In this document: in pieces, positions 1 through 64,000 of the stretch
Layout: every line of letters starts with the position of its first letter
How positions within the stretch are numbered: position 1 is the first letter of the stretch
Assembly (NCBI GenBank): GCA_002919235.1
Contig: PKEX01000017.1
Span: 1 to 64,000 of the forward strand
Length of the DNA stretch: 64,000 nt
Direction of reading: 5' to 3'
DNA from: Clostridia bacterium
GTDB taxonomy: Bacteria > Bacillota > Limnochordia > DTU080 > RSA5
Position numbers and translations under genes: made by a program
The notes under the pieces: model-generated
Told to the model about the DNA's origin: nothing
What the model saw: the letters and a program-made list of their open reading frames with translations, nothing else
The model's database searches: none

Positions 1-2
1 AA

Positions 3-125
3 TTAGGCTTCCAGCTGCTGGCGCCACCGCTGGCTTTCACGGAAGCGGTACGACTCCCCGTTGAAAACCAGAATGTGCGCTCGGTGTCGTCGCCGGGATA
101 AAATGGGGTCTCCCGCAATTTCGGT
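3..125 (-). pseudogene. C-terminal fragment resembling an IS21-family helper ATPase (IstB)
   Basis: Reading leftwards on the minus strand, an open frame ends at a TAA whose complement is at 3-5. Its last residues include HRAHILVFNGESYRF and then RESQRWRQQLEA, which looks like the tail of IS21-type IstB ATPases. No start or P-loop is present: upstream the frame loses resemblance within about 120 bases. I read it as a decayed insertion-sequence remnant next to the recombinase remnant that follows. The family assignment rests on a short tail only and could be wrong. Confidence 0.4.
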
Positions 126-236
126 GCAACTATAGAGCGGGCTGGAGGAGTTTTCTGGAAACGCGCGAACCCCTTCGCAACCGCTTCGCGTGGGGTTACG
201 CAGGTGTGTGGAAACTCCTTCGACGTCTGGGCTTGA

Positions 237-743
237 GCATACACGCGGAGGACCGTCACCGTTGCCCGCACCCTGCTAAAACCGGGCCGGGAACCCGTGT
301 TCGGTCCGCCCAAGAACGGGAGGCCCCGCACCCTGAGCATATCGGAGGAGATGGTCCGGCTGCTCAAAAAGCATCGGGCGCACCAGAACCGGCGCAAGAG
401 GGCGAACCGGCACCTGTACCGGGACCGGGGACTGGTGTTCGCCAAGGACTGGGAGGACATGCAGCGGGAGACGGACTGCCTGGGCGATCCCCTGCAGATC
501 AACAACATCGCGGAGCGGCAGTTTGACCCCCTACAGGAGAAGGCGGGTGTGCGGCGGATAAAGTTCCACGGGCTGCGTCATACGTTTGCAACCCTGGCCC
601 TTGCGAACGGATGGCAACCCCATGAGGTGCAAAGGGCGCTGGGCCACAAGCGGGTGGAGATCACCCTCAACATCTACGGCCATGTTCTGCCGGACAGGAA
701 GAAGGAGATGGCGGCTCACATGGGCCGGATACTCCATGGATAG
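237..743 (+). pseudogene. Tyrosine recombinase (phage-type integrase), C-terminal part only
   Basis: This frame encodes the C-terminal catalytic half of a lambda-type integrase. The box HGLRHTFATLALANG carries the His-x-x-Arg pair, LGH follows, and the presumed nucleophilic Tyr lies in LNIYGHVLPDR near the end. The frame is closed by a stop at 234-236, and the core-binding and arm-binding domains expected upstream are missing. A GTG at 297 could start translation, but the product would be about half the usual length of 370-400 residues. It sits about 170 bp from a tRNA-Leu gene, a common attachment target for such recombinases. It is most likely the stranded end of an old integrated element. 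Confidence 0.8.
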
Positions 744-769
744 AAAAAGGACCGCTGGGAAAGCGGCCC
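744..769 (-). terminator. Probable terminator downstream of tRNA-Leu(CAA)
   Basis: Arms at 749-756 and 762-769 pair over eight positions with one mismatch. On the minus strand the hairpin is followed by five T residues (complement of 744-748). It could end the tRNA transcript about 140 bp downstream of the tRNA, and may also slow transcription leaving the integrase remnant. Confidence 0.45.
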
Positions 770-837
770 TTCACCTTGCCCCCGGTTCTCGGTTGGCGCC
801 CTGGACCGGGGGCTCCCTTTTCGCCTTCGTGGCGGTG

Positions 838-859
838 TGACCAAATCGTGACCAAATCG
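838..859. repeat. Perfect 11-bp tandem direct repeat
   Basis: TGACCAAATCG occurs twice without a gap, at 838-848 and 849-859. The pair lies between the integrase remnant and the 3' end of the tRNA-Leu gene. Short direct repeats in this position are typical of integrase arm-binding sites, so this may be part of an old attachment site. That role is inferred. Confidence 0.6.
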
Positions 860-909
860 ACCGGGAAGGATTTGGAAACCCGCACCACGAAAGGCTCTTG
901 CATAAGCTG

Positions 910-995
<86 letters not shown>

Positions 996-1027
996 GTGAA
1001 AGGCGTCACCTGAAAGGCGCATCTAGT

Positions 1028-1056
1028 ATCATAGCACATTCCCTTTCGGTGTTCAA
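1028..1056 (-). promoter_or_regulatory. Sigma-A type promoter of tRNA-Leu(CAA)
   Basis: On the minus strand, TTGAAC (complement of 1051-1056) and TATGAT (complement of 1028-1033) are separated by exactly 17 bases. The -10 box is 32 bp upstream of the tRNA 5' end. Confidence 0.8.
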
Positions 1057-1195
1057 TGCTCCCTTGGCCAGGTGGGCGCCAAGAGGAGAACGAAGCCCTG
1101 TTGGCAAACCTTGGTTTTACCCGGCGGCCCGCCGGCCGGCGCAGGAATGGAGCCGTGCGTTCGCGTGGGAGAGTAGGACGGGAGGGACGGCGCCC

Positions 1196-2437
1196 GTGGG
1201 ACGCATTCAAAAAGTGGCGCCTCTTGCCATCTTTGTGACGCTGGCCCTGCTGCTGGGGAGTGGGGCCGGCCCGGCGAGGGCGGCCCAGGTGGAGATCGTC
1301 ATCAATTTGCCGGCGTTCACCTTGTACCTTTACGAAGACGGCGTCGTCACCCGAGCGTACCCCATCGGGATCGGCAGCACGGTGAACCCGTCGCAGCTCG
1401 GCACCACCGAGATCATCAACGAGGTGCACCACCCGACGTACTACCCGCCGGACTGGTACCGCAAGGGGCTTGAGCCGATCCCGCCCGGCCCCGACAACCC
1501 GGTGGGCACCCGCTGGCTCGGCTTGGGATTCAAAGGCTACGGCATCCACGGGACCAACCAGCCCTGGACCATCGGCACCGCCGCCTCGGCGGGATGCATT
1601 CGCATGTACAACCACGATGTGGAAGAGCTGGCCGAGCGGGTGGGGGTTGGAACGCCGGTCACCTTCGTGTACGAGACCATCGAAACGTGGCTGGATCCCT
1701 TGACGCACCGGGCCCAGATCAAGGTGTACCGGGACGTGTACCGGCAGGGGACCAACCGGGTGGACCGGGCCCTGGCGAAGCTGGAGCGGATCGGGGTGCG
1801 GGAAGGCGTCGACCGTGAGTTTCTCGAGGCCCTGCTGGAGGAGGCGGCGGGCGCGCCCAGGGCCGTCCCTTACAGCGTCCCGCTGTTCGTCGACGGCCGG
1901 CGCATGGACTTCCACGCGGTCGACTTCGGCGGCCGCGTGCTGGTGCCCCTAGACGGGCTCGCCCGCACGTTTTCTCTCCCGGTGGAGCGAGCCGGGGGAG
2001 AAGGGAAGGAGAGGCCGGGTGAGGCCGCCGTCGGCGGGAGACTGGTCCCCAACTCGTTTTACGTGGGGAGCCGGGCCTACGCTCCCGTGGAGGATGCCGC
2101 CTACGCCTTCGGCGTCATGGCGCAGGTGAGCGGCGACGGGGTCCGCCTGGAGTCGGTGCGGCTGGTGGCCGGCGCGGCGGAGCTGGCCGGCGTGCGGGCG
2201 TTCGTGTACGGGAACTGGCTGCTCCTTCCCGTCCAGGAGCTGGGCCGCCGCTTCGGCGTGGAGGTGGGTTGGGATCCCTCGCTGCGGACGGTGACGGTGC
2301 GGGGCCGGCCGGCGTTCGGGGTGACGCTCATCGACGGCAAGGCGTACCTGCCCCACGACCGGGTGGAGCCGGTCCTGGGGATCAGGGTTCGCTGGGCCCA
2401 TGGCCAGAAGGAAGCTGCAGTGGAACTGCTTCGATAG
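1196..2437 (+). CDS. Secreted L,D-transpeptidase (YkuD) with C-terminal stalk domains
   Basis: This 413-residue protein is probably an exported cell-wall enzyme that forms 3-3 cross-links in peptidoglycan or anchors proteins to it. Residues 1-29 form a signal peptide ending in ARA. The YkuD domain follows, with His118 in the GYGIHGTNQPW segment and the catalytic Cys134 in SAGCIRM. The C-terminal half (about 220-413) has two segments like the copper amine oxidase N-terminal fold often found as wall-binding stalks (LFVDGRRM and LIDGKAYLPHDRVEPVLG). I chose the GTG at 1196 because a GGGAGG site lies about 10 bases upstream and the signal peptide begins there; a longer frame would run through the tRNA and its promoter. 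It converges with the SLH protein at a strong hairpin. Confidence 0.85.
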   Translation: MGRIQKVAPLAIFVTLALLLGSGAGPARAAQVEIVINLPAFTLYLYEDGVVTRAYPIGIGSTVNPSQLGTTEIINEVHHPTYYPPDWYRKGLEPIPPGPDNPVGTRWLGLGFKGYGIHGTNQPWTIGTAASAGCIRMYNHDVEELAERVGVGTPVTFVYETIETWLDPLTHRAQIKVYRDVYRQGTNRVDRALAKLERIGVREGVDREFLEALLEEAAGAPRAVPYSVPLFVDGRRMDFHAVDFGGRVLVPLDGLARTFSLPVERAGGEGKERPGEAAVGGRLVPNSFYVGSRAYAPVEDAAYAFGVMAQVSGDGVRLESVRLVAGAAELAGVRAFVYGNWLLLPVQELGRRFGVEVGWDPSLRTVTVRGRPAFGVTLIDGKAYLPHDRVEPVLGIRVRWAHGQKEAAVELLR

Positions 2438-2455
2438 TGAGGCTTCAGTGAGGCT

Positions 2456-2498
2456 TCCGGGCGCCCCTCGCGCGCCCTCACGGCGCGGGGCGCCCGGA
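2456..2498. terminator. Bidirectional hairpin between convergent genes
   Basis: A 12-bp perfect stem (2456-2467 with 2487-2498), extended by an inner GC stem, lies between the two convergent genes. Neither side has a long T run, so its strength as a terminator is inferred from the stem. Confidence 0.6.
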
Positions 2499-2503
2499 TG
2501 CTC

Positions 2504-3700
2504 TTAAGCGCTCTCTTCCAGGAGCAAGCCGCCCAGGAGCTGCTCGACGGCCTCGATCTGGGCCAGCTCCCGCGCCCGGGGCCAGTCTCGCTCGAGCAGG
2601 GCCATGGCCAGATCAGGCGAAATGCCCAGATATTCGGCGACGGCCTGGGCCACGTGCTGCCGGGCGTAGCCCCTCAGCGACTCCCAATCCTGGGTGATGA
2701 CGGCCGCGGCTTCGACCGGGTCAAGGCCGCGCGCGACCAGCTGGTCGTAGAGGGTACTCCTGAGGCTTTCGGTCACCGCTTTCCAGTCCCCGGCGATGAT
2801 GGCTCTGAGGTCGCTGGGAGTCAGGAGCCCGCGGGTGGCATTGCTCACCTTGGTCACCACGTCGCTGGGGGTGATCACCCCGTTGGCCTTGACGAACTGG
2901 GGTGAGCCGTACCGGTCGGCCACCACGTAGACGGCGTCGCCCACCTGGAGGTTTGCGAAAGGCGCGACGGCGGTGTTGCGGTGGATCACCGTCTCGGGAT
3001 GCAGGGCGAAGTCCCGGGTGGTCCCGTCGTCCAGGCGGACGCCGACCACGTTCACGTCGGGCTCGAGGTGGTCGATGACGCCCCGGGCCGTGATCAGCCG
3101 GAGGCTCTCGGCCAGCAGGGCCGCGCTCTCCGCGCGGGTGAGGAGCGCCGCCGGTTCAAAGCGGCCGCGGAAGTAGGGCGGCAGGACCTTGAGCCGGAGC
3201 GCCGTCTGGGCGGCGTCGAAGGCCCAGTGGTCCGGGCCCAGGTCGCTGAAGGCCGGCTGGTCGCTGTAGCCCTTCACGTCGTCCAGCCTGAGGAGGCGCA
3301 CCAGCAGCGAGACGGCTTCCGCCCGGGTGATGGGCTCGTCGGGCTGGAACGTTTCACCGGGTCGAGCGGCCGCGGCGCCTGCTAGGGCTTGGAGCTCCCG
3401 GGCGGCCCAGTGGCCGTCCGCCCCGGAGGGTGGGGCGCCGCCGGCCGGAGCCAGCGAAAACGCCGCCGCCGCCATCTTGGCGAACTCGGCGCGGGTCACC
3501 GGCTGGTCGGGACGGAAGGTGCCGTCGGGGTAGCCCTGTACCACCCCAAGGGCGGCCAGCGTCTCGATGTGTTCCCGGGCCCAGCTCGCGCCGATGTCGG
3601 AAAGCGCCGGGCTGGCCCCGGAGGACGTGGGCCAGGCCGCCAGGGAGAGAGCGGCCAAGGCGATCACGAGCACGATCAGGGAGAGTCGGCCGGTCTTCAA
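2504..3700 (-). CDS. S-layer homology (SLH) domain protein
   Basis: This 398-residue exported protein is probably attached to the cell wall. Residues 1-29 form a signal peptide (LIVLVIALAALSLAA core). Three SLH repeats follow over about residues 33-195: the first contains GYPDGTFRPDQPVTRAEFAKM, each of the others has a version of FxPxxPITRAEA. SLH triplets bind pyruvylated secondary wall polymer. The C-terminal 200 residues hold a small beta segment (VGDAVYVVADRYGSPQFVKA) and a helical tail that I do not recognise. The start is TTG at 3700, behind an AAAGGAG site. It is divergent from mutM. Confidence 0.85.
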   Translation of the reverse strand: MKTGRLSLIVLVIALAALSLAAWPTSSGASPALSDIGASWAREHIETLAALGVVQGYPDGTFRPDQPVTRAEFAKMAAAAFSLAPAGGAPPSGADGHWAARELQALAGAAAARPGETFQPDEPITRAEAVSLLVRLLRLDDVKGYSDQPAFSDLGPDHWAFDAAQTALRLKVLPPYFRGRFEPAALLTRAESAALLAESLRLITARGVIDHLEPDVNVVGVRLDDGTTRDFALHPETVIHRNTAVAPFANLQVGDAVYVVADRYGSPQFVKANGVITPSDVVTKVSNATRGLLTPSDLRAIIAGDWKAVTESLRSTLYDQLVARGLDPVEAAAVITQDWESLRGYARQHVAQAVAEYLGISPDLAMALLERDWPRARELAQIEAVEQLLGGLLLEESA

Positions 3701-3858
3701 AGGGGTATATCTCCTTTCCGACGCGGGTTTCCCGCCGGGCGGAACACCCGATGCCCGCGGCGTTGAGGTTTCGAATCCTTCTCGAAAGGGCTGTTCGAGC
3801 CGCTCGCGACCGCGTCCTTGCGAGAAAATCCGGCCGGCCAGGAAGGGGCTGGCAGCGC

Positions 3859-4680
3859 ATGCCCGAGCTTCCCGAAGTCGAGACGGTCCGCCGCTCGCTG
3901 GCGCCGCGCCTGGTGGGCGACGTGTTCGCCGCGGTGGAGGTCGACTTTCCCGGGTGCGTGGAGGGGATGAGCCCGGAGGAGCTGGCGGAGCGGCTTTGCG
4001 GCCGGCGGGTCCAGCGGCTGGACCGCATGGGAAAATACCTGCGCTTTCTGTTGGACGACGGGAGTTCTCTTGCGGTGCACCTGCGGATGACGGGCCGTTT
4101 GATCTTGCAGGACGGGCACGCTCTGGAACGGAACCCGTACACCCGCGCCGTGTTTCGCTTTGCCTCCGGCTTGGCGCTGCGCTTTGACGACCTGCGGAAG
4201 TTCGGCAGGGTGATGTGGTTCGGAGATGAAGCTTCTTTAAAGCGCCGCATCTCTTTGGGGATCGATCCGTTCGACCCGGAGTTTACGCCGGAGCGTCTGG
4301 GCGGCATGCTCTCCGGGCGGAAGAGGCCGGTGAAATCCTTCCTGCTGGACCAAGGTCACGTGGCCGGCCTCGGGAACATCTACGCGGACGAGAGCCTTTT
4401 CCGGGCCGGCATCGCGCCCTGGCGCGCCGCGTCGTCTCTGTCCCGGGACGAGGTGTCCCGGCTTCACCGGGCGATCCGGGAGGTGCTGGCCGAGGGGATC
4501 GAGCACAAGGGGACCAGTTTCCGGGACTATGTGGACGCCGACGGGCAGAAGGGAGGGTTTCAAGAGCGGCTCCGGGTGTACGGGAGGGAAGGGATGCCCT
4601 GCCCGTCGTGCGGCCGTGCCGTCCAGCGCATCGTCTTGTCCGGCCGCAGCAGTTTTTTCTGCGCCGGCTGCCAGGGGTGA
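3859..4680 (+). CDS. mutM: Formamidopyrimidine-DNA glycosylase (MutM/Fpg)
   Basis: MutM removes oxidised purines such as 8-oxoguanine from DNA and nicks the abasic site. The 273-residue product begins MPELPEVETVRR, giving the Pro nucleophile and Glu next to it. The conserved Lys is in DRMGKYLRF, the helix-two-turn-helix region is near GLGNIYADESLF, and a C-terminal zinc finger is formed by CPSC and CAGC. Length is normal. The ATG start has an AGGAAGGGG site about 8 bases upstream. A run of co-directional genes (coaE, mgsA, transglycosylase) follows, an arrangement common in Bacillota. Confidence 0.95.
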   Translation: MPELPEVETVRRSLAPRLVGDVFAAVEVDFPGCVEGMSPEELAERLCGRRVQRLDRMGKYLRFLLDDGSSLAVHLRMTGRLILQDGHALERNPYTRAVFRFASGLALRFDDLRKFGRVMWFGDEASLKRRISLGIDPFDPEFTPERLGGMLSGRKRPVKSFLLDQGHVAGLGNIYADESLFRAGIAPWRAASSLSRDEVSRLHRAIREVLAEGIEHKGTSFRDYVDADGQKGGFQERLRVYGREGMPCPSCGRAVQRIVLSGRSSFFCAGCQG

Positions 4681-4693
4681 GGAGGGGTCGTAC

Positions 4694-5329
4694 GTGTTGC
4701 TCATCGGACTGACCGGCGGAGTCGCCACGGGCAAGAGCACGGTGGTGCGCCGGCTCAAGGAGTTGGGCGCCGCCGTCATCGACGCGGACCAGTTGGCCCG
4801 CGAGGTGGTGGAACCGGGAGAGCCCGCCCTGGAGGAGATCCGCCAGCGGTTTGGCCCTGAAGTGATCGGAGAGGACGGCCAGCTCGACCGCGCCCGGCTG
4901 GCCCGCATCGTCTTCGAGGACGAAGAGGCGAGAAAGGCGCTGGAGGCCATCGTCCACCCTCGCATCCGCAGCCGCATGCGGGCCAAGATCGAGGAGTTCA
5001 AGGCGCAGGGGGAGCCGGTGGTGGTCTGCGACATCCCGCTTCTCTTCGAGACCGGGGTCGCGCTGGATTGGGTGGACCGGACCGTAGTGGTGTACGCCCC
5101 CAAGGAGGTGCAGCTCCAGCGCTTGATGGCCCGCAACGGGCTGACGCTGGAGGAGGCTGAGCGGCGCATCGCCGCCCAAATGCCCACGGAGGAGAAGGCC
5201 CGCAGGGCAGACGCCGTCATCGACAACTCCCGCGGCCTGGAGGAGACCTTCCGCCAGGTGGACGCGCTGTGGAAGGAGTGGATGCGGGATGCAGCTGGCA
5301 CTCATCGCCCACGACAAGAAGAAGGATGA
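4694..5329 (+). CDS. coaE: Dephospho-CoA kinase
   Basis: CoaE performs the last step of coenzyme A synthesis, phosphorylating the 3'-hydroxyl of dephospho-CoA with ATP. The 211-residue protein begins [16 protein letters not shown], a standard P-loop, followed by the [10 protein letters not shown] segment and the CoA-domain motif [13 protein letters not shown]. The GTG at 4694 has a GAGGAGGGG site overlapping the mutM stop and was preferred over the TTG that follows. Its last 41 bases overlap mgsA in another frame, suggesting translational coupling. Confidence 0.93.
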
Positions 5330-5678
5330 CATGGTCCGCTTTTGTCTCGAGCACAAGGCGCTGCTCCAGCGGTTTAACCTCGTCGGGACGGGCACCACCG
5401 CCCGCATCGTCGCACAGGCCACGGGCCTGGCGGTGGAACCGATGCAGTCGGGGCCGTACGGCGGGGACCAGCAGATCGGGGCCAAAGTGGCCAGCGGCGA
5501 GGTGCACGGCGTGATCTTTCTCAGGGACCCCCTCACCGCGCAGCCCCACGAGCCCGACATCACGGCGCTGCTGCGCGTCTGCGACGTCCACAACGTCCCG
5601 GTGGCCACCAACTTGGCCGCCGCCCGCGCGCTGCTTCGCGCCCTCGCTCAAGAGGCCGAGGAGAGCCCCCGGGTCTAG
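5289..5678 (+). CDS. mgsA: Methylglyoxal synthase
   Basis: MgsA converts dihydroxyacetone phosphate to methylglyoxal and phosphate, a bypass that frees phosphate when sugar phosphates accumulate. The 129-residue protein matches the family from end to end: [15 protein letters not shown] at the start, the phosphate-binding GTGTTARI segment, [11 protein letters not shown] with the catalytic Asp, and [14 protein letters not shown]. The start lies inside coaE, 41 bases before that gene ends. No sign of damage. Confidence 0.95.
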
Positions 5679-5723
5679 GCCTCTCTTTCCAGGCATATCT
5701 TCCAGCGAATCGAGGTGACGTGG

Positions 5724-6314
5724 GTGTCTCGGAAGCGTCGAGGGGTCCTGCGCGGGCTCGTCGCCGCGATCCTCTTCGCGATCGTTGCCGTCGTAGGCAT
5801 CTTCCCCATTTTGACCTGGTATTATCCCCTGGAGTACTGGGAGAGCATCGAACGGCACGCCCGGTTCCACCAGATCGACCCGCTCCTGGTGGCCGCCGTC
5901 ATGCGGGTGGAAAGTGCGTTTGACCCGTACGCCATTTCTTCGAAGGGCGCGCGCGGCCTGATGCAGATCATGCCGGAGACCGCGGTATGGGCGGCGGAGC
6001 GCATCGGTTTGTCCGACTTCAAGCTGGAGCAGCTGTTCGATCCCGAGGTGAACATCGCCATCGGCGTCTGGTACTTGGCCACGCTCCGGCAGGAGTTCGG
6101 GGGTGAGATGGTGATCGCACTGGCCGCCTACAACGGCGGCCGGGGCAACGTCGCCCGCTGGCTCCGGGAGGAGGCCTGGTCCGGCCGGTTCGAAACGGTG
6201 GATGACATCCCGTTCCCCGAGACCCGGGGATACGTGCGGAAAGTGTACAGCGCCTACCAGTGGTACCGCTTCATCTACCGCCAGCCGTGGTTCTCCCCGC
6301 CTCCGGGAAGGTGA
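5724..6314 (+). CDS. Membrane-anchored lytic transglycosylase (SLT family)
   Basis: This 196-residue protein probably cleaves peptidoglycan glycan strands between MurNAc and GlcNAc. An N-terminal helix of about 20 residues (GLVAAILFAIVAVVGIFPIL) should anchor it in the membrane with the enzyme outside. The SLT domain has the catalytic Glu in MRVESAFDPYAIS, then KGARGLMQIMPETA and LAAYNGGRGNV. It lies downstream of coaE-mgsA, a common position in Bacillota. I prefer the GTG at 5724, 6-8 bases after GAGGTGA; an in-frame GTG at 5715 would add three residues. Confidence 0.88.
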   Translation: MSRKRRGVLRGLVAAILFAIVAVVGIFPILTWYYPLEYWESIERHARFHQIDPLLVAAVMRVESAFDPYAISSKGARGLMQIMPETAVWAAERIGLSDFKLEQLFDPEVNIAIGVWYLATLRQEFGGEMVIALAAYNGGRGNVARWLREEAWSGRFETVDDIPFPETRGYVRKVYSAYQWYRFIYRQPWFSPPPGR

Positions 6315-6379
6315 CTTCGTGTCAGTCCATGGAAGATTCCGGCAGCCCCGGCAGGATGATGGCGCTCCTTGAAGAAACT

Positions 6380-6410
6380 ACACGTCACACCCGCTGTAGG
6401 TGACATGTGT
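6380..6410. promoter_or_regulatory. Imperfect inverted repeat upstream of the UTRA regulator
   Basis: ACACGTCAC (6380-6388) and GTGACATGTGT (6400-6410) form a near-palindrome, with two unpaired bases in one arm and an 11-base spacer. It lies about 70 bp before the regulator start, where an autoregulatory operator would be expected. No protein has been shown to bind it. Confidence 0.35.
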
Positions 6411-6477
6411 TAGTAAAGTACGTCGACCGGGATAGGGCTATTTCGTCCGGCGATGGGGTTGGAGGGAGCCTTTCGAG

Positions 6478-7200
6478 GTGATGCGTTCGGCGACCACGAA
6501 AAAGGAGCACATCCTATCCCTGGCCCAGAGAGATCCTTTCTTGAGGGTCGAAGAGATCGCTGCCAAGGCCGAGACCACGCCCCGCTACGTGCGGACCATC
6601 CTGTCCGAGGCCCGGATCTCCTTGATGCAGCTGCGGCGGGACTACGCCCGCACCATGGAGCGCCGGCTGGGCATCAACGTCACGGTAGACCGGGCGGGGC
6701 AGGGGCTCAGCGACGCCCTGAGCCTGGCCGGCAACGAGGTGGGCGTGAACAAGGTGCGGGTCGTCCAGGTGGTGGATGCACGGCTGGCCCAGATTCTCGG
6801 CGTGCCCAAGGAGGAATCCCTGCTCAAGGTGAGCCGGGTGCGCCTGGTGAACAAGCGCCCGTTTTACGTCAGCGAGGTGATCACCCACAAGCACCTGGTA
6901 GTGGAGGAAGATCTGGCCACCAGCGAAAAGCCTCTCCGGCAGCTCCTGGGCCTTGAGATCCCCGGCGAGACGGGCTTTGTCGACCGCAGCCTGGAGGTGG
7001 AGCCGGCGGACGCCTACATCGCCGCGTGCCTGGGCCTTTCCGCAGGCCATCCGGTCATCAAGTCAGGGAACGTCATCGTCACCCGGGACGAGCGGGTGGG
7101 AATCGAGTTCAACTACTTTGACGCGCACCGGGTCCGTTTCGTACTGGCGGGCCAGAGCGAGTACACCCTAAAGATCGAAGAAAAGGTGGACCTGGCGTGA
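6478..7200 (+). CDS. UTRA-domain transcriptional regulator with unusual N-terminal HTH
   Basis: This 240-residue protein has a C-terminal UTRA (chorismate lyase-like fold) ligand-binding domain at about residues 75-235, with VSRVRLVNKRPFYVSEVITHKH and the closing VGIEFNYFDAHRVRFVLAG region typical of the family. UTRA domains usually follow a GntR winged helix. Here the first 60 residues (HILSLAQRDPFLRVEEIAAK and TTPRYVRTILSEARIS) look like a shorter helix-turn-helix without the GntR signature. The ligand is unknown. Its last four bases overlap the start of the DUF1232 gene, so the two are probably co-transcribed. A near-palindrome upstream may be its operator. Confidence 0.75.
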   Translation: MMRSATTKKEHILSLAQRDPFLRVEEIAAKAETTPRYVRTILSEARISLMQLRRDYARTMERRLGINVTVDRAGQGLSDALSLAGNEVGVNKVRVVQVVDARLAQILGVPKEESLLKVSRVRLVNKRPFYVSEVITHKHLVVEEDLATSEKPLRQLLGLEIPGETGFVDRSLEVEPADAYIAACLGLSAGHPVIKSGNVIVTRDERVGIEFNYFDAHRVRFVLAGQSEYTLKIEEKVDLA

Positions 7201-7595
7201 AGTGCGGCGCGTGCGGCCAGGAAGTGGCCCTGGCAAAGATCTGCCCCTACTGCGGCAGCAAGGTGGATCACCAGCAGCAGGAGACCGGAGCGGAAGAGCA
7301 GCCGGGACCCAAAGGCACCTTCCGGGGCAGGGTGGAAGACGAGGCACGCTCGTCCCGTCCCGGGGGAAGGAGCCTTTTGCCCGGCTTCGGCCAGATCTTG
7401 CGATTTCTGATGGATCCTCGCATCGTGCCCTCGGCGAAGTATCTCTTCTTCCTCGCTCTGTTTTACCTCCTGAGCCCCATCGATCTTCTTCCGGGATTCG
7501 CGGCTCCCGTCCTCGGCTGGTTGGATGACTTGGCCGTGGCCGCGCTGGCGCTGCGGTTCGTCGCCTCCCAGCTGGAAAAGGTCGACCGCCGGTAA
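7197..7595 (+). CDS. Zinc-ribbon plus DUF1232 membrane protein
   Basis: The 132-residue protein starts with a small zinc ribbon (CGACGQEV and CPYCGSK, four Cys in two pairs), followed by a charged linker. A DUF1232 (YkvA-like) region then runs over about residues 68-125, with the typical hydrophobic SAKYLFFLALFYLLSPIDLLP segment followed by a second hydrophobic stretch. DUF1232 proteins are small membrane proteins of unknown function. The GTG start overlaps the stop of the regulator by GTGA, so expression is probably coupled to it. Confidence 0.75.
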   Translation: MKCGACGQEVALAKICPYCGSKVDHQQQETGAEEQPGPKGTFRGRVEDEARSSRPGGRSLLPGFGQILRFLMDPRIVPSAKYLFFLALFYLLSPIDLLPGFAAPVLGWLDDLAVAALALRFVASQLEKVDRR

Positions 7596-7693
7596 CGCGT
7601 CTTTCGAGCCCGCCGGCCGGTCCTCCGGATCTCCGTTTAGCCTCGCCCATTCCATCTCGCATTCTTTCGGACGGAAGGCCACACCCTTCGACA

Positions 7694-7713
7694 CACGGGC
7701 GAGCCTGCCCGTG
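7694..7713. terminator. Hairpin after the DUF1232 gene
   Basis: CACGGGC (7694-7700) pairs perfectly with GCCCGTG (7707-7713) across a 6-base loop. It has no T run and lies about 100 bp after the stop codon, so terminator function is tentative. Confidence 0.4.
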
Positions 7714-7952
7714 CTAGAGTGGTGGTTGCGAAGGGCCGGCGCCCGGCGCAGTTGTGCGAGCAACGGCGCCTCCGGTTGCCCTACCGTTCCTGTCCGCCGG
7801 CGGCGGAACACGGACCGCCGGGACCCGCGCTCCCGGCGATGCGGGCCGGCGGGCGGGCAGCGGTCGGCGGCGGAGGCAGGGCGAGCTTCGCCCCGTTCCC
7901 GGACGGCGTGGGCGGAAGGACCGGGCGCCCCTTCGCTCGTTTCCACCCGCGT

Positions 7953-7987
7953 GCAAGGTCCTCTCGCCCGGGGCGAGAGGACCTTGC
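7953..7987. other. Long perfect hairpin, unassigned
   Basis: Arms at 7953-7968 and 7972-7987 pair over 16 bases without a mismatch, around a 3-base loop. No T tract follows on either strand, so it is not a standard intrinsic terminator. It could be a factor-dependent stop, a processed structured RNA or a repeat element. Confidence 0.6.
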
Positions 7988-8061
7988 GCGAGCCGGCAGG
8001 GTGCGATGGCTGCGGGCCGGGGAAGGTCGCGCCCTCCTGCTAGGGATCCGGTTCCGGAGAA

Positions 8062-8094
8062 CGCGAAAAGGGGGCGTCACGCCCCCTTTTCGCG
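8062..8094 (-). terminator. Terminator of tRNA-Leu(GAG)
   Basis: A perfect 15-bp stem (8062-8076 with 8080-8094) begins a few bases downstream of the tRNA 3' end on the minus strand. The stem contains an A4/T4 block next to a GC core, so either strand resembles an intrinsic terminator. Confidence 0.75.
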
Positions 8095-8101
8095 CTTTTG
8101 G

Positions 8102-8182
8102 TGCCCGGGGTGGGATTTGAACCCACACGGTGTACCCACACGCCCCTCAAACGTGCGCGTCTGCCAATTCCGCCACCCGGGC
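8102..8182 (-). tRNA. tRNA-Leu (anticodon GAG)
   Basis: On the minus strand the acceptor arms GCCCGGG and CCCGGGC pair perfectly. The anticodon stem CACGT/GCGTG encloses TTGAGGG, giving anticodon GAG (codons CUU/CUC). There is a long variable arm and the T-loop reads GTTCAAATC. CCA is encoded (complement of 8099-8101). Together with the CAA tRNA at 911-995, two leucine isoacceptors lie within 7.2 kb. Confidence 0.95.
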
Positions 8183-8221
8183 GTCTCCTGAGTATTTGCC
8201 GCTTGGATGCCAGCAACGATC

Positions 8222-8250
8222 ATTATATCCCGGCCCAGCGTGCTTGTCAA
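8222..8250 (-). promoter_or_regulatory. Consensus sigma-A promoter of tRNA-Leu(GAG)
   Basis: TTGACA (complement of 8245-8250) and TATAAT (complement of 8222-8227) both match consensus exactly, with a 17-base spacer, about 40 bp upstream of the tRNA. Confidence 0.92.
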
Positions 8251-8322
8251 TCCTCGCACAGGAGCAGTGCCGCAAGCATAGCATGCAGCGCTAGCCCTAC
8301 ACCAGGGGAGGAGGATGCGCGC

Positions 8323-9330
8323 ATGCAGCGCCTTTGGAAAGCGGCCGTGTGGGCCGTCGCCGTTATGCTTTGGTTGTCGTCTGCCGCTCTGGCCCAGTCG
8401 CCTGGATCGCAGACGTTGGAAACGATCCGCCTCTCGGAAGTGGTCCGCTCGGTCTTTTACGCCCCGCAGTACGTCGCACTGGCGCTGGGATTTTTCGAAG
8501 AAGAAGGGCTTTCGGTGGAGCTGAGCACGGCCTGGGGAGCGGACAAAGGCGCGGCCGCCCTCCTCTCGGGCAGCGTCGACATCGGCTTTTTCGGCCCTGA
8601 GGCCGCCGTCTACGTCTACCAGCAAGGGGCGGACGACCCCGTCGTCGGCTTTGCCCAGCTCACCGCGAGAGACGGCTCCTTCCTGATGGCACGCCACCCC
8701 GGGGACACCTTCGACTGGTCGGAGCTGCGGGGCAAGACCGTGGTCGGCGCCCGCCGGGGCGGGGTGCCTCAGATGGTCTTGGAGTACGTCCTGAGAAAGC
8801 ACGGCATCGAGCCGTTCAAGGACGTGGAGATCATCACTCACCTGGCCTTTGAGGCGGCGCCGGGCGCGTTCGCCAGCGGTCTCGGCGACTACATCGCCCA
8901 GTTCGACCCGACCCTCACGTCCTTGGAGCGGCAGGGCGTGGGGAAGGTGGTGGCCTCCTTGGGACGGGAGGCCGGCGAGATCGCCTACACGGTCTACCAC
9001 GCCCGCCGTTCGTTTCTGGACGCGCGGCCCGAGACGGTGCTCGCCTTTACCCGGGCCATCTACAAGGGGCAAAAGTGGGTCGACCTCCACACCGCCGCCG
9101 AGATTGCGGAGGTGGTGAAGGGGTTCTTCCCGGAGATGGACGACGAGACGCTGGTCACGGCCCTCGAACGCTACAAGAGCCAGGACAGCTGGCGCCACAC
9201 GCCGATCATCTCCCGGAGCGCCTTTCAGAGGCTGCTCGACGTGATGATCCAAGCCGGCGAGCTGGCGGAGCCGGTTCCCTTTGACGCCATCATGACCAAC
9301 CGGTTCGCTCTCGCGGTCGCGGAGGAGTAG
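8323..9330 (+). CDS. ABC transporter substrate-binding protein (NMT1/THI5-like)
   Basis: The 335-residue exported solute receptor begins with a signal peptide (AVWAVAVMLWLSSAALA) and then shows the NMT1/SsuA-type pattern: VFYAPQYVALALGFFEEEGL, GSVDIGFFGPEAAV and the GKTVVGARRGGVPQ segment. The family includes receptors for sulfonates, nitrate, bicarbonate and thiamine precursors. The sequence alone does not tell which, and no riboswitch precedes the gene. The ATG at 8323 follows AGGGGAGGAGG by 8 bases. It is the first of three genes with overlapping ends that encode a complete importer. Confidence 0.88.
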   Translation: MQRLWKAAVWAVAVMLWLSSAALAQSPGSQTLETIRLSEVVRSVFYAPQYVALALGFFEEEGLSVELSTAWGADKGAAALLSGSVDIGFFGPEAAVYVYQQGADDPVVGFAQLTARDGSFLMARHPGDTFDWSELRGKTVVGARRGGVPQMVLEYVLRKHGIEPFKDVEIITHLAFEAAPGAFASGLGDYIAQFDPTLTSLERQGVGKVVASLGREAGEIAYTVYHARRSFLDARPETVLAFTRAIYKGQKWVDLHTAAEIAEVVKGFFPEMDDETLVTALERYKSQDSWRHTPIISRSAFQRLLDVMIQAGELAEPVPFDAIMTNRFALAVAEE

Positions 9331-10151
9331 TGCCCGTGGGTGGAGGGATTTGGCACACGCCGCCGCCCGCCGTCGGCGGAAGGCCGCGCCGGGTGCCGGT
9401 GGTGGAGGTGACCGGCGTCCGGCACCGGTACCACTCGCCGGAGGGCGAGACCCTGGCGCTGGACGGCGTCGATCTCACGGTGGAGGAAGGGGAGTTCGTC
9501 TCCATCGTCGGTCCCAGCGGGTGCGGCAAGAGCACGCTCCTCTCGCTCATCGCCGGGCTGATGCGGCCGGCCGAGGGAGAGGTCAGGGTGCGGGGCAAAC
9601 CGGCGGCTCTGGGCTCGCCGCGGGTCGGCTATATGCTCCAGCACGACCATCTCTTCGAGTGGCGGACGGTGCTGGACAACTGCCTCCTGGGCCTCGAGGT
9701 GCGCCGGGCGGTCACGCCCGCCGCGCGGGAGCGAGTCATGCGGCTCCTGACTGAATGCGGCCTAGAGGGGTTTGCCCGGCGCTATCCCGCCGAGCTTTCC
9801 GGAGGGATGCGGCAGAGGGCGGCGCTGGTTCGCACGCTGGCCCTGGACCCGGAGCTCCTCCTCCTCGACGAGCCCTTCGGCGCGCTGGACTACCAGACCC
9901 GGCTCCGCCTCGAGGACGAAGTGGGAAAACTTCTCAAGGCCACGGGGAAGACAGCCATCCTGGTCACCCACGACATTGCGGAAGCCATCTCCATGTCGGA
10001 CCGGGTGGTGGTGATGTCCCCGCGGCCCGGCCGCATCCGGCGCATCGTCCCCATCGACTTGGGCGGCGCGTCCGACGGGCCGCTGGCGGCCCGCCGTTCG
10101 CCCCGGTTCAGCTACTACTTCGACCTTATTTGGAAGGAGCTGGGGACATGA
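9330..10151 (+). CDS. ABC transporter ATP-binding protein (SsuB/TauB/NrtD type)
   Basis: The 273-residue ATPase powers the importer. Visible motifs are Walker A GPSGCGKST, Q-loop MLQHDHLFEW, signature LSGGMRQRAALVRTL, Walker B LLLLDEPFGALD and switch VTHDIAEA. Close relatives serve sulfonate, nitrate or thiamine-precursor uptake. The GTG start overlaps the last base of the receptor stop codon and has GGAGGA just before it. The extra 20 residues ahead of the usual start are rich in Pro and Gly and may be unstructured. Confidence 0.92.
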   Translation: MPVGGGIWHTPPPAVGGRPRRVPVVEVTGVRHRYHSPEGETLALDGVDLTVEEGEFVSIVGPSGCGKSTLLSLIAGLMRPAEGEVRVRGKPAALGSPRVGYMLQHDHLFEWRTVLDNCLLGLEVRRAVTPAARERVMRLLTECGLEGFARRYPAELSGGMRQRAALVRTLALDPELLLLDEPFGALDYQTRLRLEDEVGKLLKATGKTAILVTHDIAEAISMSDRVVVMSPRPGRIRRIVPIDLGGASDGPLAARRSPRFSYYFDLIWKELGT

Positions 10152-10948
10152 GCGGGACCGTTTCGGCGGCTCACCGGGAATACCTCCGCCGCCGGGCCCG
10201 GCGGCGGGCTGCCGTGCAGCTGGCTCGCTGGGCCGTGCTGGTCGCGGCCGTCGGAGCGTGGGAGGCCGCGGCCCGCTGGCGGCTGGTAGACCCCTTCATC
10301 ACCAGCCAGCCCAGCCGGATCTGGCAGAGCCTGGTCCGGCTCGCGGCCGGGGGCGAGCTCTGGATGCACCTGGGAGTGACGGTGGCGGAGACGGCGGCCG
10401 GCTTTCTCCTGGGCACCCTGCTGGGCATCGGCATCGCCGTGGTCCTGTGGTGGTCGCCTTTTTGGTCGGACGTGGCGGAACCGTACATCGTGATGCTCAA
10501 CAGCATCCCCAAGGTGGCCTTGGGCCCCATCTTCATCGTCTGGCTGGGGACCAACGTCAAGGCGGTCCTGGCCATGGCCGTGGCCATCTCGGTGATCGTG
10601 ACGGTGCTCATGATGTTCTCCGCGTTCCGCGAGGTGGACCGCCACAAGATCACGCTGCTCAAGACCTTCGGCGCCACCAAGGCGCAGATCCTGGCGAAGG
10701 TGGTCCTGCCGGCGACGGTGCCTACCATGATCGCCAGCCTCAAGGTGAACGTGGGGCTGTCGCTGGTGGGGACCATCGTCGGGGAGTTCCTGGGCTCCAA
10801 GGCAGGCCTGGGGTATTTGATCATCTACGGCGGCCAGGTGTTCAACATGTCGCTGGTGATGGCGGCGGTCATCCTGCTGGCCCTGGTCTCCATCGTCCTC
10901 TACTATCTCGTCAGCTACTTGGAGGCCAGGGTGACCCGGGGGCGGTGA
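10148..10948 (+). CDS. ABC transporter permease (SsuC/TauC type)
   Basis: The 266-residue membrane subunit has about six hydrophobic segments and the cytoplasmic EAA loop contacting the ATPase (TFGATKAQILAKVVLPATVP). Family relatives import sulfonates, nitrate or pyrimidine-type thiamine precursors. The ATG overlaps the stop of the ATPase gene (ATGA). With the two preceding genes it forms a complete importer of unidentified substrate. Confidence 0.92.
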   Translation: MSGTVSAAHREYLRRRARRRAAVQLARWAVLVAAVGAWEAAARWRLVDPFITSQPSRIWQSLVRLAAGGELWMHLGVTVAETAAGFLLGTLLGIGIAVVLWWSPFWSDVAEPYIVMLNSIPKVALGPIFIVWLGTNVKAVLAMAVAISVIVTVLMMFSAFREVDRHKITLLKTFGATKAQILAKVVLPATVPTMIASLKVNVGLSLVGTIVGEFLGSKAGLGYLIIYGGQVFNMSLVMAAVILLALVSIVLYYLVSYLEARVTRGR

Positions 10949-10979
10949 AGGGAAGAGCGGGCCGGAAGCGGGGGAGAAG

Positions 10980-11018
10980 AAAAAGCGGCGGGGAAAGCAC
11001 CGGGCTCTCCCCGCCGCC
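10980..11018 (-). terminator. Intrinsic terminator of groES-groEL
   Basis: On the minus strand a 10-bp GC stem (10985-10994 with 11008-11017) is followed by five T residues. It lies about 40 bp beyond the groEL stop and is followed by the convergent end of the ABC operon. Confidence 0.75.
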
Positions 11019-11054
11019 GGACCGGCCGGCGGCTGCACCGGCCGGGATACTTCT

Positions 11055-12707
<1,653 letters not shown>

Positions 12708-13001
12708 TTACTTCTCAACAACCGCGAGGATGTCGCTCTCCCGGAGGATGAGGTACTCCGTGCCGTTGAGCTTCACCTCAGTGCCGCCGTACTTGGCGAA
12801 GATGATGTGGTCGCCCACCTTGACCTCCAGCGGCACCCGCTCGCCGTTGTCCAGGAGCTTGCCGCTGCCGACGGCGATCACTTCACCCTTCTGCGGCTTC
12901 TCCTTGGCGGTGTCGGGAAGGACGATGCCTCCGGCCGTCCTCTGCTCCTCTTCCTCGATCACCTTGACGACGACGCGGTCTCCCAAGGGCTTCAGCGCCA
13001 T
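12708..13001 (-). CDS. groES: 10 kDa co-chaperonin GroES
   Basis: GroES is the heptameric lid of the GroEL chamber. The 97-residue product begins [20 protein letters not shown], contains the mobile loop ([16 protein letters not shown]) and the [16 protein letters not shown] segment, all standard. A CIRCE operator and a good promoter lie upstream, so heat-shock control through HrcA is likely. Confidence 0.97.
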
Positions 13002-13048
13002 GGTCGATTTCCCCCCTTAGCGTGAGGTTTTCTTCGCTCAAGAGTCTG

Positions 13049-13075
13049 TTAGCACTCGGCCACGGCGAGTGCTAC
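13049..13075 (-). promoter_or_regulatory. CIRCE element (HrcA operator)
   Basis: TTAGCACTC, a 9-base spacer and GAGTGCTA match the CIRCE consensus apart from the outermost base. It sits in the groES leader between promoter and start codon, where HrcA bound at normal temperature would block transcription. Confidence 0.93.
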
Positions 13076-13083
13076 CAGTTATT

Positions 13084-13111
13084 AATATATCCGCCTGGCA
13101 ATGCGTGTCAA
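13084..13111 (-). promoter_or_regulatory. Promoter of groES-groEL
   Basis: On the minus strand TTGACA (complement of 13106-13111) and TATATT (complement of 13084-13089) are 16 bases apart, immediately upstream of CIRCE. Confidence 0.8.
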
Positions 13112-13197
13112 GCGGATTCGTGCGGGGCGGGCGCCAGGGGCGGACCGGGGACCGGAGGGGAATCTTGCACGCGGCGGCGGGGGAGAATAGAAGGGAT

Positions 13198-13241
13198 ATG
13201 TGCGAACGATTTTCGATCCATGGAGGATAATGTTCGGTTAT
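13198..13241 (+). promoter_or_regulatory. Pair of inverted PurR-type boxes before the purine permease
   Basis: Against the Bacillus PurBox consensus AWWWCCGAACWWT, the inverted box at 13229-13241 matches at all 13 positions (ATAACCGAACATT on the minus strand). The direct box at 13198-13210 matches at 10. They are 18 bases apart, the same geometry as the pair in front of purB. A weak promoter candidate (TTGCAC at 13165 and TAGAAG at 13188, 17-base spacer) lies just upstream. PurR binding, relieved by PRPP, is inferred from family knowledge. Confidence 0.72.
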
Positions 13242-13294
13242 GTCGAAACAACCGTTGGCGTCAGCGATGACATCCACTATGAGGGGGAATCCGT

Positions 13295-14644
13295 GTGGCC
13301 AAGAATGCTCCGGGATTCTTAGAGCGGCAGTTTCAGCTGGCCGCCAACGGGACTGACGTCCGCACCGAGATCGTGGCAGGGCTCACCACGTTTCTCACGA
13401 TGGCCTACATCATCTTCGTCAACCCGGGGATCGTCACGGACACCGCTCCGGAGATGACGTTCCAGGCGGTGATGATCGGCACCATCGCGGCAGCGGCCTT
13501 CTCCACGATCCTCATGGCGTTCCTGGCGAACTACCCGATCGCCCTGGCTCCCGGGATGGGCCTCAACGCCTATTTCGCCTACACCGTGGTGGGGGCGATG
13601 GGCGTGCCCTGGCAGACCGCCCTGGGCGCCGTCTTCATCTCCGGCGTCGTCTTTATCGTGCTGACGCTGACGCGCGTGCGGGAGATGATCATCGACGCGG
13701 TACCGGCCTCGCTGAAAGGGGCCATTGGGGCGGGCATCGGGCTCTTCATCGCGTTCATCGGCCTGAAGAACGGGGGAATCGTGGTCTCCGATCCGGCCAC
13801 CTTCGTCGCGCTGGGCGACTTCTCGGAGCCGGGCACCCTGCTCGCGGTAATCGGCGTCGTCGTCACCGGAGCGCTGATGGCCATGGGCGTGAAAGGCTCC
13901 ATCCTCTTCGGCATCGTCATCACTGCGGTCATCGGGATGCTGATGGGGATCGGCCAGAAGCCGGCGGCCATCGTCCAGCTGCCCCGGTTTGCCGACTGGG
14001 CGCCGGTCTTTGGCAAGCTGGACATCCTCGGCGCCCTGCGCCTTGGCTTCTTTGAGGTTGTTTTCGCCTTCCTGTTCGTCGACCTCTTCGACACGGTGGG
14101 GACGTTGATCGGCGTCTCCAAGCAGGGAGGTTTCCTGGACAAGGACGGCAGGCTCCCCAGGGCCAAGGACGCGCTGCTGGCCGACGCGATCGGCACCGTG
14201 GGCGGTTCCATCTTCGGCACGCCCACCGTGACCAGCTACATCGAGTCGGCGGCCGGGGTCGCGGTGGGGGGCAAGACCGGGCTCACCAGTCTCGTGGTCG
14301 CCATCTGCTTCCTGCTTTCGCTCCTTTTCACGCCGGTGATCGAGGCCATTGCCACCGCCGGCACCGCCGTGGCCACGTCGCCGGTGACTGCCGCCGCCTT
14401 GATCGTGGTGGGCAGCCTGATGGTGCGGGCCGTGACGGACGTGAAGTGGGACGACCCGACGGAGGCGCTGCCGGCGTTCATTTCGATGCTCGCGATGCCG
14501 CTCACGTACAGCATCGCGACCGGCATCTCCCTGGGCTTTGTGCTCTTTCCCATCTTCAAGCTGGTCGCCGGCCGGGGTAAAGAGGTGCACTGGCTCCTCT
14601 ACGTCCTCGCGGCCCTCTTTATCCTGCGGTTCATCTTCCTCTGA
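13295..14644 (+). CDS. pbuG: Purine (guanine/hypoxanthine/adenine) permease, AzgA/PbuG type
   Basis: This 449-residue membrane protein of the NCS2 family probably imports hypoxanthine, guanine or adenine with protons. It shows the AzgA-subfamily start (AGLTTFLTMAYIIFVNP), the conserved ALAPGMGLNAYFAYTV and LFVDLFDTVGTLIGVSKQGG segments, then GTPTVTSYIESAAGV. About 12-14 hydrophobic helices are visible. The GTG start follows a GAGGGGG site. The paired PurR-type boxes in the leader fit a purine transporter. A bidirectional terminator follows. Confidence 0.88.
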   Translation: MAKNAPGFLERQFQLAANGTDVRTEIVAGLTTFLTMAYIIFVNPGIVTDTAPEMTFQAVMIGTIAAAAFSTILMAFLANYPIALAPGMGLNAYFAYTVVGAMGVPWQTALGAVFISGVVFIVLTLTRVREMIIDAVPASLKGAIGAGIGLFIAFIGLKNGGIVVSDPATFVALGDFSEPGTLLAVIGVVVTGALMAMGVKGSILFGIVITAVIGMLMGIGQKPAAIVQLPRFADWAPVFGKLDILGALRLGFFEVVFAFLFVDLFDTVGTLIGVSKQGGFLDKDGRLPRAKDALLADAIGTVGGSIFGTPTVTSYIESAAGVAVGGKTGLTSLVVAICFLLSLLFTPVIEAIATAGTAVATSPVTAAALIVVGSLMVRAVTDVKWDDPTEALPAFISMLAMPLTYSIATGISLGFVLFPIFKLVAGRGKEVHWLLYVLAALFILRFIFL

Positions 14645-14680
14645 TCGGGCGCCGGCGGCACACGCGGGAAGGTCCCGAAA

Positions 14681-14722
14681 AAAGCAGCCCGGAGCGGACG
14701 GAGCTCGCTCCGGGCTGCTTTC
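14681..14722. terminator. Bidirectional intrinsic terminator
   Basis: A 12-bp perfect stem (14684-14695 with 14707-14718) is preceded by a six-A run and followed by TTTCGTCT. On the minus strand it ends in six T residues. It serves the convergent permease and malate dehydrogenase genes. Confidence 0.88.
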
Positions 14723-14744
14723 GTCTCCAGGGTCTTTCGGCCGG

Positions 14745-15860
<1,116 letters not shown>

Positions 15861-15889
15861 TTATCACGGGCTATCGGGGAGGAGTGGTC

Positions 15890-16723
15890 ATGGAGCGCAG
15901 CGACCCGTGGGCCGGCGCCGTCGCGGCGCCGCTGGCGGGCAGGCTCGAAAAGCCCCGGACCGCCGGGCTCACGATGGTGATCGACAAGGGGCTCGGCCTC
16001 CGGGAGACCGAAGACCTGCTGGAGCTGGCGGCAGGGGCCATCGATTACATCAAGCTGGCCTTCGGCAGTTCACTGCTGTATCCGGAACCCGTCTTGGAGC
16101 GAAAGATCGCCCTGATCCGCGAGCGGGGGATTCACGTCTACCCCGGCGGTACCCTTTACGAACTGGCCTTTGTCCAGGGCAAGGCCGCGGCGTTCGCCCA
16201 AAGGGCGCGAGACCTGGGCTTTACGGTTCTCGAGGTGTCGGAAGGGACGGTGGATCTTTCGCCGGCCGGCCGCCGGCGCATGATTGAGGCGGCGCTGGAA
16301 GCGGGGCTTGCCGTGGTGACGGAAGTGGGGAAGAAGGACCCGGCATCCCGCCTCCAGGCAGCCTGGGCCCTGGAGCAGGCCGCGGCGGACCTGGCCGCGG
16401 GGGCGAGCCTGGTCATCATCGAAGGACGGGACTCGGGGGTGGGCGCGGGCGCCTACGACCAGGAGGGCCGGCCCCGGGAGGAGCTGGTCGAGGTGCTGCT
16501 GCGGGAGTTTCCCCGTCCGGAGGCGCTGATGTGGGAGGCGCCCCTGGCAAAGCAGCAGCTCTACTGGATCCGGCGGGCAGGTCCCAACGTCAACCTGGGC
16601 AACGTGCAGCCCGGGGACGTGCTGACCCTGGAGGCGATGCGCCGCGCCCTGCGGGGCGACACCCTCAAGCGGGCGCTGTGTAGATTGACAGAAGTTTTTG
16701 GCGAAAGGGCACAGGAATGTTGA
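15890..16723 (+). CDS. comA: Phosphosulfolactate synthase (ComA family)
   Basis: The 277-residue protein belongs to the family that adds sulfite to phosphoenolpyruvate to make phosphosulfolactate. Archaea use this for coenzyme M; in Bacillus the homologue (YitD) serves sulfolactate made in spores. Visible motifs are LTMVIDKGLGLRETEDLLEL, AIDYIKLAFGSS, VYPGGTLYELAF, FTVLEVSEGTVDL and IEGRDSGVGAGAYD. The ATG follows GGGAGGA by 6 bases. No sulfolactate genes adjoin it, so its role here (spores or sulfur metabolism) is inferred. The symbol follows the archaeal gene and must not be confused with the competence regulator of the same name. Confidence 0.88.
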   Translation: MERSDPWAGAVAAPLAGRLEKPRTAGLTMVIDKGLGLRETEDLLELAAGAIDYIKLAFGSSLLYPEPVLERKIALIRERGIHVYPGGTLYELAFVQGKAAAFAQRARDLGFTVLEVSEGTVDLSPAGRRRMIEAALEAGLAVVTEVGKKDPASRLQAAWALEQAAADLAAGASLVIIEGRDSGVGAGAYDQEGRPREELVEVLLREFPRPEALMWEAPLAKQQLYWIRRAGPNVNLGNVQPGDVLTLEAMRRALRGDTLKRALCRLTEVFGERAQEC

Positions 16724-16789
16724 GGAATGTGTCGTAGCCTCTCATCGAGACGAGAGCACACGATCTTTCGCCGGGCCGCAAGAGGAGGG

Positions 16790-16969
16790 ATGATGTCGAT
16801 GAGCGTGGAGACGGATTTCGCTCTGGAGCGGTCGCTGGAGCTGCTCGAGGCCAAGTTCATGCGGCTTTTGGAGCTGGACCGGCAGTCGCCGGAATTCGAG
16901 GCGCTCTTTGAGGAAGTGGACCGGCAGCTGGGCGCCCTGGCCCAAGAAGCGCTGCCCGCGGCGGACTGA
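16790..16969 (+). CDS. Small acidic protein of unknown function
   Basis: A 59-residue frame follows comA by about 65 bases behind an AGAGGAGGG site. The start could be any of three ATGs (16790, 16793, 16799). The product is acidic and should be one or two amphipathic helices: ALERSLELLEAKFMRLLEL, then PEFEALFEEVDRQLGALAQ. I do not recognise a family. The good ribosome-binding site and the regular helical pattern support a real gene; its link with comA is only position. Confidence 0.55.
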   Translation: MMSMSVETDFALERSLELLEAKFMRLLELDRQSPEFEALFEEVDRQLGALAQEALPAAD

Positions 16970-17007
16970 GCCCGGCGGGCGCGAGCCGGTTTCGCCTGGC
17001 CGTCCTC

Positions 17008-17036
17008 TTGACCGCCGCGACGGGGTCGAATATAAT
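17008..17036 (+). promoter_or_regulatory. Promoter of the T-box leader and ileS
   Basis: TTGACC (17008-17013) and a perfect TATAAT (17031-17036) are separated by 17 bases, upstream of the T-box. Confidence 0.88.
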
Positions 17037-17080
17037 CAGGAAAAACCCGTCGCTTTCTTTTTCTTCCTGTGCACACAGGC

Positions 17081-17330
17081 GATGACGAGGGACACGACGG
17101 CAGGCGAAGGGACTCAGAGAGCCGGGGTAAGGTGAGAGCCCGGTGTCCACAAGACCCTGCCGCCATCACCCTCCGAAGCCGCTCACCGAAGGGAGCGGGC
17201 CGCTCCTCTAGGCTGGGCCGGTTCGTCCCCCGTTAGCGGGCGATCCAGAGGGGAAGCCCGGCGCGGGCTTCAATTGAGGTGGTACCGCGGGCGACATGAC
17301 CCGTCCTCTCCGGAGGGCGGGTTTTCTTTT
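17081..17330 (+). promoter_or_regulatory. T-box leader controlling ileS (isoleucine specifier ATC)
   Basis: The leader has a Stem I in which GGCAGG near 17098 pairs with CCTGCC near 17156. The internal loop below it carries ATC (17165-17167) on the 3' side, which fits a codon for isoleucine. The conserved T-box antiterminator sequence GGTGGTACCGCGG is at 17278-17290. A terminator stem at 17298-17322 ends in TTTTCTTTTT. Uncharged tRNA-Ile should stabilise the antiterminator and let ileS be read. Confidence 0.92.
17298..17330 (+). terminator. T-box terminator hairpin
   Basis: ACCCGTCCT and AGGGCGGGT pair around a short loop (one G-U) and are followed by TTTTCTTTTT. It is the off-state hairpin of the T-box. 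Confidence 0.85.
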
Positions 17331-17380
17331 TGAACCTGCCTGGGACGCAGGCAAGACGTCGTGTGCGGGGTGGAGATCGG

Positions 17381-20170
17381 ATGGACTACAGCAAGACGGT
17401 GCAGCTGCCGCAGACCGAGTTTCCCATGAGGGCGCGCCTTGCCGAGCGGGAGCCCCAGCGCCTCGAGGAGTGGGAGCGCAAGGGCCTCTACCGCAAGCTT
17501 CAAGAGCTGGGCAAGGCGGAAGGGCGGGAGCTTTTCGTCCTCCACGACGGGCCGCCCTTTGCCAACGGCCACATCCACCTGGGCACAGCCCTCAACAAGA
17601 CGTACAAGGACATGGTGGTCCGCTCCAAGTCGATGGACGGGTATTGGGCGCCCTACGTACCCGGCTGGGACACCCACGGCCTGCCCATCGAGTGGCAGCT
17701 CGTCCGGGAGCTGGGGGAAGAGGCGCGCCGCCAAGGAATCCTGGAATTTCGCAAGGCCTGCCGCGAGTACGCGCTCAAGTACGTGGAGATCCAGAAAGAG
17801 GAGTTTCGGCGCCTGGGCGTCTGGGGCGACTGGGACAACCCCTACCTGACGCTGAGCCCCGAGTACGAGGCGCGCCAGATCGAGGTCTTCGGCGAAATGG
17901 CCCGCAAGGGGTACATCTATAAGGGCCTCAAACCCGTCTACTGGTGCCCGACTTGCGAGACCGCGCTGGCCGAGGCGGAGATCGAGTACGACCAGCACCG
18001 CTCGCCCTCCATCTACGTGAAGTTTCCGGTGAGGGACGGGAAAGGGCGGCTGGCAGGCGACGCCAAGACGTCGTTCATCATCTGGACCACGACGCCGTGG
18101 ACCCTGCCGGCCAACTTGGCCATCGCCCTGCACCCCGACTTCGAGTACGTCCAGGTGGAGGTGGGCGGCGAGCGCTTCGTCCTGGCCCACGGGCTTCTCC
18201 CCCAGGTCGCGGCGAAGCTGGGCTGGGAGCGTTACCAGGAGCTGGCTCGCTTCAAGGGGAGCGAGCTCGAAGGGGTGGAAGCCTCGCACCCGTTCATCGA
18301 TCGGCCGTCCCCCATCATCCTGGCGGACTTCGTCACGCTGGAGCAGGGCAGCGGCTGCGTGCACATCGCGCCCGGCCACGGCCTTGAGGACTACGAGATC
18401 GGGCAGCGCTACGGCCTGGACATCCTGGCTCCGGTGGACGGGCGGGGCCGCTTTACGGAGGAGGCGGGCAAGTACGCCGGCCTCACCCTTGAGGAGGGGA
18501 ACCGGGCCATCACCCGGGACATGGAGGCCGACGGGACGCTCCTCCTGATGGAAGAGATCGAACACTCCTATCCGCACTGCTGGCGCTGCAAGAACCCGGT
18601 GGCGTTCCGCGCCACGGAGCAGTGGTTTGCCTCGGTGGAAGGGTTCCGGAAAGAAGCGCTGGCCGCGATCGACCGGGTGCAGTGGGTGCCGTCGTGGGGG
18701 ATCGACCGCATCCGCAGCATGGTGGCGGAGCGCAGCGACTGGTGCATCTCCCGGCAGAGGGCCTGGGGCGTACCCCTGCCCATCTTCTACTGCGAGGCGT
18801 GCGGGGAGACGCTGCTCAGCGAGGAGAGCATCCGGGCCGTGGCCGACCTGTTCCGGGCCGAGGGTTCCGACGCCTGGTACCGGCGGAGCGCCTCCGAGAT
18901 CCTTCCCGAAGGGACCGCATGCCCCAAGTGCGGCGGGCGCGAGTTTCGCAAGGAGAAGGACATCATGGACGTCTGGTTCGACTCCGGCTCCAGTCACGCG
19001 GCGGTGCTCGAGTCCCGGGAGGACCAGCGCTGGCCGGCCGACATGTATCTCGAGGGCTCGGATCAGCACCGCGGGTGGTTCCAGTCGTCGCTTCTCACCG
19101 CGGTGGCCACCCGGGGCGAGCCGCCGTACCGGGCGGTGCTCACCCACGGCTTCATCGTCGACGGCGAGGGGCGCAAGATGTCCAAGTCGCTGGGGAACGT
19201 CATCGCGCCGGACGAGGTGATCAAGAAATTCGGCGCGGACATTCTCCGGCTGTGGGCTTCGTCCGCCGACTACCGCGGCGATATCCGGGTCTCCTTTGAC
19301 ATCCTGGAGCAGATGGCGGAGGTGTACCGCAGGATCCGCAACACGGCCCGCTTCCTCCTGGGCAACCTGCACGATTTCGACCCGCAAAAGGACCGGATCC
19401 CGCTGGAGGAGATGGAGGAGCTGGACCGCTGGGCGGTGCGGCGGGCGTACCGCCTGCTGGACCGCTGCGTCAAGGCGTACCGGGAGTACGCGTTCCACAT
19501 CGTCCACCAGCAGGTGCACAACTTCTGCGCCGTCGACATGGGCGGGTTCTACCTCGACGTGATCAAGGACCGCCTCTACTGCGACGCGCCGGCCGCTCGC
19601 ACCCGCCGCTCCTCCCAGAGCGCGCTGGCCGAGATCCTGACGATCCTGGTGAAGCTCATCGCCCCGATCCTGGTCTTCACCGCCGACGAGATCTGGGAGC
19701 ACATGCCGGAGGGGCTCAAGGAAGCCGAGAGCGTCCACCTGACCCGCTGGCCCAAGGTGGAGCTGGAGAGCGATCCCGCCTTCGACCAGCGCTGGGAGCG
19801 GCTGCTCGCGGTGCGCCGGGTGGTCGCCCGCGCGCTGGAGCGGGCCCGGAACGAGAAGCTCATCGGCTCTTCGCAAGAGGCGGCGGTGGTCCTCGAGGTG
19901 TCCGCGGCCGACTACGCGCAGCTCAGCCCGCTGGAGGACCAGCTGGCGGCGCTCTTCATCGTCTCCGAGGTGACGCTGGTCTCCGGCCCGTCCGGGGCGG
20001 AAGGCGCCGTGGTGGAGCAGGACGGGGAGACGGTGGTCCGGGTCCTGCGGGCGGCGGGCGAGAAGTGCCAGCGCTGCTGGCGCTACCGCCGGGACGTGGG
20101 CGAGGATGCCGGCCACCCCACGCTCTGCCGGCGGTGCAGCCACGTGGTGCGGGCGCACTACGGCGGCTGA
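17381..20170 (+). CDS. ileS: Isoleucine--tRNA ligase
   Basis: The 929-residue class I synthetase charges tRNA-Ile. It has the HIGH-type motif GHIHLG near residue 67, the KMSKS loop GRKMSKSLGN near 602, the editing domain between them (FIIWTTTPWTLPANLA) and the C-terminal zinc-binding CQRCWRYR and CRRC. The length and zinc finger fit the bacterial type common in Bacillota. The ATG at 17381 has a GGAG site and follows the T-box by about 50 bases. It converges with hemL at a perfect hairpin. Confidence 0.97.
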   Translation: MDYSKTVQLPQTEFPMRARLAEREPQRLEEWERKGLYRKLQELGKAEGRELFVLHDGPPFANGHIHLGTALNKTYKDMVVRSKSMDGYWAPYVPGWDTHGLPIEWQLVRELGEEARRQGILEFRKACREYALKYVEIQKEEFRRLGVWGDWDNPYLTLSPEYEARQIEVFGEMARKGYIYKGLKPVYWCPTCETALAEAEIEYDQHRSPSIYVKFPVRDGKGRLAGDAKTSFIIWTTTPWTLPANLAIALHPDFEYVQVEVGGERFVLAHGLLPQVAAKLGWERYQELARFKGSELEGVEASHPFIDRPSPIILADFVTLEQGSGCVHIAPGHGLEDYEIGQRYGLDILAPVDGRGRFTEEAGKYAGLTLEEGNRAITRDMEADGTLLLMEEIEHSYPHCWRCKNPVAFRATEQWFASVEGFRKEALAAIDRVQWVPSWGIDRIRSMVAERSDWCISRQRAWGVPLPIFYCEACGETLLSEESIRAVADLFRAEGSDAWYRRSASEILPEGTACPKCGGREFRKEKDIMDVWFDSGSSHAAVLESREDQRWPADMYLEGSDQHRGWFQSSLLTAVATRGEPPYRAVLTHGFIVDGEGRKMSKSLGNVIAPDEVIKKFGADILRLWASSADYRGDIRVSFDILEQMAEVYRRIRNTARFLLGNLHDFDPQKDRIPLEEMEELDRWAVRRAYRLLDRCVKAYREYAFHIVHQQVHNFCAVDMGGFYLDVIKDRLYCDAPAARTRRSSQSALAEILTILVKLIAPILVFTADEIWEHMPEGLKEAESVHLTRWPKVELESDPAFDQRWERLLAVRRVVARALERARNEKLIGSSQEAAVVLEVSAADYAQLSPLEDQLAALFIVSEVTLVSGPSGAEGAVVEQDGETVVRVLRAAGEKCQRCWRYRRDVGEDAGHPTLCRRCSHVVRAHYGG

Positions 20171-20196
20171 TGTACAAGCCCCGGCGGGAGAACGAG

Positions 20197-20226
20197 CGAG
20201 GGGTACCGCGTCAGCGGTACCCCTCG
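20197..20226. terminator. Perfect hairpin at the ileS/hemL convergence, with the hemL stop in its loop
   Basis: Arms 20197-20209 and 20214-20226 pair perfectly over 13 bp. The 4-base loop contains the hemL stop codon (complement of 20211-20213) and the right arm encodes the last hemL residues. No T run is present. Confidence 0.6.
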
Positions 20227-21548
20227 GCTGCCATTTGGCGAAACGCGTCGTCCACCGCCTCCAAGGTGATTTCGATGTCCCTTTCGGTGTGGGCGGCGGA
20301 GATGAACCACGCCTCGTACTTGGACGGGGCGGTCATGATCCCCCGCTCGAGCAGGAGGCGGAAGAAGCGGGCCAGGTGCCCGGACGGCGCCTGTTCGGCC
20401 TCGGCAAAATGGGAGGCCGGCCGCGGGAGAAAGAAGGGGCTGAGCGCTCCCTTGAAGCGGCCGATGGAGAGGGTGATGCCATGCCGGTGGGCCGCTTCTT
20501 GCATCCCTTGGGCCAGCATCGCGGCGAGGCGGTCCAGCCGGGAGTACAGGCCGGGGTCTTCCCGCAAGGCCTCCAGGCAGGCCAGGCCGGCGGCCATGGA
20601 GACCGGGTTGCCGGAGAGGGTGCCGTCCTGGTAGACGCCCCCCAGCGGCGCCACTACCGACATCACCTCTTTCCGGCCGCCGTAGGCGCCGATGGGAAGC
20701 CCGCCGCCGATCACCTTCCCCAGCGTGTACAGGTCGGCCTCGAGGCCGAAATACTGCCCGATCGACCCGTACTGGAAGCGGAACGCGGTGATCACTTCGT
20801 CCCAGATCACCAGGCTCCCGTGGGCGCGCGCCAGGCGGTGGACGGCCTCCATGAATTCCCGGGTGGGCTCCACGATGCCGAAATTGCCGGTGACCGGCTC
20901 CAGCAGCGCGCAGGCGATCTCGTTTCCGTGCCGGGAGAAGGCCTCTTCCAGCTTCTCCGTGTCGTTGTACGGAATGGAGATGACGTCTTGCGCCACGCCC
21001 CGGGGCACCCCGAGGCTTTCGTCGATCCCCAGGGTGGAGGAGCCCGACCCGGCCGAGACCAGCACTGGATCGGAGTGCCCGTGGTACGCGCCGTCAAACT
21101 TGAGGATCTTCTCCCTGCCGGTATATCCCCGGGCCACCCGGAGAGCGGTCATCACCGCCTCCGTCCCCGAAGCGGTGAAGCGGACCAGTTCCATCTGAGG
21201 GATGGCCTCGTGGATCGCTTCCGCCATCCGCACTTCGGCTTCGGTAGGGGCCCCGTACACGCTTCCCCGGGTGACGGCCTCCTGCACGGCCTTGACCACC
21301 TTGGGGTGGGCGTGTCCCAAGATCATAGCGCCGTATGCAGCCAGGTAGTCGATGTAGCGGTTGCCGTCGGCGTCGTAGAGGTAGGCGCCCTCTCCCCGGG
21401 CGATGAACGCCGGAGCGCCTCCCCCGACGGCCGCGTACGAGCGGGACGGCGAGTTGACCCCTCCCGCGATGCGCGCGAGCGCGCGCCGGAAAAGCTCCTC
21501 GGAGCGATGGAAGTTCACGAGAATACGCGCCCTCCTGTCGGTTTTCAT
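20211..21548 (-). CDS. hemL: Glutamate-1-semialdehyde 2,1-aminomutase
   Basis: The 445-residue PLP enzyme converts glutamate-1-semialdehyde to 5-aminolevulinate, the tetrapyrrole precursor. It contains NSPSRSYAAVGGGAPAF, the FTASGTEAVMTALRVARG segment, FDGAYHGHSD, DEVITAFRF and the PLP-binding Lys in TLGKVIGGGLPIGAYGG. The length matches the GsaB/HemL class of Bacillota. No other heme genes lie in the window. The ATG at 21548 follows a GAGGGCGG site. It is divergent from the DUF5665 gene. Confidence 0.93.
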   Translation of the reverse strand: MKTDRRARILVNFHRSEELFRRALARIAGGVNSPSRSYAAVGGGAPAFIARGEGAYLYDADGNRYIDYLAAYGAMILGHAHPKVVKAVQEAVTRGSVYGAPTEAEVRMAEAIHEAIPQMELVRFTASGTEAVMTALRVARGYTGREKILKFDGAYHGHSDPVLVSAGSGSSTLGIDESLGVPRGVAQDVISIPYNDTEKLEEAFSRHGNEIACALLEPVTGNFGIVEPTREFMEAVHRLARAHGSLVIWDEVITAFRFQYGSIGQYFGLEADLYTLGKVIGGGLPIGAYGGRKEVMSVVAPLGGVYQDGTLSGNPVSMAAGLACLEALREDPGLYSRLDRLAAMLAQGMQEAAHRHGITLSIGRFKGALSPFFLPRPASHFAEAEQAPSGHLARFFRLLLERGIMTAPSKYEAWFISAAHTERDIEITLEAVDDAFRQMAAEGYR

Positions 21549-21642
21549 CCGCCCTCTTTTTTGCCGGAAAGCGCTGCGCCCCCTCCCGCGGGATAGAGCT
21601 GCTCCCGCCAGGAGATGCTTAGCTCAAAGCGAGGAGAGCGCG

Positions 21643-21948
21643 GTGACGGCGGACGGCAGACCTCTCTGGGTGGACTCGCTCCTGGAAAAGCTGGAACGGA
21701 CCATCGAAGGCCTGGACAAGGCAGGCATCGCTGAATGGGTGGAGCTCTTCCGCCACCCCCGCCGGCTGCTGCTGCTCAATTTCGTCTCCGGGGTGGCGCG
21801 GGGCTTTGGCATCGGCATCGGGTTCACCGTGGTGAGCGCGCTCTTCTTGCTCCTGTTGGGCAGGATCGCCCAGCTGAACCTTCCCATCATCGGCGAGTTT
21901 CTCGGCGACCTGGTGCGGTTGGTACAGCTGGAGCTGAAAGGCTTTTGA
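21643..21948 (+). CDS. DUF5665-type small membrane protein
   Basis: This 101-residue protein has an amphipathic N-terminus (LLEKLERTIEGLDKAGIAEW), the segment FRHPRRLLLLNFVSGVARGF and one strong membrane helix (IGFTVVSALFLLLLGRIAQL), then a short tail. The arrangement matches the DUF5665 family found in Bacillota, of unknown function. The GTG at 21643 follows GAGGAG by 6 bases. A DksA-type gene starts 20 bases downstream, so they are probably co-transcribed, with lspA and rluD following. Confidence 0.7.
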   Translation: MTADGRPLWVDSLLEKLERTIEGLDKAGIAEWVELFRHPRRLLLLNFVSGVARGFGIGIGFTVVSALFLLLLGRIAQLNLPIIGEFLGDLVRLVQLELKGF

Positions 21949-21968
21949 CCCGGGGAGGAGGCGGTGGG

Positions 21969-22520
21969 GTGGATTCGCTGGACCTAGAGCGGTACCGCCG
22001 GGCGCTGGAAGCGACGCGGCAGGAGCAGTTGGCCCGGCTGAAGACGCTGCGCGGCGAGGGGCTGGGCGACGCCGCGCAAGAAGCGGCCCGGGAGCTCTCC
22101 TCCTACGACCAGCACCCGGCCGACCAAGGGACGGAGACGTTCGAGCGGGAGAAGGACACGGGCTTTGAAGCAGCGGCCCGGGGCATCCTGGAGCAGATCG
22201 ACGAGGCTCTGGGCCGGATGGAGGCTGGGCTTTACGGGATCTGCGCCGCGTGCGGGGAGCCCATCGACCCGGCCCGGCTCGACGCGCTGCCGTACGCGTT
22301 GCGCTGCGCCCCGTGCGAAGCGGCGGTAGAGGAACGGCGGCGCCGGGTCGTCGAGGCGGCCGCGGCGCCGCCCTCGTTCATGCGGGGGTTCGGGGCCGGG
22401 GTGGACCGGGTGGCCTTTGACGGGGAGGAGACGTGGGAGGATCTGGCCCGCTACGGCACGGCCAACACGCTCCAGGACGTCCCCGAGGATCCGGAATGGG
22501 AGGGCGAGGAGAAGGGCTGA
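21969..22520 (+). CDS. TraR/DksA-type zinc-finger protein (YteA-like)
   Basis: The 183-residue protein has a coiled-coil N-terminus with the Bacillota YteA-like motif YDQHPADQGTETFEREKD, then a DksA zinc finger with two Cys pairs (CAACGEPID and CAPCE). A C-terminal extension with charged and Gly segments follows. DksA relatives bind RNA polymerase through the secondary channel; the role of the Bacillota branch is not settled. The GTG at 21969 follows GGGGAGGAGGCGG. Next comes lspA, as often seen in Bacillota. Confidence 0.85.
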   Translation: MDSLDLERYRRALEATRQEQLARLKTLRGEGLGDAAQEAARELSSYDQHPADQGTETFEREKDTGFEAAARGILEQIDEALGRMEAGLYGICAACGEPIDPARLDALPYALRCAPCEAAVEERRRRVVEAAAAPPSFMRGFGAGVDRVAFDGEETWEDLARYGTANTLQDVPEDPEWEGEEKG

Positions 22521-22616
22521 CGGGGAGCCGGGCTCCCGAAAGATATGGTAGAATGATGGCGCGCCCGCGAGAGCCGGCGCAGCGGATCACCCGTTGTTTA
22601 CGGAGGTCTTGGGCTT

Positions 22617-23084
22617 TTGCGGTACGCCATCCTGGGAGCGGCCGTGGTCCTCGCGGACCAAGCCACCAAGCATTGGGTGCGGGCGGCGCTGCCCGTCGAC
22701 GGCTCGCGCCCCCTCGTCCCCGGTTTCATTCACCTCACCCACGTGCACAACACGGGGGCCGCATTTGGCCTTTTTCGCGGCCAGACCCCGTGGCTCATCG
22801 CGGCCGCGGTCCTGGCGCTCGGGCTGGCCGTAGCTTTTCGCAAAGCGATTGCCCGGGAGCCCGCGGCGGTCCAGGCCGGGTGCGCGCTGGGGCTCGGCGG
22901 CGCGGTGGGCAACCTCATCGACCGGGTCGCCCGGGGGTACGTGACGGATTTTATCGACCTTCGGGTGTGGCCGGTGTTTAACCTGGCCGACGCGGCCATC
23001 GTGGTGGGCGCCTTGGTCCTGGCTTGGGGGATCCTGACGGGTCCCCGCACGCCGGAGGAGAAGGGGCGAGAGGCCCATGGCTGA
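22617..23084 (+). CDS. lspA: Lipoprotein signal peptidase II
   Basis: LspA cleaves the signal peptide of lipoproteins at the lipidated Cys in the membrane. The 155-residue protein has four hydrophobic helices and all family boxes: LADQATKHW, HNTGAAFG, GGAVGNLIDR, VTDFIDLRVWPVFNLADAAI. The catalytic Asp pair lies in the last two boxes. The start is TTG at 22617, 10 bases after CGGAGG. Its end overlaps rluD by 8 bases. Confidence 0.93.
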   Translation: MRYAILGAAVVLADQATKHWVRAALPVDGSRPLVPGFIHLTHVHNTGAAFGLFRGQTPWLIAAAVLALGLAVAFRKAIAREPAAVQAGCALGLGGAVGNLIDRVARGYVTDFIDLRVWPVFNLADAAIVVGALVLAWGILTGPRTPEEKGREAHG

Positions 23085-24045
23085 TCGGCGGCGGCTCGAG
23101 CCTGAGCCGGCAGGGCCGGCCGACACCGCGGAGCGCCTGCGGGTGCGGGTGGAGGCGGGCGGCCAGCGCCTGGACGTGTGGCTGCTGGGCCTGGACGCCG
23201 TTCCTACCCGCACGTTCGCCCGGCGGTTGATCGACGAAGGGCGGGTGTGGGTCAACGGCCGCCCGCCTTCCAAAGCCGGGCAGAAGGTGCGGGCCGGCGA
23301 CGAGGTGGAGATTGCGCTGCCGCCGCCCGAGCCCGAGTTCGCGGAGCCCGAAGCGATTCCCCTGGAAATTGTGTACGAGGACCGCCACCTCTTGGTGGTG
23401 AACAAGCCGGCGGGCATGGTGGTGCACCCCGCGCCGGGCCACCCGTCGGGGACGCTGGTCAACGCCCTCCTCCACCGGGTGCCTGACCTGCCCTCCGCCA
23501 GGGGCGTAAAACGCCCCGGCATCGTGCACCGCCTGGACAAGGAGACCTCGGGCCTCTTGGTGGTGGCGAAGACCTGGGAGAGTCTCATCGCGCTGGTCAA
23601 GCAGATGAAAGAAAGAAGGATCACCCGCCGCTACCGGGCGCTGGTGCACGGGGTGGTGCAGGTGGACGCAGGGACGGTGGACGCCCCCATCGGGCGGCAC
23701 CCGGTCAAGCGGCAGCAGATGGCGGTGGTTCCGTCGGGCCGGCCGGCGGTCACACACTTTCAGGTGCTGGAGCGGTTTGAGGACGCTACCTATCTTTCGT
23801 TGGAATTGGATACCGGGCGGACGCACCAGATTCGGGTGCACATGGCGTTCCTGGGCCATCCGGTCATCGGGGACGACAAGTACGGTAGCGGGGATTCTCA
23901 CTTAATCGAAAGCGGCCACGCCCTGCACGCGGCCGAGCTGATCTTCGACCACCCCGTCACCGGAGAGCACCTGGCGTTTCGCGCCCCGCTGCCGCCGGCG
24001 TTCGAAGCGTGCCTCGCGCGGCTGAGGAGCAAGGCGAGAGGATAG
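23077..24045 (+). CDS. rluD: 23S rRNA pseudouridine synthase, RluD family
   Basis: The 322-residue enzyme isomerises uridines in 23S rRNA. It has an N-terminal S4 RNA-binding domain (RTFARRLIDEGRVWVNGRP), then the catalytic domain with GIVHRLDKETSGLLVVAK, in which the Asp is the nucleophile, and DTGRTHQIRVHMAFLGHPVIGD. It follows lspA with an 8-base overlap, the usual Bacillota lspA-rluD pair. Which uridines it modifies cannot be read from sequence. Confidence 0.93.
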   Translation: MADRRRLEPEPAGPADTAERLRVRVEAGGQRLDVWLLGLDAVPTRTFARRLIDEGRVWVNGRPPSKAGQKVRAGDEVEIALPPPEPEFAEPEAIPLEIVYEDRHLLVVNKPAGMVVHPAPGHPSGTLVNALLHRVPDLPSARGVKRPGIVHRLDKETSGLLVVAKTWESLIALVKQMKERRITRRYRALVHGVVQVDAGTVDAPIGRHPVKRQQMAVVPSGRPAVTHFQVLERFEDATYLSLELDTGRTHQIRVHMAFLGHPVIGDDKYGSGDSHLIESGHALHAAELIFDHPVTGEHLAFRAPLPPAFEACLARLRSKARG

Positions 24046-24053
24046 TGACGTTC

Positions 24054-24096
24054 GCGCCGCCGCCCTCTTGACGAAGGGCGGCGGCGCTGTTAAGAT
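24054..24096 (+). promoter_or_regulatory. Promoter of the pyr operon embedded in a hairpin
   Basis: TTGACG (24068-24073) and TAAGAT (24091-24096) are 17 bases apart. The -35 box lies almost entirely in the 8-base loop of a perfect 13-bp GC hairpin (24054-24066 with 24075-24087), whose 3' arm forms the spacer. The hairpin may terminate rluD transcripts while the same DNA starts pyr transcripts. Confidence 0.75.
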
Positions 24097-24141
24097 GTTC
24101 TAGAAAAAAATCGAACAGGAATGGGAAACACGCTGCACGTT

Positions 24142-24835
<694 letters not shown>

Positions 24836-24890
24836 CGCCCGCACCGGAGGTTAACGCCAGGACGACGCATTTGAGGAGGTTTCTCCAGCT

Positions 24891-26201
24891 ATGTCGAATC
24901 GCGCGGTGTATGACGTCCACGAAGTGCCTCCCCTGGCACAGATGATTCCCCTCTCCGTCCAGCACCTCTTCGCCATGTTCGGCGCGACGGTGCTGGTGCC
25001 GATCCTGACGGGAATGAACCCGTCGCTGGCCCTGCTCACGTCCGGCCTCGGCACCCTCTTGTTCCAACTCTTCACCCGCGGGAAGGTCCCGGCCTACCTG
25101 GGATCCAGCTTCGCCTACATCGCTCCTATCATCGCGGTCCAGAGCACCCTGGGAAGCGAGCGCTGGCTGGGCGCGGCGCAGGGCGCCATCATCGTCGTGG
25201 GTCTGGTGTATGCGGCGGTGGCGTTGATCATCGCCAAGGCGGGCACCGACTGGCTCGACCGGGTAATGCCGCCGGTGGTGATCGGCTCGGTCATCGTGGT
25301 CATCGGGATGGGCCTGGCCCCGGTAGGCATCCAGATGGCCGGGCTTTGCACGGGCGCTGAGTGCGGAAAGGAGTTCGTCTCCATCGCTCAAACGGACGTG
25401 CAGATCGCCCTGGTCACGCTGGCGGCGACCATCGTCGCCGCGGTGATCCTGCGGGGCTTCTTCGCCGTCATCCCCGTCCTCATCGGCATCGTGGCGGGCT
25501 ATCTCTACGCGGCGCTGGTGGGCGCGGTGGACTTTGAACCGCTGCGGGCCGCGGCGTGGATCGGGCTTCCCTGGGCCACTGGCGGCTATGCCCTCCCCAC
25601 GTTTGACTGGGTGGCCATCAGCCTGGTCGTCCCTGCGGCCATGGTGACCATCGCGGAGCACCTGGGCGACGTCTTCGTCCTCAGCAAAGTGGTGGGCCGG
25701 GAGTTTTACAAGGAGCCGGGTCTCACCCGCACGCTGCTGGGCGACGGCTTGGCCACCAGCCTGGCCGGTCTTTTGGGCGGCCCGCCCAACACCACCTACG
25801 GCGAGAATGTGGGCGTCCTGGCCATCACCCGGGTGTACAGCACGGCGGTGATCGGCCTGGCCGCCGTCTTCGCGATCCTGCTCGCCTTTGTGCCCAAGCT
25901 CGGGGCGTTCCTCCAGACCATCCCGACGCCGGTGATGGGCGGCATCAGCCTGGTCCTCTTCGGCATCATCGCCTCGTCGGGCATCCGCACTCTGGTGGAA
26001 AGCGGCATCGACTTCGGCGACAAGCGGAACCTCATCATCGCCTCGGTGGTGCTGGGCATCGGGATCGGCGGCGCCGAGCTGGGCTTTGGCCGCGTGACCT
26101 TCTCCGGGATGGCCCTCGCGGCGCTGGTGGGGGTCGTCCTCAACCTGCTCCTCCCGGATGTGAACGGCGCCGCGAAGCGGAGGGAGGAGGCGGCCCTTTG
26201 A
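24891..26201 (+). CDS. pyrP: Uracil permease
   Basis: The 436-residue NCS2-family transporter probably imports uracil with protons. Family segments include the start [59 protein letters not shown] with the substrate-binding Glu, and [20 protein letters not shown]. The ATG at 24891 has a GAGGAGG site. Position after pyrR matches the Bacillus operon. Its TGA overlaps the TTG start of pyrB. Confidence 0.93.
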
Positions 26202-27142
26202 GCCTGCGGCACAAGGATTTGCTCAGCCTGGCCCAGCTGTCCCGGGAGGAGATCGAGCTCGTCCTGGACACCGCCGAGGCGTGCAAGCAAATCTTTGACC
26301 GCCCGGTGAAGAAGTTCCCCACCTTGAGGGGGAAGGTGGTGGTCAACCTCTTCTACGAGGCCAGCACCCGGACCCGCACCTCGTTTGAGCTGGCGGGCAA
26401 ATGGATGAGCGCCGACGTGGTGAACTTCACGGCCTCCACCAGCAGCGTGATGAAGGGAGAGAGCCTCTCCGACACCGCGAAGACCCTGGAGGCGCTGGGG
26501 GCCGACATCATCGTGATCCGCCACCGCTCCCCGGGCGCAGCGCACTTGGTGGCCCGGGCCGTCCGCTCCCGGGTGATCAACGCCGGGGACGGCGCCCACG
26601 AGCACCCGACCCAGGCGCTGCTCGACCTCTTCACCATCCGGGAGAAGAAGGGGCGCCTCGACGGGCTCACGGTCACCATCGTCGGCGACATCCTGCACAG
26701 CCGGGTGGCCCGTTCGCAGATCATCGGCTTGAGCCGGATGGGCGCCCGGGTCCGGGTAGCAGGGCCGCCGACCCTCATCCCGGCGGGCCTCGAGCAGCGG
26801 GGCGTGGAGGTCTACCACCGGCTGGAGCCGGCCATCGACGGCGCGGACGTCATCAACGTGCTCCGCATTCAGCGGGAGCGGCAGGCGAAAGGGCTTTTCC
26901 CCTCCATCCGGGAGTACGTCCGCCTTTACGGCCTCACCCGGGAACGGCTGGCCGCAGCCAAGGAGGACGTCCTGGTGATGCACCCGGGGCCCGCCAACCT
27001 GGGCGTGGAGATCGCGCAGGACGTGGTCGAAGACCCGCGCTCGGCAGTGCGGGAGCAGGTGACCAACGGCGTCGCCGTCCGCATGGCCCTGCTCTACCTC
27101 ATGTCGGGAGGGGACGCGCGTGAGCTGCAAAGTGCTGGTTAA
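26198..27142 (+). CDS. pyrB: Aspartate carbamoyltransferase catalytic subunit
   Basis: PyrB joins carbamoyl phosphate and aspartate, the committed step to pyrimidines. The 314-residue enzyme retains the residues I can check: [18 protein letters not shown] with Ser and Lys of the 80s loop, the RHRSPGA Arg, [18 protein letters not shown] and VLRIQRER. Near the end, [11 protein letters not shown] has Leu where Arg is common. The start is TTG, overlapping the pyrP stop, behind AGGGAGGAGG. The next gene begins 23 bases before its end. It appears active, unlike CarA and PyrC in the same operon. Confidence 0.94.
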
Positions 27143-28421
27143 GGGCGTCGCCGTCTGGCAGGGAGACGGGTTTTCGGGCGCAGTGGACCTCTTGATCGAC
27201 GAGGGGCGCATCGCGCGGATGGGCAAGGGTCTCTCCGACCCCTCCGCCGTGGAGATCCGAGCGGAGGATTGGCTGGCCTTGCCGGGACTCGTCGACCTCC
27301 ACGCCCACTTGGGCGAGCCCGGGCACGAGGAGCGGGAGAGCCTGGACACCGGCCTCGCCGCGGCCGCCTGGGGCGGTTTCACCCACGTGGTGGCGATGCC
27401 GGACACCCAGCCGCCGGTGGATACGGAAAGCGCGGTCCAGTACCTGAAGGAACGGGCGAGCCGGATTCGGGGGGCGCGGCTTCTGATCTGCGCAGCGCTG
27501 ACCAAAGAGAGGTCCGGGATGGAGCTGGCCGAGCTGGCGCACCTGGCCGCCGCAGGGGCCTGCGCCCTGGGGGATGCGGCGCCGGTGGAAGATCCCGCGT
27601 TGATGCGGCGGGCCTTGCAGTACGCCTCGATGCTGGAGCTTCCGGTGTTCGCCCAGGCGGCGGACGCCCGCCTCTCCGGCGGCGGGGTCGCGCATGAGGG
27701 AAGCGCCGGGCACTGGCTGGGCCTTCCCGGCATCCCGGCGTCGGCGGAGTGGATCGCCGTGGCCAGGGAACTGCTCCTCGCGGAGGAGACCGGAGGGAGG
27801 GTCCACCTCCAAGGCGTCAGCACGGGCCGCTCCGTCCAACTGATCCGCGAGGCCAAGCGCAGGGGCGTGCGGGTCACCGCTGAAGTGGGCTTTTACCACC
27901 TGCTTTTGGACGACGAAGCCCTGGCGGACTACGACACCCGCAAGAAGCTGATGCCGCCGCTGCGCCCCCGCGCCGACGGGGAAGCCCTGCTGGAGGGAGT
28001 CCTGGACGGCACCGTCGACTGCATCGTCACCGACCATACCCCCTGCACCCCTGAAGAAAAGGATGCCGAATTCGACGTCGCGCCCTTCGGTGCCGCGGGG
28101 CTGGAGGTTGCGCTCCCGGCGCTGTACAGCCGGCTCGTCGCGACGGGCAAGGTCTCGTGGGCCGCTCTGATCGAGGCGCTCTCCGCCCGGCCGCGGCGGA
28201 TCGCCGGGCTCGGCGAAGCCCGGATCGCCGAAGGAGCGCCGTGCGACCTGACGCTCTTCGCCCCGGGCGAGTCGGGCTCTGTGGATCCTTCCCGCTGGCG
28301 CTCGAAAGCGAGGAACACCCCGCTGGCCGGGGAGCGCTTGTACGGCCGGGTGAAGGGGATCGCAGTCGGCCGGCGGCTGTGCGGTCCCTGCTTTGAGGAG
28401 CTGGAGGAGGTGGCGGGGTGA
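27120..28421 (+). CDS. pyrC: Dihydroorotase homologue with lost active-site residues (PyrC-like)
   Basis: By position and overall similarity this 433-residue protein is a type I dihydroorotase, the zinc enzyme closing carbamoyl aspartate to dihydroorotate. Compared with Bacillus PyrC as I remember it, His61 and His63 and Asp305 are kept. The metal-binding His of AHCED is Gln179 (VFAQAAD) and that of CHIST is Gly232 (LQGVST). Substrate residues also differ: FREPG is LGEPG (Arg to Gly65), MPNTRP is MPDTQP, and DHAPH is DHTPC. The reading frame is intact. It may be a non-catalytic partner of PyrB, as pseudo-dihydroorotases are in Pseudomonas, with an active enzyme elsewhere. The GTG start overlaps pyrB. 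Confidence 0.88.
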
Positions 28422-29437
28422 GCCCGGAGGACGGAGGCCTCAACTTCGCGGACCGGCTGTTCGCCGCGGTCCTGGAAAAGGAGAGCCCCTTGGTGGTGGG
28501 GATCGATCCGGACCCGCGGCAGATTCCCCCGCAGGTGTTCGGCCGGCCGCGCCCGAACGAGGGCGTGCGAGCGTTCCTCGCCCGGGGTGTCCAGCGCTTT
28601 TCCGAGGCGATCATCGCCGCCGTCGCGCCACACGCCTGCGCCGTCAAACCGCAGCTGGCCTACTTCGAGCGGCTGGGGCCGGACGGGCTGGGCGCGTACG
28701 AGGCGGTGGTGGCCTGTGCCCGGGCCCACGGGCTGCTGGTGATCGCCGACGGCAAGCGGGGTGACATCGCCTCCACCGCCTCGCAGTACGCCGCCGCCTA
28801 TCTGGGTGAAGGCCCCGGTCGCCCCGCCGCGGGAGAAGGGGCGGGAGAAGCGGAGAAATGGCTGACCGCGGCGGACCTCGAAGGGCCCAAAGCCGACGCG
28901 CTGACCGTCAACGGCTACATGGGACGGGACAGCCTCGCGCCGTTCTTGAACGCGCTGGACTGGGGGAGAGGCGCCTTCGTCCTGGTGAAGACGTCGAACC
29001 CCTCCTCCGGCGACTTGCAGGACCGGCGGCTCCTCGCCGAGGGAGAAGGTCCGGGCGAGCCGGGCCAGGGCGCCGCCGTGAGCGTGGCCGAGCTGGTGGG
29101 CGGGTGGCTCGAAGCGTACAACCGGGAGCGGGCGGGAACGTGGGGATACGGCCCTTTGGGCGCGGTGGTGGGCGCCACCTTCCCGGGCGAGCTGACCCGG
29201 CTCCGGCGGGCTTTGCCGCACACCCCGTTCCTGGTCCCGGGGTTTGGCGCTCAAGGAGGCGGCATCGGCGACGTGGCCGGGGGATTTGACGGCCGCGGGC
29301 TGGGCGCGGTGGTCAACGCGTCCCGGAGCGTCCTCTACGCCTACCGAGACAGCGGGGAGCAGGCCTTCGACCGGGCGGCGGCGCGCAAGGCGCGGGAAAT
29401 CAAGGAAGCGCTGAAAGCACGCCTTTTCCGGCTTTGA
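28418..29437 (+). CDS. pyrF: Orotidine 5'-phosphate decarboxylase (long type)
   Basis: PyrF decarboxylates OMP to UMP. The 339-residue protein is the longer class (UMP synthase-like), with VGIDPDPRQIP, the catalytic cluster IADGKRGDIASTASQYA, DALTVNGYMGRDSL, VLVKTSNPSSGDLQ and VPGFGAQGGGIGDV. An insert of about 30 Gly/Ala/Glu-rich residues after AAAYLGEG seems tolerated. It overlaps pyrC by 4 bases. In Bacillus pyrF stands after pyrD; here it lies between pyrC and carA. Confidence 0.92.
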   Translation: MSPEDGGLNFADRLFAAVLEKESPLVVGIDPDPRQIPPQVFGRPRPNEGVRAFLARGVQRFSEAIIAAVAPHACAVKPQLAYFERLGPDGLGAYEAVVACARAHGLLVIADGKRGDIASTASQYAAAYLGEGPGRPAAGEGAGEAEKWLTAADLEGPKADALTVNGYMGRDSLAPFLNALDWGRGAFVLVKTSNPSSGDLQDRRLLAEGEGPGEPGQGAAVSVAELVGGWLEAYNRERAGTWGYGPLGAVVGATFPGELTRLRRALPHTPFLVPGFGAQGGGIGDVAGGFDGRGLGAVVNASRSVLYAYRDSGEQAFDRAAARKAREIKEALKARLFRL

Positions 29438-29463
29438 CTTGCGCTCCGGCCCGGCGTTACAAT
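29434..29463 (+). promoter_or_regulatory. Internal promoter before carA
   Basis: TTGACT (29434-29439, overlapping the pyrF stop) and TACAAT (29458-29463) are 18 bases apart, about 60 bp before the carA start. No PyrR-binding loop follows, so carA-pyrK-pyrD-pyrE may also be made independently of attenuation. Confidence 0.6.
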
Positions 29464-29521
29464 AGGACGAGATCGTTTGATATGGGTGATTTTTCCAGAC
29501 ACGAAGGCGAGGTGAGCCCGG

Positions 29522-30604
29522 GTGGCGGCGCGGGAACGAGCGGTTTTGGTGCTAGAGGACGGTTCAAGCTTTTGGGGCTGGGCGGTGGGCGCCCCGGGAA
29601 AGGTCGCGGGGGAGGTGGTGTTCTCCACGGCGATGACCGGCTGCCAGGAGCTCCTGGCCGACCCTGCCCTGCGGGGGGCGATCGTCACCATGACGTACCC
29701 GCTGGTGGGCAGCACCGGCGTGAGCGGCGGAGCGGAGGCGCCGCAGGCCGGTGGGCTGGTGGTGCGGGAGCTCTGCGACGTGCCCAGCCACTGGAGCGCC
29801 CGGCGTTCCCTGGCCGGCTTCCTCCGGGATCACGGCGTCGTGGCGGTGGAAGGCATCGACACCCGGGCGCTGACCCGGCGCCTCAGGGAGCGGGGCTCTA
29901 TGCGGGGCGTCCTGGCGACCGGCGAGGCCGACGTGGCCCAGCTGGCGAGGGACGCCCGGGAGCTGGCCGACCCTGCCGGCCGGGACCTGGTCCGGGAAGT
30001 GACGGCAGGCGGCGCCTACCTCTTTGCCGAGGGGCCCGGCCCGCGGGTGACGGTAGTCGACTGCGGCGTCACCCGGGCCGCACTGCGCCTCTTCGCCGGC
30101 CGGGGCTGCACCGTGACCGTGGTGCCGGCGGGCGCCGGCCCGGAGGAGGTGCTGGCCACGGAGCCGGACGGGGTGGTGATCTCCAGCGGCCCCGGTGACC
30201 CCCGATCCGTCCCGTACCTGGTGGAGACGGCGCGCCGGCTCGCCGAAGCCAGGCCCCTCTTCGGTTTCGGCCTGGGCCATCAGGTGATCGCCCGGGCGTT
30301 CGGGGCCGAGACCTACCGGCTGCCGCGCGGCCACCGGGGCGGGAACTATCCCGTGAGAGAACTGCCCTCGGGCCGGGTGTACATCACGGCCCAGAACCAC
30401 GGCTTCGCCGTGGCGGAAGGCTCGTGGAACGACCCCGACCTGGTGGTGACGCACCGCAACGTGCACGACGGGAGCGTGGAAGGCCTGGCGCACCGCCGGC
30501 TCGCGGTGCGGACGGTCCAGTTCCGGCCGGAGGCCTCGCCCGGGCCGGCCGACGCCGCCCACGTGGTGGACGACTTCCTCGCTTTGCTGCGCCGGCCGGC
30601 GTGA
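29522..30604 (+). CDS. carA: CarA-like small subunit of carbamoyl-phosphate synthase with dead glutaminase site
   Basis: CarA normally hydrolyses glutamine and passes ammonia to CarB. The 360-residue protein is collinear with the family: LEDGSSFWGWAVG, FSTAMTGCQELLADP, GIDTRALTRRLRERGSM, ISSGPGDP and the closing NVHDGSVEGLAH. The class I glutaminase triad is broken. The usual GICLGHQ is GFGLGHQ, so the nucleophilic Cys is Gly250 (codon GGC at 30269-30271). The HPEASPGP His is Arg335 (CGG at 30524-30526); Glu337 remains. Glutamine cannot be hydrolysed by the usual route. The frame is intact, and pyrK begins 12 bases later, exactly where carB would be expected. It may act as a scaffold, as in ammonia-dependent CPS I, or be in decay. 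Confidence 0.92.
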   Translation: MAARERAVLVLEDGSSFWGWAVGAPGKVAGEVVFSTAMTGCQELLADPALRGAIVTMTYPLVGSTGVSGGAEAPQAGGLVVRELCDVPSHWSARRSLAGFLRDHGVVAVEGIDTRALTRRLRERGSMRGVLATGEADVAQLARDARELADPAGRDLVREVTAGGAYLFAEGPGPRVTVVDCGVTRAALRLFAGRGCTVTVVPAGAGPEEVLATEPDGVVISSGPGDPRSVPYLVETARRLAEARPLFGFGLGHQVIARAFGAETYRLPRGHRGGNYPVRELPSGRVYITAQNHGFAVAEGSWNDPDLVVTHRNVHDGSVEGLAHRRLAVRTVQFRPEASPGPADAAHVVDDFLALLRRPA

Positions 30605-30616
30605 GGAGCTGGGAGA

Positions 30617-31423
30617 ATGGCAGAGCGCTACCGTCTGGAGATCCTCGACCACCGCGAGGTGGCTCCCGGGCACTGGGAGATGCTCCTCCCCCGGGTGGGC
30701 GGCCTCAGGGACGCGGAGCCCGGACAATTCGTCTCGGTCCTCTGCCGCACCGGTGAGAGCTGGGACCCGCTCCTGCGCCGCCCGTTCAGCATCTACCGGG
30801 CCGAGGAGGATGCGTTCAGCTTTCTCTACCGCGTCGCGGGCCGGGGGACCCGGCAGCTCTCCAGAGCCCGTGCCGGCGAGACGCTGGATCTGGTGGGCCC
30901 GCTGGGGAGGGGGTTTTGGTACCGGGACCTGGTCCCGGGATCCCGGGTGGCGCTGGTGGGGGGCGGGGTGGGCGTCCCGCCTCTTTTCTTCCTGTCGCAG
31001 CGCCTTCTCGAAGCCGGCGCCGTCCCCGAGATCTACGCGGGCTTTGCCTCGGCCCGGCAGGCAGTGGCGCTGGACCGGTGGCAGCGCCTGGGCCTTGCGC
31101 CGCAAGTGGCCACCGACGACGGGACCCTCGGCTACCGGGGCGTGGTGACCGAGCTCTTGGAAAGGCGCCTGGCCGGGGAGGGTCTCCAGCGGATCTACGC
31201 CTGCGGTCCCCGGCCGATGCTCCGAGAGGTGGCCCGCCTGGCGGGGGCTTGGGGCATTCCCTGCCAGGTGGCGATGGAAGAGTGGATGGCGTGCGGCGCC
31301 GGGGTCTGTTTGAGCTGCGTCATCAAGGTGGAGGACGACGCCTCTCCAGGCGGCCGGTGGATGCGGGTGTGCCGCGAAGGGCCGGTGTTCGACGGCGCAA
31401 AGGTGGTGTGGAACCGTGCATGA
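30617..31423 (+). CDS. pyrK: Dihydroorotate dehydrogenase electron transfer subunit
   Basis: PyrK carries FAD and a [2Fe-2S] cluster and links class 1B PyrD to NAD+. The 268-residue protein shows the flavin motif RRPFSIYR, the NAD-site [26 protein letters not shown] and the cluster Cys in [10 protein letters not shown] plus a fourth in RVCREGP. The ATG follows GGAGCTGGGAG. Its end overlaps pyrD by 8 bases, typical of the pair. Confidence 0.94.
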
Positions 31424-32345
31424 CGCGGCCGGGAACGCCGTCGACCTCTCGGTGCAGTTGGGCGGCCTCACGTTGAAAAATCCGGTCCTGGTCGCCTCCG
31501 GTACCTTCGGCTACGGCCGGGAGTTCGCCGGCTTTTTCGACCTGGGGCTCCTCGGCGGGGTGATGGTGAAAGGGATCTCGCTGGAGCCGTGGGAGGGGAA
31601 CCCGCTCCCCCGGATGGTGGAGACCCCCGCCGGCATGCTCAACGCCATCGGGCTGCAGAATCCCGGCGTCGAGCACTACTTGAAGCACGACCTCCCGTTC
31701 TTGCGTTCCTACGATACCCGGATCATCGTCAACGTCATCGGGAGGACGGTGGAGGAGTACGCCCGGGTGGTGGCCCGGATCGAGGCGGAGGACGGGGCGG
31801 ACGCCTACGAGCTCAACATCTCGTGCCCCAACGTTAAAGAAGGCGGCATCGCCTTCGGCAGCGACCCAGCGATGGCGGCCCAAGTGGTGGCCGCCGTGAG
31901 AGCGGAGACGGAACGTCCCGTCATCCCCAAGCTCTCGCCCAACGTGACCTCCGTGGCGGCGGTGGCGGCCGCGTGCCGTGAGGCGGGAGCGGACGCGGTG
32001 TCGCTGGTCAACACGTTTCTCGCGATGGCCATCGACGTCGATGCGGAGCGGCCCATACTGGCCAACGGGTTCGGCGGGCTCTCCGGCCCGGCCATCCGCC
32101 CGATCGCCGTCCGCATGGTGTGGGAGGTCTACCGGGAGGTGGATCTGCCCATCATCGGCATGGGCGGCATCATGACGGCGCGCGATGCGCTGGAGTTCAT
32201 CCTCGCGGGCGCCTCGGCGGTGGCCGTGGGGACCGCCAATTTCGTCAATCCTTACGCGGCGGTGGAGGTACTCCGGGGGATCGAGGACGCGGTCCGCCGG
32301 AGAGGGCCGCTGGCCGAGATGATCGGGCGGGCCCACCGGCGGTGA
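31416..32345 (+). CDS. pyrD: Dihydroorotate dehydrogenase, class 1B catalytic subunit
   Basis: PyrD oxidises dihydroorotate to orotate with FMN and passes electrons through PyrK to NAD+. The 309-residue protein has [39 protein letters not shown], the catalytic Cys in [13 protein letters not shown], and the FMN site [19 protein letters not shown]. Class 1B is supported by pyrK next to it and by the Cys base. The ATG overlaps pyrK. Confidence 0.95.
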
Positions 32346-32384
32346 GCGGCACTCGCCGCGGCCTTGCGACGGGAGGCATGGGCG

Positions 32385-32975
32385 TTGACGGAGACAGAGG
32401 TCCTGGAGATCTTTCGGGAGTCCGGAGCCCTGCTGGAGGGGCATTTCCTCCTCACCTCGGGGTTGCACAGCGACCGCTACTTCGAGAAGTTCGCGGTCCT
32501 GCAGCATCCGGAGCGGACCGAGCGGCTCTGCCGGGCGCTGGCGGAGCGCTTCCGCGACGACGGGGTCCAGCTGGTAGTGGGCCCGGCCGTCGGGGGGATC
32601 CTGCTGGCGCACGAAGTGGCCAAGCACCTGGGCACACGGGCGGTGTTCACGGAGCGGGAGGGCGGCCGCATGTGCCTCCGCCGGGGCTTTGCCATTGCGC
32701 CGGGCCAGCGGGTGCTGGTGGTGGAGGACGTGGTGACCACCGGCGGCTCCGTGCGGGAGGTGCTGGACGTGGTGCGGGAGGCGGGGGGCGAGCCGGTGGG
32801 GGTGGCGCTGCTGGTGGACCGCAGCGGCGGCGCGGTGGACTTCGGCGTGCGCACGGAAGCCCTCCTCCGGCTGGACGTGAAGGCGTATCGCCCCGAGGAG
32901 TGCCCTCAGTGCCGGGCTGGCGTGCCGCTGGCGGCCCGCGGGAGCCGTCACCTATCCGGCGGCCCGACGCCGTAG
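32385..32975 (+). CDS. pyrE: Orotate phosphoribosyltransferase
   Basis: PyrE joins orotate and PRPP to form OMP. The 196-residue protein has TSGLHSDRYFEKFAVLQHP, VVGPAVGGILLAHEVA and the PRPP loop VLVVEDVVTTGGSVREVLD. A Cys pair (CPQC) near the C-terminus is seen in the PyrE-like branch in several Bacillota. I prefer the TTG at 32385, 8 bases after GGGAGG; an in-frame TTG at 32364 has no good site. It ends the pyr operon, at a hairpin shared with the convergent cluster. Confidence 0.92.
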   Translation: MTETEVLEIFRESGALLEGHFLLTSGLHSDRYFEKFAVLQHPERTERLCRALAERFRDDGVQLVVGPAVGGILLAHEVAKHLGTRAVFTEREGGRMCLRRGFAIAPGQRVLVVEDVVTTGGSVREVLDVVREAGGEPVGVALLVDRSGGAVDFGVRTEALLRLDVKAYRPEECPQCRAGVPLAARGSRHLSGGPTP

Positions 32976-33026
32976 CGCCCGGGCTCCGGCCGGGTTTCAG
33001 CCGCCGGCGGCCGGAGCCCGGGGCGC
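32975..33026. terminator. Strong hairpin between pyrE and the ligase cluster
   Basis: A 17-bp GC stem (32975-32991 with 33009-33026, one bulged G) joins the 3' ends of the two convergent operons. The loop contains the stop codon of the minus-strand gene and the right arm lies inside its coding sequence. No clear T run. Confidence 0.6.
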
Positions 33027-34355
33027 GAAGCCGCTGCAGGAGAAGCAGTAGTTGAGCAGGCGGCGCCGGGCCACGCGGCGGATAGAGGGTTCGTCAAAGA
33101 CCGCAGGCTTGGAGTTGAGTTCAAAGATCCACGGGTGGCCGGCGGCGTCGAGGCCTACGTCCATGGAGAGCTCGCCGTGGCGGTCGCCGGTCGCCCGGTC
33201 GAACACTTCCGCCGCCCGGACGATCACCCGGTGCAGCTCCTGGGTGATGTGCCGGGCTTTTGCCTCGTCGCGGAAAATGGAGCGGATGAGGGGAGAGAGC
33301 CGGGCCCGGCTGCCGCCCCGGGGCCGGTGGGTCGTGATCTGCCCGCGCCCCGCGATGCGGGCGGCCATCCCCGTCACCAGCCAGCGGCCGTGGGCGTCTT
33401 TCTGCACCAGCGCCCGGATGTCGAAGGGCCGGCCGCCCGTCTTGAGCAGGGGTACCGCCTTCTGCATCAGGTACCGGCGGCCGCGGCGCAGGCGGGCCAG
33501 CGCCGCGCGCAGCTGGGCTTCCTTCCGCAGGGTGCGGTGGACCATATGCCCTCCCGGCCGGGTGGCGTGCCAGCCAAATCCGCCTCCCTTGAGCAGCTCC
33601 ACCCGGACGGTTCCCTTGCCCAGGCTCCCGTCGGCCATTTTCAGATACACGCGGCCGTGCTCCCGCAGAAAGCTGAGGAGCGAAGCGGCGCCGGTGCACG
33701 GCGTCGTGGCGGGAAGGTACGCCCGCAGCGTTTCGTCTTTGCTCAGGATCTGGTAGACGCTCCACTTGTCGAGGAACTCCGGGTTGAAGAGGTCGAGCCC
33801 CGGCTCCGCCAAGAGCCGCAGGCGGGCCTCGCGGACGCTCTTTCGCCTCTCCGCCTTGCGCGTCGGCACGCGGTTGTAGACCACGTCCGGAAAGGGGAAC
33901 GCGCCCCGGACCCACCGGTGTCCCTTTCCCGCGGGAAGGTACGTGTAGCCCCGGATGATCTTGCTTTGCCAGTGGATGCCCTTGGGCGTGAAGACGTAGG
34001 CGATGGCGCCCATCTCCCGGGCCAGGGCGATGAAGCGGCGAAAGCGCGCGGTGAGGCCGGCGAAGGGCCGGCGGGACCCCCTGCGGCACGACGAGGTGAA
34101 GATGCCGATGACGGGACCGATGCGCACGACGCCGTCTCTCACGTCGACGTGCAGGCGCCACGAGCCGGGGATGGAGAGGCGGCCCAGCATGGGGCGGGCG
34201 GAGAGGTCTCCGGGCCGCTGCCCTTCGCCCGTCACCGCCAGCGGGTGCAGGCCCAGGCGTACCTCATCTCCCCGCTTCAGCGCTTCGCAGGCGTCGGCGC
34301 CGGCTCTCAGTCGGATGCGGTGGCCCCGCGTGCCACGGACGAGCGTCGCCTCCAT
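32997..34355 (-). CDS. YheC/YheD-family ATP-grasp protein (cluster gene 10, last)
   Basis: The 452-residue protein has an N-terminal beta-rich region (1-80) and a YheC/YheD-type middle (IGIFTSS, YVFTPKGIHWQS, PFPDVVYNRVPTR, LFNPEFLDKWSVYQIL). An ATP-grasp domain follows with VYLKMADGSLGKG, YLMQKAVPLL and FDIRALVQKD. The metal-binding end is GELSMDVGLD and IFELNSKP. All expected ATP and Mg residues seem present, so it is probably an active carboxylate-amine ligase. Substrate unknown; Bacillus YheC/YheD are spore coat-associated. I prefer the ATG at 34355 behind GGAGGG. A Cys-Ser-Cys near the end is unique to this copy. It is separated from the preceding gene by 88 bases. Confidence 0.85.
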   Translation of the reverse strand: MEATLVRGTRGHRIRLRAGADACEALKRGDEVRLGLHPLAVTGEGQRPGDLSARPMLGRLSIPGSWRLHVDVRDGVVRIGPVIGIFTSSCRRGSRRPFAGLTARFRRFIALAREMGAIAYVFTPKGIHWQSKIIRGYTYLPAGKGHRWVRGAFPFPDVVYNRVPTRKAERRKSVREARLRLLAEPGLDLFNPEFLDKWSVYQILSKDETLRAYLPATTPCTGAASLLSFLREHGRVYLKMADGSLGKGTVRVELLKGGGFGWHATRPGGHMVHRTLRKEAQLRAALARLRRGRRYLMQKAVPLLKTGGRPFDIRALVQKDAHGRWLVTGMAARIAGRGQITTHRPRGGSRARLSPLIRSIFRDEAKARHITQELHRVIVRAAEVFDRATGDRHGELSMDVGLDAAGHPWIFELNSKPAVFDEPSIRRVARRRLLNYCFSCSGFAPRAPAAGG

Positions 34356-34443
34356 GCTGGATCCCTCCATGATTCTCGAATCGCGTCTCAGGGCCCGCCG
34401 CAGGCCCCGGAGACGAGCGGCGCGGACGAGGAGCCCTCGCACG

Positions 34444-35793
34444 TCAAAAACCCGCCAAGTACCGGGCGTACGCCATGGGCCGGCGGAACGAGAGGAAGAC
34501 CCGCCGCTTGGGCCCGGCGTCGAACACCTTGCGGAAGGGCTTCGCGTTCACCTCGATGAGCCAGACCCGCCCGCGGCGGTCCACCCCCAGGTCGAGGCCG
34601 ATCTCGCCCAGGGGGCTGTCGAACACTTCGTCCAAGGCTTCCACGATGGTCTTGGCCGCCTGGTTGATGCTGGCCCGGACCCGGCGGCGAGCCTTGCCGA
34701 AGCGGGAGCGCAGCACCCAGCCGAGGCCCATGGCGGTGCCTCCCCGGCTCAGGTTGGAGGTGAGCCGTCCCTTCGGTGCGACGCGGACGTAGATCTTGGT
34801 CCGCTTCCACGTCCCGCTCCCGTCCTTTTGCATCAGGATCCGCACGTCAAAGGGGGAGCCCCCTACGGTGGCGAGGCGAAGGTCGGGCTGCATGATGTAG
34901 CGCTTTCGCCGCTGGATGCGGGCGATGCCCTGGTAGAGCGTTTCGAACCGGCGGGTCTTGTGCTGCCGAGTTCCCCTCCGCCACTCGTACCAAGCACCGA
35001 GCCGCCGCACCCGGATGATCCCCTTCCCCTGGCTCCCTTCGGTGGGCTTGAGAAACGTCGCGCCGTGCTCTTCCAGGAAGGCCTTGAGGCTTTGGGGCCC
35101 CGTGAGCTGCCGGGTGTCCGGCAGGTAGCGGGCGAGGGCTTGGTGGCCGGACATCTTCTGGTACAGCGCCCACTTGTCGAAAAAGCCCTCGTTGAAATAC
35201 TTCACCGAGGGGAGCGAGCGGAGAAACTGCTTGGCCCGCTGGGCGCTGGGACGGCGTTCCCAGCTCCGAGACTGGATGCGGTCGTAGACGACGTCCGGCA
35301 CGGGGTAGCGGACGACGGCCCAGCGCCTGCCGGAAAGGACGAACCCTTCGACCCAGTCCCGCCCTGGCTGCACCCCGTCGGGCGTGAGGACCATGGCCAG
35401 CAGGTTGAGCCGCCGGGCGTGGCGCATCAGCTGGCGGATGTCGAGGTTGCGCGCGCCGAAGAGCCGGGGTGAGCGGGGGCCGGCTTTCCGCCGCTTGACG
35501 GCGAAAATGGCGACCACCGGTCCGATCCTGAGCCTGCCGTGCTCCCGGTCGAAGCGCATCCAGAGGGTCTTGGGGAGCGGCAGGAGGAGCTCTTTCGCGA
35601 GGCTGCGGCTCAAGGCGACCCGGGCGGAGCTTTCGGAAGGCAGGACCCGCACCGGGCGCGACCGGCTGCCGACCGAGAGCGGACCGGCGAAACCCTCCGG
35701 AAGTCCCATGGCGGCTATGAGCTTTTTCGGGATCGCCAGGGCGTCCTCGGGGAGGTCGCCCGCGACCAGCTGCACTTTGACGCTCTCGTCCAT
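34444..35793 (-). CDS. YheC/YheD-family ATP-grasp protein (cluster gene 9)
   Basis: The 449-residue protein has the same architecture as its downstream neighbour: an N-terminal beta region (KVQLVAGDLPEDALAIPKKL), the YheC/YheD signature PVPDVVYDRIQSRSWERRP, FNEGFFDKWALYQKM, and an ATP-grasp domain with TFLKPTEGSQGKGIIRV, YIMQPDLRL, FDVRILMQKD, GEIGLDLGVD and LIEVNAKPF. Key nucleotide and metal residues are present. It is Arg/Lys-rich and very likely basic. The ligation partners are unknown. It follows the amidoligase gene by 47 bases in the same direction. Confidence 0.85.
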   Translation of the reverse strand: MDESVKVQLVAGDLPEDALAIPKKLIAAMGLPEGFAGPLSVGSRSRPVRVLPSESSARVALSRSLAKELLLPLPKTLWMRFDREHGRLRIGPVVAIFAVKRRKAGPRSPRLFGARNLDIRQLMRHARRLNLLAMVLTPDGVQPGRDWVEGFVLSGRRWAVVRYPVPDVVYDRIQSRSWERRPSAQRAKQFLRSLPSVKYFNEGFFDKWALYQKMSGHQALARYLPDTRQLTGPQSLKAFLEEHGATFLKPTEGSQGKGIIRVRRLGAWYEWRRGTRQHKTRRFETLYQGIARIQRRKRYIMQPDLRLATVGGSPFDVRILMQKDGSGTWKRTKIYVRVAPKGRLTSNLSRGGTAMGLGWVLRSRFGKARRRVRASINQAAKTIVEALDEVFDSPLGEIGLDLGVDRRGRVWLIEVNAKPFRKVFDAGPKRRVFLSFRRPMAYARYLAGF

Positions 35794-35840
35794 CGGCCTC
35801 TTCCCTTCCGTGCGCGATTGGGGGCGTCCGGGCCGGCGGG

Positions 35841-37250
35841 CTAGCGGCGTCCGGCCTTCTTTTTCCTGGGCGCCGGCCGGATGAGGCCCCAGCGGACCCG
35901 GATGTCCCGCGACTCGTGCCAGCGCTTGTTGGCCCGGACGGATTCGGGAATGATCGCCAGCTCCCGGGCGTACTTGGCGTAGTCGTCCAGGGCTTCAAGG
36001 TCCGCCCACAACAGCTCGAAGATCTCGCGGCCTCCCTCTTTCTCGGCCTGGTAGAACAGGCGGCAGGTCTCGGGCGACGAGTAGACGTTGCGGGTGAGCT
36101 TTTCGTAATTGTCGACCACCAGCTTGGTGAGGCAGAGGACGGCCGCCGCGTACTGCGGGCCCACGATCCAGCTGGCGGGCGTCCGGTATTCGAACCCGCC
36201 GTAGCTCTCCCAGCGAAACTCTCCCAGCCAGCCGTATTTCTTGCGGCGCTTTTTCGCCTTCACCGGATTTTCCAGCATCATGACCGGGAAGGCCACGTAG
36301 TTGTCGAGCGCCCGCAGAAGCTCCGTGGTCAGCTCCACGCCGCTCAGGTGGATGTGCCCGCCGATGGGATACCCCGGCACCGGCAGGCTCCCCGCCTCCC
36401 AGCGCACGCCCTTCTTTGGTGTGCGGGCTTGGGCCCGAAGCAGCAGCCGCCGGATCCGCTCCACCAGTTCCAGCGGGTCTTTGGTGGGCCTCGGGCGCAG
36501 TTCGACGATGGGATGCGCTCCCCGCCGGCGCCTTGACCCCTGCTGGTCGTAGCCGACGCTGCCGTACCGGCTGAAGTAGCGGGAGGCGTAGAGGATCCCG
36601 CCGGTTTTCTTTCGCATGATGAACTCCAGGTCGGCGCCGAGCGTCACGTCGGACCGCTGGTACCAGCGTTTTTGCCGGCGCTTCACGTACGCCACGATGG
36701 CCTTGGCGTAAAGAGGCCCCGTGGTCTTGGTCAACGCCGGACTGGGGTCGACGTCGATGGGGACGAACTTTTTCTTCGAAAGCTTGCCCACGTCGACGCA
36801 GGCGAAGTGAAGCCCCAGCACGTACGCGGCCCGCACCGCCATCTCCCGGGCCCTCTGCAGCTGCTTGGTGGTGAGGGCCGTCACCCGGCGGTACTTGCCC
36901 CGGGACTTGCGGAAGAACGCCACCGTCCTCAGGTCGAAGACGTGGATGCGGTAGCGGGCCCGCACCCGGGGGATGCGGGAGTGCGCCGGCTTGTAGTAGC
37001 GGGTGCTGATGCCGTGCGCCTTGAAGGTGTCCACGACGTAGGCCGGGTCCTTGATCCGCTCCAAAGCCTCCACCGGGTTGAGCACCAGGTGGCGGCCGTC
37101 GTCGGCGCCGTCCGAGTTGCCCCATCGTATGACGGCGTCCCATGAATTGGGAATGTACTGGGTGTCGAAGATGGGTTCGGCGACCGCTTCCTTTGAGAAC
37201 TTCAAGCGTCGTACGTCGCTGGCCGCGCGGTACATCGTCAAGAGCTTCAC
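35841..37250 (-). CDS. Putative amidoligase (COOH-NH2 ligase type 2) fused to reduced ATP-grasp-like region (cluster gene 8)
   Basis: The 469-residue protein has two parts. Residues 1-195 resemble a shortened ATP-grasp fold: RIHVFDLRTVAFFR, then AAYVLGLHFACVDVG and VPIDVDPSP, as at the end of RimK-type domains, with the usual ATP-binding Lys region missing. Residues 200-460 match putative amidoligases of the glutamate-cysteine ligase fold: TLGADLEFIM, GGHIHLSG, YGWLGEFRWESYGGFEYRTP. Such enzymes form amide bonds between a carboxylate and an amine. The substrate is unknown. The start is GTG at 37250 or ATG at 37235. A second copy lies two genes upstream. Confidence 0.8.
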   Translation of the reverse strand: MKLLTMYRAASDVRRLKFSKEAVAEPIFDTQYIPNSWDAVIRWGNSDGADDGRHLVLNPVEALERIKDPAYVVDTFKAHGISTRYYKPAHSRIPRVRARYRIHVFDLRTVAFFRKSRGKYRRVTALTTKQLQRAREMAVRAAYVLGLHFACVDVGKLSKKKFVPIDVDPSPALTKTTGPLYAKAIVAYVKRRQKRWYQRSDVTLGADLEFIMRKKTGGILYASRYFSRYGSVGYDQQGSRRRRGAHPIVELRPRPTKDPLELVERIRRLLLRAQARTPKKGVRWEAGSLPVPGYPIGGHIHLSGVELTTELLRALDNYVAFPVMMLENPVKAKKRRKKYGWLGEFRWESYGGFEYRTPASWIVGPQYAAAVLCLTKLVVDNYEKLTRNVYSSPETCRLFYQAEKEGGREIFELLWADLEALDDYAKYARELAIIPESVRANKRWHESRDIRVRWGLIRPAPRKKKAGRR

Positions 37251-37312
37251 GCCGGACCCCCCGCCTCGCGCAGTTCGTCGAAAAGCTCAGTGGGGAACGA
37301 GGTGCTCCGACG

Positions 37313-37468
37313 CTACTTGCCGGTGGTCAGGATGAGCACGATGATGAGTCCCGCGAGGATGATGACATCGAAGGGATTAGGTGTGACGAGCACCTTGAGG
37401 AGCAGGACGGAGATCAGGGTGACGATGACGACGAATACAGCGTCGGAAAAGCCTCGAAAACGTCTCAC
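37313..37468 (-). CDS. 51-residue two-helix membrane peptide (cluster gene 7)
   Basis: A short frame in the gap between two cluster genes encodes 51 residues starting MRRFRGFSDAVFVV, with a GTG start 8 bases after GGAGGG (complement of 37478-37483). It has two hydrophobic stretches, AVFVVIVTLISVLLLKVLV and FDVIILAGLIIVLILTT, joined by a short TPNP turn, and a positive N-terminus. This suggests a small hairpin membrane protein with both ends inside. I do not recognise a family. It might anchor the ligases to the membrane. A weak promoter candidate, TACTAT (complement of 37497-37502), lies just upstream. Confidence 0.65.
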   Translation of the reverse strand: MRRFRGFSDAVFVVIVTLISVLLLKVLVTPNPFDVIILAGLIIVLILTTGK

Positions 37469-37551
37469 GGCGGCCACCCTCCCTCGTAGCTACGGTATAG
37501 TACACACCATCCCCCGGCGGAGGAATAGGAACGGGCTCCCATCCACGGGCG

Positions 37552-38712
37552 TCAGCGCCCCGCCGCGGCCTCAAGGGGGACGGGGGCGCGGGAGCTTTCG
37601 CCGGAGGGAGCGGGAGGGTGAAGCGCGAGGCCGCCTTGCGCCAGGAACCGGGCGAACTCCACCACCCGGATGCGGGAACGGCGCCAGGCTTTCCGGAGGC
37701 GAGCCCGGGCGAAGAGCGCGCGGCCGGGCTGCCGGTTCACCTCGAGAATCCAGGCGCGCCCTTCCGGGCCGAGGCCGATGTCGACGCCCAGCTCTCCCAG
37801 GGACGGATGGGCGCGGCTCAGCGCTTCTGCGGCCAGGAGCGCCACCTCCGCCACCTGCCGGCGGATGCGGGCTAGGGAGCCCTTGATCCGGGCGGCCCGC
37901 ACCAGGCGGGAGAGCCCCATGGCCCGGCCCCCGGCGTGCAGGTTGGAGACCAGCCGGCCTCGCCTTCCGGCCCGCACCCCCACGGCGCTCACCTGCCACT
38001 GCCCTCGGGAGTCCCTTTGCACGATGACCCGGACGTCCACGGTGCCGCCGGCCAGTCTCACGAGGTCGAGGCCCTGCTGCACGAGGAAGGCGTCGCCGGC
38101 GCGGCCCCGGCGGCACGCCGCCACCACCGCCTCGGCGCTGGGAAGCGTCTGGGACCGGCGGGGCGCCGAGGCCCGCGTCCAGTGCCAGCCCCGCTTCAGC
38201 TTCCGGCAGACGCTGATTCCCTTGCCCTGGCGGCCGCGGGCGGGTTTGACGTAGACGTACCGGTGCCGGGCGGCCAGCGCCAGCAGGTTCTCGGCCGTGA
38301 GGGGCAGCGTCTCGGGAAGGTGGGGCGCCAGCGCCTCGGTGCCGTGCAAGGTGCGGTACACGTCCAGCTTGTCGCCGAAATCCGGGTTGAAGCAAGGGAT
38401 GCCGTGCTCCTCGAACCGCTTCAGCTCTTCCGCGAAGCGGCGGCGGCCCAGCGGGCCTAGCCCCCACACCCGGTCGTAGACCACGTCGGGCAAGGGATGC
38501 CACCGCCGCCGCCAGCCGCCGGGCACGGGGGACCAGCCCCGCACCCGCTGCCGGGGCCAGTCGACGTCGCCCGGGCCGAAGACGTAGGCGTTCATCCCCT
38601 TCCTGCGGGCGATCGCGACGAGCCCCCTGAGGTACGAAGTCTGTTCGCCGAACCGCCGGCGGCGAAAGGTGCGGGCCGCGATGCCCAGCGTCGGGCGCGC
38701 GCTCTTGGCCAC
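37552..38712 (-). CDS. YheC/YheD-family ATP-grasp protein (cluster gene 6)
   Basis: The 386-residue protein lacks the N-terminal beta region of cluster genes 9 and 10 and starts directly with TLGIAARTFRRRRFGEQT. YheC/YheD signatures follow: AYVFGPGDVDWPRQ, PLPDVVYDRVWG, CFNPDFGDKLDVYRTL. The ATP-grasp part has VYVKPARGRQGKGISV, AFLVQQGLDLV, VDVRVIVQRD, GELGVDIGLG and ILEVNRQPG. Catalytic residues appear complete. The last 25 residues form a Pro/Ala-rich tail. It is 31 bases downstream of an amidoligase gene, repeating the amidoligase-YheC/YheD pairing seen at cluster genes 8 and 9. Confidence 0.85.
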   Translation of the reverse strand: MAKSARPTLGIAARTFRRRRFGEQTSYLRGLVAIARRKGMNAYVFGPGDVDWPRQRVRGWSPVPGGWRRRWHPLPDVVYDRVWGLGPLGRRRFAEELKRFEEHGIPCFNPDFGDKLDVYRTLHGTEALAPHLPETLPLTAENLLALAARHRYVYVKPARGRQGKGISVCRKLKRGWHWTRASAPRRSQTLPSAEAVVAACRRGRAGDAFLVQQGLDLVRLAGGTVDVRVIVQRDSRGQWQVSAVGVRAGRRGRLVSNLHAGGRAMGLSRLVRAARIKGSLARIRRQVAEVALLAAEALSRAHPSLGELGVDIGLGPEGRAWILEVNRQPGRALFARARLRKAWRRSRIRVVEFARFLAQGGLALHPPAPSGESSRAPVPLEAAAGR

Positions 38713-38743
38713 GCGGGTCCACCTCCTCAGCCAATGCCCGGGT

Positions 38744-40141
38744 TTACTTCCACCACGCGGACTTGAAGTCGTCGTCGTCGTTCCACTCCTGCTCGCCGGT
38801 GACCATCCGCTTCACGTACGAGAGCTCGTAGGCGTAGGCTTCCGCGGTGGGCGTGGCCAGCAGGCGCCGCCACCGCTGGTGGAACGCCAGGCGGAAGCGG
38901 GTCTTCTTGCCGAGGTAGAACTCCCGTACGGCGCGAGCCGGGCGCAGCGGGGCGGGATCGAGGCGCGGCCACTCGGAGGCCACGGTCTTGACGAGGCACA
39001 AGGCGGCCCGGGTGGCCGCCGGGCTCACCAGCCAGCTGGGAAGGGTCCGGTATTCGAAGCCGCCGTGCTCCTTCCGCCGGAATTCGCCGAGCCGCCCGTA
39101 GCGGCGGCGGCGCAGCTTGGCCCGGGTGCGCTTCTCCAGCAGCATGAAGGGGATCGCGACGTAGGTATCGAGGGCGAGGAGCAGGGGAGTGGTGAGCGGG
39201 ACCCCGCTCAGGTGGACGTGGCCCCCGGTGGGGACCCGCGAGAGAGGAAAGCTCCCCGCCATCCAGCGGGTGCGGGCCGCGGGCAGCGCCTCTCTGGCTC
39301 TCAGGAGCGCCTGGGCCACCCGTTCGGCCAGCACCAGCGGCGACGGGCTCGGCGCCGGCCGCAGCTCGGCCAAAGGATAGACAGTCCCTCGCCTCTCCCA
39401 GCTCTGCCGGTCGTGGCCCACCTCACCCCGGAAGGGGAGGTAGCGGGAGGCGTAGAGAATCCGCCCGTCCTGGGTGGCCAGGGAAAACTCGGGATCTGCC
39501 CCCAGCACCAGCTCCCCGGTAGGTCGTGGGCCGCCCAAGGAGAGGGCGGCCAGGCGGGCGATGGCCTCCCCGTACGCGAGGCCCAGCTCCTCGTCGACCT
39601 CGGGATGGGGATCGACCCGCTCTACGTGCCAGGAGCCCGACGGGTGTACGTTCACGTGGACGCAGCCGAAGTGAAGGCCCAGCACGTAGACGCTGCGGCA
39701 CGCCGCCTCCAGCACCCTCTGGTACCGCCAGCGGGACAGGCGGCCGGCCACCCGGCCGCCGCAGTCGTCCTCGACCTTGAGCACGGCCAAGTCCGCGACG
39801 TGGACGCGCATGGAGGCGAACTCGGATGCGACAAACCGCTGCACCGGCCGGGCGATCCCCGGCGGCGCCAGATCCCAGGAGACGGGGATGCCGTGCCACG
39901 CGAGGTGAAGGGCCGCTTCGGCGGGGGAGAGACTGCGCAGGACGGCCTCAGGCGGGTTGATCTCCAGTGGCGCTCTCGGGGCCGGGGCTCCGGGCTCCCC
40001 CCACGAGACCGCCAAATCCCAGGCACCCCGGGCGGCGCGGCTTTTGCAGTCGACCGCGTACCCGTACTTCTCGAGCTGGGACATGACGGCGTCAAGCCCT
40101 TTGGACCAGCGGGTTCCCGGCGTCAGGACCAGCGCTTTCAC
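38744..40141 (-). CDS. Putative amidoligase fused to reduced ATP-grasp-like region (cluster gene 5)
   Basis: The 465-residue protein is a paralogue of cluster gene 8. The N-terminal 200 residues end in YVLGLHFGCVHVNVHPSG and HVERVDPHPE, like a shortened ATP-grasp domain. The C-terminal region has VLGADPEFSLATQDG, GGHVHLSG and YGRLGEFRRKEHGGFEYRTLP, typical of the COOH-NH2 ligase type 2 family. The two copies differ widely outside these motifs, so they probably act on different substrates or sites. I prefer the GTG at 40141 behind GAGGG; the coding start overlaps the end of the RimK-type gene by 50 bases, suggesting coupled translation. Confidence 0.8.
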   Translation of the reverse strand: MKALVLTPGTRWSKGLDAVMSQLEKYGYAVDCKSRAARGAWDLAVSWGEPGAPAPRAPLEINPPEAVLRSLSPAEAALHLAWHGIPVSWDLAPPGIARPVQRFVASEFASMRVHVADLAVLKVEDDCGGRVAGRLSRWRYQRVLEAACRSVYVLGLHFGCVHVNVHPSGSWHVERVDPHPEVDEELGLAYGEAIARLAALSLGGPRPTGELVLGADPEFSLATQDGRILYASRYLPFRGEVGHDRQSWERRGTVYPLAELRPAPSPSPLVLAERVAQALLRAREALPAARTRWMAGSFPLSRVPTGGHVHLSGVPLTTPLLLALDTYVAIPFMLLEKRTRAKLRRRRYGRLGEFRRKEHGGFEYRTLPSWLVSPAATRAALCLVKTVASEWPRLDPAPLRPARAVREFYLGKKTRFRLAFHQRWRRLLATPTAEAYAYELSYVKRMVTGEQEWNDDDDFKSAWWK

Positions 40142-41012
40142 GGAAGCCACCCTCTTTCGTCACACGGGCTAGAGCCGCTCGGATCAGGTGTGACGCCACG
40201 TCCACTCCCGTCGCCAGGGCAAAGCCCCGAAAGCCCGGGCACACGTTGACTTCCAAGACCACCAGCCCGCCGGAGACCCGCACGAGATCGACTCCGGCGA
40301 AGTCCGCCCCCACGGCGGCGGCGGCGCGGACTGCGATCCGTTCGGCCTCGGCGTCCAAAGGGGCGGGGACCGCTTCGCCGCCCAGCGCCAGGTTGGCTCG
40401 CCACTCGTCCCGGCGGGGGCGCTTGCGCACCGCTCCCAGCGAAAGCCCGTCGAGCACCAGCACCCGCAGCTCCTCCTGGATCCCGCGGCAGTAGGCTTGC
40501 AGGTACAGCGGTTCGGCGCCGGCGGCGGCCAGCCGCAGCAGCTCCTGCCGGCGGGCCACCCGCTGGACCCCGTCGCCGCCCGCGCCTTGGGGGGGTTTCG
40601 CCACCAGAGGATAGGGGAGCTTGCGCGAGAGCCGCACGGCGGCAGCGGGCGCCACGAGCCAGGTGGGAGGGTGAGGCACTCCCGCCCGGGCCAGCGCCCG
40701 GCTCATCAAACGCTTGTCGCGGCCCGTGCGGAAGGCCGGGGCACCGTTGATCACGGGCAGCCGCCCGGCGATGCACTCCAACAGGCGTACGCCGTCGTCG
40801 AGACAGCCGGCGTCGACGCGGCCGATGGCGATATCGAGAGAAAGGGGGGCGCCGTCCGGGTCCAGGAGGCATCCCTGGACCAGGTCGACGCTGGCTCTTT
40901 TCGGATCGACCCGCACCAGCTCGGCGCCGAGGGCGCGAGCCGCCCGGTGCAGCGCCTTCATCTCCCAGGTGTGCCCGGCGTCGCGGGTCACCACGCCGAT
41001 CCGGGGTTTCAT
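40092..41012 (-). CDS. RimK-type ATP-grasp ligase (cluster gene 4)
   Basis: The 306-residue protein resembles RimK/LysX, ATP-dependent enzymes that add amino acids to carboxyl ends. It has INGAPAFRTGRDKRLMSRAL, PYPLVAKPPQGAGGDGVQRV, LYLQAYCRGIQEELRVLVLD, VRKRPRRDEWRANLALGG, FAGVDLVRVSGGLVVLEVN and CPGFRGFALATG. All nucleotide and Mg residues expected from the family seem present. RimK enzymes add glutamate and LysX relatives add amino acids to carrier proteins; which applies here is unknown. The ATG overlaps the stop of the upstream glycosyltransferase gene (ATGA). Confidence 0.85.
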   Translation of the reverse strand: MKPRIGVVTRDAGHTWEMKALHRAARALGAELVRVDPKRASVDLVQGCLLDPDGAPLSLDIAIGRVDAGCLDDGVRLLECIAGRLPVINGAPAFRTGRDKRLMSRALARAGVPHPPTWLVAPAAAVRLSRKLPYPLVAKPPQGAGGDGVQRVARRQELLRLAAAGAEPLYLQAYCRGIQEELRVLVLDGLSLGAVRKRPRRDEWRANLALGGEAVPAPLDAEAERIAVRAAAAVGADFAGVDLVRVSGGLVVLEVNVCPGFRGFALATGVDVASHLIRAALARVTKEGGFRESAGPDAGNPLVQRA

Positions 41013-42016
41013 CCGACCGCCGCCCTCTCCGCCAGCGCGTCCGCGTAGACGGACACCACCTCGCGCGCCATCCGTTTGAGGGAGAAGTGGCGGACGGCGT
41101 ACTCCCGGCTCCAGCGGGCCAAGGCCCGCCGGTGCCGCTCGTCCTGGACGAGCCGGACCAGATCCCGCCGGATGCTCTGGCGGTCGGGCGGATCGCCGTC
41201 GGAGGCGGGGAACCAGAGCGCGCCTCCCCGGCCGCGGGAGAGGGCGGCGGGGCTGACCACGCCCCCGTACGCCGAGCCCAGCAGCAGGCCGACGCAGCCG
41301 GAGGCCATCCCCTCCCGGATGGCCCGGCCGGCCCCGGCCACCACGTGGCTTTCGGCCAGGAGCGGGGCGACGTCCCAGAGCCATCCCGCCGCGACGCACC
41401 GGGGATGCGACGGGCGCTGGTTGGACGCCACCACCAAGCGGACCCGGGGGATCATGGCTACCGCCTCGATGAGTTCGTCGAGCCCGCGGCGCTTGGTCTC
41501 GTCCACCCTGCCCACGAAGGCCACCTGGAGCGTGCGCCCCTTTTTCCCCGGCCGGAACCGGTCCGTGTCCACCCCGTTGCCCACCAGGGCCAGCCGCTGG
41601 ACGCCTCCGGCGCAAAGCTCTTGATGCACCCGGGGACCGACGGCGATGACGCGATCGGCCTTCTTGACCAGCGGTTGGCGCAGCGTGCCGAGGCCGTGGG
41701 CCGTGAAAATGACGGGAGCGCCCGTCTCCGCCGCGACCTGTGCGGCCAGGGGCAGCAGGTCGGACGAGTGAACGTGGAGGATCTGGGGATCCAGCTGGAC
41801 GGCGGCCGCGAGGGCCTCCCCGGGGCGGGCGTGCCGGTGGCACGCGACGCCCTCTCGTTCCAGCGTCCGGCAGGCGTGGGTCCAGGCGGCCAAGTGGCAC
41901 GGACCGTGGGAAAGGAGCGCGACGGTGTGGCCCTGGCGGGCCAGCTCTCGCGCGAGCTCGACGGTGTGGGTGGTCTGGCCGCTGTAAAAGAGCCGGGCGA
42001 GCAGCACGACGCGCAC
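41009..42016 (-). CDS. Family 4 glycosyltransferase (cluster gene 3)
   Basis: The 335-residue GT-B protein probably transfers a sugar from a nucleotide-activated donor. Its N-terminal domain begins RVVLLARLFYSGQTTHTVEL, with HVHSSDLLPLAA and the ADRVIAVGPRVHQEL segment. The C-terminal domain has NGVDTDRFRPGKKGRTLQVA, FVGRVDETKRRGLDELI and the donor-binding REGMASGCVGLLLGSAYGG. The GTG at 42016 is 8 bases after AAAGGAG. It is the only glycosyltransferase in the cluster and is translationally coupled to the RimK-type ligase, so the product may carry sugar as well as amino acids. Donor and acceptor are unknown. Confidence 0.82.
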   Translation of the reverse strand: MRVVLLARLFYSGQTTHTVELARELARQGHTVALLSHGPCHLAAWTHACRTLEREGVACHRHARPGEALAAAVQLDPQILHVHSSDLLPLAAQVAAETGAPVIFTAHGLGTLRQPLVKKADRVIAVGPRVHQELCAGGVQRLALVGNGVDTDRFRPGKKGRTLQVAFVGRVDETKRRGLDELIEAVAMIPRVRLVVASNQRPSHPRCVAAGWLWDVAPLLAESHVVAGAGRAIREGMASGCVGLLLGSAYGGVVSPAALSRGRGGALWFPASDGDPPDRQSIRRDLVRLVQDERHRRALARWSREYAVRHFSLKRMAREVVSVYADALAERAAVG

Positions 42017-42065
42017 GGCGTCATCTCCTTTCGCACCGCCAGCGCAAGGTGAGAGTGATCCCATC

Positions 42066-43190
42066 CTATTGCGGCGAGACCAGGTCCGTTCCGGAGGGCT
42101 GCGGAAGGACGCCGGCGGCGGCTCTCGCCCGGGCGTACAAGAAGAGCCTTTCGGCGGCCAGACGGCGGATAGCAGGCTCATCGAAGGGAAACGGCTTGGC
42201 GTTCACCTCGAGAATGGCGGGAGTGCCGTCTTCCCGAACCGCCATGTCCAGCGAGAGTTCAAAAAAGCCGTCTCCAAACGCCTGCTCCACGGCCCGTGCC
42301 GCGTCGACGGCCGCGCGTTCCAGGACGTCCAGCCCGGGCAGGGCGCCGCCGGCCTCCTCCGCAAGGCGCCCGTAAGGGACGGCTTGGCCGCCCCGCACGG
42401 TGTGGGTCGTCACGCCGCCGGGAGCGGCGACACGGCCGGCCGCTCCGGTGAGGCGCCATGCCCCGCCCGGGTCCTTTTGCACCAGGGCGCGGATGTCGGC
42501 AGGCCGGCCGTGGACCCGCAGGGCGCCCACGGCTTCCTGGACCAGGACCGGCTCGTCCCGGTACAGATTTTGGAACAAGGCGTTGAGCTGGGAGCGGGAG
42601 ACCCGGGCGCGCACGAGGGGGGAAGAGAAGCCCCTGCGGGGGTTGTGGACGATCCGGTAGTGCCGGCCGGCTCGCTCCGCTCGCAAGATCCCACGGCCCA
42701 GGGACCCGTTCACCGGCTTGACGTACGCCGCGCCGAACTGGTCGACGGCGCGCGCGATGGCCCCAGCGCCCGCGGCGACGGCTGCCGCGGGAAGGAACCG
42801 GGACGCGGGGGAAGCGGCCAGGGCGGCCTGCACTTCCGCCTTGTTCAGGAACCGGGGGTTAAACAGCGGGACCCGGCGGGAAAGCCGCCAAAGAGCCCGG
42901 CGGCCGGGAACAGACGCCTCGACCCGCCGCCGGGAGATCCGGTTGTAGACGGCGTCGGGCAGCGGCAGCCGCTGTTTCGTCCATTTTCCCCGGCCGGCCC
43001 GGACCCATCCGTCCACCGCCGCCTTGCGCCAGTCGACCGCGGCGATGTGAAACAGTGCCACGCGAATGCCGAAACGTTCCGCGGCGCCGGCCAGATGGGC
43101 GTAGCCGTGTTCCGGCCAGCGGGAAGCGGGCGCCGTCAGCGGCCAGTCGACGGCGATTCCCAGCAGGAGGGCGGTCTTTGGGGAACCCAC
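42066..43190 (-). CDS. YheC/YheD-family ATP-grasp protein (cluster gene 2)
   Basis: The 374-residue protein has no N-terminal beta region. It shows LLLGIAVDWPLTAPASRWPE, PLPDAVYNRISRRRVE, LFNPRFLNKAEVQAAL, and the ATP-grasp motifs AYVKPVNGSLGRGILRAER, VLVQEAVGAL, ADIRALVQKD, FELSLDMAVRED and ILEVNAKPFPFDEPAIRRLA. Its end resembles that of cluster gene 10, which shares DEPxIRR. Active-site residues appear intact. It lies 22 bases downstream of gene 1 and 49 bases upstream of the glycosyltransferase start. Confidence 0.85.
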   Translation of the reverse strand: MGSPKTALLLGIAVDWPLTAPASRWPEHGYAHLAGAAERFGIRVALFHIAAVDWRKAAVDGWVRAGRGKWTKQRLPLPDAVYNRISRRRVEASVPGRRALWRLSRRVPLFNPRFLNKAEVQAALAASPASRFLPAAAVAAGAGAIARAVDQFGAAYVKPVNGSLGRGILRAERAGRHYRIVHNPRRGFSSPLVRARVSRSQLNALFQNLYRDEPVLVQEAVGALRVHGRPADIRALVQKDPGGAWRLTGAAGRVAAPGGVTTHTVRGGQAVPYGRLAEEAGGALPGLDVLERAAVDAARAVEQAFGDGFFELSLDMAVREDGTPAILEVNAKPFPFDEPAIRRLAAERLFLYARARAAAGVLPQPSGTDLVSPQ

Positions 43191-43212
43191 GGGCGTTCAC
43201 CTCTTCGCCAGG

Positions 43213-44322
43213 CTATGCGCCGCCCTGGACGCCGTGCCGGCCTCTTCCGGCCAGGAAGCGGGCGTAAGCCGCCGGACCCTGGTCCGCCTTGCGGGCCTCC
43301 TCTTTCATCCCGGCGCGGTGAAACGAGATGCGGCCGGTGCGGGAGTTCACTTCGATGAGCCAGCAGCGGTACTCTTTGTCGACGGCGACGTCGACGCCCA
43401 GCTCCCCTACGTGCTGCGAGGAGCGGGCCACGGCGTTCGCGGCGGCGAGGGCCAGCTCTTCGACGCGCGCCCGCACCCCCTCGATCACGTCCGGGCCGGC
43501 GCCGCTCTCTTCCAGGACGGTCTCGAGGGGCAGCGCCTTTCCCCCGGCGTGGATGTTGGTCACCTTCCTGCTGGGAGCGCCGAGGCGGGCGACCATCCCG
43601 GTGAGCGCCCACTCTCCGTCCTCCCTGCGCTGCACCAGCGCCCGCACGTCGAACACCCGCCGGCGGTAGGTGAGGACGGGAATGGCCTGCTGCACCAGCA
43701 TCGCACGGCCCCGGTAGGCGCAGCGGGCCGCCAGCGCCGCCACCGTGGCCACCCGGCCGCGGCGGGTGCGCCCGCCCGCGCTCTTGCAGTAGAGGTAGCC
43801 GCCGGGCACCTTCCGGGCCCAGGAGACGCCCTTTCCCTGCCCGCCGCTGGCCGGCTTGATGTACACTTCGCCGTAGCGGCGGAGCATCGCGTCCAAGCTG
43901 GCCCGGGTGAGGAGGCGGGTGTGGGGGAGGGCGGGCGCCAGCACCGGGTCTTTCATAAAGACCTTGTGCAGCCGCCACTTGGAGCCGATGCGGGTGTTGA
44001 ACCGGGGGATGCGGCGCCGGGCGAAGCGGGCCCTGGCCCGCACCACGGCCCGGAAGTCCGCGATCATCCGGGGCGAGACCCGGTCGTAGACGGCGTGAGG
44101 GAAGGGGTAGACCGCCGAGACCCAGCGCCGCCCCGTCCACGTCCAGCCCCTGATCCGCCGCTTCTTCCACGAGATCCCCGACGGCGAAAAGATGTAGACT
44201 TTGACCCCGATGTTCTTTCCTTCAGTGATGAGCCGGCGGAAGAAGGTCGTCTGCTCGTGATAGGGTCGGCTCGACGCCTTGCGCTTTCCCACCAGCACTC
44301 CCAGGTAGACGTCCTCGGCCAC
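43213..44322 (-). CDS. YheC/YheD-family ATP-grasp protein (cluster gene 1, first)
   Basis: The 369-residue protein opens the cluster. Signatures are YLGVLVGKRKASSRPYHEQT, VYIFSPSGISWKKRRIRGW, PFPHAVYDRVSPRM, FNTRIGSKWRLHKVF, then ATP-grasp motifs VYIKPASGGQGKGVSWARK, AMLVQQAIPVL, FDVRALVQRRED, GELGVDVAVDKEYRC and LIEVNSRTG. I prefer the GTG at 44322, shortly after GGGGGAGCGGAG. It is divergent from purB. On the minus strand upstream TAGGAT could be a -10 box but no convincing -35 or sporulation-type box is visible, so I do not call a promoter. Confidence 0.85.
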   Translation of the reverse strand: MAEDVYLGVLVGKRKASSRPYHEQTTFFRRLITEGKNIGVKVYIFSPSGISWKKRRIRGWTWTGRRWVSAVYPFPHAVYDRVSPRMIADFRAVVRARARFARRRIPRFNTRIGSKWRLHKVFMKDPVLAPALPHTRLLTRASLDAMLRRYGEVYIKPASGGQGKGVSWARKVPGGYLYCKSAGGRTRRGRVATVAALAARCAYRGRAMLVQQAIPVLTYRRRVFDVRALVQRREDGEWALTGMVARLGAPSRKVTNIHAGGKALPLETVLEESGAGPDVIEGVRARVEELALAAANAVARSSQHVGELGVDVAVDKEYRCWLIEVNSRTGRISFHRAGMKEEARKADQGPAAYARFLAGRGRHGVQGGA

Positions 44323-44469
44323 GCAGTCTCCGCTCCCCCGGCGCTCCCGGCTCCTCACGTTCCAGCCGCCGGATCCATCCTACGCCCGGCCGCGTCAGCG
44401 GGTACAGGAGCGGCGTCCCGTTCGCGCCCGCCGGGAGGCGAACGCCAGGCGGTTTGTTCGCTGTTTCTC

Positions 44470-44498
44470 TTGACACAGGCGGGAAGCGGTGGTACTAT
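44470..44498 (+). promoter_or_regulatory. Promoter of the pur operon
   Basis: A perfect TTGACA (44470-44475) and TACTAT (44493-44498) are separated by 17 bases, about 70 bp before purB. Confidence 0.85.
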
Positions 44499-44516
44499 GA
44501 GGCCGACAAAGGGCGA

Positions 44517-44560
44517 AATCCCGAACGTTTTCTCGTCTAGCTGCGGTTATGTTTGGATTA
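44517..44560 (+). promoter_or_regulatory. Pair of inverted PurR-type boxes before purB
   Basis: The direct box at 44517-44529 matches AWWWCCGAACWWT at 11 of 13 positions; the inverted box at 44548-44560 matches at 10. They are 18 bases apart, exactly as in front of the purine permease. The pair lies in the transcribed leader, 18 bases after the -10 box, so a bound repressor would block elongation or open-complex escape rather than -35 recognition. Confidence 0.68.
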
Positions 44561-44565
44561 AGGAG

Positions 44566-45969
44566 ATGGAGCTTCGGGTGCACCGGGATATCTTTGACGC
44601 CATCAGCCCGCTGGACCATCGGTATTGCGCTTCTTCGCCCGAGCTTTGGGAGCGGCTCTCCGCCTACCTGAGCGAGGCGGCGGCCATCCGCTACCAGGCC
44701 CGGGTGGAGGCGGCGCTGGTCTCGGCCCTGGCTCGCCGCGGGCTCTGTTCACGGCGGGCGGCGGAGGAAGTGGAGCGAGCGGCCCTCGAGGTGACCCCGG
44801 AGGAGGTGTACCGGGAGGAGCAGAGGACCCGGCACCACGTGCGGGCGCTGGTCAACTGCATCCGGGCCCGGGTCTCCGACGAGGCGAAGCCTTTCGTCCA
44901 CCTCACGGCCACCTCCATGGACATCACCGACACCGCCCGCGCCCTGCAGCTGCGGGACGCGGCCCGCGAAGTGCTCATCCCGCTCCTCAAGGAGCTGGAG
45001 CGGGCATTGATCGCCGTGGCTCGCCGGGAGGCGGAGACGCTCCAGGCCGGCAGGACCCATGGCCAGCACGCCGTCCCCATCACCTTCGGCTTCGCGATGG
45101 CCGAGTACGTCAGCCGGCTGGGCCAGCGCATCGAAGGGCTGGAGCGGGCGGCGGCCGCCTTGAAGGGGAAGATGGCCGGGGCGGTGGGGGCGTACAACGC
45201 CTCCCGGCTGTTTTTCGACGACCCGGCCGCCTTCGAGCGAGAGGTGCTGGAGTCCCTAGGCCTTTCCGCCGCCGACCACGCCACCCAGATCGTGCAGCCG
45301 GAGTTTCTCCTCGATTACATGCATGCCGTCGCCTCAACCTTCGGCGTGCTGGCCAACCTGGCCGACGACATCCGGCACCTGCAGCGGACCGAGATCGGCG
45401 AGGTGGGTGAGGCCTTCGAAGCCGATCAAGTGGGTTCGTCCACCATGCCGCACAAGCGCAATCCCTGGAACTTCGAACACGTCAAGAGCCTCTGGAAAGT
45501 GTTCGTCCCCCGCATGATCACCCTCTACATGGATCAGATCTCCGAGCACCAGCGAGACCTCACCAACTCCGCCTCCGGGCGCTTCGCCGTCGAGATGGCG
45601 GCGGGCCTTGCCGCCGCGGCGGACCGGCTGGTCCGGGTCGTGCGCAAGCTGGTGGTGGACCGGCGGCGGATGCTGGAGAACTTCGAGTCCACGGCGAAGA
45701 GCGTCATCGCGGAGCCTTTGTACATCCTCCTTGCGGCGGCCGGCCATCCCGACGCACACGAGGCGGTGCGCCGCCTCACCTTGAGGGCGGAGGCGGGAGA
45801 AGGGAACGTATGGGACCTGGCCTTGGCCAGCCAGGAGCTGGCGCCGTACCTCGCCCGGCTGTCGGAGGATCAGCGGCGGGTCCTCGAAGATCCCCGGCGC
45901 TACACCGGCATCGCCGCGGAGAGGGCGCGCCGGGTGTGCGACGAGTGGGAGCGCAGGTTGGGACTTTGA
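44566..45969 (+). CDS. purB: Adenylosuccinate lyase
   Basis: PurB cleaves SAICAR to AICAR and adenylosuccinate to AMP. The 467-residue protein has DAISPLDHRYCASSPELW, HLTATSMDITDTARALQLRD, the TLQAGRTHGQHAVPITFGFA box and the mobile signature loop VGSSTMPHKRNPWNFEHVKS. The length is normal. The ATG at 44566 directly abuts AAGGAG; the GTG at 44578 would have better spacing and cannot be excluded. It is the first gene of the pur operon; purE, purK, purC, purS and purQ, often found around it, are absent here. Confidence 0.94.
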   Translation: MELRVHRDIFDAISPLDHRYCASSPELWERLSAYLSEAAAIRYQARVEAALVSALARRGLCSRRAAEEVERAALEVTPEEVYREEQRTRHHVRALVNCIRARVSDEAKPFVHLTATSMDITDTARALQLRDAAREVLIPLLKELERALIAVARREAETLQAGRTHGQHAVPITFGFAMAEYVSRLGQRIEGLERAAAALKGKMAGAVGAYNASRLFFDDPAAFEREVLESLGLSAADHATQIVQPEFLLDYMHAVASTFGVLANLADDIRHLQRTEIGEVGEAFEADQVGSSTMPHKRNPWNFEHVKSLWKVFVPRMITLYMDQISEHQRDLTNSASGRFAVEMAAGLAAAADRLVRVVRKLVVDRRRMLENFESTAKSVIAEPLYILLAAAGHPDAHEAVRRLTLRAEAGEGNVWDLALASQELAPYLARLSEDQRRVLEDPRRYTGIAAERARRVCDEWERRLGL

Positions 45970-45998
45970 CCCTCCGGGGCTAGAAGGAGGCGACGGGG

Positions 45999-48356
45999 AT
46001 GGAACCCGTGACGAGCCGGCATATTCCCGTGGAAGTCACGAGCGAGGTTTACCCCCATCCGGTCTGGCGCGACCTGGGGCTGACGGACTGGGAGTACCAG
46101 CGGCTGGTGGCCGCCCTGGGCCGGGAGCCCAACTGGACCGAGCTGGGCATGTTCTCGGCGCTGTGGTCCGAGCACTGCGCCTACAAGCACTCCCGGCCGC
46201 TCTTTGCTCTCTTTCCGACGGAAGGGGAGCGGATTCTGCAAGGACCCGGTGAAAACGCCGGCGTCGTCGACATCGGCGACGGGTGGGCCGTCACCTTCAA
46301 GGTGGAGTCGCACAATCACCCGTCCGCGGTGGACCCCTATCAAGGGGCGGCCACCGGCGTGGGCGGCATCCTGCGGGACATCGTCGCCATGGGCGCCAGG
46401 CCCGTCGCGCTGCTGAGTTCGCTCCGCTTCGGCGATCCCCGGGACGCCGATACCCGCCGGCTCGTCCGGGGCGTGATCCAAGGGGCGGCGGATTACGGGG
46501 CAGGGACCGGCGTGCCGGCGGTCGCCGGCGAGATCGGGTTTGACCCCGCGTTTCAGAAAAATCCGCTGGTGAACGTGATGGCGGTGGGACTGGTCCGGCA
46601 CCAGCAGGTGACCCGGGCCTGCGCCGAAGGCGTGGGCAGCGCGGTGATCGTGGCCGGCGCGCCCACCGGGCGGGACGGGATCCACGGGGCGAGCTTTGCC
46701 TCGTCCGAGCTGGCGGCGGAACCGGAGTCGGGAGAGTCGCCCGTTCCCATCGGCGATCCCGGGAAAGGGAAGCGGTTGATCGAAGCGTGTCTTGAGGCCA
46801 TCTCCCTGGGCCTGGTGGCCGCGATCCAGGACATGGGCGCCGCGGGCCTGACCAGCTCCGCCGCGGAAATGGCCGCCAGGGCCGGCTCCGGCATCGAGAT
46901 GGACCTCTTGAAGGTGCCCCGGCGGGAGCCGGGGATGACGCCTTTCGAGTTGATGCTTTCCGAGTCGCAGGAACGGATGCTCATCGTGGCCCGCCCCGGC
47001 GCCGAGGAGCGGGTGAAGGAGATTTTCCGCAAGTGGGACCTGGAAGCGGCCGTCGTGGGCCGGGTGACGGGCGACGGGATGCTCCGGCTCTTCGAGGGCG
47101 AGACCCTGGTGGCCCAAGTGCCCGCCAGAGCCCTCTCCACCGACGGCGCCCCGGTCTACCACCCCGAAGCGCGGGTGCCCGAGTATCTCGAAGCGCTGCG
47201 GCGAGCGGCTCTCCCGCCCGACCTCGAGGGCGACGCGACGCCGTGGCTCATCCGGCTCCTCCAAGATCCCAGCATCGCGAGCAAAGCTCCGCTCTACCGG
47301 AGATTCGACGAAAAGGCGGGCGGGCGGACCGCGGTGGGCCCCGGCAAGGCGGACGCCGGCGTGCTGAGGGTCGAAGGGACGGCGAAAGCCCTGGCGGTCA
47401 CCGTCGACTGCAACAGCCTTCACTGCTACGTCGATCCTCGCACGGGCGCGGCGGCCGCGGTGGCCGAGGCCGCCCGCAACCTGGCCTGCACGGGCGCGCG
47501 GCCCCTGGCCCTCTCCGACGGGCTCAACTTCGGCAGCCCGGAAAAGCCCGAGATCTTCTGGCAGCTCCGCCAGGCGGTGACGGGCATCGCGGAGGCGGCC
47601 AGGGCTCTGGGAACTCCGGTGATCGGCGGAAACGTCAGCCTCTACAACGAAAGCGACGGCCAGGCCGTATGGCCCACGCCCGTCATCGGGATGGTGGGAC
47701 TGATCGACGACGCGGAGAAGGTCGTGACTTCCGGCTTCAAACGCCCGGGCGACGTGGTCTTCGTCCTGGGCGCCCCGGGCGCCGGTCCCCGCGCTCTGGG
47801 CGGCAGCCGCTACCTGGCGTCCCTGCACGGCGTGGTGAAAGGGCCTTTGCCCGAACTGGACCTGGACCTTGAACGCCGGGTGCAAGAGGCCTGCCTCGAA
47901 GCGGCGGCCGCCGGGATCCTGGCGTCGGCCCACGACGCGTCGGACGGCGGGCTCGCGGTGGCGCTGGCCGAGGCGGCCCTCGGCGGGAGGCTGGGCGTCT
48001 CGGCGCTCCTGGAGGCGGAGGCGCCCGCTGAGGGCGAAGCGCGGTTGGACGCGCTGCTCTTCGGGGAAGCGTACTCTCGCATCGTCGTCTCCACCCGGCC
48101 GGAGGACGCGGGAGCCTTAGAGGCCATCGCCGGCAAGCACGGGGTGCCTCTCGCGCGGGTGGGCGTCGTCACCCCTGAACAAGACGGCTTTGAGCTGCGG
48201 GCAGAGGTGCGGGCGGCCGGCGCGGTCCGGTCGGCGGTGATCCGGGCGTCCCTGGCCGACCTGCGCGCGGCTTGGGAAGAAGCCCTCTCTTTCTTGGCGG
48301 GCGAGGGGGAGGGAGCCTCGCCCGGCCGGGGGGCGGGCGGAGGGGCCGGGGAATGA
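45999..48356 (+). CDS. purL: Phosphoribosylformylglycinamidine synthase II (PurL, small type)
   Basis: PurL makes FGAM from FGAR with ATP and ammonia. The 785-residue protein is the small type that normally works with PurQ (glutaminase) and PurS. It has [17 protein letters not shown] with the catalytic His, [37 protein letters not shown] and [17 protein letters not shown]. No purQ or purS lies in the window: purB ends 29 bases upstream and purF overlaps downstream. The C-terminal 20 residues are a Gly/Glu-rich extension. Its last bases overlap purF (ATGA). PurL alone can use free ammonia. Confidence 0.95.
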
Positions 48357-49744
48357 GCGGCGTCTTCGGCGTGTACAGCCCGTCTCCCGTGGAGGCGGCC
48401 GACTTGACCTACCTGGGTCTTTACGCCCTGCAGCACCGGGGACAGGAGAGCGCGGGGATCGCCGTGTTCGACGGCTCCGCCGTGCGGGTTCACAAGGGGC
48501 CGGGCCCTGTCTCCCGGGTGTTTGACGAGGCTTCCCTGAAGGGTCTTCCCGGCCGGGTCAGCGTGGGGCACGTGCGCCACGCGGAGCGGGGCGCGCCGTC
48601 GGCCGCCGACGCGCAGCCGCTGGTGGGGCTCTTGCGCCACGGCCAGCTGGCCCTGGCCCACGACGGCAGCGTGGTGAACGCCGGGGCGCTCCGGCGAGAG
48701 CTCCTGGAGGCCGGCGTGGTCTTCCAGACGGAGACCAGCGCCGAGGTGATCCTCCACCTGATCGCCGCGGAGGCGGGGGTCTCCTTGGAAGAGGCCATCT
48801 GCCGGGCGGCCCGGCGCCTTGTAGGCTCGTACGCCATCGGCATCGTCGGACAGGGCCGCCTCATCGGAATCAGGGATCCCCTGGGCATCCGGCCCCTAGC
48901 GGTCGGCCGCTCCGGCGATGCGTGGTTCGTGGCCTCCGAGTCGTGCGCGTTCGACGCCGCCGGCGCCGAGCTGGTGCGGGACGTCGCGCCCGGCGAGATG
49001 GTGGTCATCGACGAAGAGGGCCTGCGCTCGTTGCGGTTCGCGGAAGGCGCCCGGGAAGCCATGTGCGTTTTCGAGTTCATCTACTTTGCCCGCCCGGACA
49101 GCGTCATCGACGGGAAGACCGTCCACGAGGTGCGGAAGGAGATCGGCCGGCGCCTGGCGCGGAAGGTGGCCATCGAGGCGGACGTGGTCATCGCCGCGCC
49201 CGACTCGGCCTCTTCTGCCGCGCTGGGCTTTGCTGAGACAGCGGGAATCCCCTTCGACGTGGGGCTGGCCACCAACCGCTACGTCGGGCGCACCTTCATC
49301 CAGCCGACGCCTGCCATGCGCCGCAGGGGCGTGCACATCAAGCACAACCCCATCGTCGAGACGCTGCGGGGCAAGCGAGTGATCCTGGTGGACGACTCCA
49401 TCGTGCGGGGGACCACCAGCCGCCGGATGATCCGGCTCCTGAAAGAGGCGGGGGCGAAAGAGGTCCACATGGTGGTGGCGTCGCCGCCTTTTTCCCATCC
49501 CTGCCTCTACGGCATCGACGTGCCCAGCTCGGACCAGCTGATCGCTGCCGGCCGGAGCGTCAACGAAGTGTGCCGCCTGATCGGCGCCGATTCCCTCCAC
49601 TACCTGGATTTCGAATCCCTTTACCAGGCAGTGGGCGTCGACGGGCGAAGGCTTTGCGCCGCGTGCTTCGGCGCCCCGTATCCGACCCCGGTGGACGGCG
49701 GCGCCTCCCAGGGCGGCGACGTCTTGGCGAAGGGGAGGATGTAA
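48353..49744 (+). CDS. purF: Amidophosphoribosyltransferase (PurF) lacking the catalytic cysteine
   Basis: PurF makes phosphoribosylamine from PRPP, normally using ammonia released by its N-terminal glutaminase domain. The 463-residue protein is otherwise full length, but begins [10 protein letters not shown]: Ser2 (AGC at 48356-48358) replaces the invariant nucleophilic Cys. The glutamine-binding Asn of AHNGN is Asp104 (AHDGS) and the Asp of SSDTE is Ser129 (ETSAE). Arg75 is kept. The phosphoribosyltransferase half is intact, with [19 protein letters not shown], and the Cys set of Fe-S type PurF seems kept ([20 protein letters not shown]). It should work with free ammonia only. The ATG overlaps purL. 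Confidence 0.93.
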
Positions 49745-49747
49745 GGC

Positions 49748-50782
49748 ATGGGCGAGGAGATGACCTACCGGGCGGCGGGAGTGGACATCGAGGCGGGCTA
49801 CGAGGCGGTGCGCCGCATCAAGGAGCACGCCCGCACCACGCACCGCCCCGGCGTGATGGGAGGTATCGGCTCGTTCGGCGGCCTGTTTTCATTGGACCTT
49901 GAGCGGTACCGCCGGCCCGTGCTGGTCTCGGGCACCGACGGGGTGGGCACCAAGCTGAAGGTCGCCTTTATGACCGGCCGCCACGATACCGTCGGCATCG
50001 ACGCGGTGGCGTACTGCGTCAACGACATCCTCTGCCACGGGGCCGAACCGCTCTTCTTCCTCGACTACCTCGCCCTGGGCCGCCTCGACCCCGCGGTGGT
50101 GGAAGCGGTGGTGGCCGGGGTGGCCGAGGGGTGCCGGCGCGCCGGCTGCGCCCTCATCGGGGGCGAGACCGCGGAAATGCCGGGCTTTTACCAGGAAGGG
50201 GAGTACGATCTCGCGGGTTTCGCCGTGGGCGTGGTGGAACAGGACCGGCTGATCGATGGCAGCCGCACCCGGGCGGGCGACGTGGTGCTGGGCATCGCGT
50301 CCACGGGGCTTCAGAGCAGCGGGTTTTCGCTGGTGCGGCGGATCGTGTTCGAGAAGGCAGGGCTCACCGTCGACCGCTACGTGGCCGAGCTGGGCCGGAC
50401 GGTGGGCGAAGAGCTCCTGGAGCCCACGGGGATCTATGTCCCCGCCGTGCTGGCGCTGGTGGAAAAGTGTGACGTGCGCGGCCTGGCCAATATCTCCGGC
50501 GGGGGCCTGCCGGAGAACCTGCCCCGGGCAGTGGGCCGGGGTCTTCAGGCCGTGGTGGAAAAGGGTTCGTGGCCCGTGCCGCCCGTCTTCGGCTGGCTGC
50601 AGCAGCTGGGCGGCGTCGCTGAGGAAGAGATGTACCGGACATTCAACATGGGGATCGGCATGGTCGCCGTCGTGCCCGAGGAGGACGTGGACCAGGCCCG
50701 GGCGGTCCTCAAGTCCCACGGCTGGGAGTCGTGGCCGGTGGGCCGCTTGGTCCCGGGGGATGAAGGAGTGCGCTTCTCGTGA
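49748..50782 (+). CDS. purM: Phosphoribosylformylglycinamidine cyclo-ligase (AIR synthetase)
   Basis: PurM closes FGAM to AIR with ATP. The 344-residue protein begins close to the usual start and has [68 protein letters not shown] and [15 protein letters not shown]. The start ATG lies 3 bases after the purF stop. Residues look complete. Its TGA overlaps the purN start. Confidence 0.95.
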
Positions 50783-51471
50783 GCCGCGACGGCCTCCCTC
50801 TCGGCCGGGCGGCGAGCCCGGACGATCCGCTGCGCGTGGCGGTCCTGGTGTCAGGGCGCGGCTCCAATATGGAAGCGATCGCCCGGGCGGCCGCCCGGGG
50901 CGAGATCCCCGTCAAGGTGGTGAAGGTGGTGGCCGACCGGCCGGAGGCGGGGGCCATCGCCCGGGCCCGGGCCCTGGGTCTCGACGTGAGCATCGTCGAC
51001 TACAGGGCGCTGGGCCGGGAGGCGTATCACCGGCGGCTCTTGGAAGAAGTGGAAGCGTCGGGGGCGGAACTGGTCGCCTTGGCCGGGTATATGCGGATCC
51101 TGCCGCCCGAGTGGGTGCGCCGCTTCGAGCGGCGGATCGTCAACATCCACCCTTCGCTCCTGCCGTCGTTTCCCGGCCTTGAGCCCCACCGGCAGGCCAT
51201 CGAGCACGGGGTGAAGGTGTCCGGGTGCACCGTGCACCTGGTGGACGAAGGAGTGGACTCCGGTCCCATCATCGTGCAGCGGCCCGTGCCCGTCGACGAC
51301 GGCGATACGCCGGAGACGCTGGCCGCAAAGGTGCTGGAAGTGGAGCACAGGGCCTACGTGGAGGCCCTCTCGCTGCTGGCCTCGGGACAACTGGTCCTGA
51401 CGGGCCGGCGGGTGGTGCGGCGGGCTCTTGAGGCGCACGGGTCCACAGCGGAAGGGAGCAGCTCTTCATGA
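50779..51471 (+). CDS. purN: Phosphoribosylglycinamide formyltransferase
   Basis: PurN transfers a formyl group from 10-formyltetrahydrofolate to GAR. The 230-residue protein has about 18 extra residues before the usual start ([19 protein letters not shown]). The active-site residues are visible: Asn and His in [20 protein letters not shown], and Asp in [17 protein letters not shown] Ser-rich tail follows. It overlaps purM by GTGA, and purH starts within its last bases. Confidence 0.94.
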
Positions 51472-53030
51472 TTTCCACGGCGTTGATCAGCGTGTACGAC
51501 AAGACGGGAGTCGTCGAATTCGCCCGGGGCCTCGCCCGCCACGGCGTTCGGATCATCTCCACGGGCAACACGTACCAGGCGCTGAAAGAGGCGGGACTCC
51601 CCGCGGTGTACGTGAGCGACGTGACGGGCTTTCCCGAGATTCTGGGCGGGCGGGTGAAGACGCTCCACCCGGCCATCCACGCCGGGATCCTGGCCCGCCG
51701 GGACGTCCCGCAGGACCGTCTCCAGCTGGACGAGCTGGGCGTGGCGCTGATTGACCTGGTGGCGGTCAACCTGTACCCGTTCGCCGAGGTGGCCGCGAGG
51801 CCCGGCGCGTCCCATCGCGACGTGCTGGAGATGATCGACATCGGCGGCCCGGCCATGATCCGGGCGGCGGCCAAGAACTACCAGGACGTCCTGGTGGTGG
51901 TGGATCCCGCCCGCTACGGCGAGATCCTGCGCCGCCTCGACGAGAAGGCCGGGTTCGACCAGGAATTCCGGGAGGAGCTGGCCCTTGAGGCGTTCCGGCA
52001 CACCGCGGCCTACGACGCCGCCATCGAGGCGTACTTCGCCCGCCGGCGGGAAGGCGCGAGCGAGCCGGGGGCTTGGGCGGGAGCGGGCCGGCGCTTCCGG
52101 CTGGAAGCGGTGGACGGGGTGTCCCTGCGCTACGGGGAAAACCCCCACCAAAAGGGCGCCTTTTACCGGGATCCCAGCTACCGGGGGACCAGTGTGGCCA
52201 ACGCCCGGCAGCTTCACGGCATGGAGCTTTCGTACTGCAACATCATGGACGCGGCGGCGGCGCTGGAGATGGTGCGGGAGTTCGACCGGCCCGCCGCGGC
52301 CGCGGTGAAGCACGCCAACCCGTGCGGGCTCGCGGTGGGGGAGTCGCTGGCGGAAGCGTTTCAAAAGGCCCACGACGCAGACCCGGTCTCGATCTTCGGC
52401 GGGATCGTGGCGCTGAACCGGGAAGTGGACGAAGTCACGGCGGAGAAGCTGGCCCAGGTGTTTCTCCACGTGGTGCTGGCCCCGGCGTTCAGCCCGGGGG
52501 CGCTGGAGATCTTGACGCGAAAAAAGAACTTGCGCCTGTTGGAGCTGGGTCCCATCACGCCGCCGCAAAGCTACGTGCAGCTGCTGGGCATCCCGGGGGG
52601 CCTCCTGGTGCAGGAGGCGGACACGTTGGGCCTGCCCGACCGGGCCAGCTGCCGGGTGGTGACCCGGCGGGCGCCCACCGACGAGGAGTGGCGTGACCTG
52701 GCCTTCGCCTGGGTGGCCGTGAAGCACGTGAAGTCCAACGCCATTGTGGTGGCGGCGGACGAGACCACCCTGGGCATCGGCGCCGGGCAGATGAACCGGA
52801 TCCAGGCGGCGCGCCTTGCCCTCCAGCAGGCGGGCCCGCGGGCCCGCGGGGCGGTGCTGGCTTCCGACGCCTTCTTCCCGTTCCCCGACGTGGTGGAGGC
52901 GGCGGCCGAAGCCGGGATCACCGCTATCATCCAGCCCGGCGGCGCCAAGCTGGACCAGGAGTCCATCGACAAGGCGGACGAGGCGGGCATCGCCATGGTG
53001 TTTACCGGCATTCGCCATTTCCGGCACTGA
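51468..53030 (+). CDS. purH: Bifunctional AICAR transformylase / IMP cyclohydrolase
   Basis: PurH performs the last two steps to IMP. The N-terminal cyclohydrolase half has ALISVYDKTGVVEFARGL, STGNTYQALKEAG, GGRVKTLHPAIHAGILARR and MIDIGGPAMIRAAAKN. The C-terminal transformylase half has RYGENPHQKGAFYR, the Lys-His pair in AAVKHANPCGLAVG, and IIQPGGAKLDQESIDKADE. The 520-residue length is normal. The ATG at 51468 overlaps purN, behind GAAGGGAG. Confidence 0.95.
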   Translation: MISTALISVYDKTGVVEFARGLARHGVRIISTGNTYQALKEAGLPAVYVSDVTGFPEILGGRVKTLHPAIHAGILARRDVPQDRLQLDELGVALIDLVAVNLYPFAEVAARPGASHRDVLEMIDIGGPAMIRAAAKNYQDVLVVVDPARYGEILRRLDEKAGFDQEFREELALEAFRHTAAYDAAIEAYFARRREGASEPGAWAGAGRRFRLEAVDGVSLRYGENPHQKGAFYRDPSYRGTSVANARQLHGMELSYCNIMDAAAALEMVREFDRPAAAAVKHANPCGLAVGESLAEAFQKAHDADPVSIFGGIVALNREVDEVTAEKLAQVFLHVVLAPAFSPGALEILTRKKNLRLLELGPITPPQSYVQLLGIPGGLLVQEADTLGLPDRASCRVVTRRAPTDEEWRDLAFAWVAVKHVKSNAIVVAADETTLGIGAGQMNRIQAARLALQQAGPRARGAVLASDAFFPFPDVVEAAAEAGITAIIQPGGAKLDQESIDKADEAGIAMVFTGIRHFRH

Positions 53031-53115
53031 AGCGGGGAAAAGGCCGACGGGAGCGGGCGCCGCTCCCTGTCAAGGCCGGAGGCGACCAGTCCAGCGGTGC
53101 GGAGGAGGTGCGGGG

Positions 53116-54396
53116 ATGAAAGTGCTGGTGGTGGGCGGCGGCGGCCGGGAGCACGCCATCGCCTGGAAGCTGGCACAAAGCCCGGCGGTGAGTGAAGTGG
53201 TCTGCCAGAGCGGCAACCCCGGCATGGCTCAGGTGGCCCGGTGTGCCCCGGAGCCCGCAGGCGGAATCGAGGCCATGGCCGACTGGGCCCAGGCGGAGGG
53301 GATCGACCTGACGGTGGTCGGTCCCGAGGTGTACCTGGCCTTAGGGATCGTCGACGCCTTTTCCCGCAGGGGGCTCAAGATCGTCGGCCCGACCCGGAGC
53401 GCCGCCGCGATCGAGAGCGACAAGGCTTTTGCCAAGGAGCTGATGGCGAGAGCGAAGATCCCGACGGCTTCCTTCGTCGTCTGCTCGTCGCCGGCGGAGG
53501 CCAGGGCGGCGATCCGGCGCATGGGCGCACCGGTGGTGGTCAAGGCGGCGGGCCTTGCAGCGGGAAAAGGGGTGACCGTCGCCGCCACGCGTGACGAGGC
53601 GTTCGCGGCCGTCTCTCGCGTGATGGAGGAGCGGGTCTTCGGCGACGCCGGGGAACGGGTGGTGATCGAGGAGTTCCTGGAGGGCGAAGAGGCCAGCGTG
53701 CTGGCCTTTGTAGACGGGGAGCGCGCCCTGCCGATGGAAGCCGCCCAGGACCACAAGACCGCCTACGACGGGGACCGGGGGCCCAACACCGGGGGAATGG
53801 GGGCGTACTCCCCGGCGCCGGTGGTCTCGCCCCGCATCCTCCAGGAGGTGCAGGAGAAGATCCTGAAAGCCGCGGTGGAGGCGATGGCGCGCGAGGGGCG
53901 GCCGTACCGGGGCATCCTGTACGCCGGGCTGATGATCACGGCCGACGGCCCGAAAGTGATCGAGTTCAACTGCCGCTTCGGCGATCCCGAGACCCAGGCG
54001 CTCCTGCCCCGGCTCAAGAGCGACCTGCTGGAGCCCCTGCTGGCCACCGTTGAGGGCGGGTTGGACCGGGTGCGCTTGGAGTGGGACCCGCGGCCTTGCG
54101 TCACCGTGGTCCTGGCGTCCGAGGGCTATCCCGGGGATTACGAGACGGGCTACCCCATCACCGGCGTCGAAGAGGCGGAGGCCATGGAAGACGTGCTGGT
54201 CTTTCACGCCGGGACCCGGCGGGAGGGCGGCCGGCTGCTGACGGATGGGGGCCGGGTGCTGGGGGTGACGGCGCTGGGGCGGACCGTCGGGGAAGCCATC
54301 GAGCGGGCCTACGCCGCTGCGGACGTGATCCAGTTCCAGGGGAAGCATTTCCGCAGGGACATCGGCCGGAGAGCGCTGCAGCGGGAAAAATTCTGA
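53116..54396 (+). CDS. purD: Phosphoribosylamine--glycine ligase
   Basis: PurD joins phosphoribosylamine and glycine with ATP. The 426-residue ATP-grasp enzyme has MKVLVVGGGGREHAIAWKLA, VVGPEVYLALGIVDAF, VVVKAAGLAAGKGVTVA, QDHKTAYDGDRGPNTGGMGA and LMITADGPKVIEFNCRFGDP. The ATG at 53116 follows GGAGGAGG. It is the last pur gene. The 86-base gap from purH holds an 8-bp GC hairpin without T run. No convincing terminator follows. Confidence 0.95.
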   Translation: MKVLVVGGGGREHAIAWKLAQSPAVSEVVCQSGNPGMAQVARCAPEPAGGIEAMADWAQAEGIDLTVVGPEVYLALGIVDAFSRRGLKIVGPTRSAAAIESDKAFAKELMARAKIPTASFVVCSSPAEARAAIRRMGAPVVVKAAGLAAGKGVTVAATRDEAFAAVSRVMEERVFGDAGERVVIEEFLEGEEASVLAFVDGERALPMEAAQDHKTAYDGDRGPNTGGMGAYSPAPVVSPRILQEVQEKILKAAVEAMAREGRPYRGILYAGLMITADGPKVIEFNCRFGDPETQALLPRLKSDLLEPLLATVEGGLDRVRLEWDPRPCVTVVLASEGYPGDYETGYPITGVEEAEAMEDVLVFHAGTRREGGRLLTDGGRVLGVTALGRTVGEAIERAYAAADVIQFQGKHFRRDIGRRALQREKF

Positions 54397-54564
54397 GGAG
54401 GATTTCCGGGAAAGGCGGCGAATAAGTCACGTCAAAATACCGCCAAAGTTTCTGCGCGGCCGCGGCGCCGTGCAGAGTGGGACGGCAGAGGGCGGGCGCA
54501 AGATGGCCGCTCCGCGGCGAACTCGCTCGCTTTCTGCTCTTTTTTTGCCCGCAAGCGCCGGGCT

Positions 54565-56355
54565 CTAGAGGGAGCTCTCGGGACGCTCCGGCGGCCGGGC
54601 GCCGAGGCGCTCCGGCAGATGGGGGTCGGGCGTCACGAAGAGTGTCCGCTGGTGGTCGTAGATCACCATCCCGGGCTTGGCGCCCCGGGGCTTGCGCACG
54701 TAGCGGCGGAACGTATAGTCCACGGGGACGTTGGCGGAATCCCGGGCCTTGCTGTAGAGGGCCGCGAGGACTGCCGCTTCGAGAAGGGTCTGCTCAGGCA
54801 CGTCCTTCCCGCCGGTTTGGACAATCACGTGGGCGCCCGGAATCCCCTGGGCGTGGAGCCAGAGGTCGTCTCCCCGGGCCATCTGCATCGTGACCAGGTC
54901 GTTTTGCCGGTTGTTCCGGCCGACCACGATGCGAAAGCCGTCGGAGGACGTCCACGTCAACGGGGAGGAGGCGGCGGCTTGCGCCTTGGCGCGCGGTTTA
55001 TGCCCGGGCCCCGTTCTCTCGGGAAGGTATCCTTCCCGCCGCAGTTCCTCTTCTACCTCTTCCAGTTCTGCCGGGCTTTCACTGAGCTCCAGCGCGGTCT
55101 TGACGCTCTCCAGGTACGCTCGCTCGGAGCGGGAAGCCTCGAGCTGGGCGGCCGCCTTCTCCAAGGTTTTCTTGGCCTTCTGGTACTTGCGGTAGTACCG
55201 CTGCGCGTTGGCGGCCGGGGTTTCGCTGGGGTCGAGCTCGATGGCGAAGGGCCGGCCGCCGTCGTAGAAATTGGGCAGCTCCACCCGGCTGGCGCCGGGC
55301 TGCACCTCGTGCAGGTACGACATGAGGAGATCGCCGGCGGTCCGGTATTCGTCGGCCCGCCGCGCCGCCTCCACCTCTTGCTGCTGGAGTTGGATCTTGC
55401 GGTCCAGCCGGCGCAGGTGCTGGTCCACTGCGGCCGCGAGGCGCTTTTGCTCCCGGCGAAAGCGTTCGCCGGCGGCCCGCCGCCGGTAGACCCAGTCCAC
55501 CAGCTGGTTCACGGACGGAAATCGCCGGCAGGCTCCCTCGACGGTGAGGAGTGGAAGGAGCCAAAACTCCACCCGTTCTCCCGCGTCCACGGCGCACGGT
55601 TCGGCGCGGCCCGGCTCGAGCGCCTGGACCACCTCGCGGAAGGCCTGGTACAGCTTGGGGACGTCACCGGGCGCCAGCGCCTCCCGGGTGACCCCGGGAT
55701 CCAGCCCCGCCCTGGCGACCACCTCGCGCCCGGCCAGCGGGCTGAATCCCGCCACGTTCTGTGCCAGGACTTCCGCCGGCTTGGCCCCGGCCGGCACCAG
55801 CCGGACCATGCGGTCGAACGCCTCCGGATCCAAAGTCCACGGATCCACCCGCTCCTGGGCCGGCGGCGGGAGATACGGCCGGGCGGGCAGGAGCTCCCGG
55901 TGCCGGTTCACGTCGCCGGGCACCCGCTTCATGGCGTCGAGGATGCGGCCTTCATCGTCCGTGAGGATCACGTTGCTGTGGCGCCCCATGATTTCGACGT
56001 AGAGGTGCCGCCGGGTGCGTTCGCCGGCGTCGCCCCGGCCGTCCACCACCAGTTCCAGGACGCGCTCTAGCGGAGGCTGGCGGATCCCGGCGACGCGGCC
56101 GGGAACGAGATGCTTGCGCAGCAGCGCGCAAAAGGCCGGCGGCGCCAGCGGGTTTTCGGGATCTTCCCCGGTGAGGTGCACCCGGGCCAGCGAGGGGTCG
56201 ATGGAAATGGCTAACCGGTAGGTCTTCCCCGGCTGGCGCAGCTGGAGGACGAGGTCGGTGGGGCTGGGCTGGAAAACGCCTTGGATCCGGGCGTTCTTCA
56301 GCGAGCCGGCCAGCTCTTGGACGAGGGCCGTGAAGACGAGGCCGTCGATGGGCAT
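54565..56355 (-). CDS. rqcH: Ribosome quality-control protein RqcH (NFACT/FbpA family)
   Basis: RqcH binds stalled 50S subunits carrying nascent chains and recruits tRNA-Ala to add C-terminal alanine tails. The 596-residue protein has the NFACT-N domain (MPIDGLVFTALVQELAGSLK, IMGRHSNVILTD), a long coiled coil of about residues 290-440, and the NFACT-R domain (IVVGRNNRQNDLVTMQMARG, DDLWLHAQGIPGAHVIVQTG). Older annotations call it fibronectin-binding protein. It converges with purD and is divergent from the TPR gene. Confidence 0.92.
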   Translation of the reverse strand: MPIDGLVFTALVQELAGSLKNARIQGVFQPSPTDLVLQLRQPGKTYRLAISIDPSLARVHLTGEDPENPLAPPAFCALLRKHLVPGRVAGIRQPPLERVLELVVDGRGDAGERTRRHLYVEIMGRHSNVILTDDEGRILDAMKRVPGDVNRHRELLPARPYLPPPAQERVDPWTLDPEAFDRMVRLVPAGAKPAEVLAQNVAGFSPLAGREVVARAGLDPGVTREALAPGDVPKLYQAFREVVQALEPGRAEPCAVDAGERVEFWLLPLLTVEGACRRFPSVNQLVDWVYRRRAAGERFRREQKRLAAAVDQHLRRLDRKIQLQQQEVEAARRADEYRTAGDLLMSYLHEVQPGASRVELPNFYDGGRPFAIELDPSETPAANAQRYYRKYQKAKKTLEKAAAQLEASRSERAYLESVKTALELSESPAELEEVEEELRREGYLPERTGPGHKPRAKAQAAASSPLTWTSSDGFRIVVGRNNRQNDLVTMQMARGDDLWLHAQGIPGAHVIVQTGGKDVPEQTLLEAAVLAALYSKARDSANVPVDYTFRRYVRKPRGAKPGMVIYDHQRTLFVTPDPHLPERLGARPPERPESSL

Positions 56356-56519
56356 GCTGCTGTTCCCGCCTTTCGCTTCTGGCGCCCGCGGCGCCCGGGT
56401 GCCGCCGGCCGCAGGGCATCACGAAGTATAACAAATGGGACCAACAGGGCGCAATGCCAGGAAGCGGCGGCGCCGGTGTGGAAATGGGGACGTGCACGCC
56501 AGACGGGAGGCGAGCGCGG

Positions 56520-57404
56520 ATGATGCGGGAAAACAGGGCGCGCAGGCTCAGAGCTTGGATCGTGGCGGCGGCATTCGCCTTGGCCCTTTGGGCCGGCGGA
56601 GCCGTCGACCACGGGGAAACGCTGGCACAAGGCCAAGGCCGGAGCTCCGGCCGGGACGGGCTGGACGGTTTGGAGCTGGCGTTCCGCTATGTGACGGTGG
56701 GTTGGCTCGACTGGGCCGCGGTGCAGCTGGCCGAAACCGCGGGGATGCAGCCGGAGAGCGAGACGCTGGTGTTGCTGGGTATGGTCCAGCAGGCCATGGG
56801 CCGGAGCGCTGCGGCTCTGGACGCCTACCGGCAGGGCGCCGAACTCGCCCGCGACCCGCGCGCCCGCAGCGCCGCGCTGGCGCTGGCGGGGATGCTCTTT
56901 ATCCAGGAGGGACGGCTCTCCGAGGCCGGCGACGTCCTGGCCCGGGCTCTGGAGCTCTCCCCCACGAGCGCCCAGGCCATGTTCGGCCTGGGAACCATCG
57001 CCGAACAGCGGTCGCTTCCCGACGAGGCCGTCCGCTGGTACGAGGAGGCGGCCCAGGCTTCGCCCGAGTGGATCCAGCCGGTGATCCGGGCTTCATCCCT
57101 TCACAACGCGGCCGGCCGGCACGGAAGGGCGCTGAAGCTCCTGCGCCGGGCCGAGTCCCTGGGCACGTGGAACGCCGAGTTTCACTACCAGCTAGCCCTG
57201 GGTTACGAAGGGCTGATGCGGGCGGCGGGCGAGGGGCGGCTGGACGCGGACGACGCCGAGCTCCTCAAGGAGCTGGGCGCCGGGCCTCTCGCCGAGGACG
57301 TGCGGCTGCGGGAACTGGCTCTCCACGCTGCGGACCGGGCGCTCCAGCTCCAACCCGGGCACAGGGGCGCCGAAGAGCTTCTCGCCCGGTTGTCCCAGAC
57401 GTGA
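56520..57404 (+). CDS. Exported TPR-repeat protein
   Basis: The 294-residue protein starts with a signal or anchor sequence (LRAWIVAAAFALALWAGGAV) followed by four or five tetratricopeptide-like repeats, clearest at MGRSAAALDAYRQGAELARD, EGRLSEAGDVLARALELSPT and PDEAVRWYEEAAQASPEW. TPR domains hold protein partners; the partner is unknown. The ATG pair at 56520/56523 follows GGGAGG by about 9 bases. A P-type ATPase gene begins 100 bases downstream, but I see no functional link. Confidence 0.75.
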   Translation: MMRENRARRLRAWIVAAAFALALWAGGAVDHGETLAQGQGRSSGRDGLDGLELAFRYVTVGWLDWAAVQLAETAGMQPESETLVLLGMVQQAMGRSAAALDAYRQGAELARDPRARSAALALAGMLFIQEGRLSEAGDVLARALELSPTSAQAMFGLGTIAEQRSLPDEAVRWYEEAAQASPEWIQPVIRASSLHNAAGRHGRALKLLRRAESLGTWNAEFHYQLALGYEGLMRAAGEGRLDADDAELLKELGAGPLAEDVRLRELALHAADRALQLQPGHRGAEELLARLSQT

Positions 57405-57504
57405 CCCACGGCAGGTATGGATTGGCGCCGGAGGTCATACCCATTGGTGACGCCGGCCCACGGCGTCGATCGACGGCGGCCCCCGCAGGCCGCCTCCCGG
57501 TGGG

Positions 57505-60255
57505 GTGGACTTTCCGGCGATGGAACGGCCTTGGCATGCCCGTTCATTGGACGAAATCCTTGCCGAGCTCCGCGTGGATCCCGAGCGCGGCCTCGACCCC
57601 GGTGAGGCCCGCCGGCGCCTGGCCGAGCACGGCCCCAACAAGCTGCCCGGTGCCCGGGAGCCCGGCCTCCTTTCCGTCTTTTTCTCCCAGTTCAAGGACA
57701 TCGTGGTCCTGGTGCTGATCGGAGCGGCGTGCATCTCCGCCGCCCTGGGCGAAGCGGCGGACGCCGCAGCGGTGCTGTCCATCGTCATCCTCAACGCGGC
57801 GCTGGGCTGCGCGATCGAATACCGCGCCGGGCGCTCTCTCGCCGCGCTGAAGGCGATGGCCGCCCCTATCGCCACCGTCCGCCGGGGCGGGCAGGTGGTG
57901 CGGGTCCGCGCCGAGGAACTGGTCCCCGGGGATGTCGTGCTGCTCAAGGAGGGCGACCGGGTCCCGGCCGACGCCCGCCTGTTCAAGGCCGCTGCCCTGG
58001 GAGTGGACGAAAGCCCGCTCACCGGCGAGTCGATCCCGGCCGGCAAGGACCCCGCGTGGCAGGGGAGCCCCGAGGCCCCGCTGGCTGAACGGCGGAACAT
58101 GCTCTACATGGGGACCGCCGTCGTGCGGGGCAGGGCCGAAGGCGTGGTGGTGGCGACGGGCATCGCCACGCAGCTGGGCGACGTCGCGAGCATGATCGGT
58201 GAGAGCGGCGAAGAGCCGACGCCGCTCCAGCGGCGCCTGGCGCAGCTGGGCCGGGTGCTGGTGGGAGCCTGCCTGGCCGTGGTGGGAGTCGTCGTGGCCG
58301 CGGGGATTGCCGGGGGCGCTGGCGCGTACCAGATGTTTCTCACGGGCACCAGCCTGGCGGTGGCCGCCATTCCCGAAGGGCTTCCCGCCGTGGTCACCGT
58401 CGCCCTGGCCCTGGGCGTGCAGCGGATGATCCGCCAAAGGGCCATCGTCCGGAGGCTGCCTGCGGTGGAAACCCTGGGGTGCGCGACGGTCATCTGTTCG
58501 GACAAGACCGGCACGCTGACCCGCAGCGAGATGACCGTGGTAAAGCTCGTCCTCCCCGGCGTCGAACTGGACGTGACCGGCAGCGGCTACGAGCCGACGG
58601 GGGAGTTTCGCTCGGGCGGCGCGGCGGTGGACCTGGGCGAGCCGGGGCTTCGCCGGGCCCTCCTCGCCGGCGTCTTCTGCAACGACGCTCGCCTGGAGAG
58701 GAGCTCTGCTGCCGGGAGCAGGGAATGGCGGGTGCTGGGCGATCCCACGGAGGGAGCCCTTCTGGTCGCCGCTCGGAAAGCCGGCATCGACCCGCAGGCG
58801 CTGGTTCGCCGCCACCCGCGGGTGGCCGAGGTGCCCTTTGACTCGGACCGCAAGCGCATGAGCGTGGTGGTCCGGGAAGGGGGCGGCTTCGCGGTCTACG
58901 TCAAGGGCGCGCCCGACGTGGTTCTCCCGCGCTGCCGGCGCGCGTTGAGGGACGGGAAGTACGAGCCGCTGACGCCGGGAGAGCGGGAACGCCTGCGGCT
59001 GGCGGCGGAGCGGATGGCAGCCGGCGCCCTGCGCGTGCTGGCCTTGGCCTACCGGCCCCTGGGGGAGGGCGAACTTTCGGGCGAAGGACCTCCCCGGCCG
59101 GACCGGCTCGAGGCGGACCTGATTTTCCTGGGCCTTGCCGGGATGATGGACCCGCCCAGGCCCGAGGCGGCCCGGGCCGTGGCGGAGGCCCGCCGCGCGG
59201 GCATCATCACCCTCATGCTGACCGGGGATCACCCGCGCACCGCCGAGGCCATCGCCTCCCAGCTGGGGTTCGACCGGACCCGTGCCGTCAGCGGCGACGA
59301 GATCGACGCCATGGACGACCGGCGGTTGGCCCAGGCTTTGCGGGACCACCGGGTCTTTGCCCGGGTCTCGCCCCGGCACAAGCTGCGCATCGTCCGGGCG
59401 CTCAAGGCTCAGGGGCACGTCGTGGCCATGACCGGCGACGGTGTCAACGATGCCCCTGCCGTGAAGGAGGCGGACATCGGGGTGGCCATGGGCCGCTCCG
59501 GGACCGACGTCACCCGGGAGGCGGCCGCGATGGTGCTGGCCGACGACAACTACGCCACGCTGGTGGCCGCCGTGCGGGAAGGCCGGGGGATCTACGACAA
59601 CATCCGCAAGTTCATCCGCTACCTCCTGGCCTGCAATACCGGCGAGGTGCTCTCCATGCTGTTCGCAGCCCTGGCGGGCATGCCGATGCCGCTTCTTCCC
59701 CTGCAAATCCTGTGGGTGAACCTGGTGACGGACGGCCTGCCGGCCATCGCGCTGGGTGTCGATCCCCCCGAAGCGGACGTGATGCGCCGGCCTCCCCGGG
59801 ATCCCGGGGAAGGGGTGTTCGCCCGCGGGCTTCACGTGAAGATCGCCGTCCGGGGCACCCTCATCGGGCTGGCCACCATCGCGGCGTTCGCCCTGGGCCG
59901 GAGCGCCGCCCCCGCCGGCGTCGATCCCCTGGCGTACGCCCGGACCCTGGCCTTCAGCACCCTGGTCGGCTCCCAGCTGGTCTACGTCTTCCAGTGCCGC
60001 TCCGAGCGGCGGCGGCTGCACGAGCTGGGCCTGTTGGACAACGCCTGGCTGGTCGCGGCCGTGGCGGTGTCGGCGGCGATGCACCTCGCGGTGATCTACG
60101 TCCCCGCCTTGTCGCGGCTCTTTGAAACAGTGCCGCTCTCCACAGCCGACTGGGCGCTGGTGCTCTTCCTCTCAGGGTGGAGCCAGGCGCTGGAGAGCCT
60201 TCTGGCCAAGGCGCGCCGGGTCGTCTTGAGGAGGATATCGATGGTGCGCGTCTAA
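57505..60255 (+). CDS. Calcium-transporting P-type ATPase (P2A)
   Basis: The 916-residue pump probably exports Ca2+. It has the N-terminal cation ATPase domain (ARSLDEILAELRVDPERGL), the TGES actuator motif (DESPLTGESIPAGK), helix M4 with AIPEGLPAV near residue 290, the phosphorylated Asp333 in DKTGTLT, the nucleotide-binding DSDRKRMSVVV and VYVKGAPD, hinge TGDGVNDAPA, M5 with CNTGEVLS near 711 and M6 with WVNLVTDGLPA near 740. The Glu/Asn/Asp set in M4-M6 fits SERCA-like calcium pumps. The start is probably GTG at 57505; the ATG at 57520 is possible. Confidence 0.9.
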   Translation: MDFPAMERPWHARSLDEILAELRVDPERGLDPGEARRRLAEHGPNKLPGAREPGLLSVFFSQFKDIVVLVLIGAACISAALGEAADAAAVLSIVILNAALGCAIEYRAGRSLAALKAMAAPIATVRRGGQVVRVRAEELVPGDVVLLKEGDRVPADARLFKAAALGVDESPLTGESIPAGKDPAWQGSPEAPLAERRNMLYMGTAVVRGRAEGVVVATGIATQLGDVASMIGESGEEPTPLQRRLAQLGRVLVGACLAVVGVVVAAGIAGGAGAYQMFLTGTSLAVAAIPEGLPAVVTVALALGVQRMIRQRAIVRRLPAVETLGCATVICSDKTGTLTRSEMTVVKLVLPGVELDVTGSGYEPTGEFRSGGAAVDLGEPGLRRALLAGVFCNDARLERSSAAGSREWRVLGDPTEGALLVAARKAGIDPQALVRRHPRVAEVPFDSDRKRMSVVVREGGGFAVYVKGAPDVVLPRCRRALRDGKYEPLTPGERERLRLAAERMAAGALRVLALAYRPLGEGELSGEGPPRPDRLEADLIFLGLAGMMDPPRPEAARAVAEARRAGIITLMLTGDHPRTAEAIASQLGFDRTRAVSGDEIDAMDDRRLAQALRDHRVFARVSPRHKLRIVRALKAQGHVVAMTGDGVNDAPAVKEADIGVAMGRSGTDVTREAAAMVLADDNYATLVAAVREGRGIYDNIRKFIRYLLACNTGEVLSMLFAALAGMPMPLLPLQILWVNLVTDGLPAIALGVDPPEADVMRRPPRDPGEGVFARGLHVKIAVRGTLIGLATIAAFALGRSAAPAGVDPLAYARTLAFSTLVGSQLVYVFQCRSERRRLHELGLLDNAWLVAAVAVSAAMHLAVIYVPALSRLFETVPLSTADWALVLFLSGWSQALESLLAKARRVVLRRISMVRV

Positions 60256-60304
60256 ACCTTGCGCACCAAAACCCCAAACGACTGTCAGGAGGGCGTGGAA
60301 CCCG

Positions 60305-61180
60305 TTGCTCCTCAGCATGACCGGTTACGGCAGCGCCTCGCGCTCCAGCGATGCCTGGGCGGTTAAGGTCGAGGCTCGCTCCGTCAACCACCGCTTCATC
60401 GACGTCGTGGCCAAGCTTCCCAAAGGGTATCAAGCCTTGGAGGAGCGGATCCGGCGGGTCACCGCCGAATACGTCCAGCGTGGACGGGTGGAAATTTTCG
60501 TCACGATAGAGGAATTTCGTACCAAAGAGAGAACGGTCAGGATAGATCCGGGGCTGCTCCGGGGTTACGCTCAGGCCTTTAGGGAAGCGGCTGAGCTCCT
60601 CGGCCGCGACGCCGATCTCGAGGTGGACAAGATCCTCTCTTTTCCGGACGTGCTCGTCGTCGAAGAGCGGGAAGTCGACGTCGACGCCGTCTGGCCCCTG
60701 GTGGAGGAGGCGCTGCGGGAGGCGCTGGAGGGGCTGGCGGCCATGCGGCGAGCCGAAGGGGAGAGGCTGTTCACCGACATCGCACATAGATTGGAAAAAC
60801 TCGAGCAGATTATCCAGCGGATGGAGGAACGGGCGCCGGAGGTGGTGGAGCACTACCGGGCACGCCTTTGGGAACGGGTGAAGGAGTGGCTGGGGGAGCT
60901 CCCGGTGGACGAAAACCGCATGGCGCTGGAGGTAGCCCTCTTCGCCGAGCGGGCCAACATCGACGAGGAGCTCACCCGGGCGCGAAGCCACATCGCCGAG
61001 TTCCTGAACGTGTGCCGGGTGCCCGCGGCCGGCCGGAAGCTGGACTTCCTTCTTCAGGAGTTGAACCGGGAGATCAACACCATCGGCTCCAAGGCCCACG
61101 ACGCCCAGTTGGCCGCTTGGGTCGTCGAAGGGAAGGCCGAAGTCGAAAAGATTCGCGAACAAGTGCAAAATATCGAGTGA
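60305..61180 (+). CDS. yicC: YicC/YloC-family endoribonuclease
   Basis: The 291-residue protein matches YicC-family proteins, recently described as endoribonucleases: SMTGYGSASRSSDAWAVKVE, EARSVNHRFIDVVAKLPKGY, the EALEGLAAMRRAEGERL segment and the closing GRKLDFLLQELNREINTIGS. The start is TTG at 60305, about 9 bases after CAGGAGGGCG. In Bacillus the homologue yloC precedes remA-gmk-rpoZ, as here, but with mihF inserted in between. Confidence 0.92.
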   Translation: MLLSMTGYGSASRSSDAWAVKVEARSVNHRFIDVVAKLPKGYQALEERIRRVTAEYVQRGRVEIFVTIEEFRTKERTVRIDPGLLRGYAQAFREAAELLGRDADLEVDKILSFPDVLVVEEREVDVDAVWPLVEEALREALEGLAAMRRAEGERLFTDIAHRLEKLEQIIQRMEERAPEVVEHYRARLWERVKEWLGELPVDENRMALEVALFAERANIDEELTRARSHIAEFLNVCRVPAAGRKLDFLLQELNREINTIGSKAHDAQLAAWVVEGKAEVEKIREQVQNIE

Positions 61181-61223
61181 TTTTGCCATTGCCGCGAATT
61201 CGCGGCGACTCGGAGGCAAGGAG

Positions 61224-61541
61224 GTGAAACCGGTGGCGCTGCCCAAGCTGACGCTGGACGAGAAGCGCAAGGCGCTGCAAAAGGCCCAGGAGATGAGGAG
61301 CAAGCGGGCGCAGGTGCGCGAGCAGCTCAAGAAAGGGACTCTCACCTTGAGGGAGGTCCTGGAGAGGGCCGATGACGAAGTCATCGGCAAGATGCGCGTG
61401 GCGTATCTCCTGCAGTCGCTGCCCCAGGTGGGCAAGGTGACGTGCCAGAAGATCATGCAGGAGATCGGCATCCACGAGAGCCGCCGCGTGCAAGGGCTTG
61501 GCAAGCGGCAGATCGGCGCGTTGCTCGAAAGGCTGGGGTGA
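61224..61541 (+). CDS. mihF: Integration host factor, actinobacterial type (mIHF)
   Basis: The 105-residue basic protein has the mIHF pattern: LPKLTLDEKRKALQKAQEMR, then a helix-two-turn-helix DNA-binding part (AYLLQSLPQVGKVTCQKIMQ) and GIHESRRVQGLGKRQIGALL. It bends and compacts DNA. It is typical of actinobacteria and some Clostridia-like Bacillota, and unlike the HU/IHF fold of other bacteria. It lies between yicC and remA, behind GGAGGTG. Confidence 0.92.
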   Translation: MKPVALPKLTLDEKRKALQKAQEMRSKRAQVREQLKKGTLTLREVLERADDEVIGKMRVAYLLQSLPQVGKVTCQKIMQEIGIHESRRVQGLGKRQIGALLERLG

Positions 61542-61616
61542 TCCCGCAGCGAGCAGGCGACCCGCATCTCTTACGGGGTGACAAGCGCACGAGACCAAGG
61601 GAGACCCACCAGGAGA

Positions 61617-61886
61617 ATGGCGATCAAGCTGGTGAACATCGGCTTTGGCAACATCGTAGCAGCCCAGCGCATCGTGGCCATCGTCAGCCCCGAGTCGGCC
61701 CCGATCAAACGCATCGTTCAAGAGGCGCGCGATCGGGGCCGTTTGATCGACGCGACGTATGGGCGACGCACTCGGGCTGTCATCATCTGCGATTCGGACC
61801 ACGTCATCCTATCGGCCGTGCTGCCGGAGACCGTCGCCCATCGCCTCCATCTCAGCGAAGGAAGCGAAGCCGACGGTGCGCCGTGA
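61617..61886 (+). CDS. remA: RemA-family extracellular matrix regulator (DUF370)
   Basis: The 89-residue protein starts [20 protein letters not shown] and continues with [40 protein letters not shown], matching RemA. In Bacillus RemA is a DNA-binding activator of biofilm matrix and osmoprotection genes and forms rings that wrap DNA. The ATG at 61617 is just after AGGAG, so the effective site may be GGGAG at 61600. The gene precedes gmk as in most Bacillota. The last ten residues are a short extension. Confidence 0.92.
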
Positions 61887-61946
61887 CGTGTCCCCGCCCG
61901 CGACGCTGCATCCATCGCACTACCCGCCGCTGCAGGAGGAGAGACG

Positions 61947-62555
61947 ATGAAACGCCGGGGTTTCCTCGTGGTGTTGAGCGGCCCCTCAGGAGCCGGTAAG
62001 AACACGCTGCTCAACGCGGTGCTCCCGCGAATTCCCGACCTTAAGTATTCCGTCAGCGCGACGACGCGGCCTCCCCGTCCGGGAGAACGGGACGGGGTCG
62101 ATTATTTCTTCCTCGACGACGCCGCCTTCGACGCCATGATCGCCAGGGACGAGTTCCTGGAATGGGCGGAGTTTGCCGGCTACCGGTACGGCACCCCGCG
62201 GCGCTTCGTCGAGGAGTGCCTCGCTCAAGGGTACGTGGTGATCACCGACGTCGACATCCAGGGCGCGCGGCAGATCAAAGAGAAGATGCCGGACGGCGTG
62301 TTCGTGTTCCTCTTGCCCCCTTCGATGGAGGAACTGCAGCGGCGGCTGGAAAGCCGGGGGACGGAGAGCGCCGAAGCGATCAGCCGGAGGCTCAAGATCG
62401 CGCTTGAAGAAGTGGCAGCAATCGTAGATTATGATTATTGGATCCTCAACAACCATCTGGAGGAGGCCTGCGAACAGCTGGTCTCCATCATCCGGGCCGA
62501 GCGGGCCAGAGTCTGCCGGACTGATTTCAGCACGCTGCCGTTGAAGGGGGAATAG
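61947..62555 (+). CDS. gmk: Guanylate kinase
   Basis: Gmk phosphorylates GMP to GDP. The 202-residue protein has the P-loop VVLSGPSGAGKNTLL (Asn where Gly or Ser is usual after GK), the GMP-binding SVSATTRPPRPGERDGVDYF, and ITDVDIQGARQIKEKMPDGV, FVFLLPPSMEELQRRLESRG. The length is normal. It is followed by rpoZ after 3 bases. Confidence 0.95.
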   Translation: MKRRGFLVVLSGPSGAGKNTLLNAVLPRIPDLKYSVSATTRPPRPGERDGVDYFFLDDAAFDAMIARDEFLEWAEFAGYRYGTPRRFVEECLAQGYVVITDVDIQGARQIKEKMPDGVFVFLLPPSMEELQRRLESRGTESAEAISRRLKIALEEVAAIVDYDYWILNNHLEEACEQLVSIIRAERARVCRTDFSTLPLKGE

Positions 62556-62558
62556 GCG

Positions 62559-62768
62559 ATGATGAAGCAACCTCCCTTGGAACTGCTGCGCGACAAGGTC
62601 GATAGCCGTTACAGCCTGGTGGTCACCGCCGCCAAGCGGGCGCGGCAGCTCCTGGAAGGCGCGCCCCGCCTGGTGGAAGTGGATTCTAACAAGCCCGTCA
62701 CCATCGCCCTGCAAGAGCTGGCCCAGGACAAGCTGGTATTTGAGCGGACCCGCACCGGGATCAAGTAA
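62559..62768 (+). CDS. rpoZ: RNA polymerase omega subunit
   Basis: The 69-residue protein promotes folding and assembly of the beta' subunit. It has the core pattern LLRDKVDSRYSLVVTAAKRA and KPVTIALQELAQDKL, common to short omega proteins of Bacillota. It directly follows gmk, as usual. A small hairpin with a T-rich tail follows, before priA. Confidence 0.93.
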   Translation: MMKQPPLELLRDKVDSRYSLVVTAAKRARQLLEGAPRLVEVDSNKPVTIALQELAQDKLVFERTRTGIK

Positions 62769-62798
62769 GACGGTGAGCAGCTCATGGACGCCGCGCGG

Positions 62799-62826
62799 AG
62801 CAGCCCTGACCAGGGCTGCTTCTTTG
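62799..62826 (+). terminator. Terminator-like hairpin between rpoZ and priA
   Basis: AGCAGCCCT (62799-62807) and AGGGCTGCT (62812-62820) pair perfectly over 9 bp with a 4-base loop, followed by TCTTT. It may reduce read-through into priA. Confidence 0.6.
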
Positions 62827-62837
62827 TGACGGGGACC

Positions 62838-64000
62838 GTGTGCGAGGTCATCGTCGACCTGCACGTTCCCGACGTCGACAGGGTGTTTCACTATACCGTC
62901 CCGCCGGAGCTGGAAGGACGGGTGCGGCTTGGGCACCGGGTGCTGGTCCCCTTCGGCCACCGGCCAAGGGTAGAGGGGTACATCATCGGGTTCGGCCCGG
63001 CCGGGGTCCCCCGGGACCGCCTGAAGAGCATCTTGGCCCTGCTGGATGAGGAGCCGCTCCTCACCCCGGCCCAGATCGAAGTGGCCCGCTGGATGCGGGA
63101 CCGCTACGTGTGCCCGCTGGTCCAGGCGCTGCAGTGTTTCTTGCCCCCGGGAAGCCGCCTGCGGTCGGGACGCACCGCCCGGGCGCTCCGGCAGAAGGTG
63201 GCGCGGCTCGCGGATCCGCCCGCGGCCGGGGCGGCCCGGGAGGCCCTGGCCCGGCGCGCGCCCAAGCAGGCGGCCATCATCCAGGTGCTGCTCGAGAACG
63301 AAGCCCCGCTTCCCAGCGCCGAGCTCCTCCGGCGCGCCCAGGCGCCCCGGAGCGCGCTGCATGCCGTGGTTCAAAAGGGGATCGTGATCGAAGAGGAGCA
63401 GACCGCGCGACGGGATCCGTTTCACGGCCGGCCCGCGCCGCACGCCCGGCGGCCGCACGCCTTGACGGAGGATCAGCAGAGGGCGCTGTCCAGGATCCGG
63501 GAGGCGCTGCGCGGCGGCGAGCCCCGCCGCGTGCTCCTCCAAGGGGTGACGGGGAGCGGGAAGACGGAAGTGTACCTCCAGGCTATGGCGGAAGCCCTGG
63601 CGCAGGGGCGCGGCGCGATCCTCTTGGTCCCCGAAATCGCACTCACTCCCCAGACGGTGGCCTACTTCCGGGCGCACTTTCGCGAGCGGGTCGCCGTGCT
63701 GCACAGCCGGCTCTCCTTGGGGGAGCGCTACGACCAGTGGTGGCGGATCTTTGAAGGGGAGCTCCCGGTCGTCATCGGGGCACGCTCCGCCGTCTTCGCG
63801 CCCGTCAAGAAGTTGGGACTGATCATCCTGGACGAGGAGCACGAGACGTCGTACAAGCAGGAGGAAAGCCCGCGCTACCACGCCCGGGACGTGGCGTGGG
63901 CCCGGGCGCAGCGGGAAGGGGCGGTCCTCATCATGGGCTCCGCCACGCCCGCGGTGGAGGTGCGCTGGGCGGCGGAAGCCGGCGAAGCGCTGTGGCTCTC
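62838..64000 (+). CDS. priA: Primosomal replication protein PriA (3' part beyond window)
   Basis: PriA is a 3'-5' DNA helicase that reloads the replisome at stalled forks. At least 387 residues are visible. They include the N-terminal 3'-DNA-binding domain (EVIVDLHVPDVDRVFHYTVP, VLVPFGHRPRVEGYIIGF), a winged-helix region, Walker A in LLQGVTGSGKTEVYLQAM, LLVPEIALTPQTVAYF, the VIGARSAVFAPVKKLGLIIL segment, the DEEH box, YKQEESPRYHARDVA and GSATPAVE. The zinc-binding Cys and the rest lie past the window. I prefer the GTG at 62838; the ATG at 62784 would place the terminator-like hairpin inside the gene. coaBC, often found between rpoZ and priA, is absent. Confidence 0.92.
   Translation, partial: MCEVIVDLHVPDVDRVFHYTVPPELEGRVRLGHRVLVPFGHRPRVEGYIIGFGPAGVPRDRLKSILALLDEEPLLTPAQIEVARWMRDRYVCPLVQALQCFLPPGSRLRSGRTARALRQKVARLADPPAAGAAREALARRAPKQAAIIQVLLENEAPLPSAELLRRAQAPRSALHAVVQKGIVIEEEQTARRDPFHGRPAPHARRPHALTEDQQRALSRIREALRGGEPRRVLLQGVTGSGKTEVYLQAMAEALAQGRGAILLVPEIALTPQTVAYFRAHFRERVAVLHSRLSLGERYDQWWRIFEGELPVVIGARSAVFAPVKKLGLIILDEEHETSYKQEESPRYHARDVAWARAQREGAVLIMGSATPAVEVRWAAEAGEALWL

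Follow-up and report, generated by a model that had tools for sequence, protein, structure and literature searches.

The stretch of DNA that was analysed, referred to here as the window, is 64,000 nucleotides long and carries a pyr operon with the gene order pyrR-pyrP-pyrB-pyrC-pyrF-carA-pyrK-pyrD-pyrE. The genes upstream of carA, pyrR to pyrF, occupy positions 24299..29437 of the forward strand, and pyrK, pyrD and pyrE follow on the same strand at 30617..32975. Between them, carA (29522..30604, forward strand) encodes the small subunit of carbamoyl phosphate synthetase (CPS), assigned by profile match and an AlphaFold model, with an inactivated glutaminase site, that is, a pseudo-glutaminase. 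The gene has a GTG start and an uninterrupted frame of 360 amino acids, and its stop lies 12 bases from the start of pyrK. The large-subunit gene, carB, is not situated between carA and pyrK and was not found anywhere in the window. Downstream of the operon, positions 32997-44358 of the reverse strand hold at least five related open reading frames, which we take to resemble YheC/YheD ATP-grasp spore-coat proteins.

The window CarA matches TIGR01368 over its full length (residues 7-356; 381 bits, cut-off 307) and PF00988 with 142 bits. Its residues were assigned by alignment with 112 intact-site CarAs, from which the E. coli numbering was also read. Codon 250 (GGC, 30269..30271, forward strand) encodes Gly where E. 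coli has the nucleophilic Cys269, and the protein here reads FGFGLGHQ, the usual form being GICLGHQ. Codon 335 (CGG, 30524..30526, forward strand) encodes Arg where E. coli has the catalytic His353, within QFRPEAS, usually QYHPEAS. Only Glu337 is left of the Cys-His-Glu triad of class I glutaminases; Gln254 is retained as well. The same alignment places two further substitutions: Ala at codon 49 (GCC, 29666..29668, forward strand), which corresponds to Ser47 of the E. coli glutamine pocket and is Ser in 99% of live CarAs (those with an intact site), and Thr at codon 184 (ACC, 30071..30073, forward strand), which corresponds to E. coli Lys202 and is Lys in 99% of live CarAs. Since both Cys and His are present in all of the approximately 80 readable database CarAs outside the group, the window residues are not chance variation. 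The initial annotation had reported the replacement of Cys and His by Gly250 and Arg335 in a protein with Glu337 and the frame intact, and this description is borne out by the profile match and the alignments. At the level of sequence, these comparisons show that the glutamine-splitting site is destroyed at the Cys, His, Lys202 and Ser47 positions; judged by its residues, the protein is a CarA by descent and not a glutamine-hydrolysing one. The AlphaFold model (pLDDT 90.5) superimposes on E. coli CarA with a TM of 0.93, the C269S mutant structure 1c30 included, and on human CPS1 with a TM of 0.87-0.89, showing, as far as a predicted structure can, that the fold and the remainder of the protein are retained despite the dead site.

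The genome to which the window belongs is a draft of 2.24 Mb in 47 contigs and is 99.45% complete. A PF00988 search of this genome gave no match beyond the window carA, and a CarB search gave a single match, on contig 1. This is an intact carB of 1093 amino acids (L009, 6750..10031, reverse strand; 1108 bits to E. coli CarB) and the last gene of an argC-argJ-argB-argD-carB operon, on a contig other than that of carA. A partner CarB is thus encoded in the arg operon of the same genome, and the earlier statement that carB is missing holds locally, where pyrK directly follows carA, but not genome-wide. The split of carA in pyr and carB in arg also occurs in relatives with a normal CarA (e.g. G012, G016, G025 and G008); it is a class trait, common in the class, and no sign of lost function. 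The local absence of carB is therefore uninformative on the loss of the glutaminase and was rejected as evidence of changed function.

The distribution of the dead site was examined in 72 genomes of the class, which is probably Limnochordia; most of these genomes are MAGs. As far as the sequences reach, Cys and His are both gone from ten CarAs, each in a different genome of the 72, so the dead site proved to be a clade-level feature. The initial annotation had named normal Cys and His in close relatives as evidence against its reading; the nearest relative, G001, has Ser for Cys and Asp for His. Eight of the ten dead CarAs form one clade with support of 89/89 that spans four families (f1, f2, f4 and f5), and the dead state is therefore probably old. 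The dead CarA of G003 stands apart, within a clade of live CarAs and with starred support, and that of G005 is placed elsewhere in the tree; judging by this topology, the site was lost in at least two independent events, and probably three. A live second CarA copy is also present in G004 and G005. Among 82 columns conserved in live CarAs, four are altered in all ten dead ones, namely the positions of Ser47, Cys269 and His353 and one more; the N-terminal domain, SGPGDP, GHRG and NHG are retained. Three dead CarAs of one genus (L160 and L162 in G006 and G011, L163 in G015) carry His or Asp in the column of E. coli Gly293; the window CarA retains Gly. The CarA of G037 (L215) is split over two frames near the glutaminase domain, its active-site residues being otherwise normal.

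One explanation of the dead site, which we regard as improbable, is that carA is a decaying pseudogene whose frame is intact only through recent loss, and that CarB acts alone on ammonia. CarB alone does seem viable, because several class genomes have carB without any carA. The window CarA is also divergent: compared with G001, its dN/dS is 0.30, against 0.14-0.24 for pyrB, pyrC and pyrF, and it thus evolves faster than its neighbours. However, when three genomes of one genus are compared, dead CarA has a dN/dS of 0.09-0.15 (0.04-0.11 in the N-terminal domain), similar to the adjoining pyrC and pyrF, which indicates purifying selection. The grouping of eight dead CarAs from four families likewise argues against a recent decay, and so does the conservation of CarB.

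All eight CarBs from genomes with a dead CarA have preserved two motifs intact, VTxxTxAxFEP (E. coli about 340-350) and VYKxVDTCAxEF (about 526-537), and these CarBs keep 263-270 of the 272 positions conserved in live-partner CarBs (185 of 186 in one fragment). Both motifs are erased in 10 of the 11 CarBs from genomes without CarA. The exception is G034, a genome 91% complete with live GuaA and PurQ, whose carA is probably just unassembled on these grounds; it is doubtful that G034 is a true CarB-only genome. In human CPS1, where a dead glutaminase domain is retained, both motifs are recognisable. We infer from this pattern that the two motifs mark partnership with CarA, and their retention with dead CarA and erasure without CarA suggest that dead CarA probably still docks on CarB. 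No CarB change expected to raise ammonia affinity was found. Second CarB paralogues without an adjoining carA and with erased partner motifs occur in three genomes (L166 in G003, L190 in G020 and L221 in G062); of such lone paralogues, one belongs to an arg and one to a pyr operon, and the genomes that harbour those with damaged motifs have a second carAB pair.

CarA is not the only amidotransferase of the organism with an altered glutaminase. In the window, purF (48353..49744, forward strand) has Ser for the catalytic Cys1 (codon 48356-48358, AGC): the protein begins MSGVFG, with Ser at the Cys1 position of the B. subtilis enzyme, and its glutamine-site motifs read AHDGS for AHNGN and TSAE for SDTE. 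By these residues, the PurF glutaminase is dead too, which the initial annotation had not remarked on; the Cys1 to Ser change is common to this genome, G002 and G003. The purL gene (45999..48356, forward strand) directly follows purB, and a search limited to the operon found no purQ near it. At the purB-purL junction (45969-45999), the operon has no purC, purS or purQ. In ten relatives purQ adjoins purL, and nine of the ten have live CarA and GuaA. GuaA, encoded on contig C21 (L218, 10250..11977, reverse strand), keeps a glutaminase-like domain that has lost its catalytic Cys and reads PALAVGPATGLM, others reading PVLGICYGMQLM. PF00117 matches five proteins of the genome: PyrG, HisH and a PuuD-like hydrolase, all live, the dead GuaA, and CarA. 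All five being assigned, this search found no TrpG or PabA. GlmS is live, and a glutamine synthetase is present, so that glutamine is available to the organism.

This availability, together with the retention of Glu337 and Gln254, would favour a second explanation, by which glutamine is still hydrolysed, either because the site in the window CarA has been rewired or because CarB has recruited another glutaminase; a separate glutaminase of another fold may feed CarB. We consider continued hydrolysis very unlikely. To our knowledge, no class I glutaminase mechanism functions without the Cys, and the positions of Ser47, Cys269 and His353 are altered in every dead CarA. The five PF00117 proteins of the genome all have an assigned identity, and relatives with the same dead CarA have no glutamine synthetase. 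An error of sequencing, assembly or binning, for which only the draft state of the genome in 47 contigs speaks, is practically negligible and already refuted by the same loss in independent relatives from other assemblies, four separate codons being changed, two of them differing from the usual codon by at least two bases, and two further amidotransferases of the genome being inactivated as well.

The window CarA thus most probably belongs, as small subunit and pseudo-glutaminase, to a CPS that depends on ammonia and works in the manner of vertebrate CPS I. The initial annotation had proposed changed function rather than error and drawn the CPS I analogy; both proposals gain support from the loss of the same residues in relatives, the purifying selection and the intact sole carB. 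In the proposed mechanism, CarA would stay bound to CarB in a structural or gating role. Ammonia would enter in free form, with no glutamine as its source, and CarB would use it, with bicarbonate and two ATP, to make carbamoyl phosphate for pyrimidines and arginine. The change in CPS would belong to a wider shift of the genome away from glutamine and toward free ammonia, in which the Cys of GuaA and PurF is lost, purQ is gone from beside purL and no TrpG or PabA was found. E. coli CarB is able to form carbamoyl phosphate from NH3 in vivo (PMC6245113); the very high ammonia that E. coli CPS requires (PMC6245113) counts against the ammonia reading.

Comparison of amidotransferases across the class is consistent with such a shift. 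The states of CarA and GuaA agree in 46 of the 48 class genomes with a readable GuaA, and in 31 of 33 among the scored genomes that have carB. On supported branches, changes in CarA and GuaA coincide in five of five independent pairs (phylogenetic sign test, p = 0.06, the minimum for five pairs). Many GuaAs of the class have shrunk to the synthetase domain and a remnant. Glutamine synthetase (PF00120) was matched in 34 of the 72 class genomes and gave no match in the other 38; as a control, PF00120 matched in all 14 control genomes. Live CarA occurs in none of the 38 genomes without glutamine synthetase, against 19 of the 34 with one. The Cys of PyrG is retained nearly everywhere in the class, and that of PurF is kept in family f8 genomes, which have no glutamine synthetase; the shift is therefore partial and lineage-specific. 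PyrG copies without the glutaminase Cys were seen in three genomes (L340 in G063, L338 in G050 and L339 in G056). Two broader accounts were rejected: that loss of glutamine synthetase drives everything, since the genome under study has one and f8 PurF keeps its Cys without one, and that all glutaminases are lost, since PyrG is live nearly everywhere and this genome has live GlmS and HisH. On balance, with odds only slightly better than even, the class has repeatedly dismantled its glutamine economy, the glutaminases of CarA, GuaA, PurQ and sometimes PurF being lost together, GuaA at least five independent times, toward an endpoint without glutamine synthetase at which nucleotide and arginine nitrogen would come from free ammonia. 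Limnochordia are known from thermophilic compost, digesters and manure, and three closed genomes have been reported (PMC11456536). The shift is plausibly tied to life in ammonia-rich compost, manure and digesters.

The closest known parallel is vertebrate CPS I. In human CPS1 (structure 5dou) the catalytic Cys is replaced by Ser294 in the glutaminase-like domain (PMC4655335), and, as in the window CarA, that domain is folded and lacks the catalytic Cys, the synthetase being intact. Vertebrate CPS I uses ammonia, as the bacterial enzyme would. In human CPS1, Gln blocks the old tunnel at the E. coli Gly293 position, where G006, G011 and G015 have His or Asp. Unlike CPS I, the enzyme described here is bacterial, consists of two polypeptides from two operons on different contigs with no fusion in one chain, serves both pyrimidine and arginine synthesis, has lost both Cys and His, and arose separately within bacteria. 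It thus shares with CPS I the inactive glutaminase-like domain and intact synthetase, and, its subunits being separate, would work like CPS I without being a member of that type. With E. coli CarAB (CPS II) it shares family, fold (42% class identity, TM 0.93) and the CarB motifs; E. coli uses glutamine, whereas the window site is naturally dead, and the engineered C269S mutant of E. coli (1c30) is its laboratory equivalent. NadE type N is a further parallel: many enzymes of this amidotransferase family have no glutaminase and rely on free ammonia in vivo (PMC3376133). The NadE survey counted just one other amidotransferase that uses free ammonia in vivo and found no glutaminase-less GuaA in 730 genomes or CPS in 600 (PMC3376133), whereas here the glutaminases of CPS and GuaA are both lost, together with PurQ and PurF function. 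CPS III of Alcolapia fish (PMC7657897) is a convergent move of a glutamine CPS toward ammonia, but it keeps the catalytic triad and has lost one glutamine-binding residue.

In the literature, every bacterial CPS is held to draw its nitrogen physiologically from glutamine (PMC6245113), with CPS1 the sole CPS type said to do without it (PMC4655335); no report of a bacterial dead CarA or of an ammonia-only bacterial CPS was found in the open literature. Automatic annotation of the window CarA as glutamine-hydrolysing, from the name of TIGR01368, is wrong, and metabolic models that depend on it would be wrong too. Because relatives with live, dead and no CarA coexist in the class, both the route from glutamine to ammonia and a non-catalytic role of CarA are directly testable. 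If true, a bacterial CPS that runs on ammonia and retains a pseudo-glutaminase would give CPS I a natural counterpart among bacteria.

Follow-up and report, generated by a model that had tools for sequence, protein, structure and literature searches.

A CotE-less operon of YheC/D ATP-grasp ligases and amidoligases related to a probable spore-coat gene module

Overview

A ten-gene operon in a Limnochordia genome (Clostridia bacterium, contig PKEX01000017.1; the window analyzed here is a 64,000-nucleotide stretch of this contig) appears to be an expanded form, particular to its lineage and without CotE, of a widespread ligase module of the spore coat that acts on coat carboxylates, a reading to which we give a probability of about 0.6. 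A role of the module in the spore coat is likely.

CotE organizes the outer coat of the spore, and YheC/D proteins have for two decades been catalogued as spore-coat proteins without an assigned function. We know of no enzyme activity for either YheC/D or PF14395 proteins. In 2009, Iyer and colleagues reportedly described amidoligase neighborhoods containing these families and put forward the idea of linked ligases and peptidases (as cited in PMC4431377). In Bacillus subtilis, yheC and yheD are sigma-E/SpoIIID genes (PMC517825) and YheD makes a SpoIVA-dependent shell on the spore, where its function is unknown (PMC7911427); for YheC/D, expression in sporulation and a place in the coat are documented in B. 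subtilis only. These proteins and the window's YheC/D belong to the same ATP-grasp family, both hosts sporulate and a coat role is compatible with both, but B. subtilis lacks a PF14395 partner (none in a control search), whereas the window combines five paralogs and two amidoligases in one operon.

Organization of the operon

Ten co-directional genes, all confirmed, occupy positions 32997-44322 of the minus strand and encode five YheC/D ATP-grasp proteins, two PF14395 amidoligases, one RimK-like ligase, one GT4 glycosyltransferase and a 51-aa membrane peptide. A phosphoribosyltransferase (32364-32975) flanks the cluster on the pyrimidine side and adenylosuccinate lyase (44560-45969) on the purine side. 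In transcription order, the features are:

43213..44322 (-), YheC/D ligase 1, the operon's first gene; PF14398 E 5e-65; in the tree, in one subfamily with copy 3
42066..43190 (-), YheC/D ligase 2; PF14398 E 3e-49; in the tree, in one subfamily with copy 5
41009..42016 (-), GT4 glycosyltransferase; PF13439 E 1e-19
40092..41012 (-), RimK-family ATP-grasp ligase; PF08443 E 8e-26; TIGR00768 barely over cut-off
38744..40150 (-), amidoligase 2; RimK-like N-terminal half plus COOH-NH2 ligase (38753-39505); PF14395 E 5e-79
37552..38712 (-), YheC/D ligase 3; PF14398 E 1e-62
37313..37468 (-), 51-aa hydrophobic two-span peptide
35841..37250 (-), amidoligase 1; RimK-like half (about residues 1-195) plus COOH-NH2 ligase (35883-36641); PF14395 E 1e-92
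35794..35840, gap between amidoligase 1 and YheC/D ligase 4; site of cotE in five syntenic loci (L051, L052, L054, L055, L056), without cotE here
34444..35793 (-), YheC/D ligase 4, with an extra N-terminal domain; PF14398 E 4e-80; model pLDDT 94.3
32997..34442 (-), YheC/D ligase 5, the operon's last gene; PF14398 E 4e-68

Gene calls, Pfam matches and flanking genes agree with a first-pass annotation of the window, which had placed ten minus-strand genes between the pyr and pur operons. It had also described gaps of less than 90 bases or overlaps, and the measured spacings (22, 49, -4, -59, 31, 83, 62, 47 and 1 bp in transcription order) indeed range from -59 to 83 bp. Open reading frames at the upstream edge, namely a 74-aa frame upstream of gene 1 and minus-strand frames at 44691-45759, were dismissed as antisense to adenylosuccinate lyase.

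The layout is common to a genome of the same family (L059/L062), except for the small peptide, at which point the contig breaks. Chance clustering is excluded, because these gene families stand together in many genomes and the same-family genome has this layout. The idea of a ten-gene unit holds for the expansion in the window's lineage but not for the conserved core, which consists of one amidoligase and one to four YheC/D genes, usually with cotE.

Conserved ligase families

All five YheC/D proteins match PF14398 above cut-off (E 3e-49 to 4e-80, Pfam) and retain the residues that are invariant in the family (Lys, Lys, Gln, D-x-R, Asp and E-x-N), so that the alignment columns support the earlier claim of intact ATP-grasp catalytic motifs for these five. 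Folds nearest to the model of YheC/D ligase 4 are graspetide ligases, ArgX-LysW, tubulin tyrosine ligase and TTLL6; D-Ala-D-Ala ligase and glutathione synthetase are matched as well, and ATP-grasp matches do not separate substrates. Graspetide RiPP ligases, which form side-chain lactams or lactones, are thus the nearest solved folds, but the window differs from graspetide clusters in having several different ligases in one operon and no precursor peptide with a Ser/Thr plus Asp/Glu core, the sole small peptide of the cluster being hydrophobic and Glu-free. The TTL/TTLL polyglutamylases and RimK, which glutamylates ribosomal protein S6, offer a possible functional analogy for adding amino acids to protein-tail carboxylates and are matched in fold; they nevertheless belong to different families than the window's YheC/D and amidoligases.

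Both amidoligases retain the DxEF, E-R-P, GGHxH and FEYR motifs. In the model of amidoligase 1 (pLDDT 93.3), a RimK-like ATP-grasp half is connected to a ligase half that resembles glutamine synthetase and YbdK, and this predicted two-half structure, together with the motif alignment, confirms the description of these proteins as amidoligase fusions with conserved motifs. The ATP-grasp half is probably inactive, as conserved catalytic residues are missing. A PDB sequence search with the amidoligase returned nothing significant. The phiEco32-like COOH-NH2 ligase type 2 domain (PF14395) is present at full length in the window proteins. These differ from the phage type, to which the match is weak: they are encoded by the host and fused to a RimK-like half, and in relatives their genes are linked to those of CotE and YheC/D. 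Proteins that fuse an amidoligase to a YheC/D domain occur in two genomes (G147 and G287) and support the suggestion that several amide ligases cooperate.

Linkage to cotE across the phylum

Relatives were identified by an alignment-based scan, whereas a scan with a single window protein found none; co-occurrence was counted in a sample of 300 genomes of the phylum. PF14395 is present in 37 of the 300 genomes, and YheC/D in all 37 of these (Fisher 5e-23). CotE is found in 23 of the 37, in each case within 8 kb of the amidoligase (co-occurrence Fisher 1.5e-14 over the 300 genomes, uncorrected for ancestry). SpoIVA is encoded by 36 of the 37, and the sole exception is a 61%-complete genome. The co-occurrence search that the first-pass annotation had proposed thus finds PF14395 always accompanied by YheC/D and frequently by a nearby cotE.

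Gene order varies among lineages. The order cotE-amidoligase-mutS is found in Paenibacillus, Ammoniphilus and Thermoactinomycetaceae, and the order cotE-YheCD-YheCD-amidoligase-YheCD-YheCD in Alicyclobacillaceae and others, with named loci in Tumebacillus and Kyrpidia. At the pur-pyr site, relatives carry amidoligase-cotE-YheCD-YheCD. Both window amidoligases fall within a clade that includes seven CotE-linked relatives (SH-aLRT 95), and amidoligase 2 groups with a CotE-linked amidoligase from another genome (G003; SH-aLRT 93). The window's ligases belong to an enzyme module that stands beside cotE in many other spore formers, an arrangement suggesting that these enzymes chemically finish the spore coat.

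Some neighbors point toward the cell wall. AstE/AspA-type secreted hydrolases adjoin the amidoligase in Syntrophomonadaceae and others, one such hydrolase of the window genome has a peptidoglycan-binding domain, and a MurF-like ligase adjoins the module in some genomes. The module could accordingly amidate or extend side chains of cortex or germ-cell-wall peptidoglycan, with linked secreted AstE/M14-like enzymes trimming the product. We consider this very unlikely, given that the CotE linkage indicates the coat, that the coat protein YheD of B. subtilis depends on SpoIVA (PMC7911427) and that the window cluster has no peptidoglycan gene.

A possible stepwise assembly line

Several ancient YheC/D subfamilies recur together in the tree, as successive biosynthetic steps would predict, and linked peptide ligases often work successively in peptide biosynthesis (PMC4431377). 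Along with the MurF-like neighbor, these features would fit a free product built stepwise, either a non-ribosomal peptide or an amidated polymer, with one unit added per YheC/D and GT4 glycosylating it, that is deposited in or around the spore while CotE is a mere scaffold or co-regulated neighbor. This scenario seems doubtful, however, since Pfam identifies among the ten genes no polymerase, flippase or exporter of the kind expected in a polysaccharide or teichuronopeptide export cluster, the cluster has no amino-acid supply genes, and in Paenibacillus a lone amidoligase adjoins cotE with the YheC/D genes at other genome sites.

The glycosylated polymer that had been envisaged for the cluster is not supported. 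GT4 and RimK occur inside the cluster only in the window's family (the window genome and G001), with no polymerase, flippase or exporter beside them; the closest folds mostly activate protein or peptide carboxylates, and the case for glycosylation comes down to one glycosyltransferase. GT4 homologs also occur elsewhere, and one adjoins a YheC/D gene (G031). The 51-aa peptide, which has two predicted spans and no Glu, was seen only in the window, with no homolog among the relatives' loci compared.

Loss of CotE and promoter evidence

No CotE was found in the window genome (99.45% complete), in G001 or in three other genomes of the order. SpoIVA is present in the window genome (E 2.6e-116), and no CotS family member was found there. 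Compared with the pur-pyr locus of relatives, the window lineage has dropped cotE and acquired three YheC/D genes, a glycosyltransferase, RimK and a second amidoligase. PF14395 and YheC/D share one cluster, but cotE is not adjacent; the window cluster is a CotE-less derivative and not a full member of the CotE-linked module. A search of the window and of the surroundings of the genome's other two YheC/D copies yielded no acidic-tailed substitute for CotE. A plus-strand frame at 37142-37489 (GC3 0.56) was rejected as a substitute because it lies antisense over the small peptide.

A mother-cell-sigma-like motif, CAC-N17/18-CATANN[A/T], precedes 53 of 102 related operons (about 1 expected), a count made on the same 102-operon set on which the motif was sharpened. 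A preset sigma-K pattern precedes 13 operons (0.7 expected), and a strict sigma-E pattern is rare (1/102). The upstream region of the window's cluster contains no strict promoter motif. The hint of a spore-coat role in the first-pass annotation is supported by the proximity of cotE to the module in relatives, by the SpoIVA gene of the window genome and by mother-cell-like promoters upstream of related operons.

The cotE linkage might instead reflect operon convenience (a shared sporulation promoter), with the window cluster having drifted to an unrelated vegetative role such as secondary metabolism. Loss of CotE, gain of the glycosyltransferase, RimK and second amidoligase, and the lack of a recognizable sporulation promoter would agree with such drift. 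Retention of SpoIVA speaks against it, as does the position of the core genes, which has not changed from that in relatives with CotE, and we regard it as improbable.

A model for coat modification

Under the spore-coat reading, the mother cell of a sporulating bacterium would produce the core, a PF14395 amidoligase plus several paralogous YheC/D proteins. At the surface of the forespore, these enzymes would create amide linkages to carboxylates that belong to coat proteins or to a peptide bound to the coat, and would thereby alter coat charge or cross-linking. For this organism, we infer mother-cell expression of the cluster, ligase action on protein carboxylates and the order of ligase steps.

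Where CotE exists, its disordered acidic C-terminal tail would be the most attractive candidate substrate. This negatively charged tail prevents the meshwork from assembling unless it is removed or Ca2+ is supplied, and the effects that the study reports for it are those of charge and Ca2+ only (PMC11980541). Acidic CotE tails are more common in amidoligase-bearing genomes (p 0.009, uncorrected), a difference that is suggestive only because Bacillaceae, and also one incomplete genome, have acidic tails without an amidoligase. Fourteen of the 37 amidoligase genomes lack CotE, and CotE can therefore not be the sole substrate. In the window lineage, from which CotE has disappeared, the target would have to be a different component of the coat, and RimK and GT4 would add further modifications.

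More speculatively, and in our estimation rather unlikely, spore formers might use PF14395 and YheC/D ligases to attach amide-linked amino acids covalently to the acidic tails of coat organizers such as CotE. This would constitute a bacterial counterpart of tubulin polyglutamylation that switches coat meshwork assembly, with the machinery moved to another coat substrate and glycosyl transfer added in the window lineage.

By connecting YheC/D with CotE and with another family of ligases, these observations turn an "unknown coat protein" into a testable question of enzymology. They raise the question of whether coat-protein carboxylates are covalently amidated or extended in spores, for which Paenibacillus, Tumebacillus and Thermoactinomyces relatives that can be cultured offer a defined gene module.

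The window cluster and its catalytic residues

Ten genes, flanked by pyrimidine and purine genes, run in one direction on the minus strand of the window. Pfam places five in the YheC/D ATP-grasp family (PF14398), two in the PF14395 amidoligase family, one in RimK and one in GT4; the tenth encodes a hydrophobic peptide of 51 aa. The cluster and the two members modeled are:

32997-44322, minus strand, ten-gene ligase cluster
34444..35793, minus strand, YheC/D copy 4
35841..37250, minus strand, amidoligase 1

Intergenic spacing of at most 83 bp and two overlaps agree with the first-pass annotation, which described gaps of less than 90 bases or overlaps. For the large genes, GC3 in the reading frames chosen lies mostly at 0.83-0.92, as expected for real genes at the genome GC of 69%.

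The same annotation held that the ligase motifs are kept, and this was borne out for both families. All five window YheC/D proteins retain the Lys, Lys, Gln, Asp-x-Arg, Asp and Glu-x-Asn positions defined as invariant from an alignment of 36 proteins, and both window amidoligases contain the DxEF, E-R-P, GGHxH and FEYR motifs, which are invariant across 43 aligned amidoligases. The predicted structure of amidoligase 1 (pLDDT 93.3) matches RimK, LysX, ArgX and graspetide ligases on the one hand and glutamine synthetase and YbdK on the other. From these fold matches and the Pfam domain order, the protein is read as a putative two-part enzyme, RimK-like in its N-terminal half and glutamine-synthetase-like in the half that comes after. 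Since the family alignment reveals zero conserved catalytic residues in the N-terminal half, we infer that it probably serves in binding rather than catalysis. The folds nearest to the YheC/D copy 4 model (pLDDT 94.3) are graspetide ligases, the ArgX-LysW complex, D-cycloserine synthetase and tubulin tyrosine ligase/TTLL6; these are mostly activators of a protein or peptide carboxylate, though other ATP-grasp ligases score similarly.

Amidoligases co-occur with YheC/D and are often linked to CotE

PF14395 occurs in 37 genomes of a fixed set of 300 from the phylum, and all 37 are among the 89 genomes that encode YheC/D. SpoIVA, taken as a marker of endospore formers, is present in 250 genomes, including 36 of the 37. 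An initially anonymous cluster of amidoligase-adjoining genes (180-240 aa) was assigned by Pfam to the spore outer-coat organiser CotE (E 1e-25 to 1e-75). CotE (PF10628) is found in 40 genomes, in four with a match that falls under the family cut-off, and in all 23 genomes that also encode PF14395, cotE lies about 8 kb or less from the amidoligase gene. A 2012 survey reported no CotE in clostridia (PMC3533761); we observe it well outside Bacilli, at loci L117, L125, L159 and L162 and in genome families f9, f27, f33, f55 and f70.

Named loci follow three main gene orders. Paenibacillus, Ammoniphilus, Chengkuizengella and Thermoactinomycetaceae have cotE-amidoligase-mutS; Tumebacillus, Kyrpidia and several uncultured lineages have cotE-YheCD-YheCD-amidoligase-YheCD-YheCD or near variants; and Syntrophomonadaceae, without cotE, have YheCD-amidoligase together with a convergently encoded, secreted AstE/M14-like hydrolase. 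In f33 and f70 genomes, the operon continues with genes for an acetyltransferase and for a protein that weakly resembles CotS. Two genomes encode amidoligase and YheC/D domains on one protein (L069:8064-10838, 924 aa; L096:7777-10500, 907 aa), which argues that both act in one process.

Several loci have further features. At L065, L079, L082, L084 and L085, a tandem cotE pair, one product near tail-less and the other acidic-tailed, precedes four YheC/D genes and an amidoligase gene, and a conserved gene divergent from cotE (390-410 aa) matches no known family. An opposite-strand MurF-like ligase gene adjoins the amidoligase gene or cluster at L079, L080, L082, L084 and L085. Elsewhere in the window's genome (L063:8580-13131), a further YheC/D gene lies 1.8 kb from one for a secreted protein with peptidoglycan-binding and AstE/AspA-type hydrolase domains. 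In the related genome G031, a homologue of the window GT4 gene is directly upstream of a YheC/D gene (L200:7968-10237).

Of 102 amidoligase operons, 13 have a preset sigma-K-type pattern upstream, where 0.7 would be expected, and 12 reach a preset sigma-E-like score there, where 2.2 would be expected. The common denominator, CAC-N17/18-CATANN[A/T], is found in 53 of the 102 against about 1 for shuffles or random positions, a count that is an upper bound because the pattern was sharpened on these same, mutually related operons. Upstream of the cluster in the GC-rich window there is no strict match to it.

Probable loss of cotE in the window lineage

Five related genomes carry amidoligase-cotE-YheCD-YheCD (L051, L052, L054, L055, L056), with purine and/or pyrimidine flanks, as in the window, at L051, L052 and L054. 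In the window and G001, a genome of the same family (L059, L062), YheCD-YheCD-GT-RimK-amidoligase 2-YheCD precede this core, and cotE is missing. CotE was not found anywhere in the window genome; SpoIVA is retained. Both window amidoligases fall inside a supported clade of mainly CotE-linked relatives, and most deep branches of the tree include CotE linkage, so the simplest reading is that cotE was lost in this lineage. Of three old subfamilies in the YheC/D tree, one holds copies 1 and 3, another copies 2 and 5, and the third copy 4; support for the deepest forks is moderate. The three subfamilies recur together in other genomes, consistent with distinct steps.

A candidate coat-maturation system

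We favour a ligase set that would mature the coat at the forespore surface, with carboxylates of proteins or peptides as its targets. Sigma-E and SpoIIID control yheC and yheD (PMC517825), and YheD assembles first into rings and later into a shell round the forespore in a SpoIVA-dependent manner (PMC7911427; PMC3533761). The disordered tail of CotE bears 15 negative charges and keeps the meshwork from forming, a block relieved by Ca2+ or by removing the tail (PMC11980541). Amidation or extension of an acidic CotE-type tail could offer a covalent route to the same relief. Two observations weaken this step: some amidoligase genomes, the window genome among them, lack CotE, and there are Bacillaceae that have an acidic-tailed CotE yet no amidoligase.

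In the open-access literature, we found no spore paper mentioning both CotE and ATP-grasp and, in titles and abstracts, no amidoligase paper on the spore coat. The ligase families are already known, as is the idea that such ligases are linked; the cluster potentially represents a new biochemical role for them.
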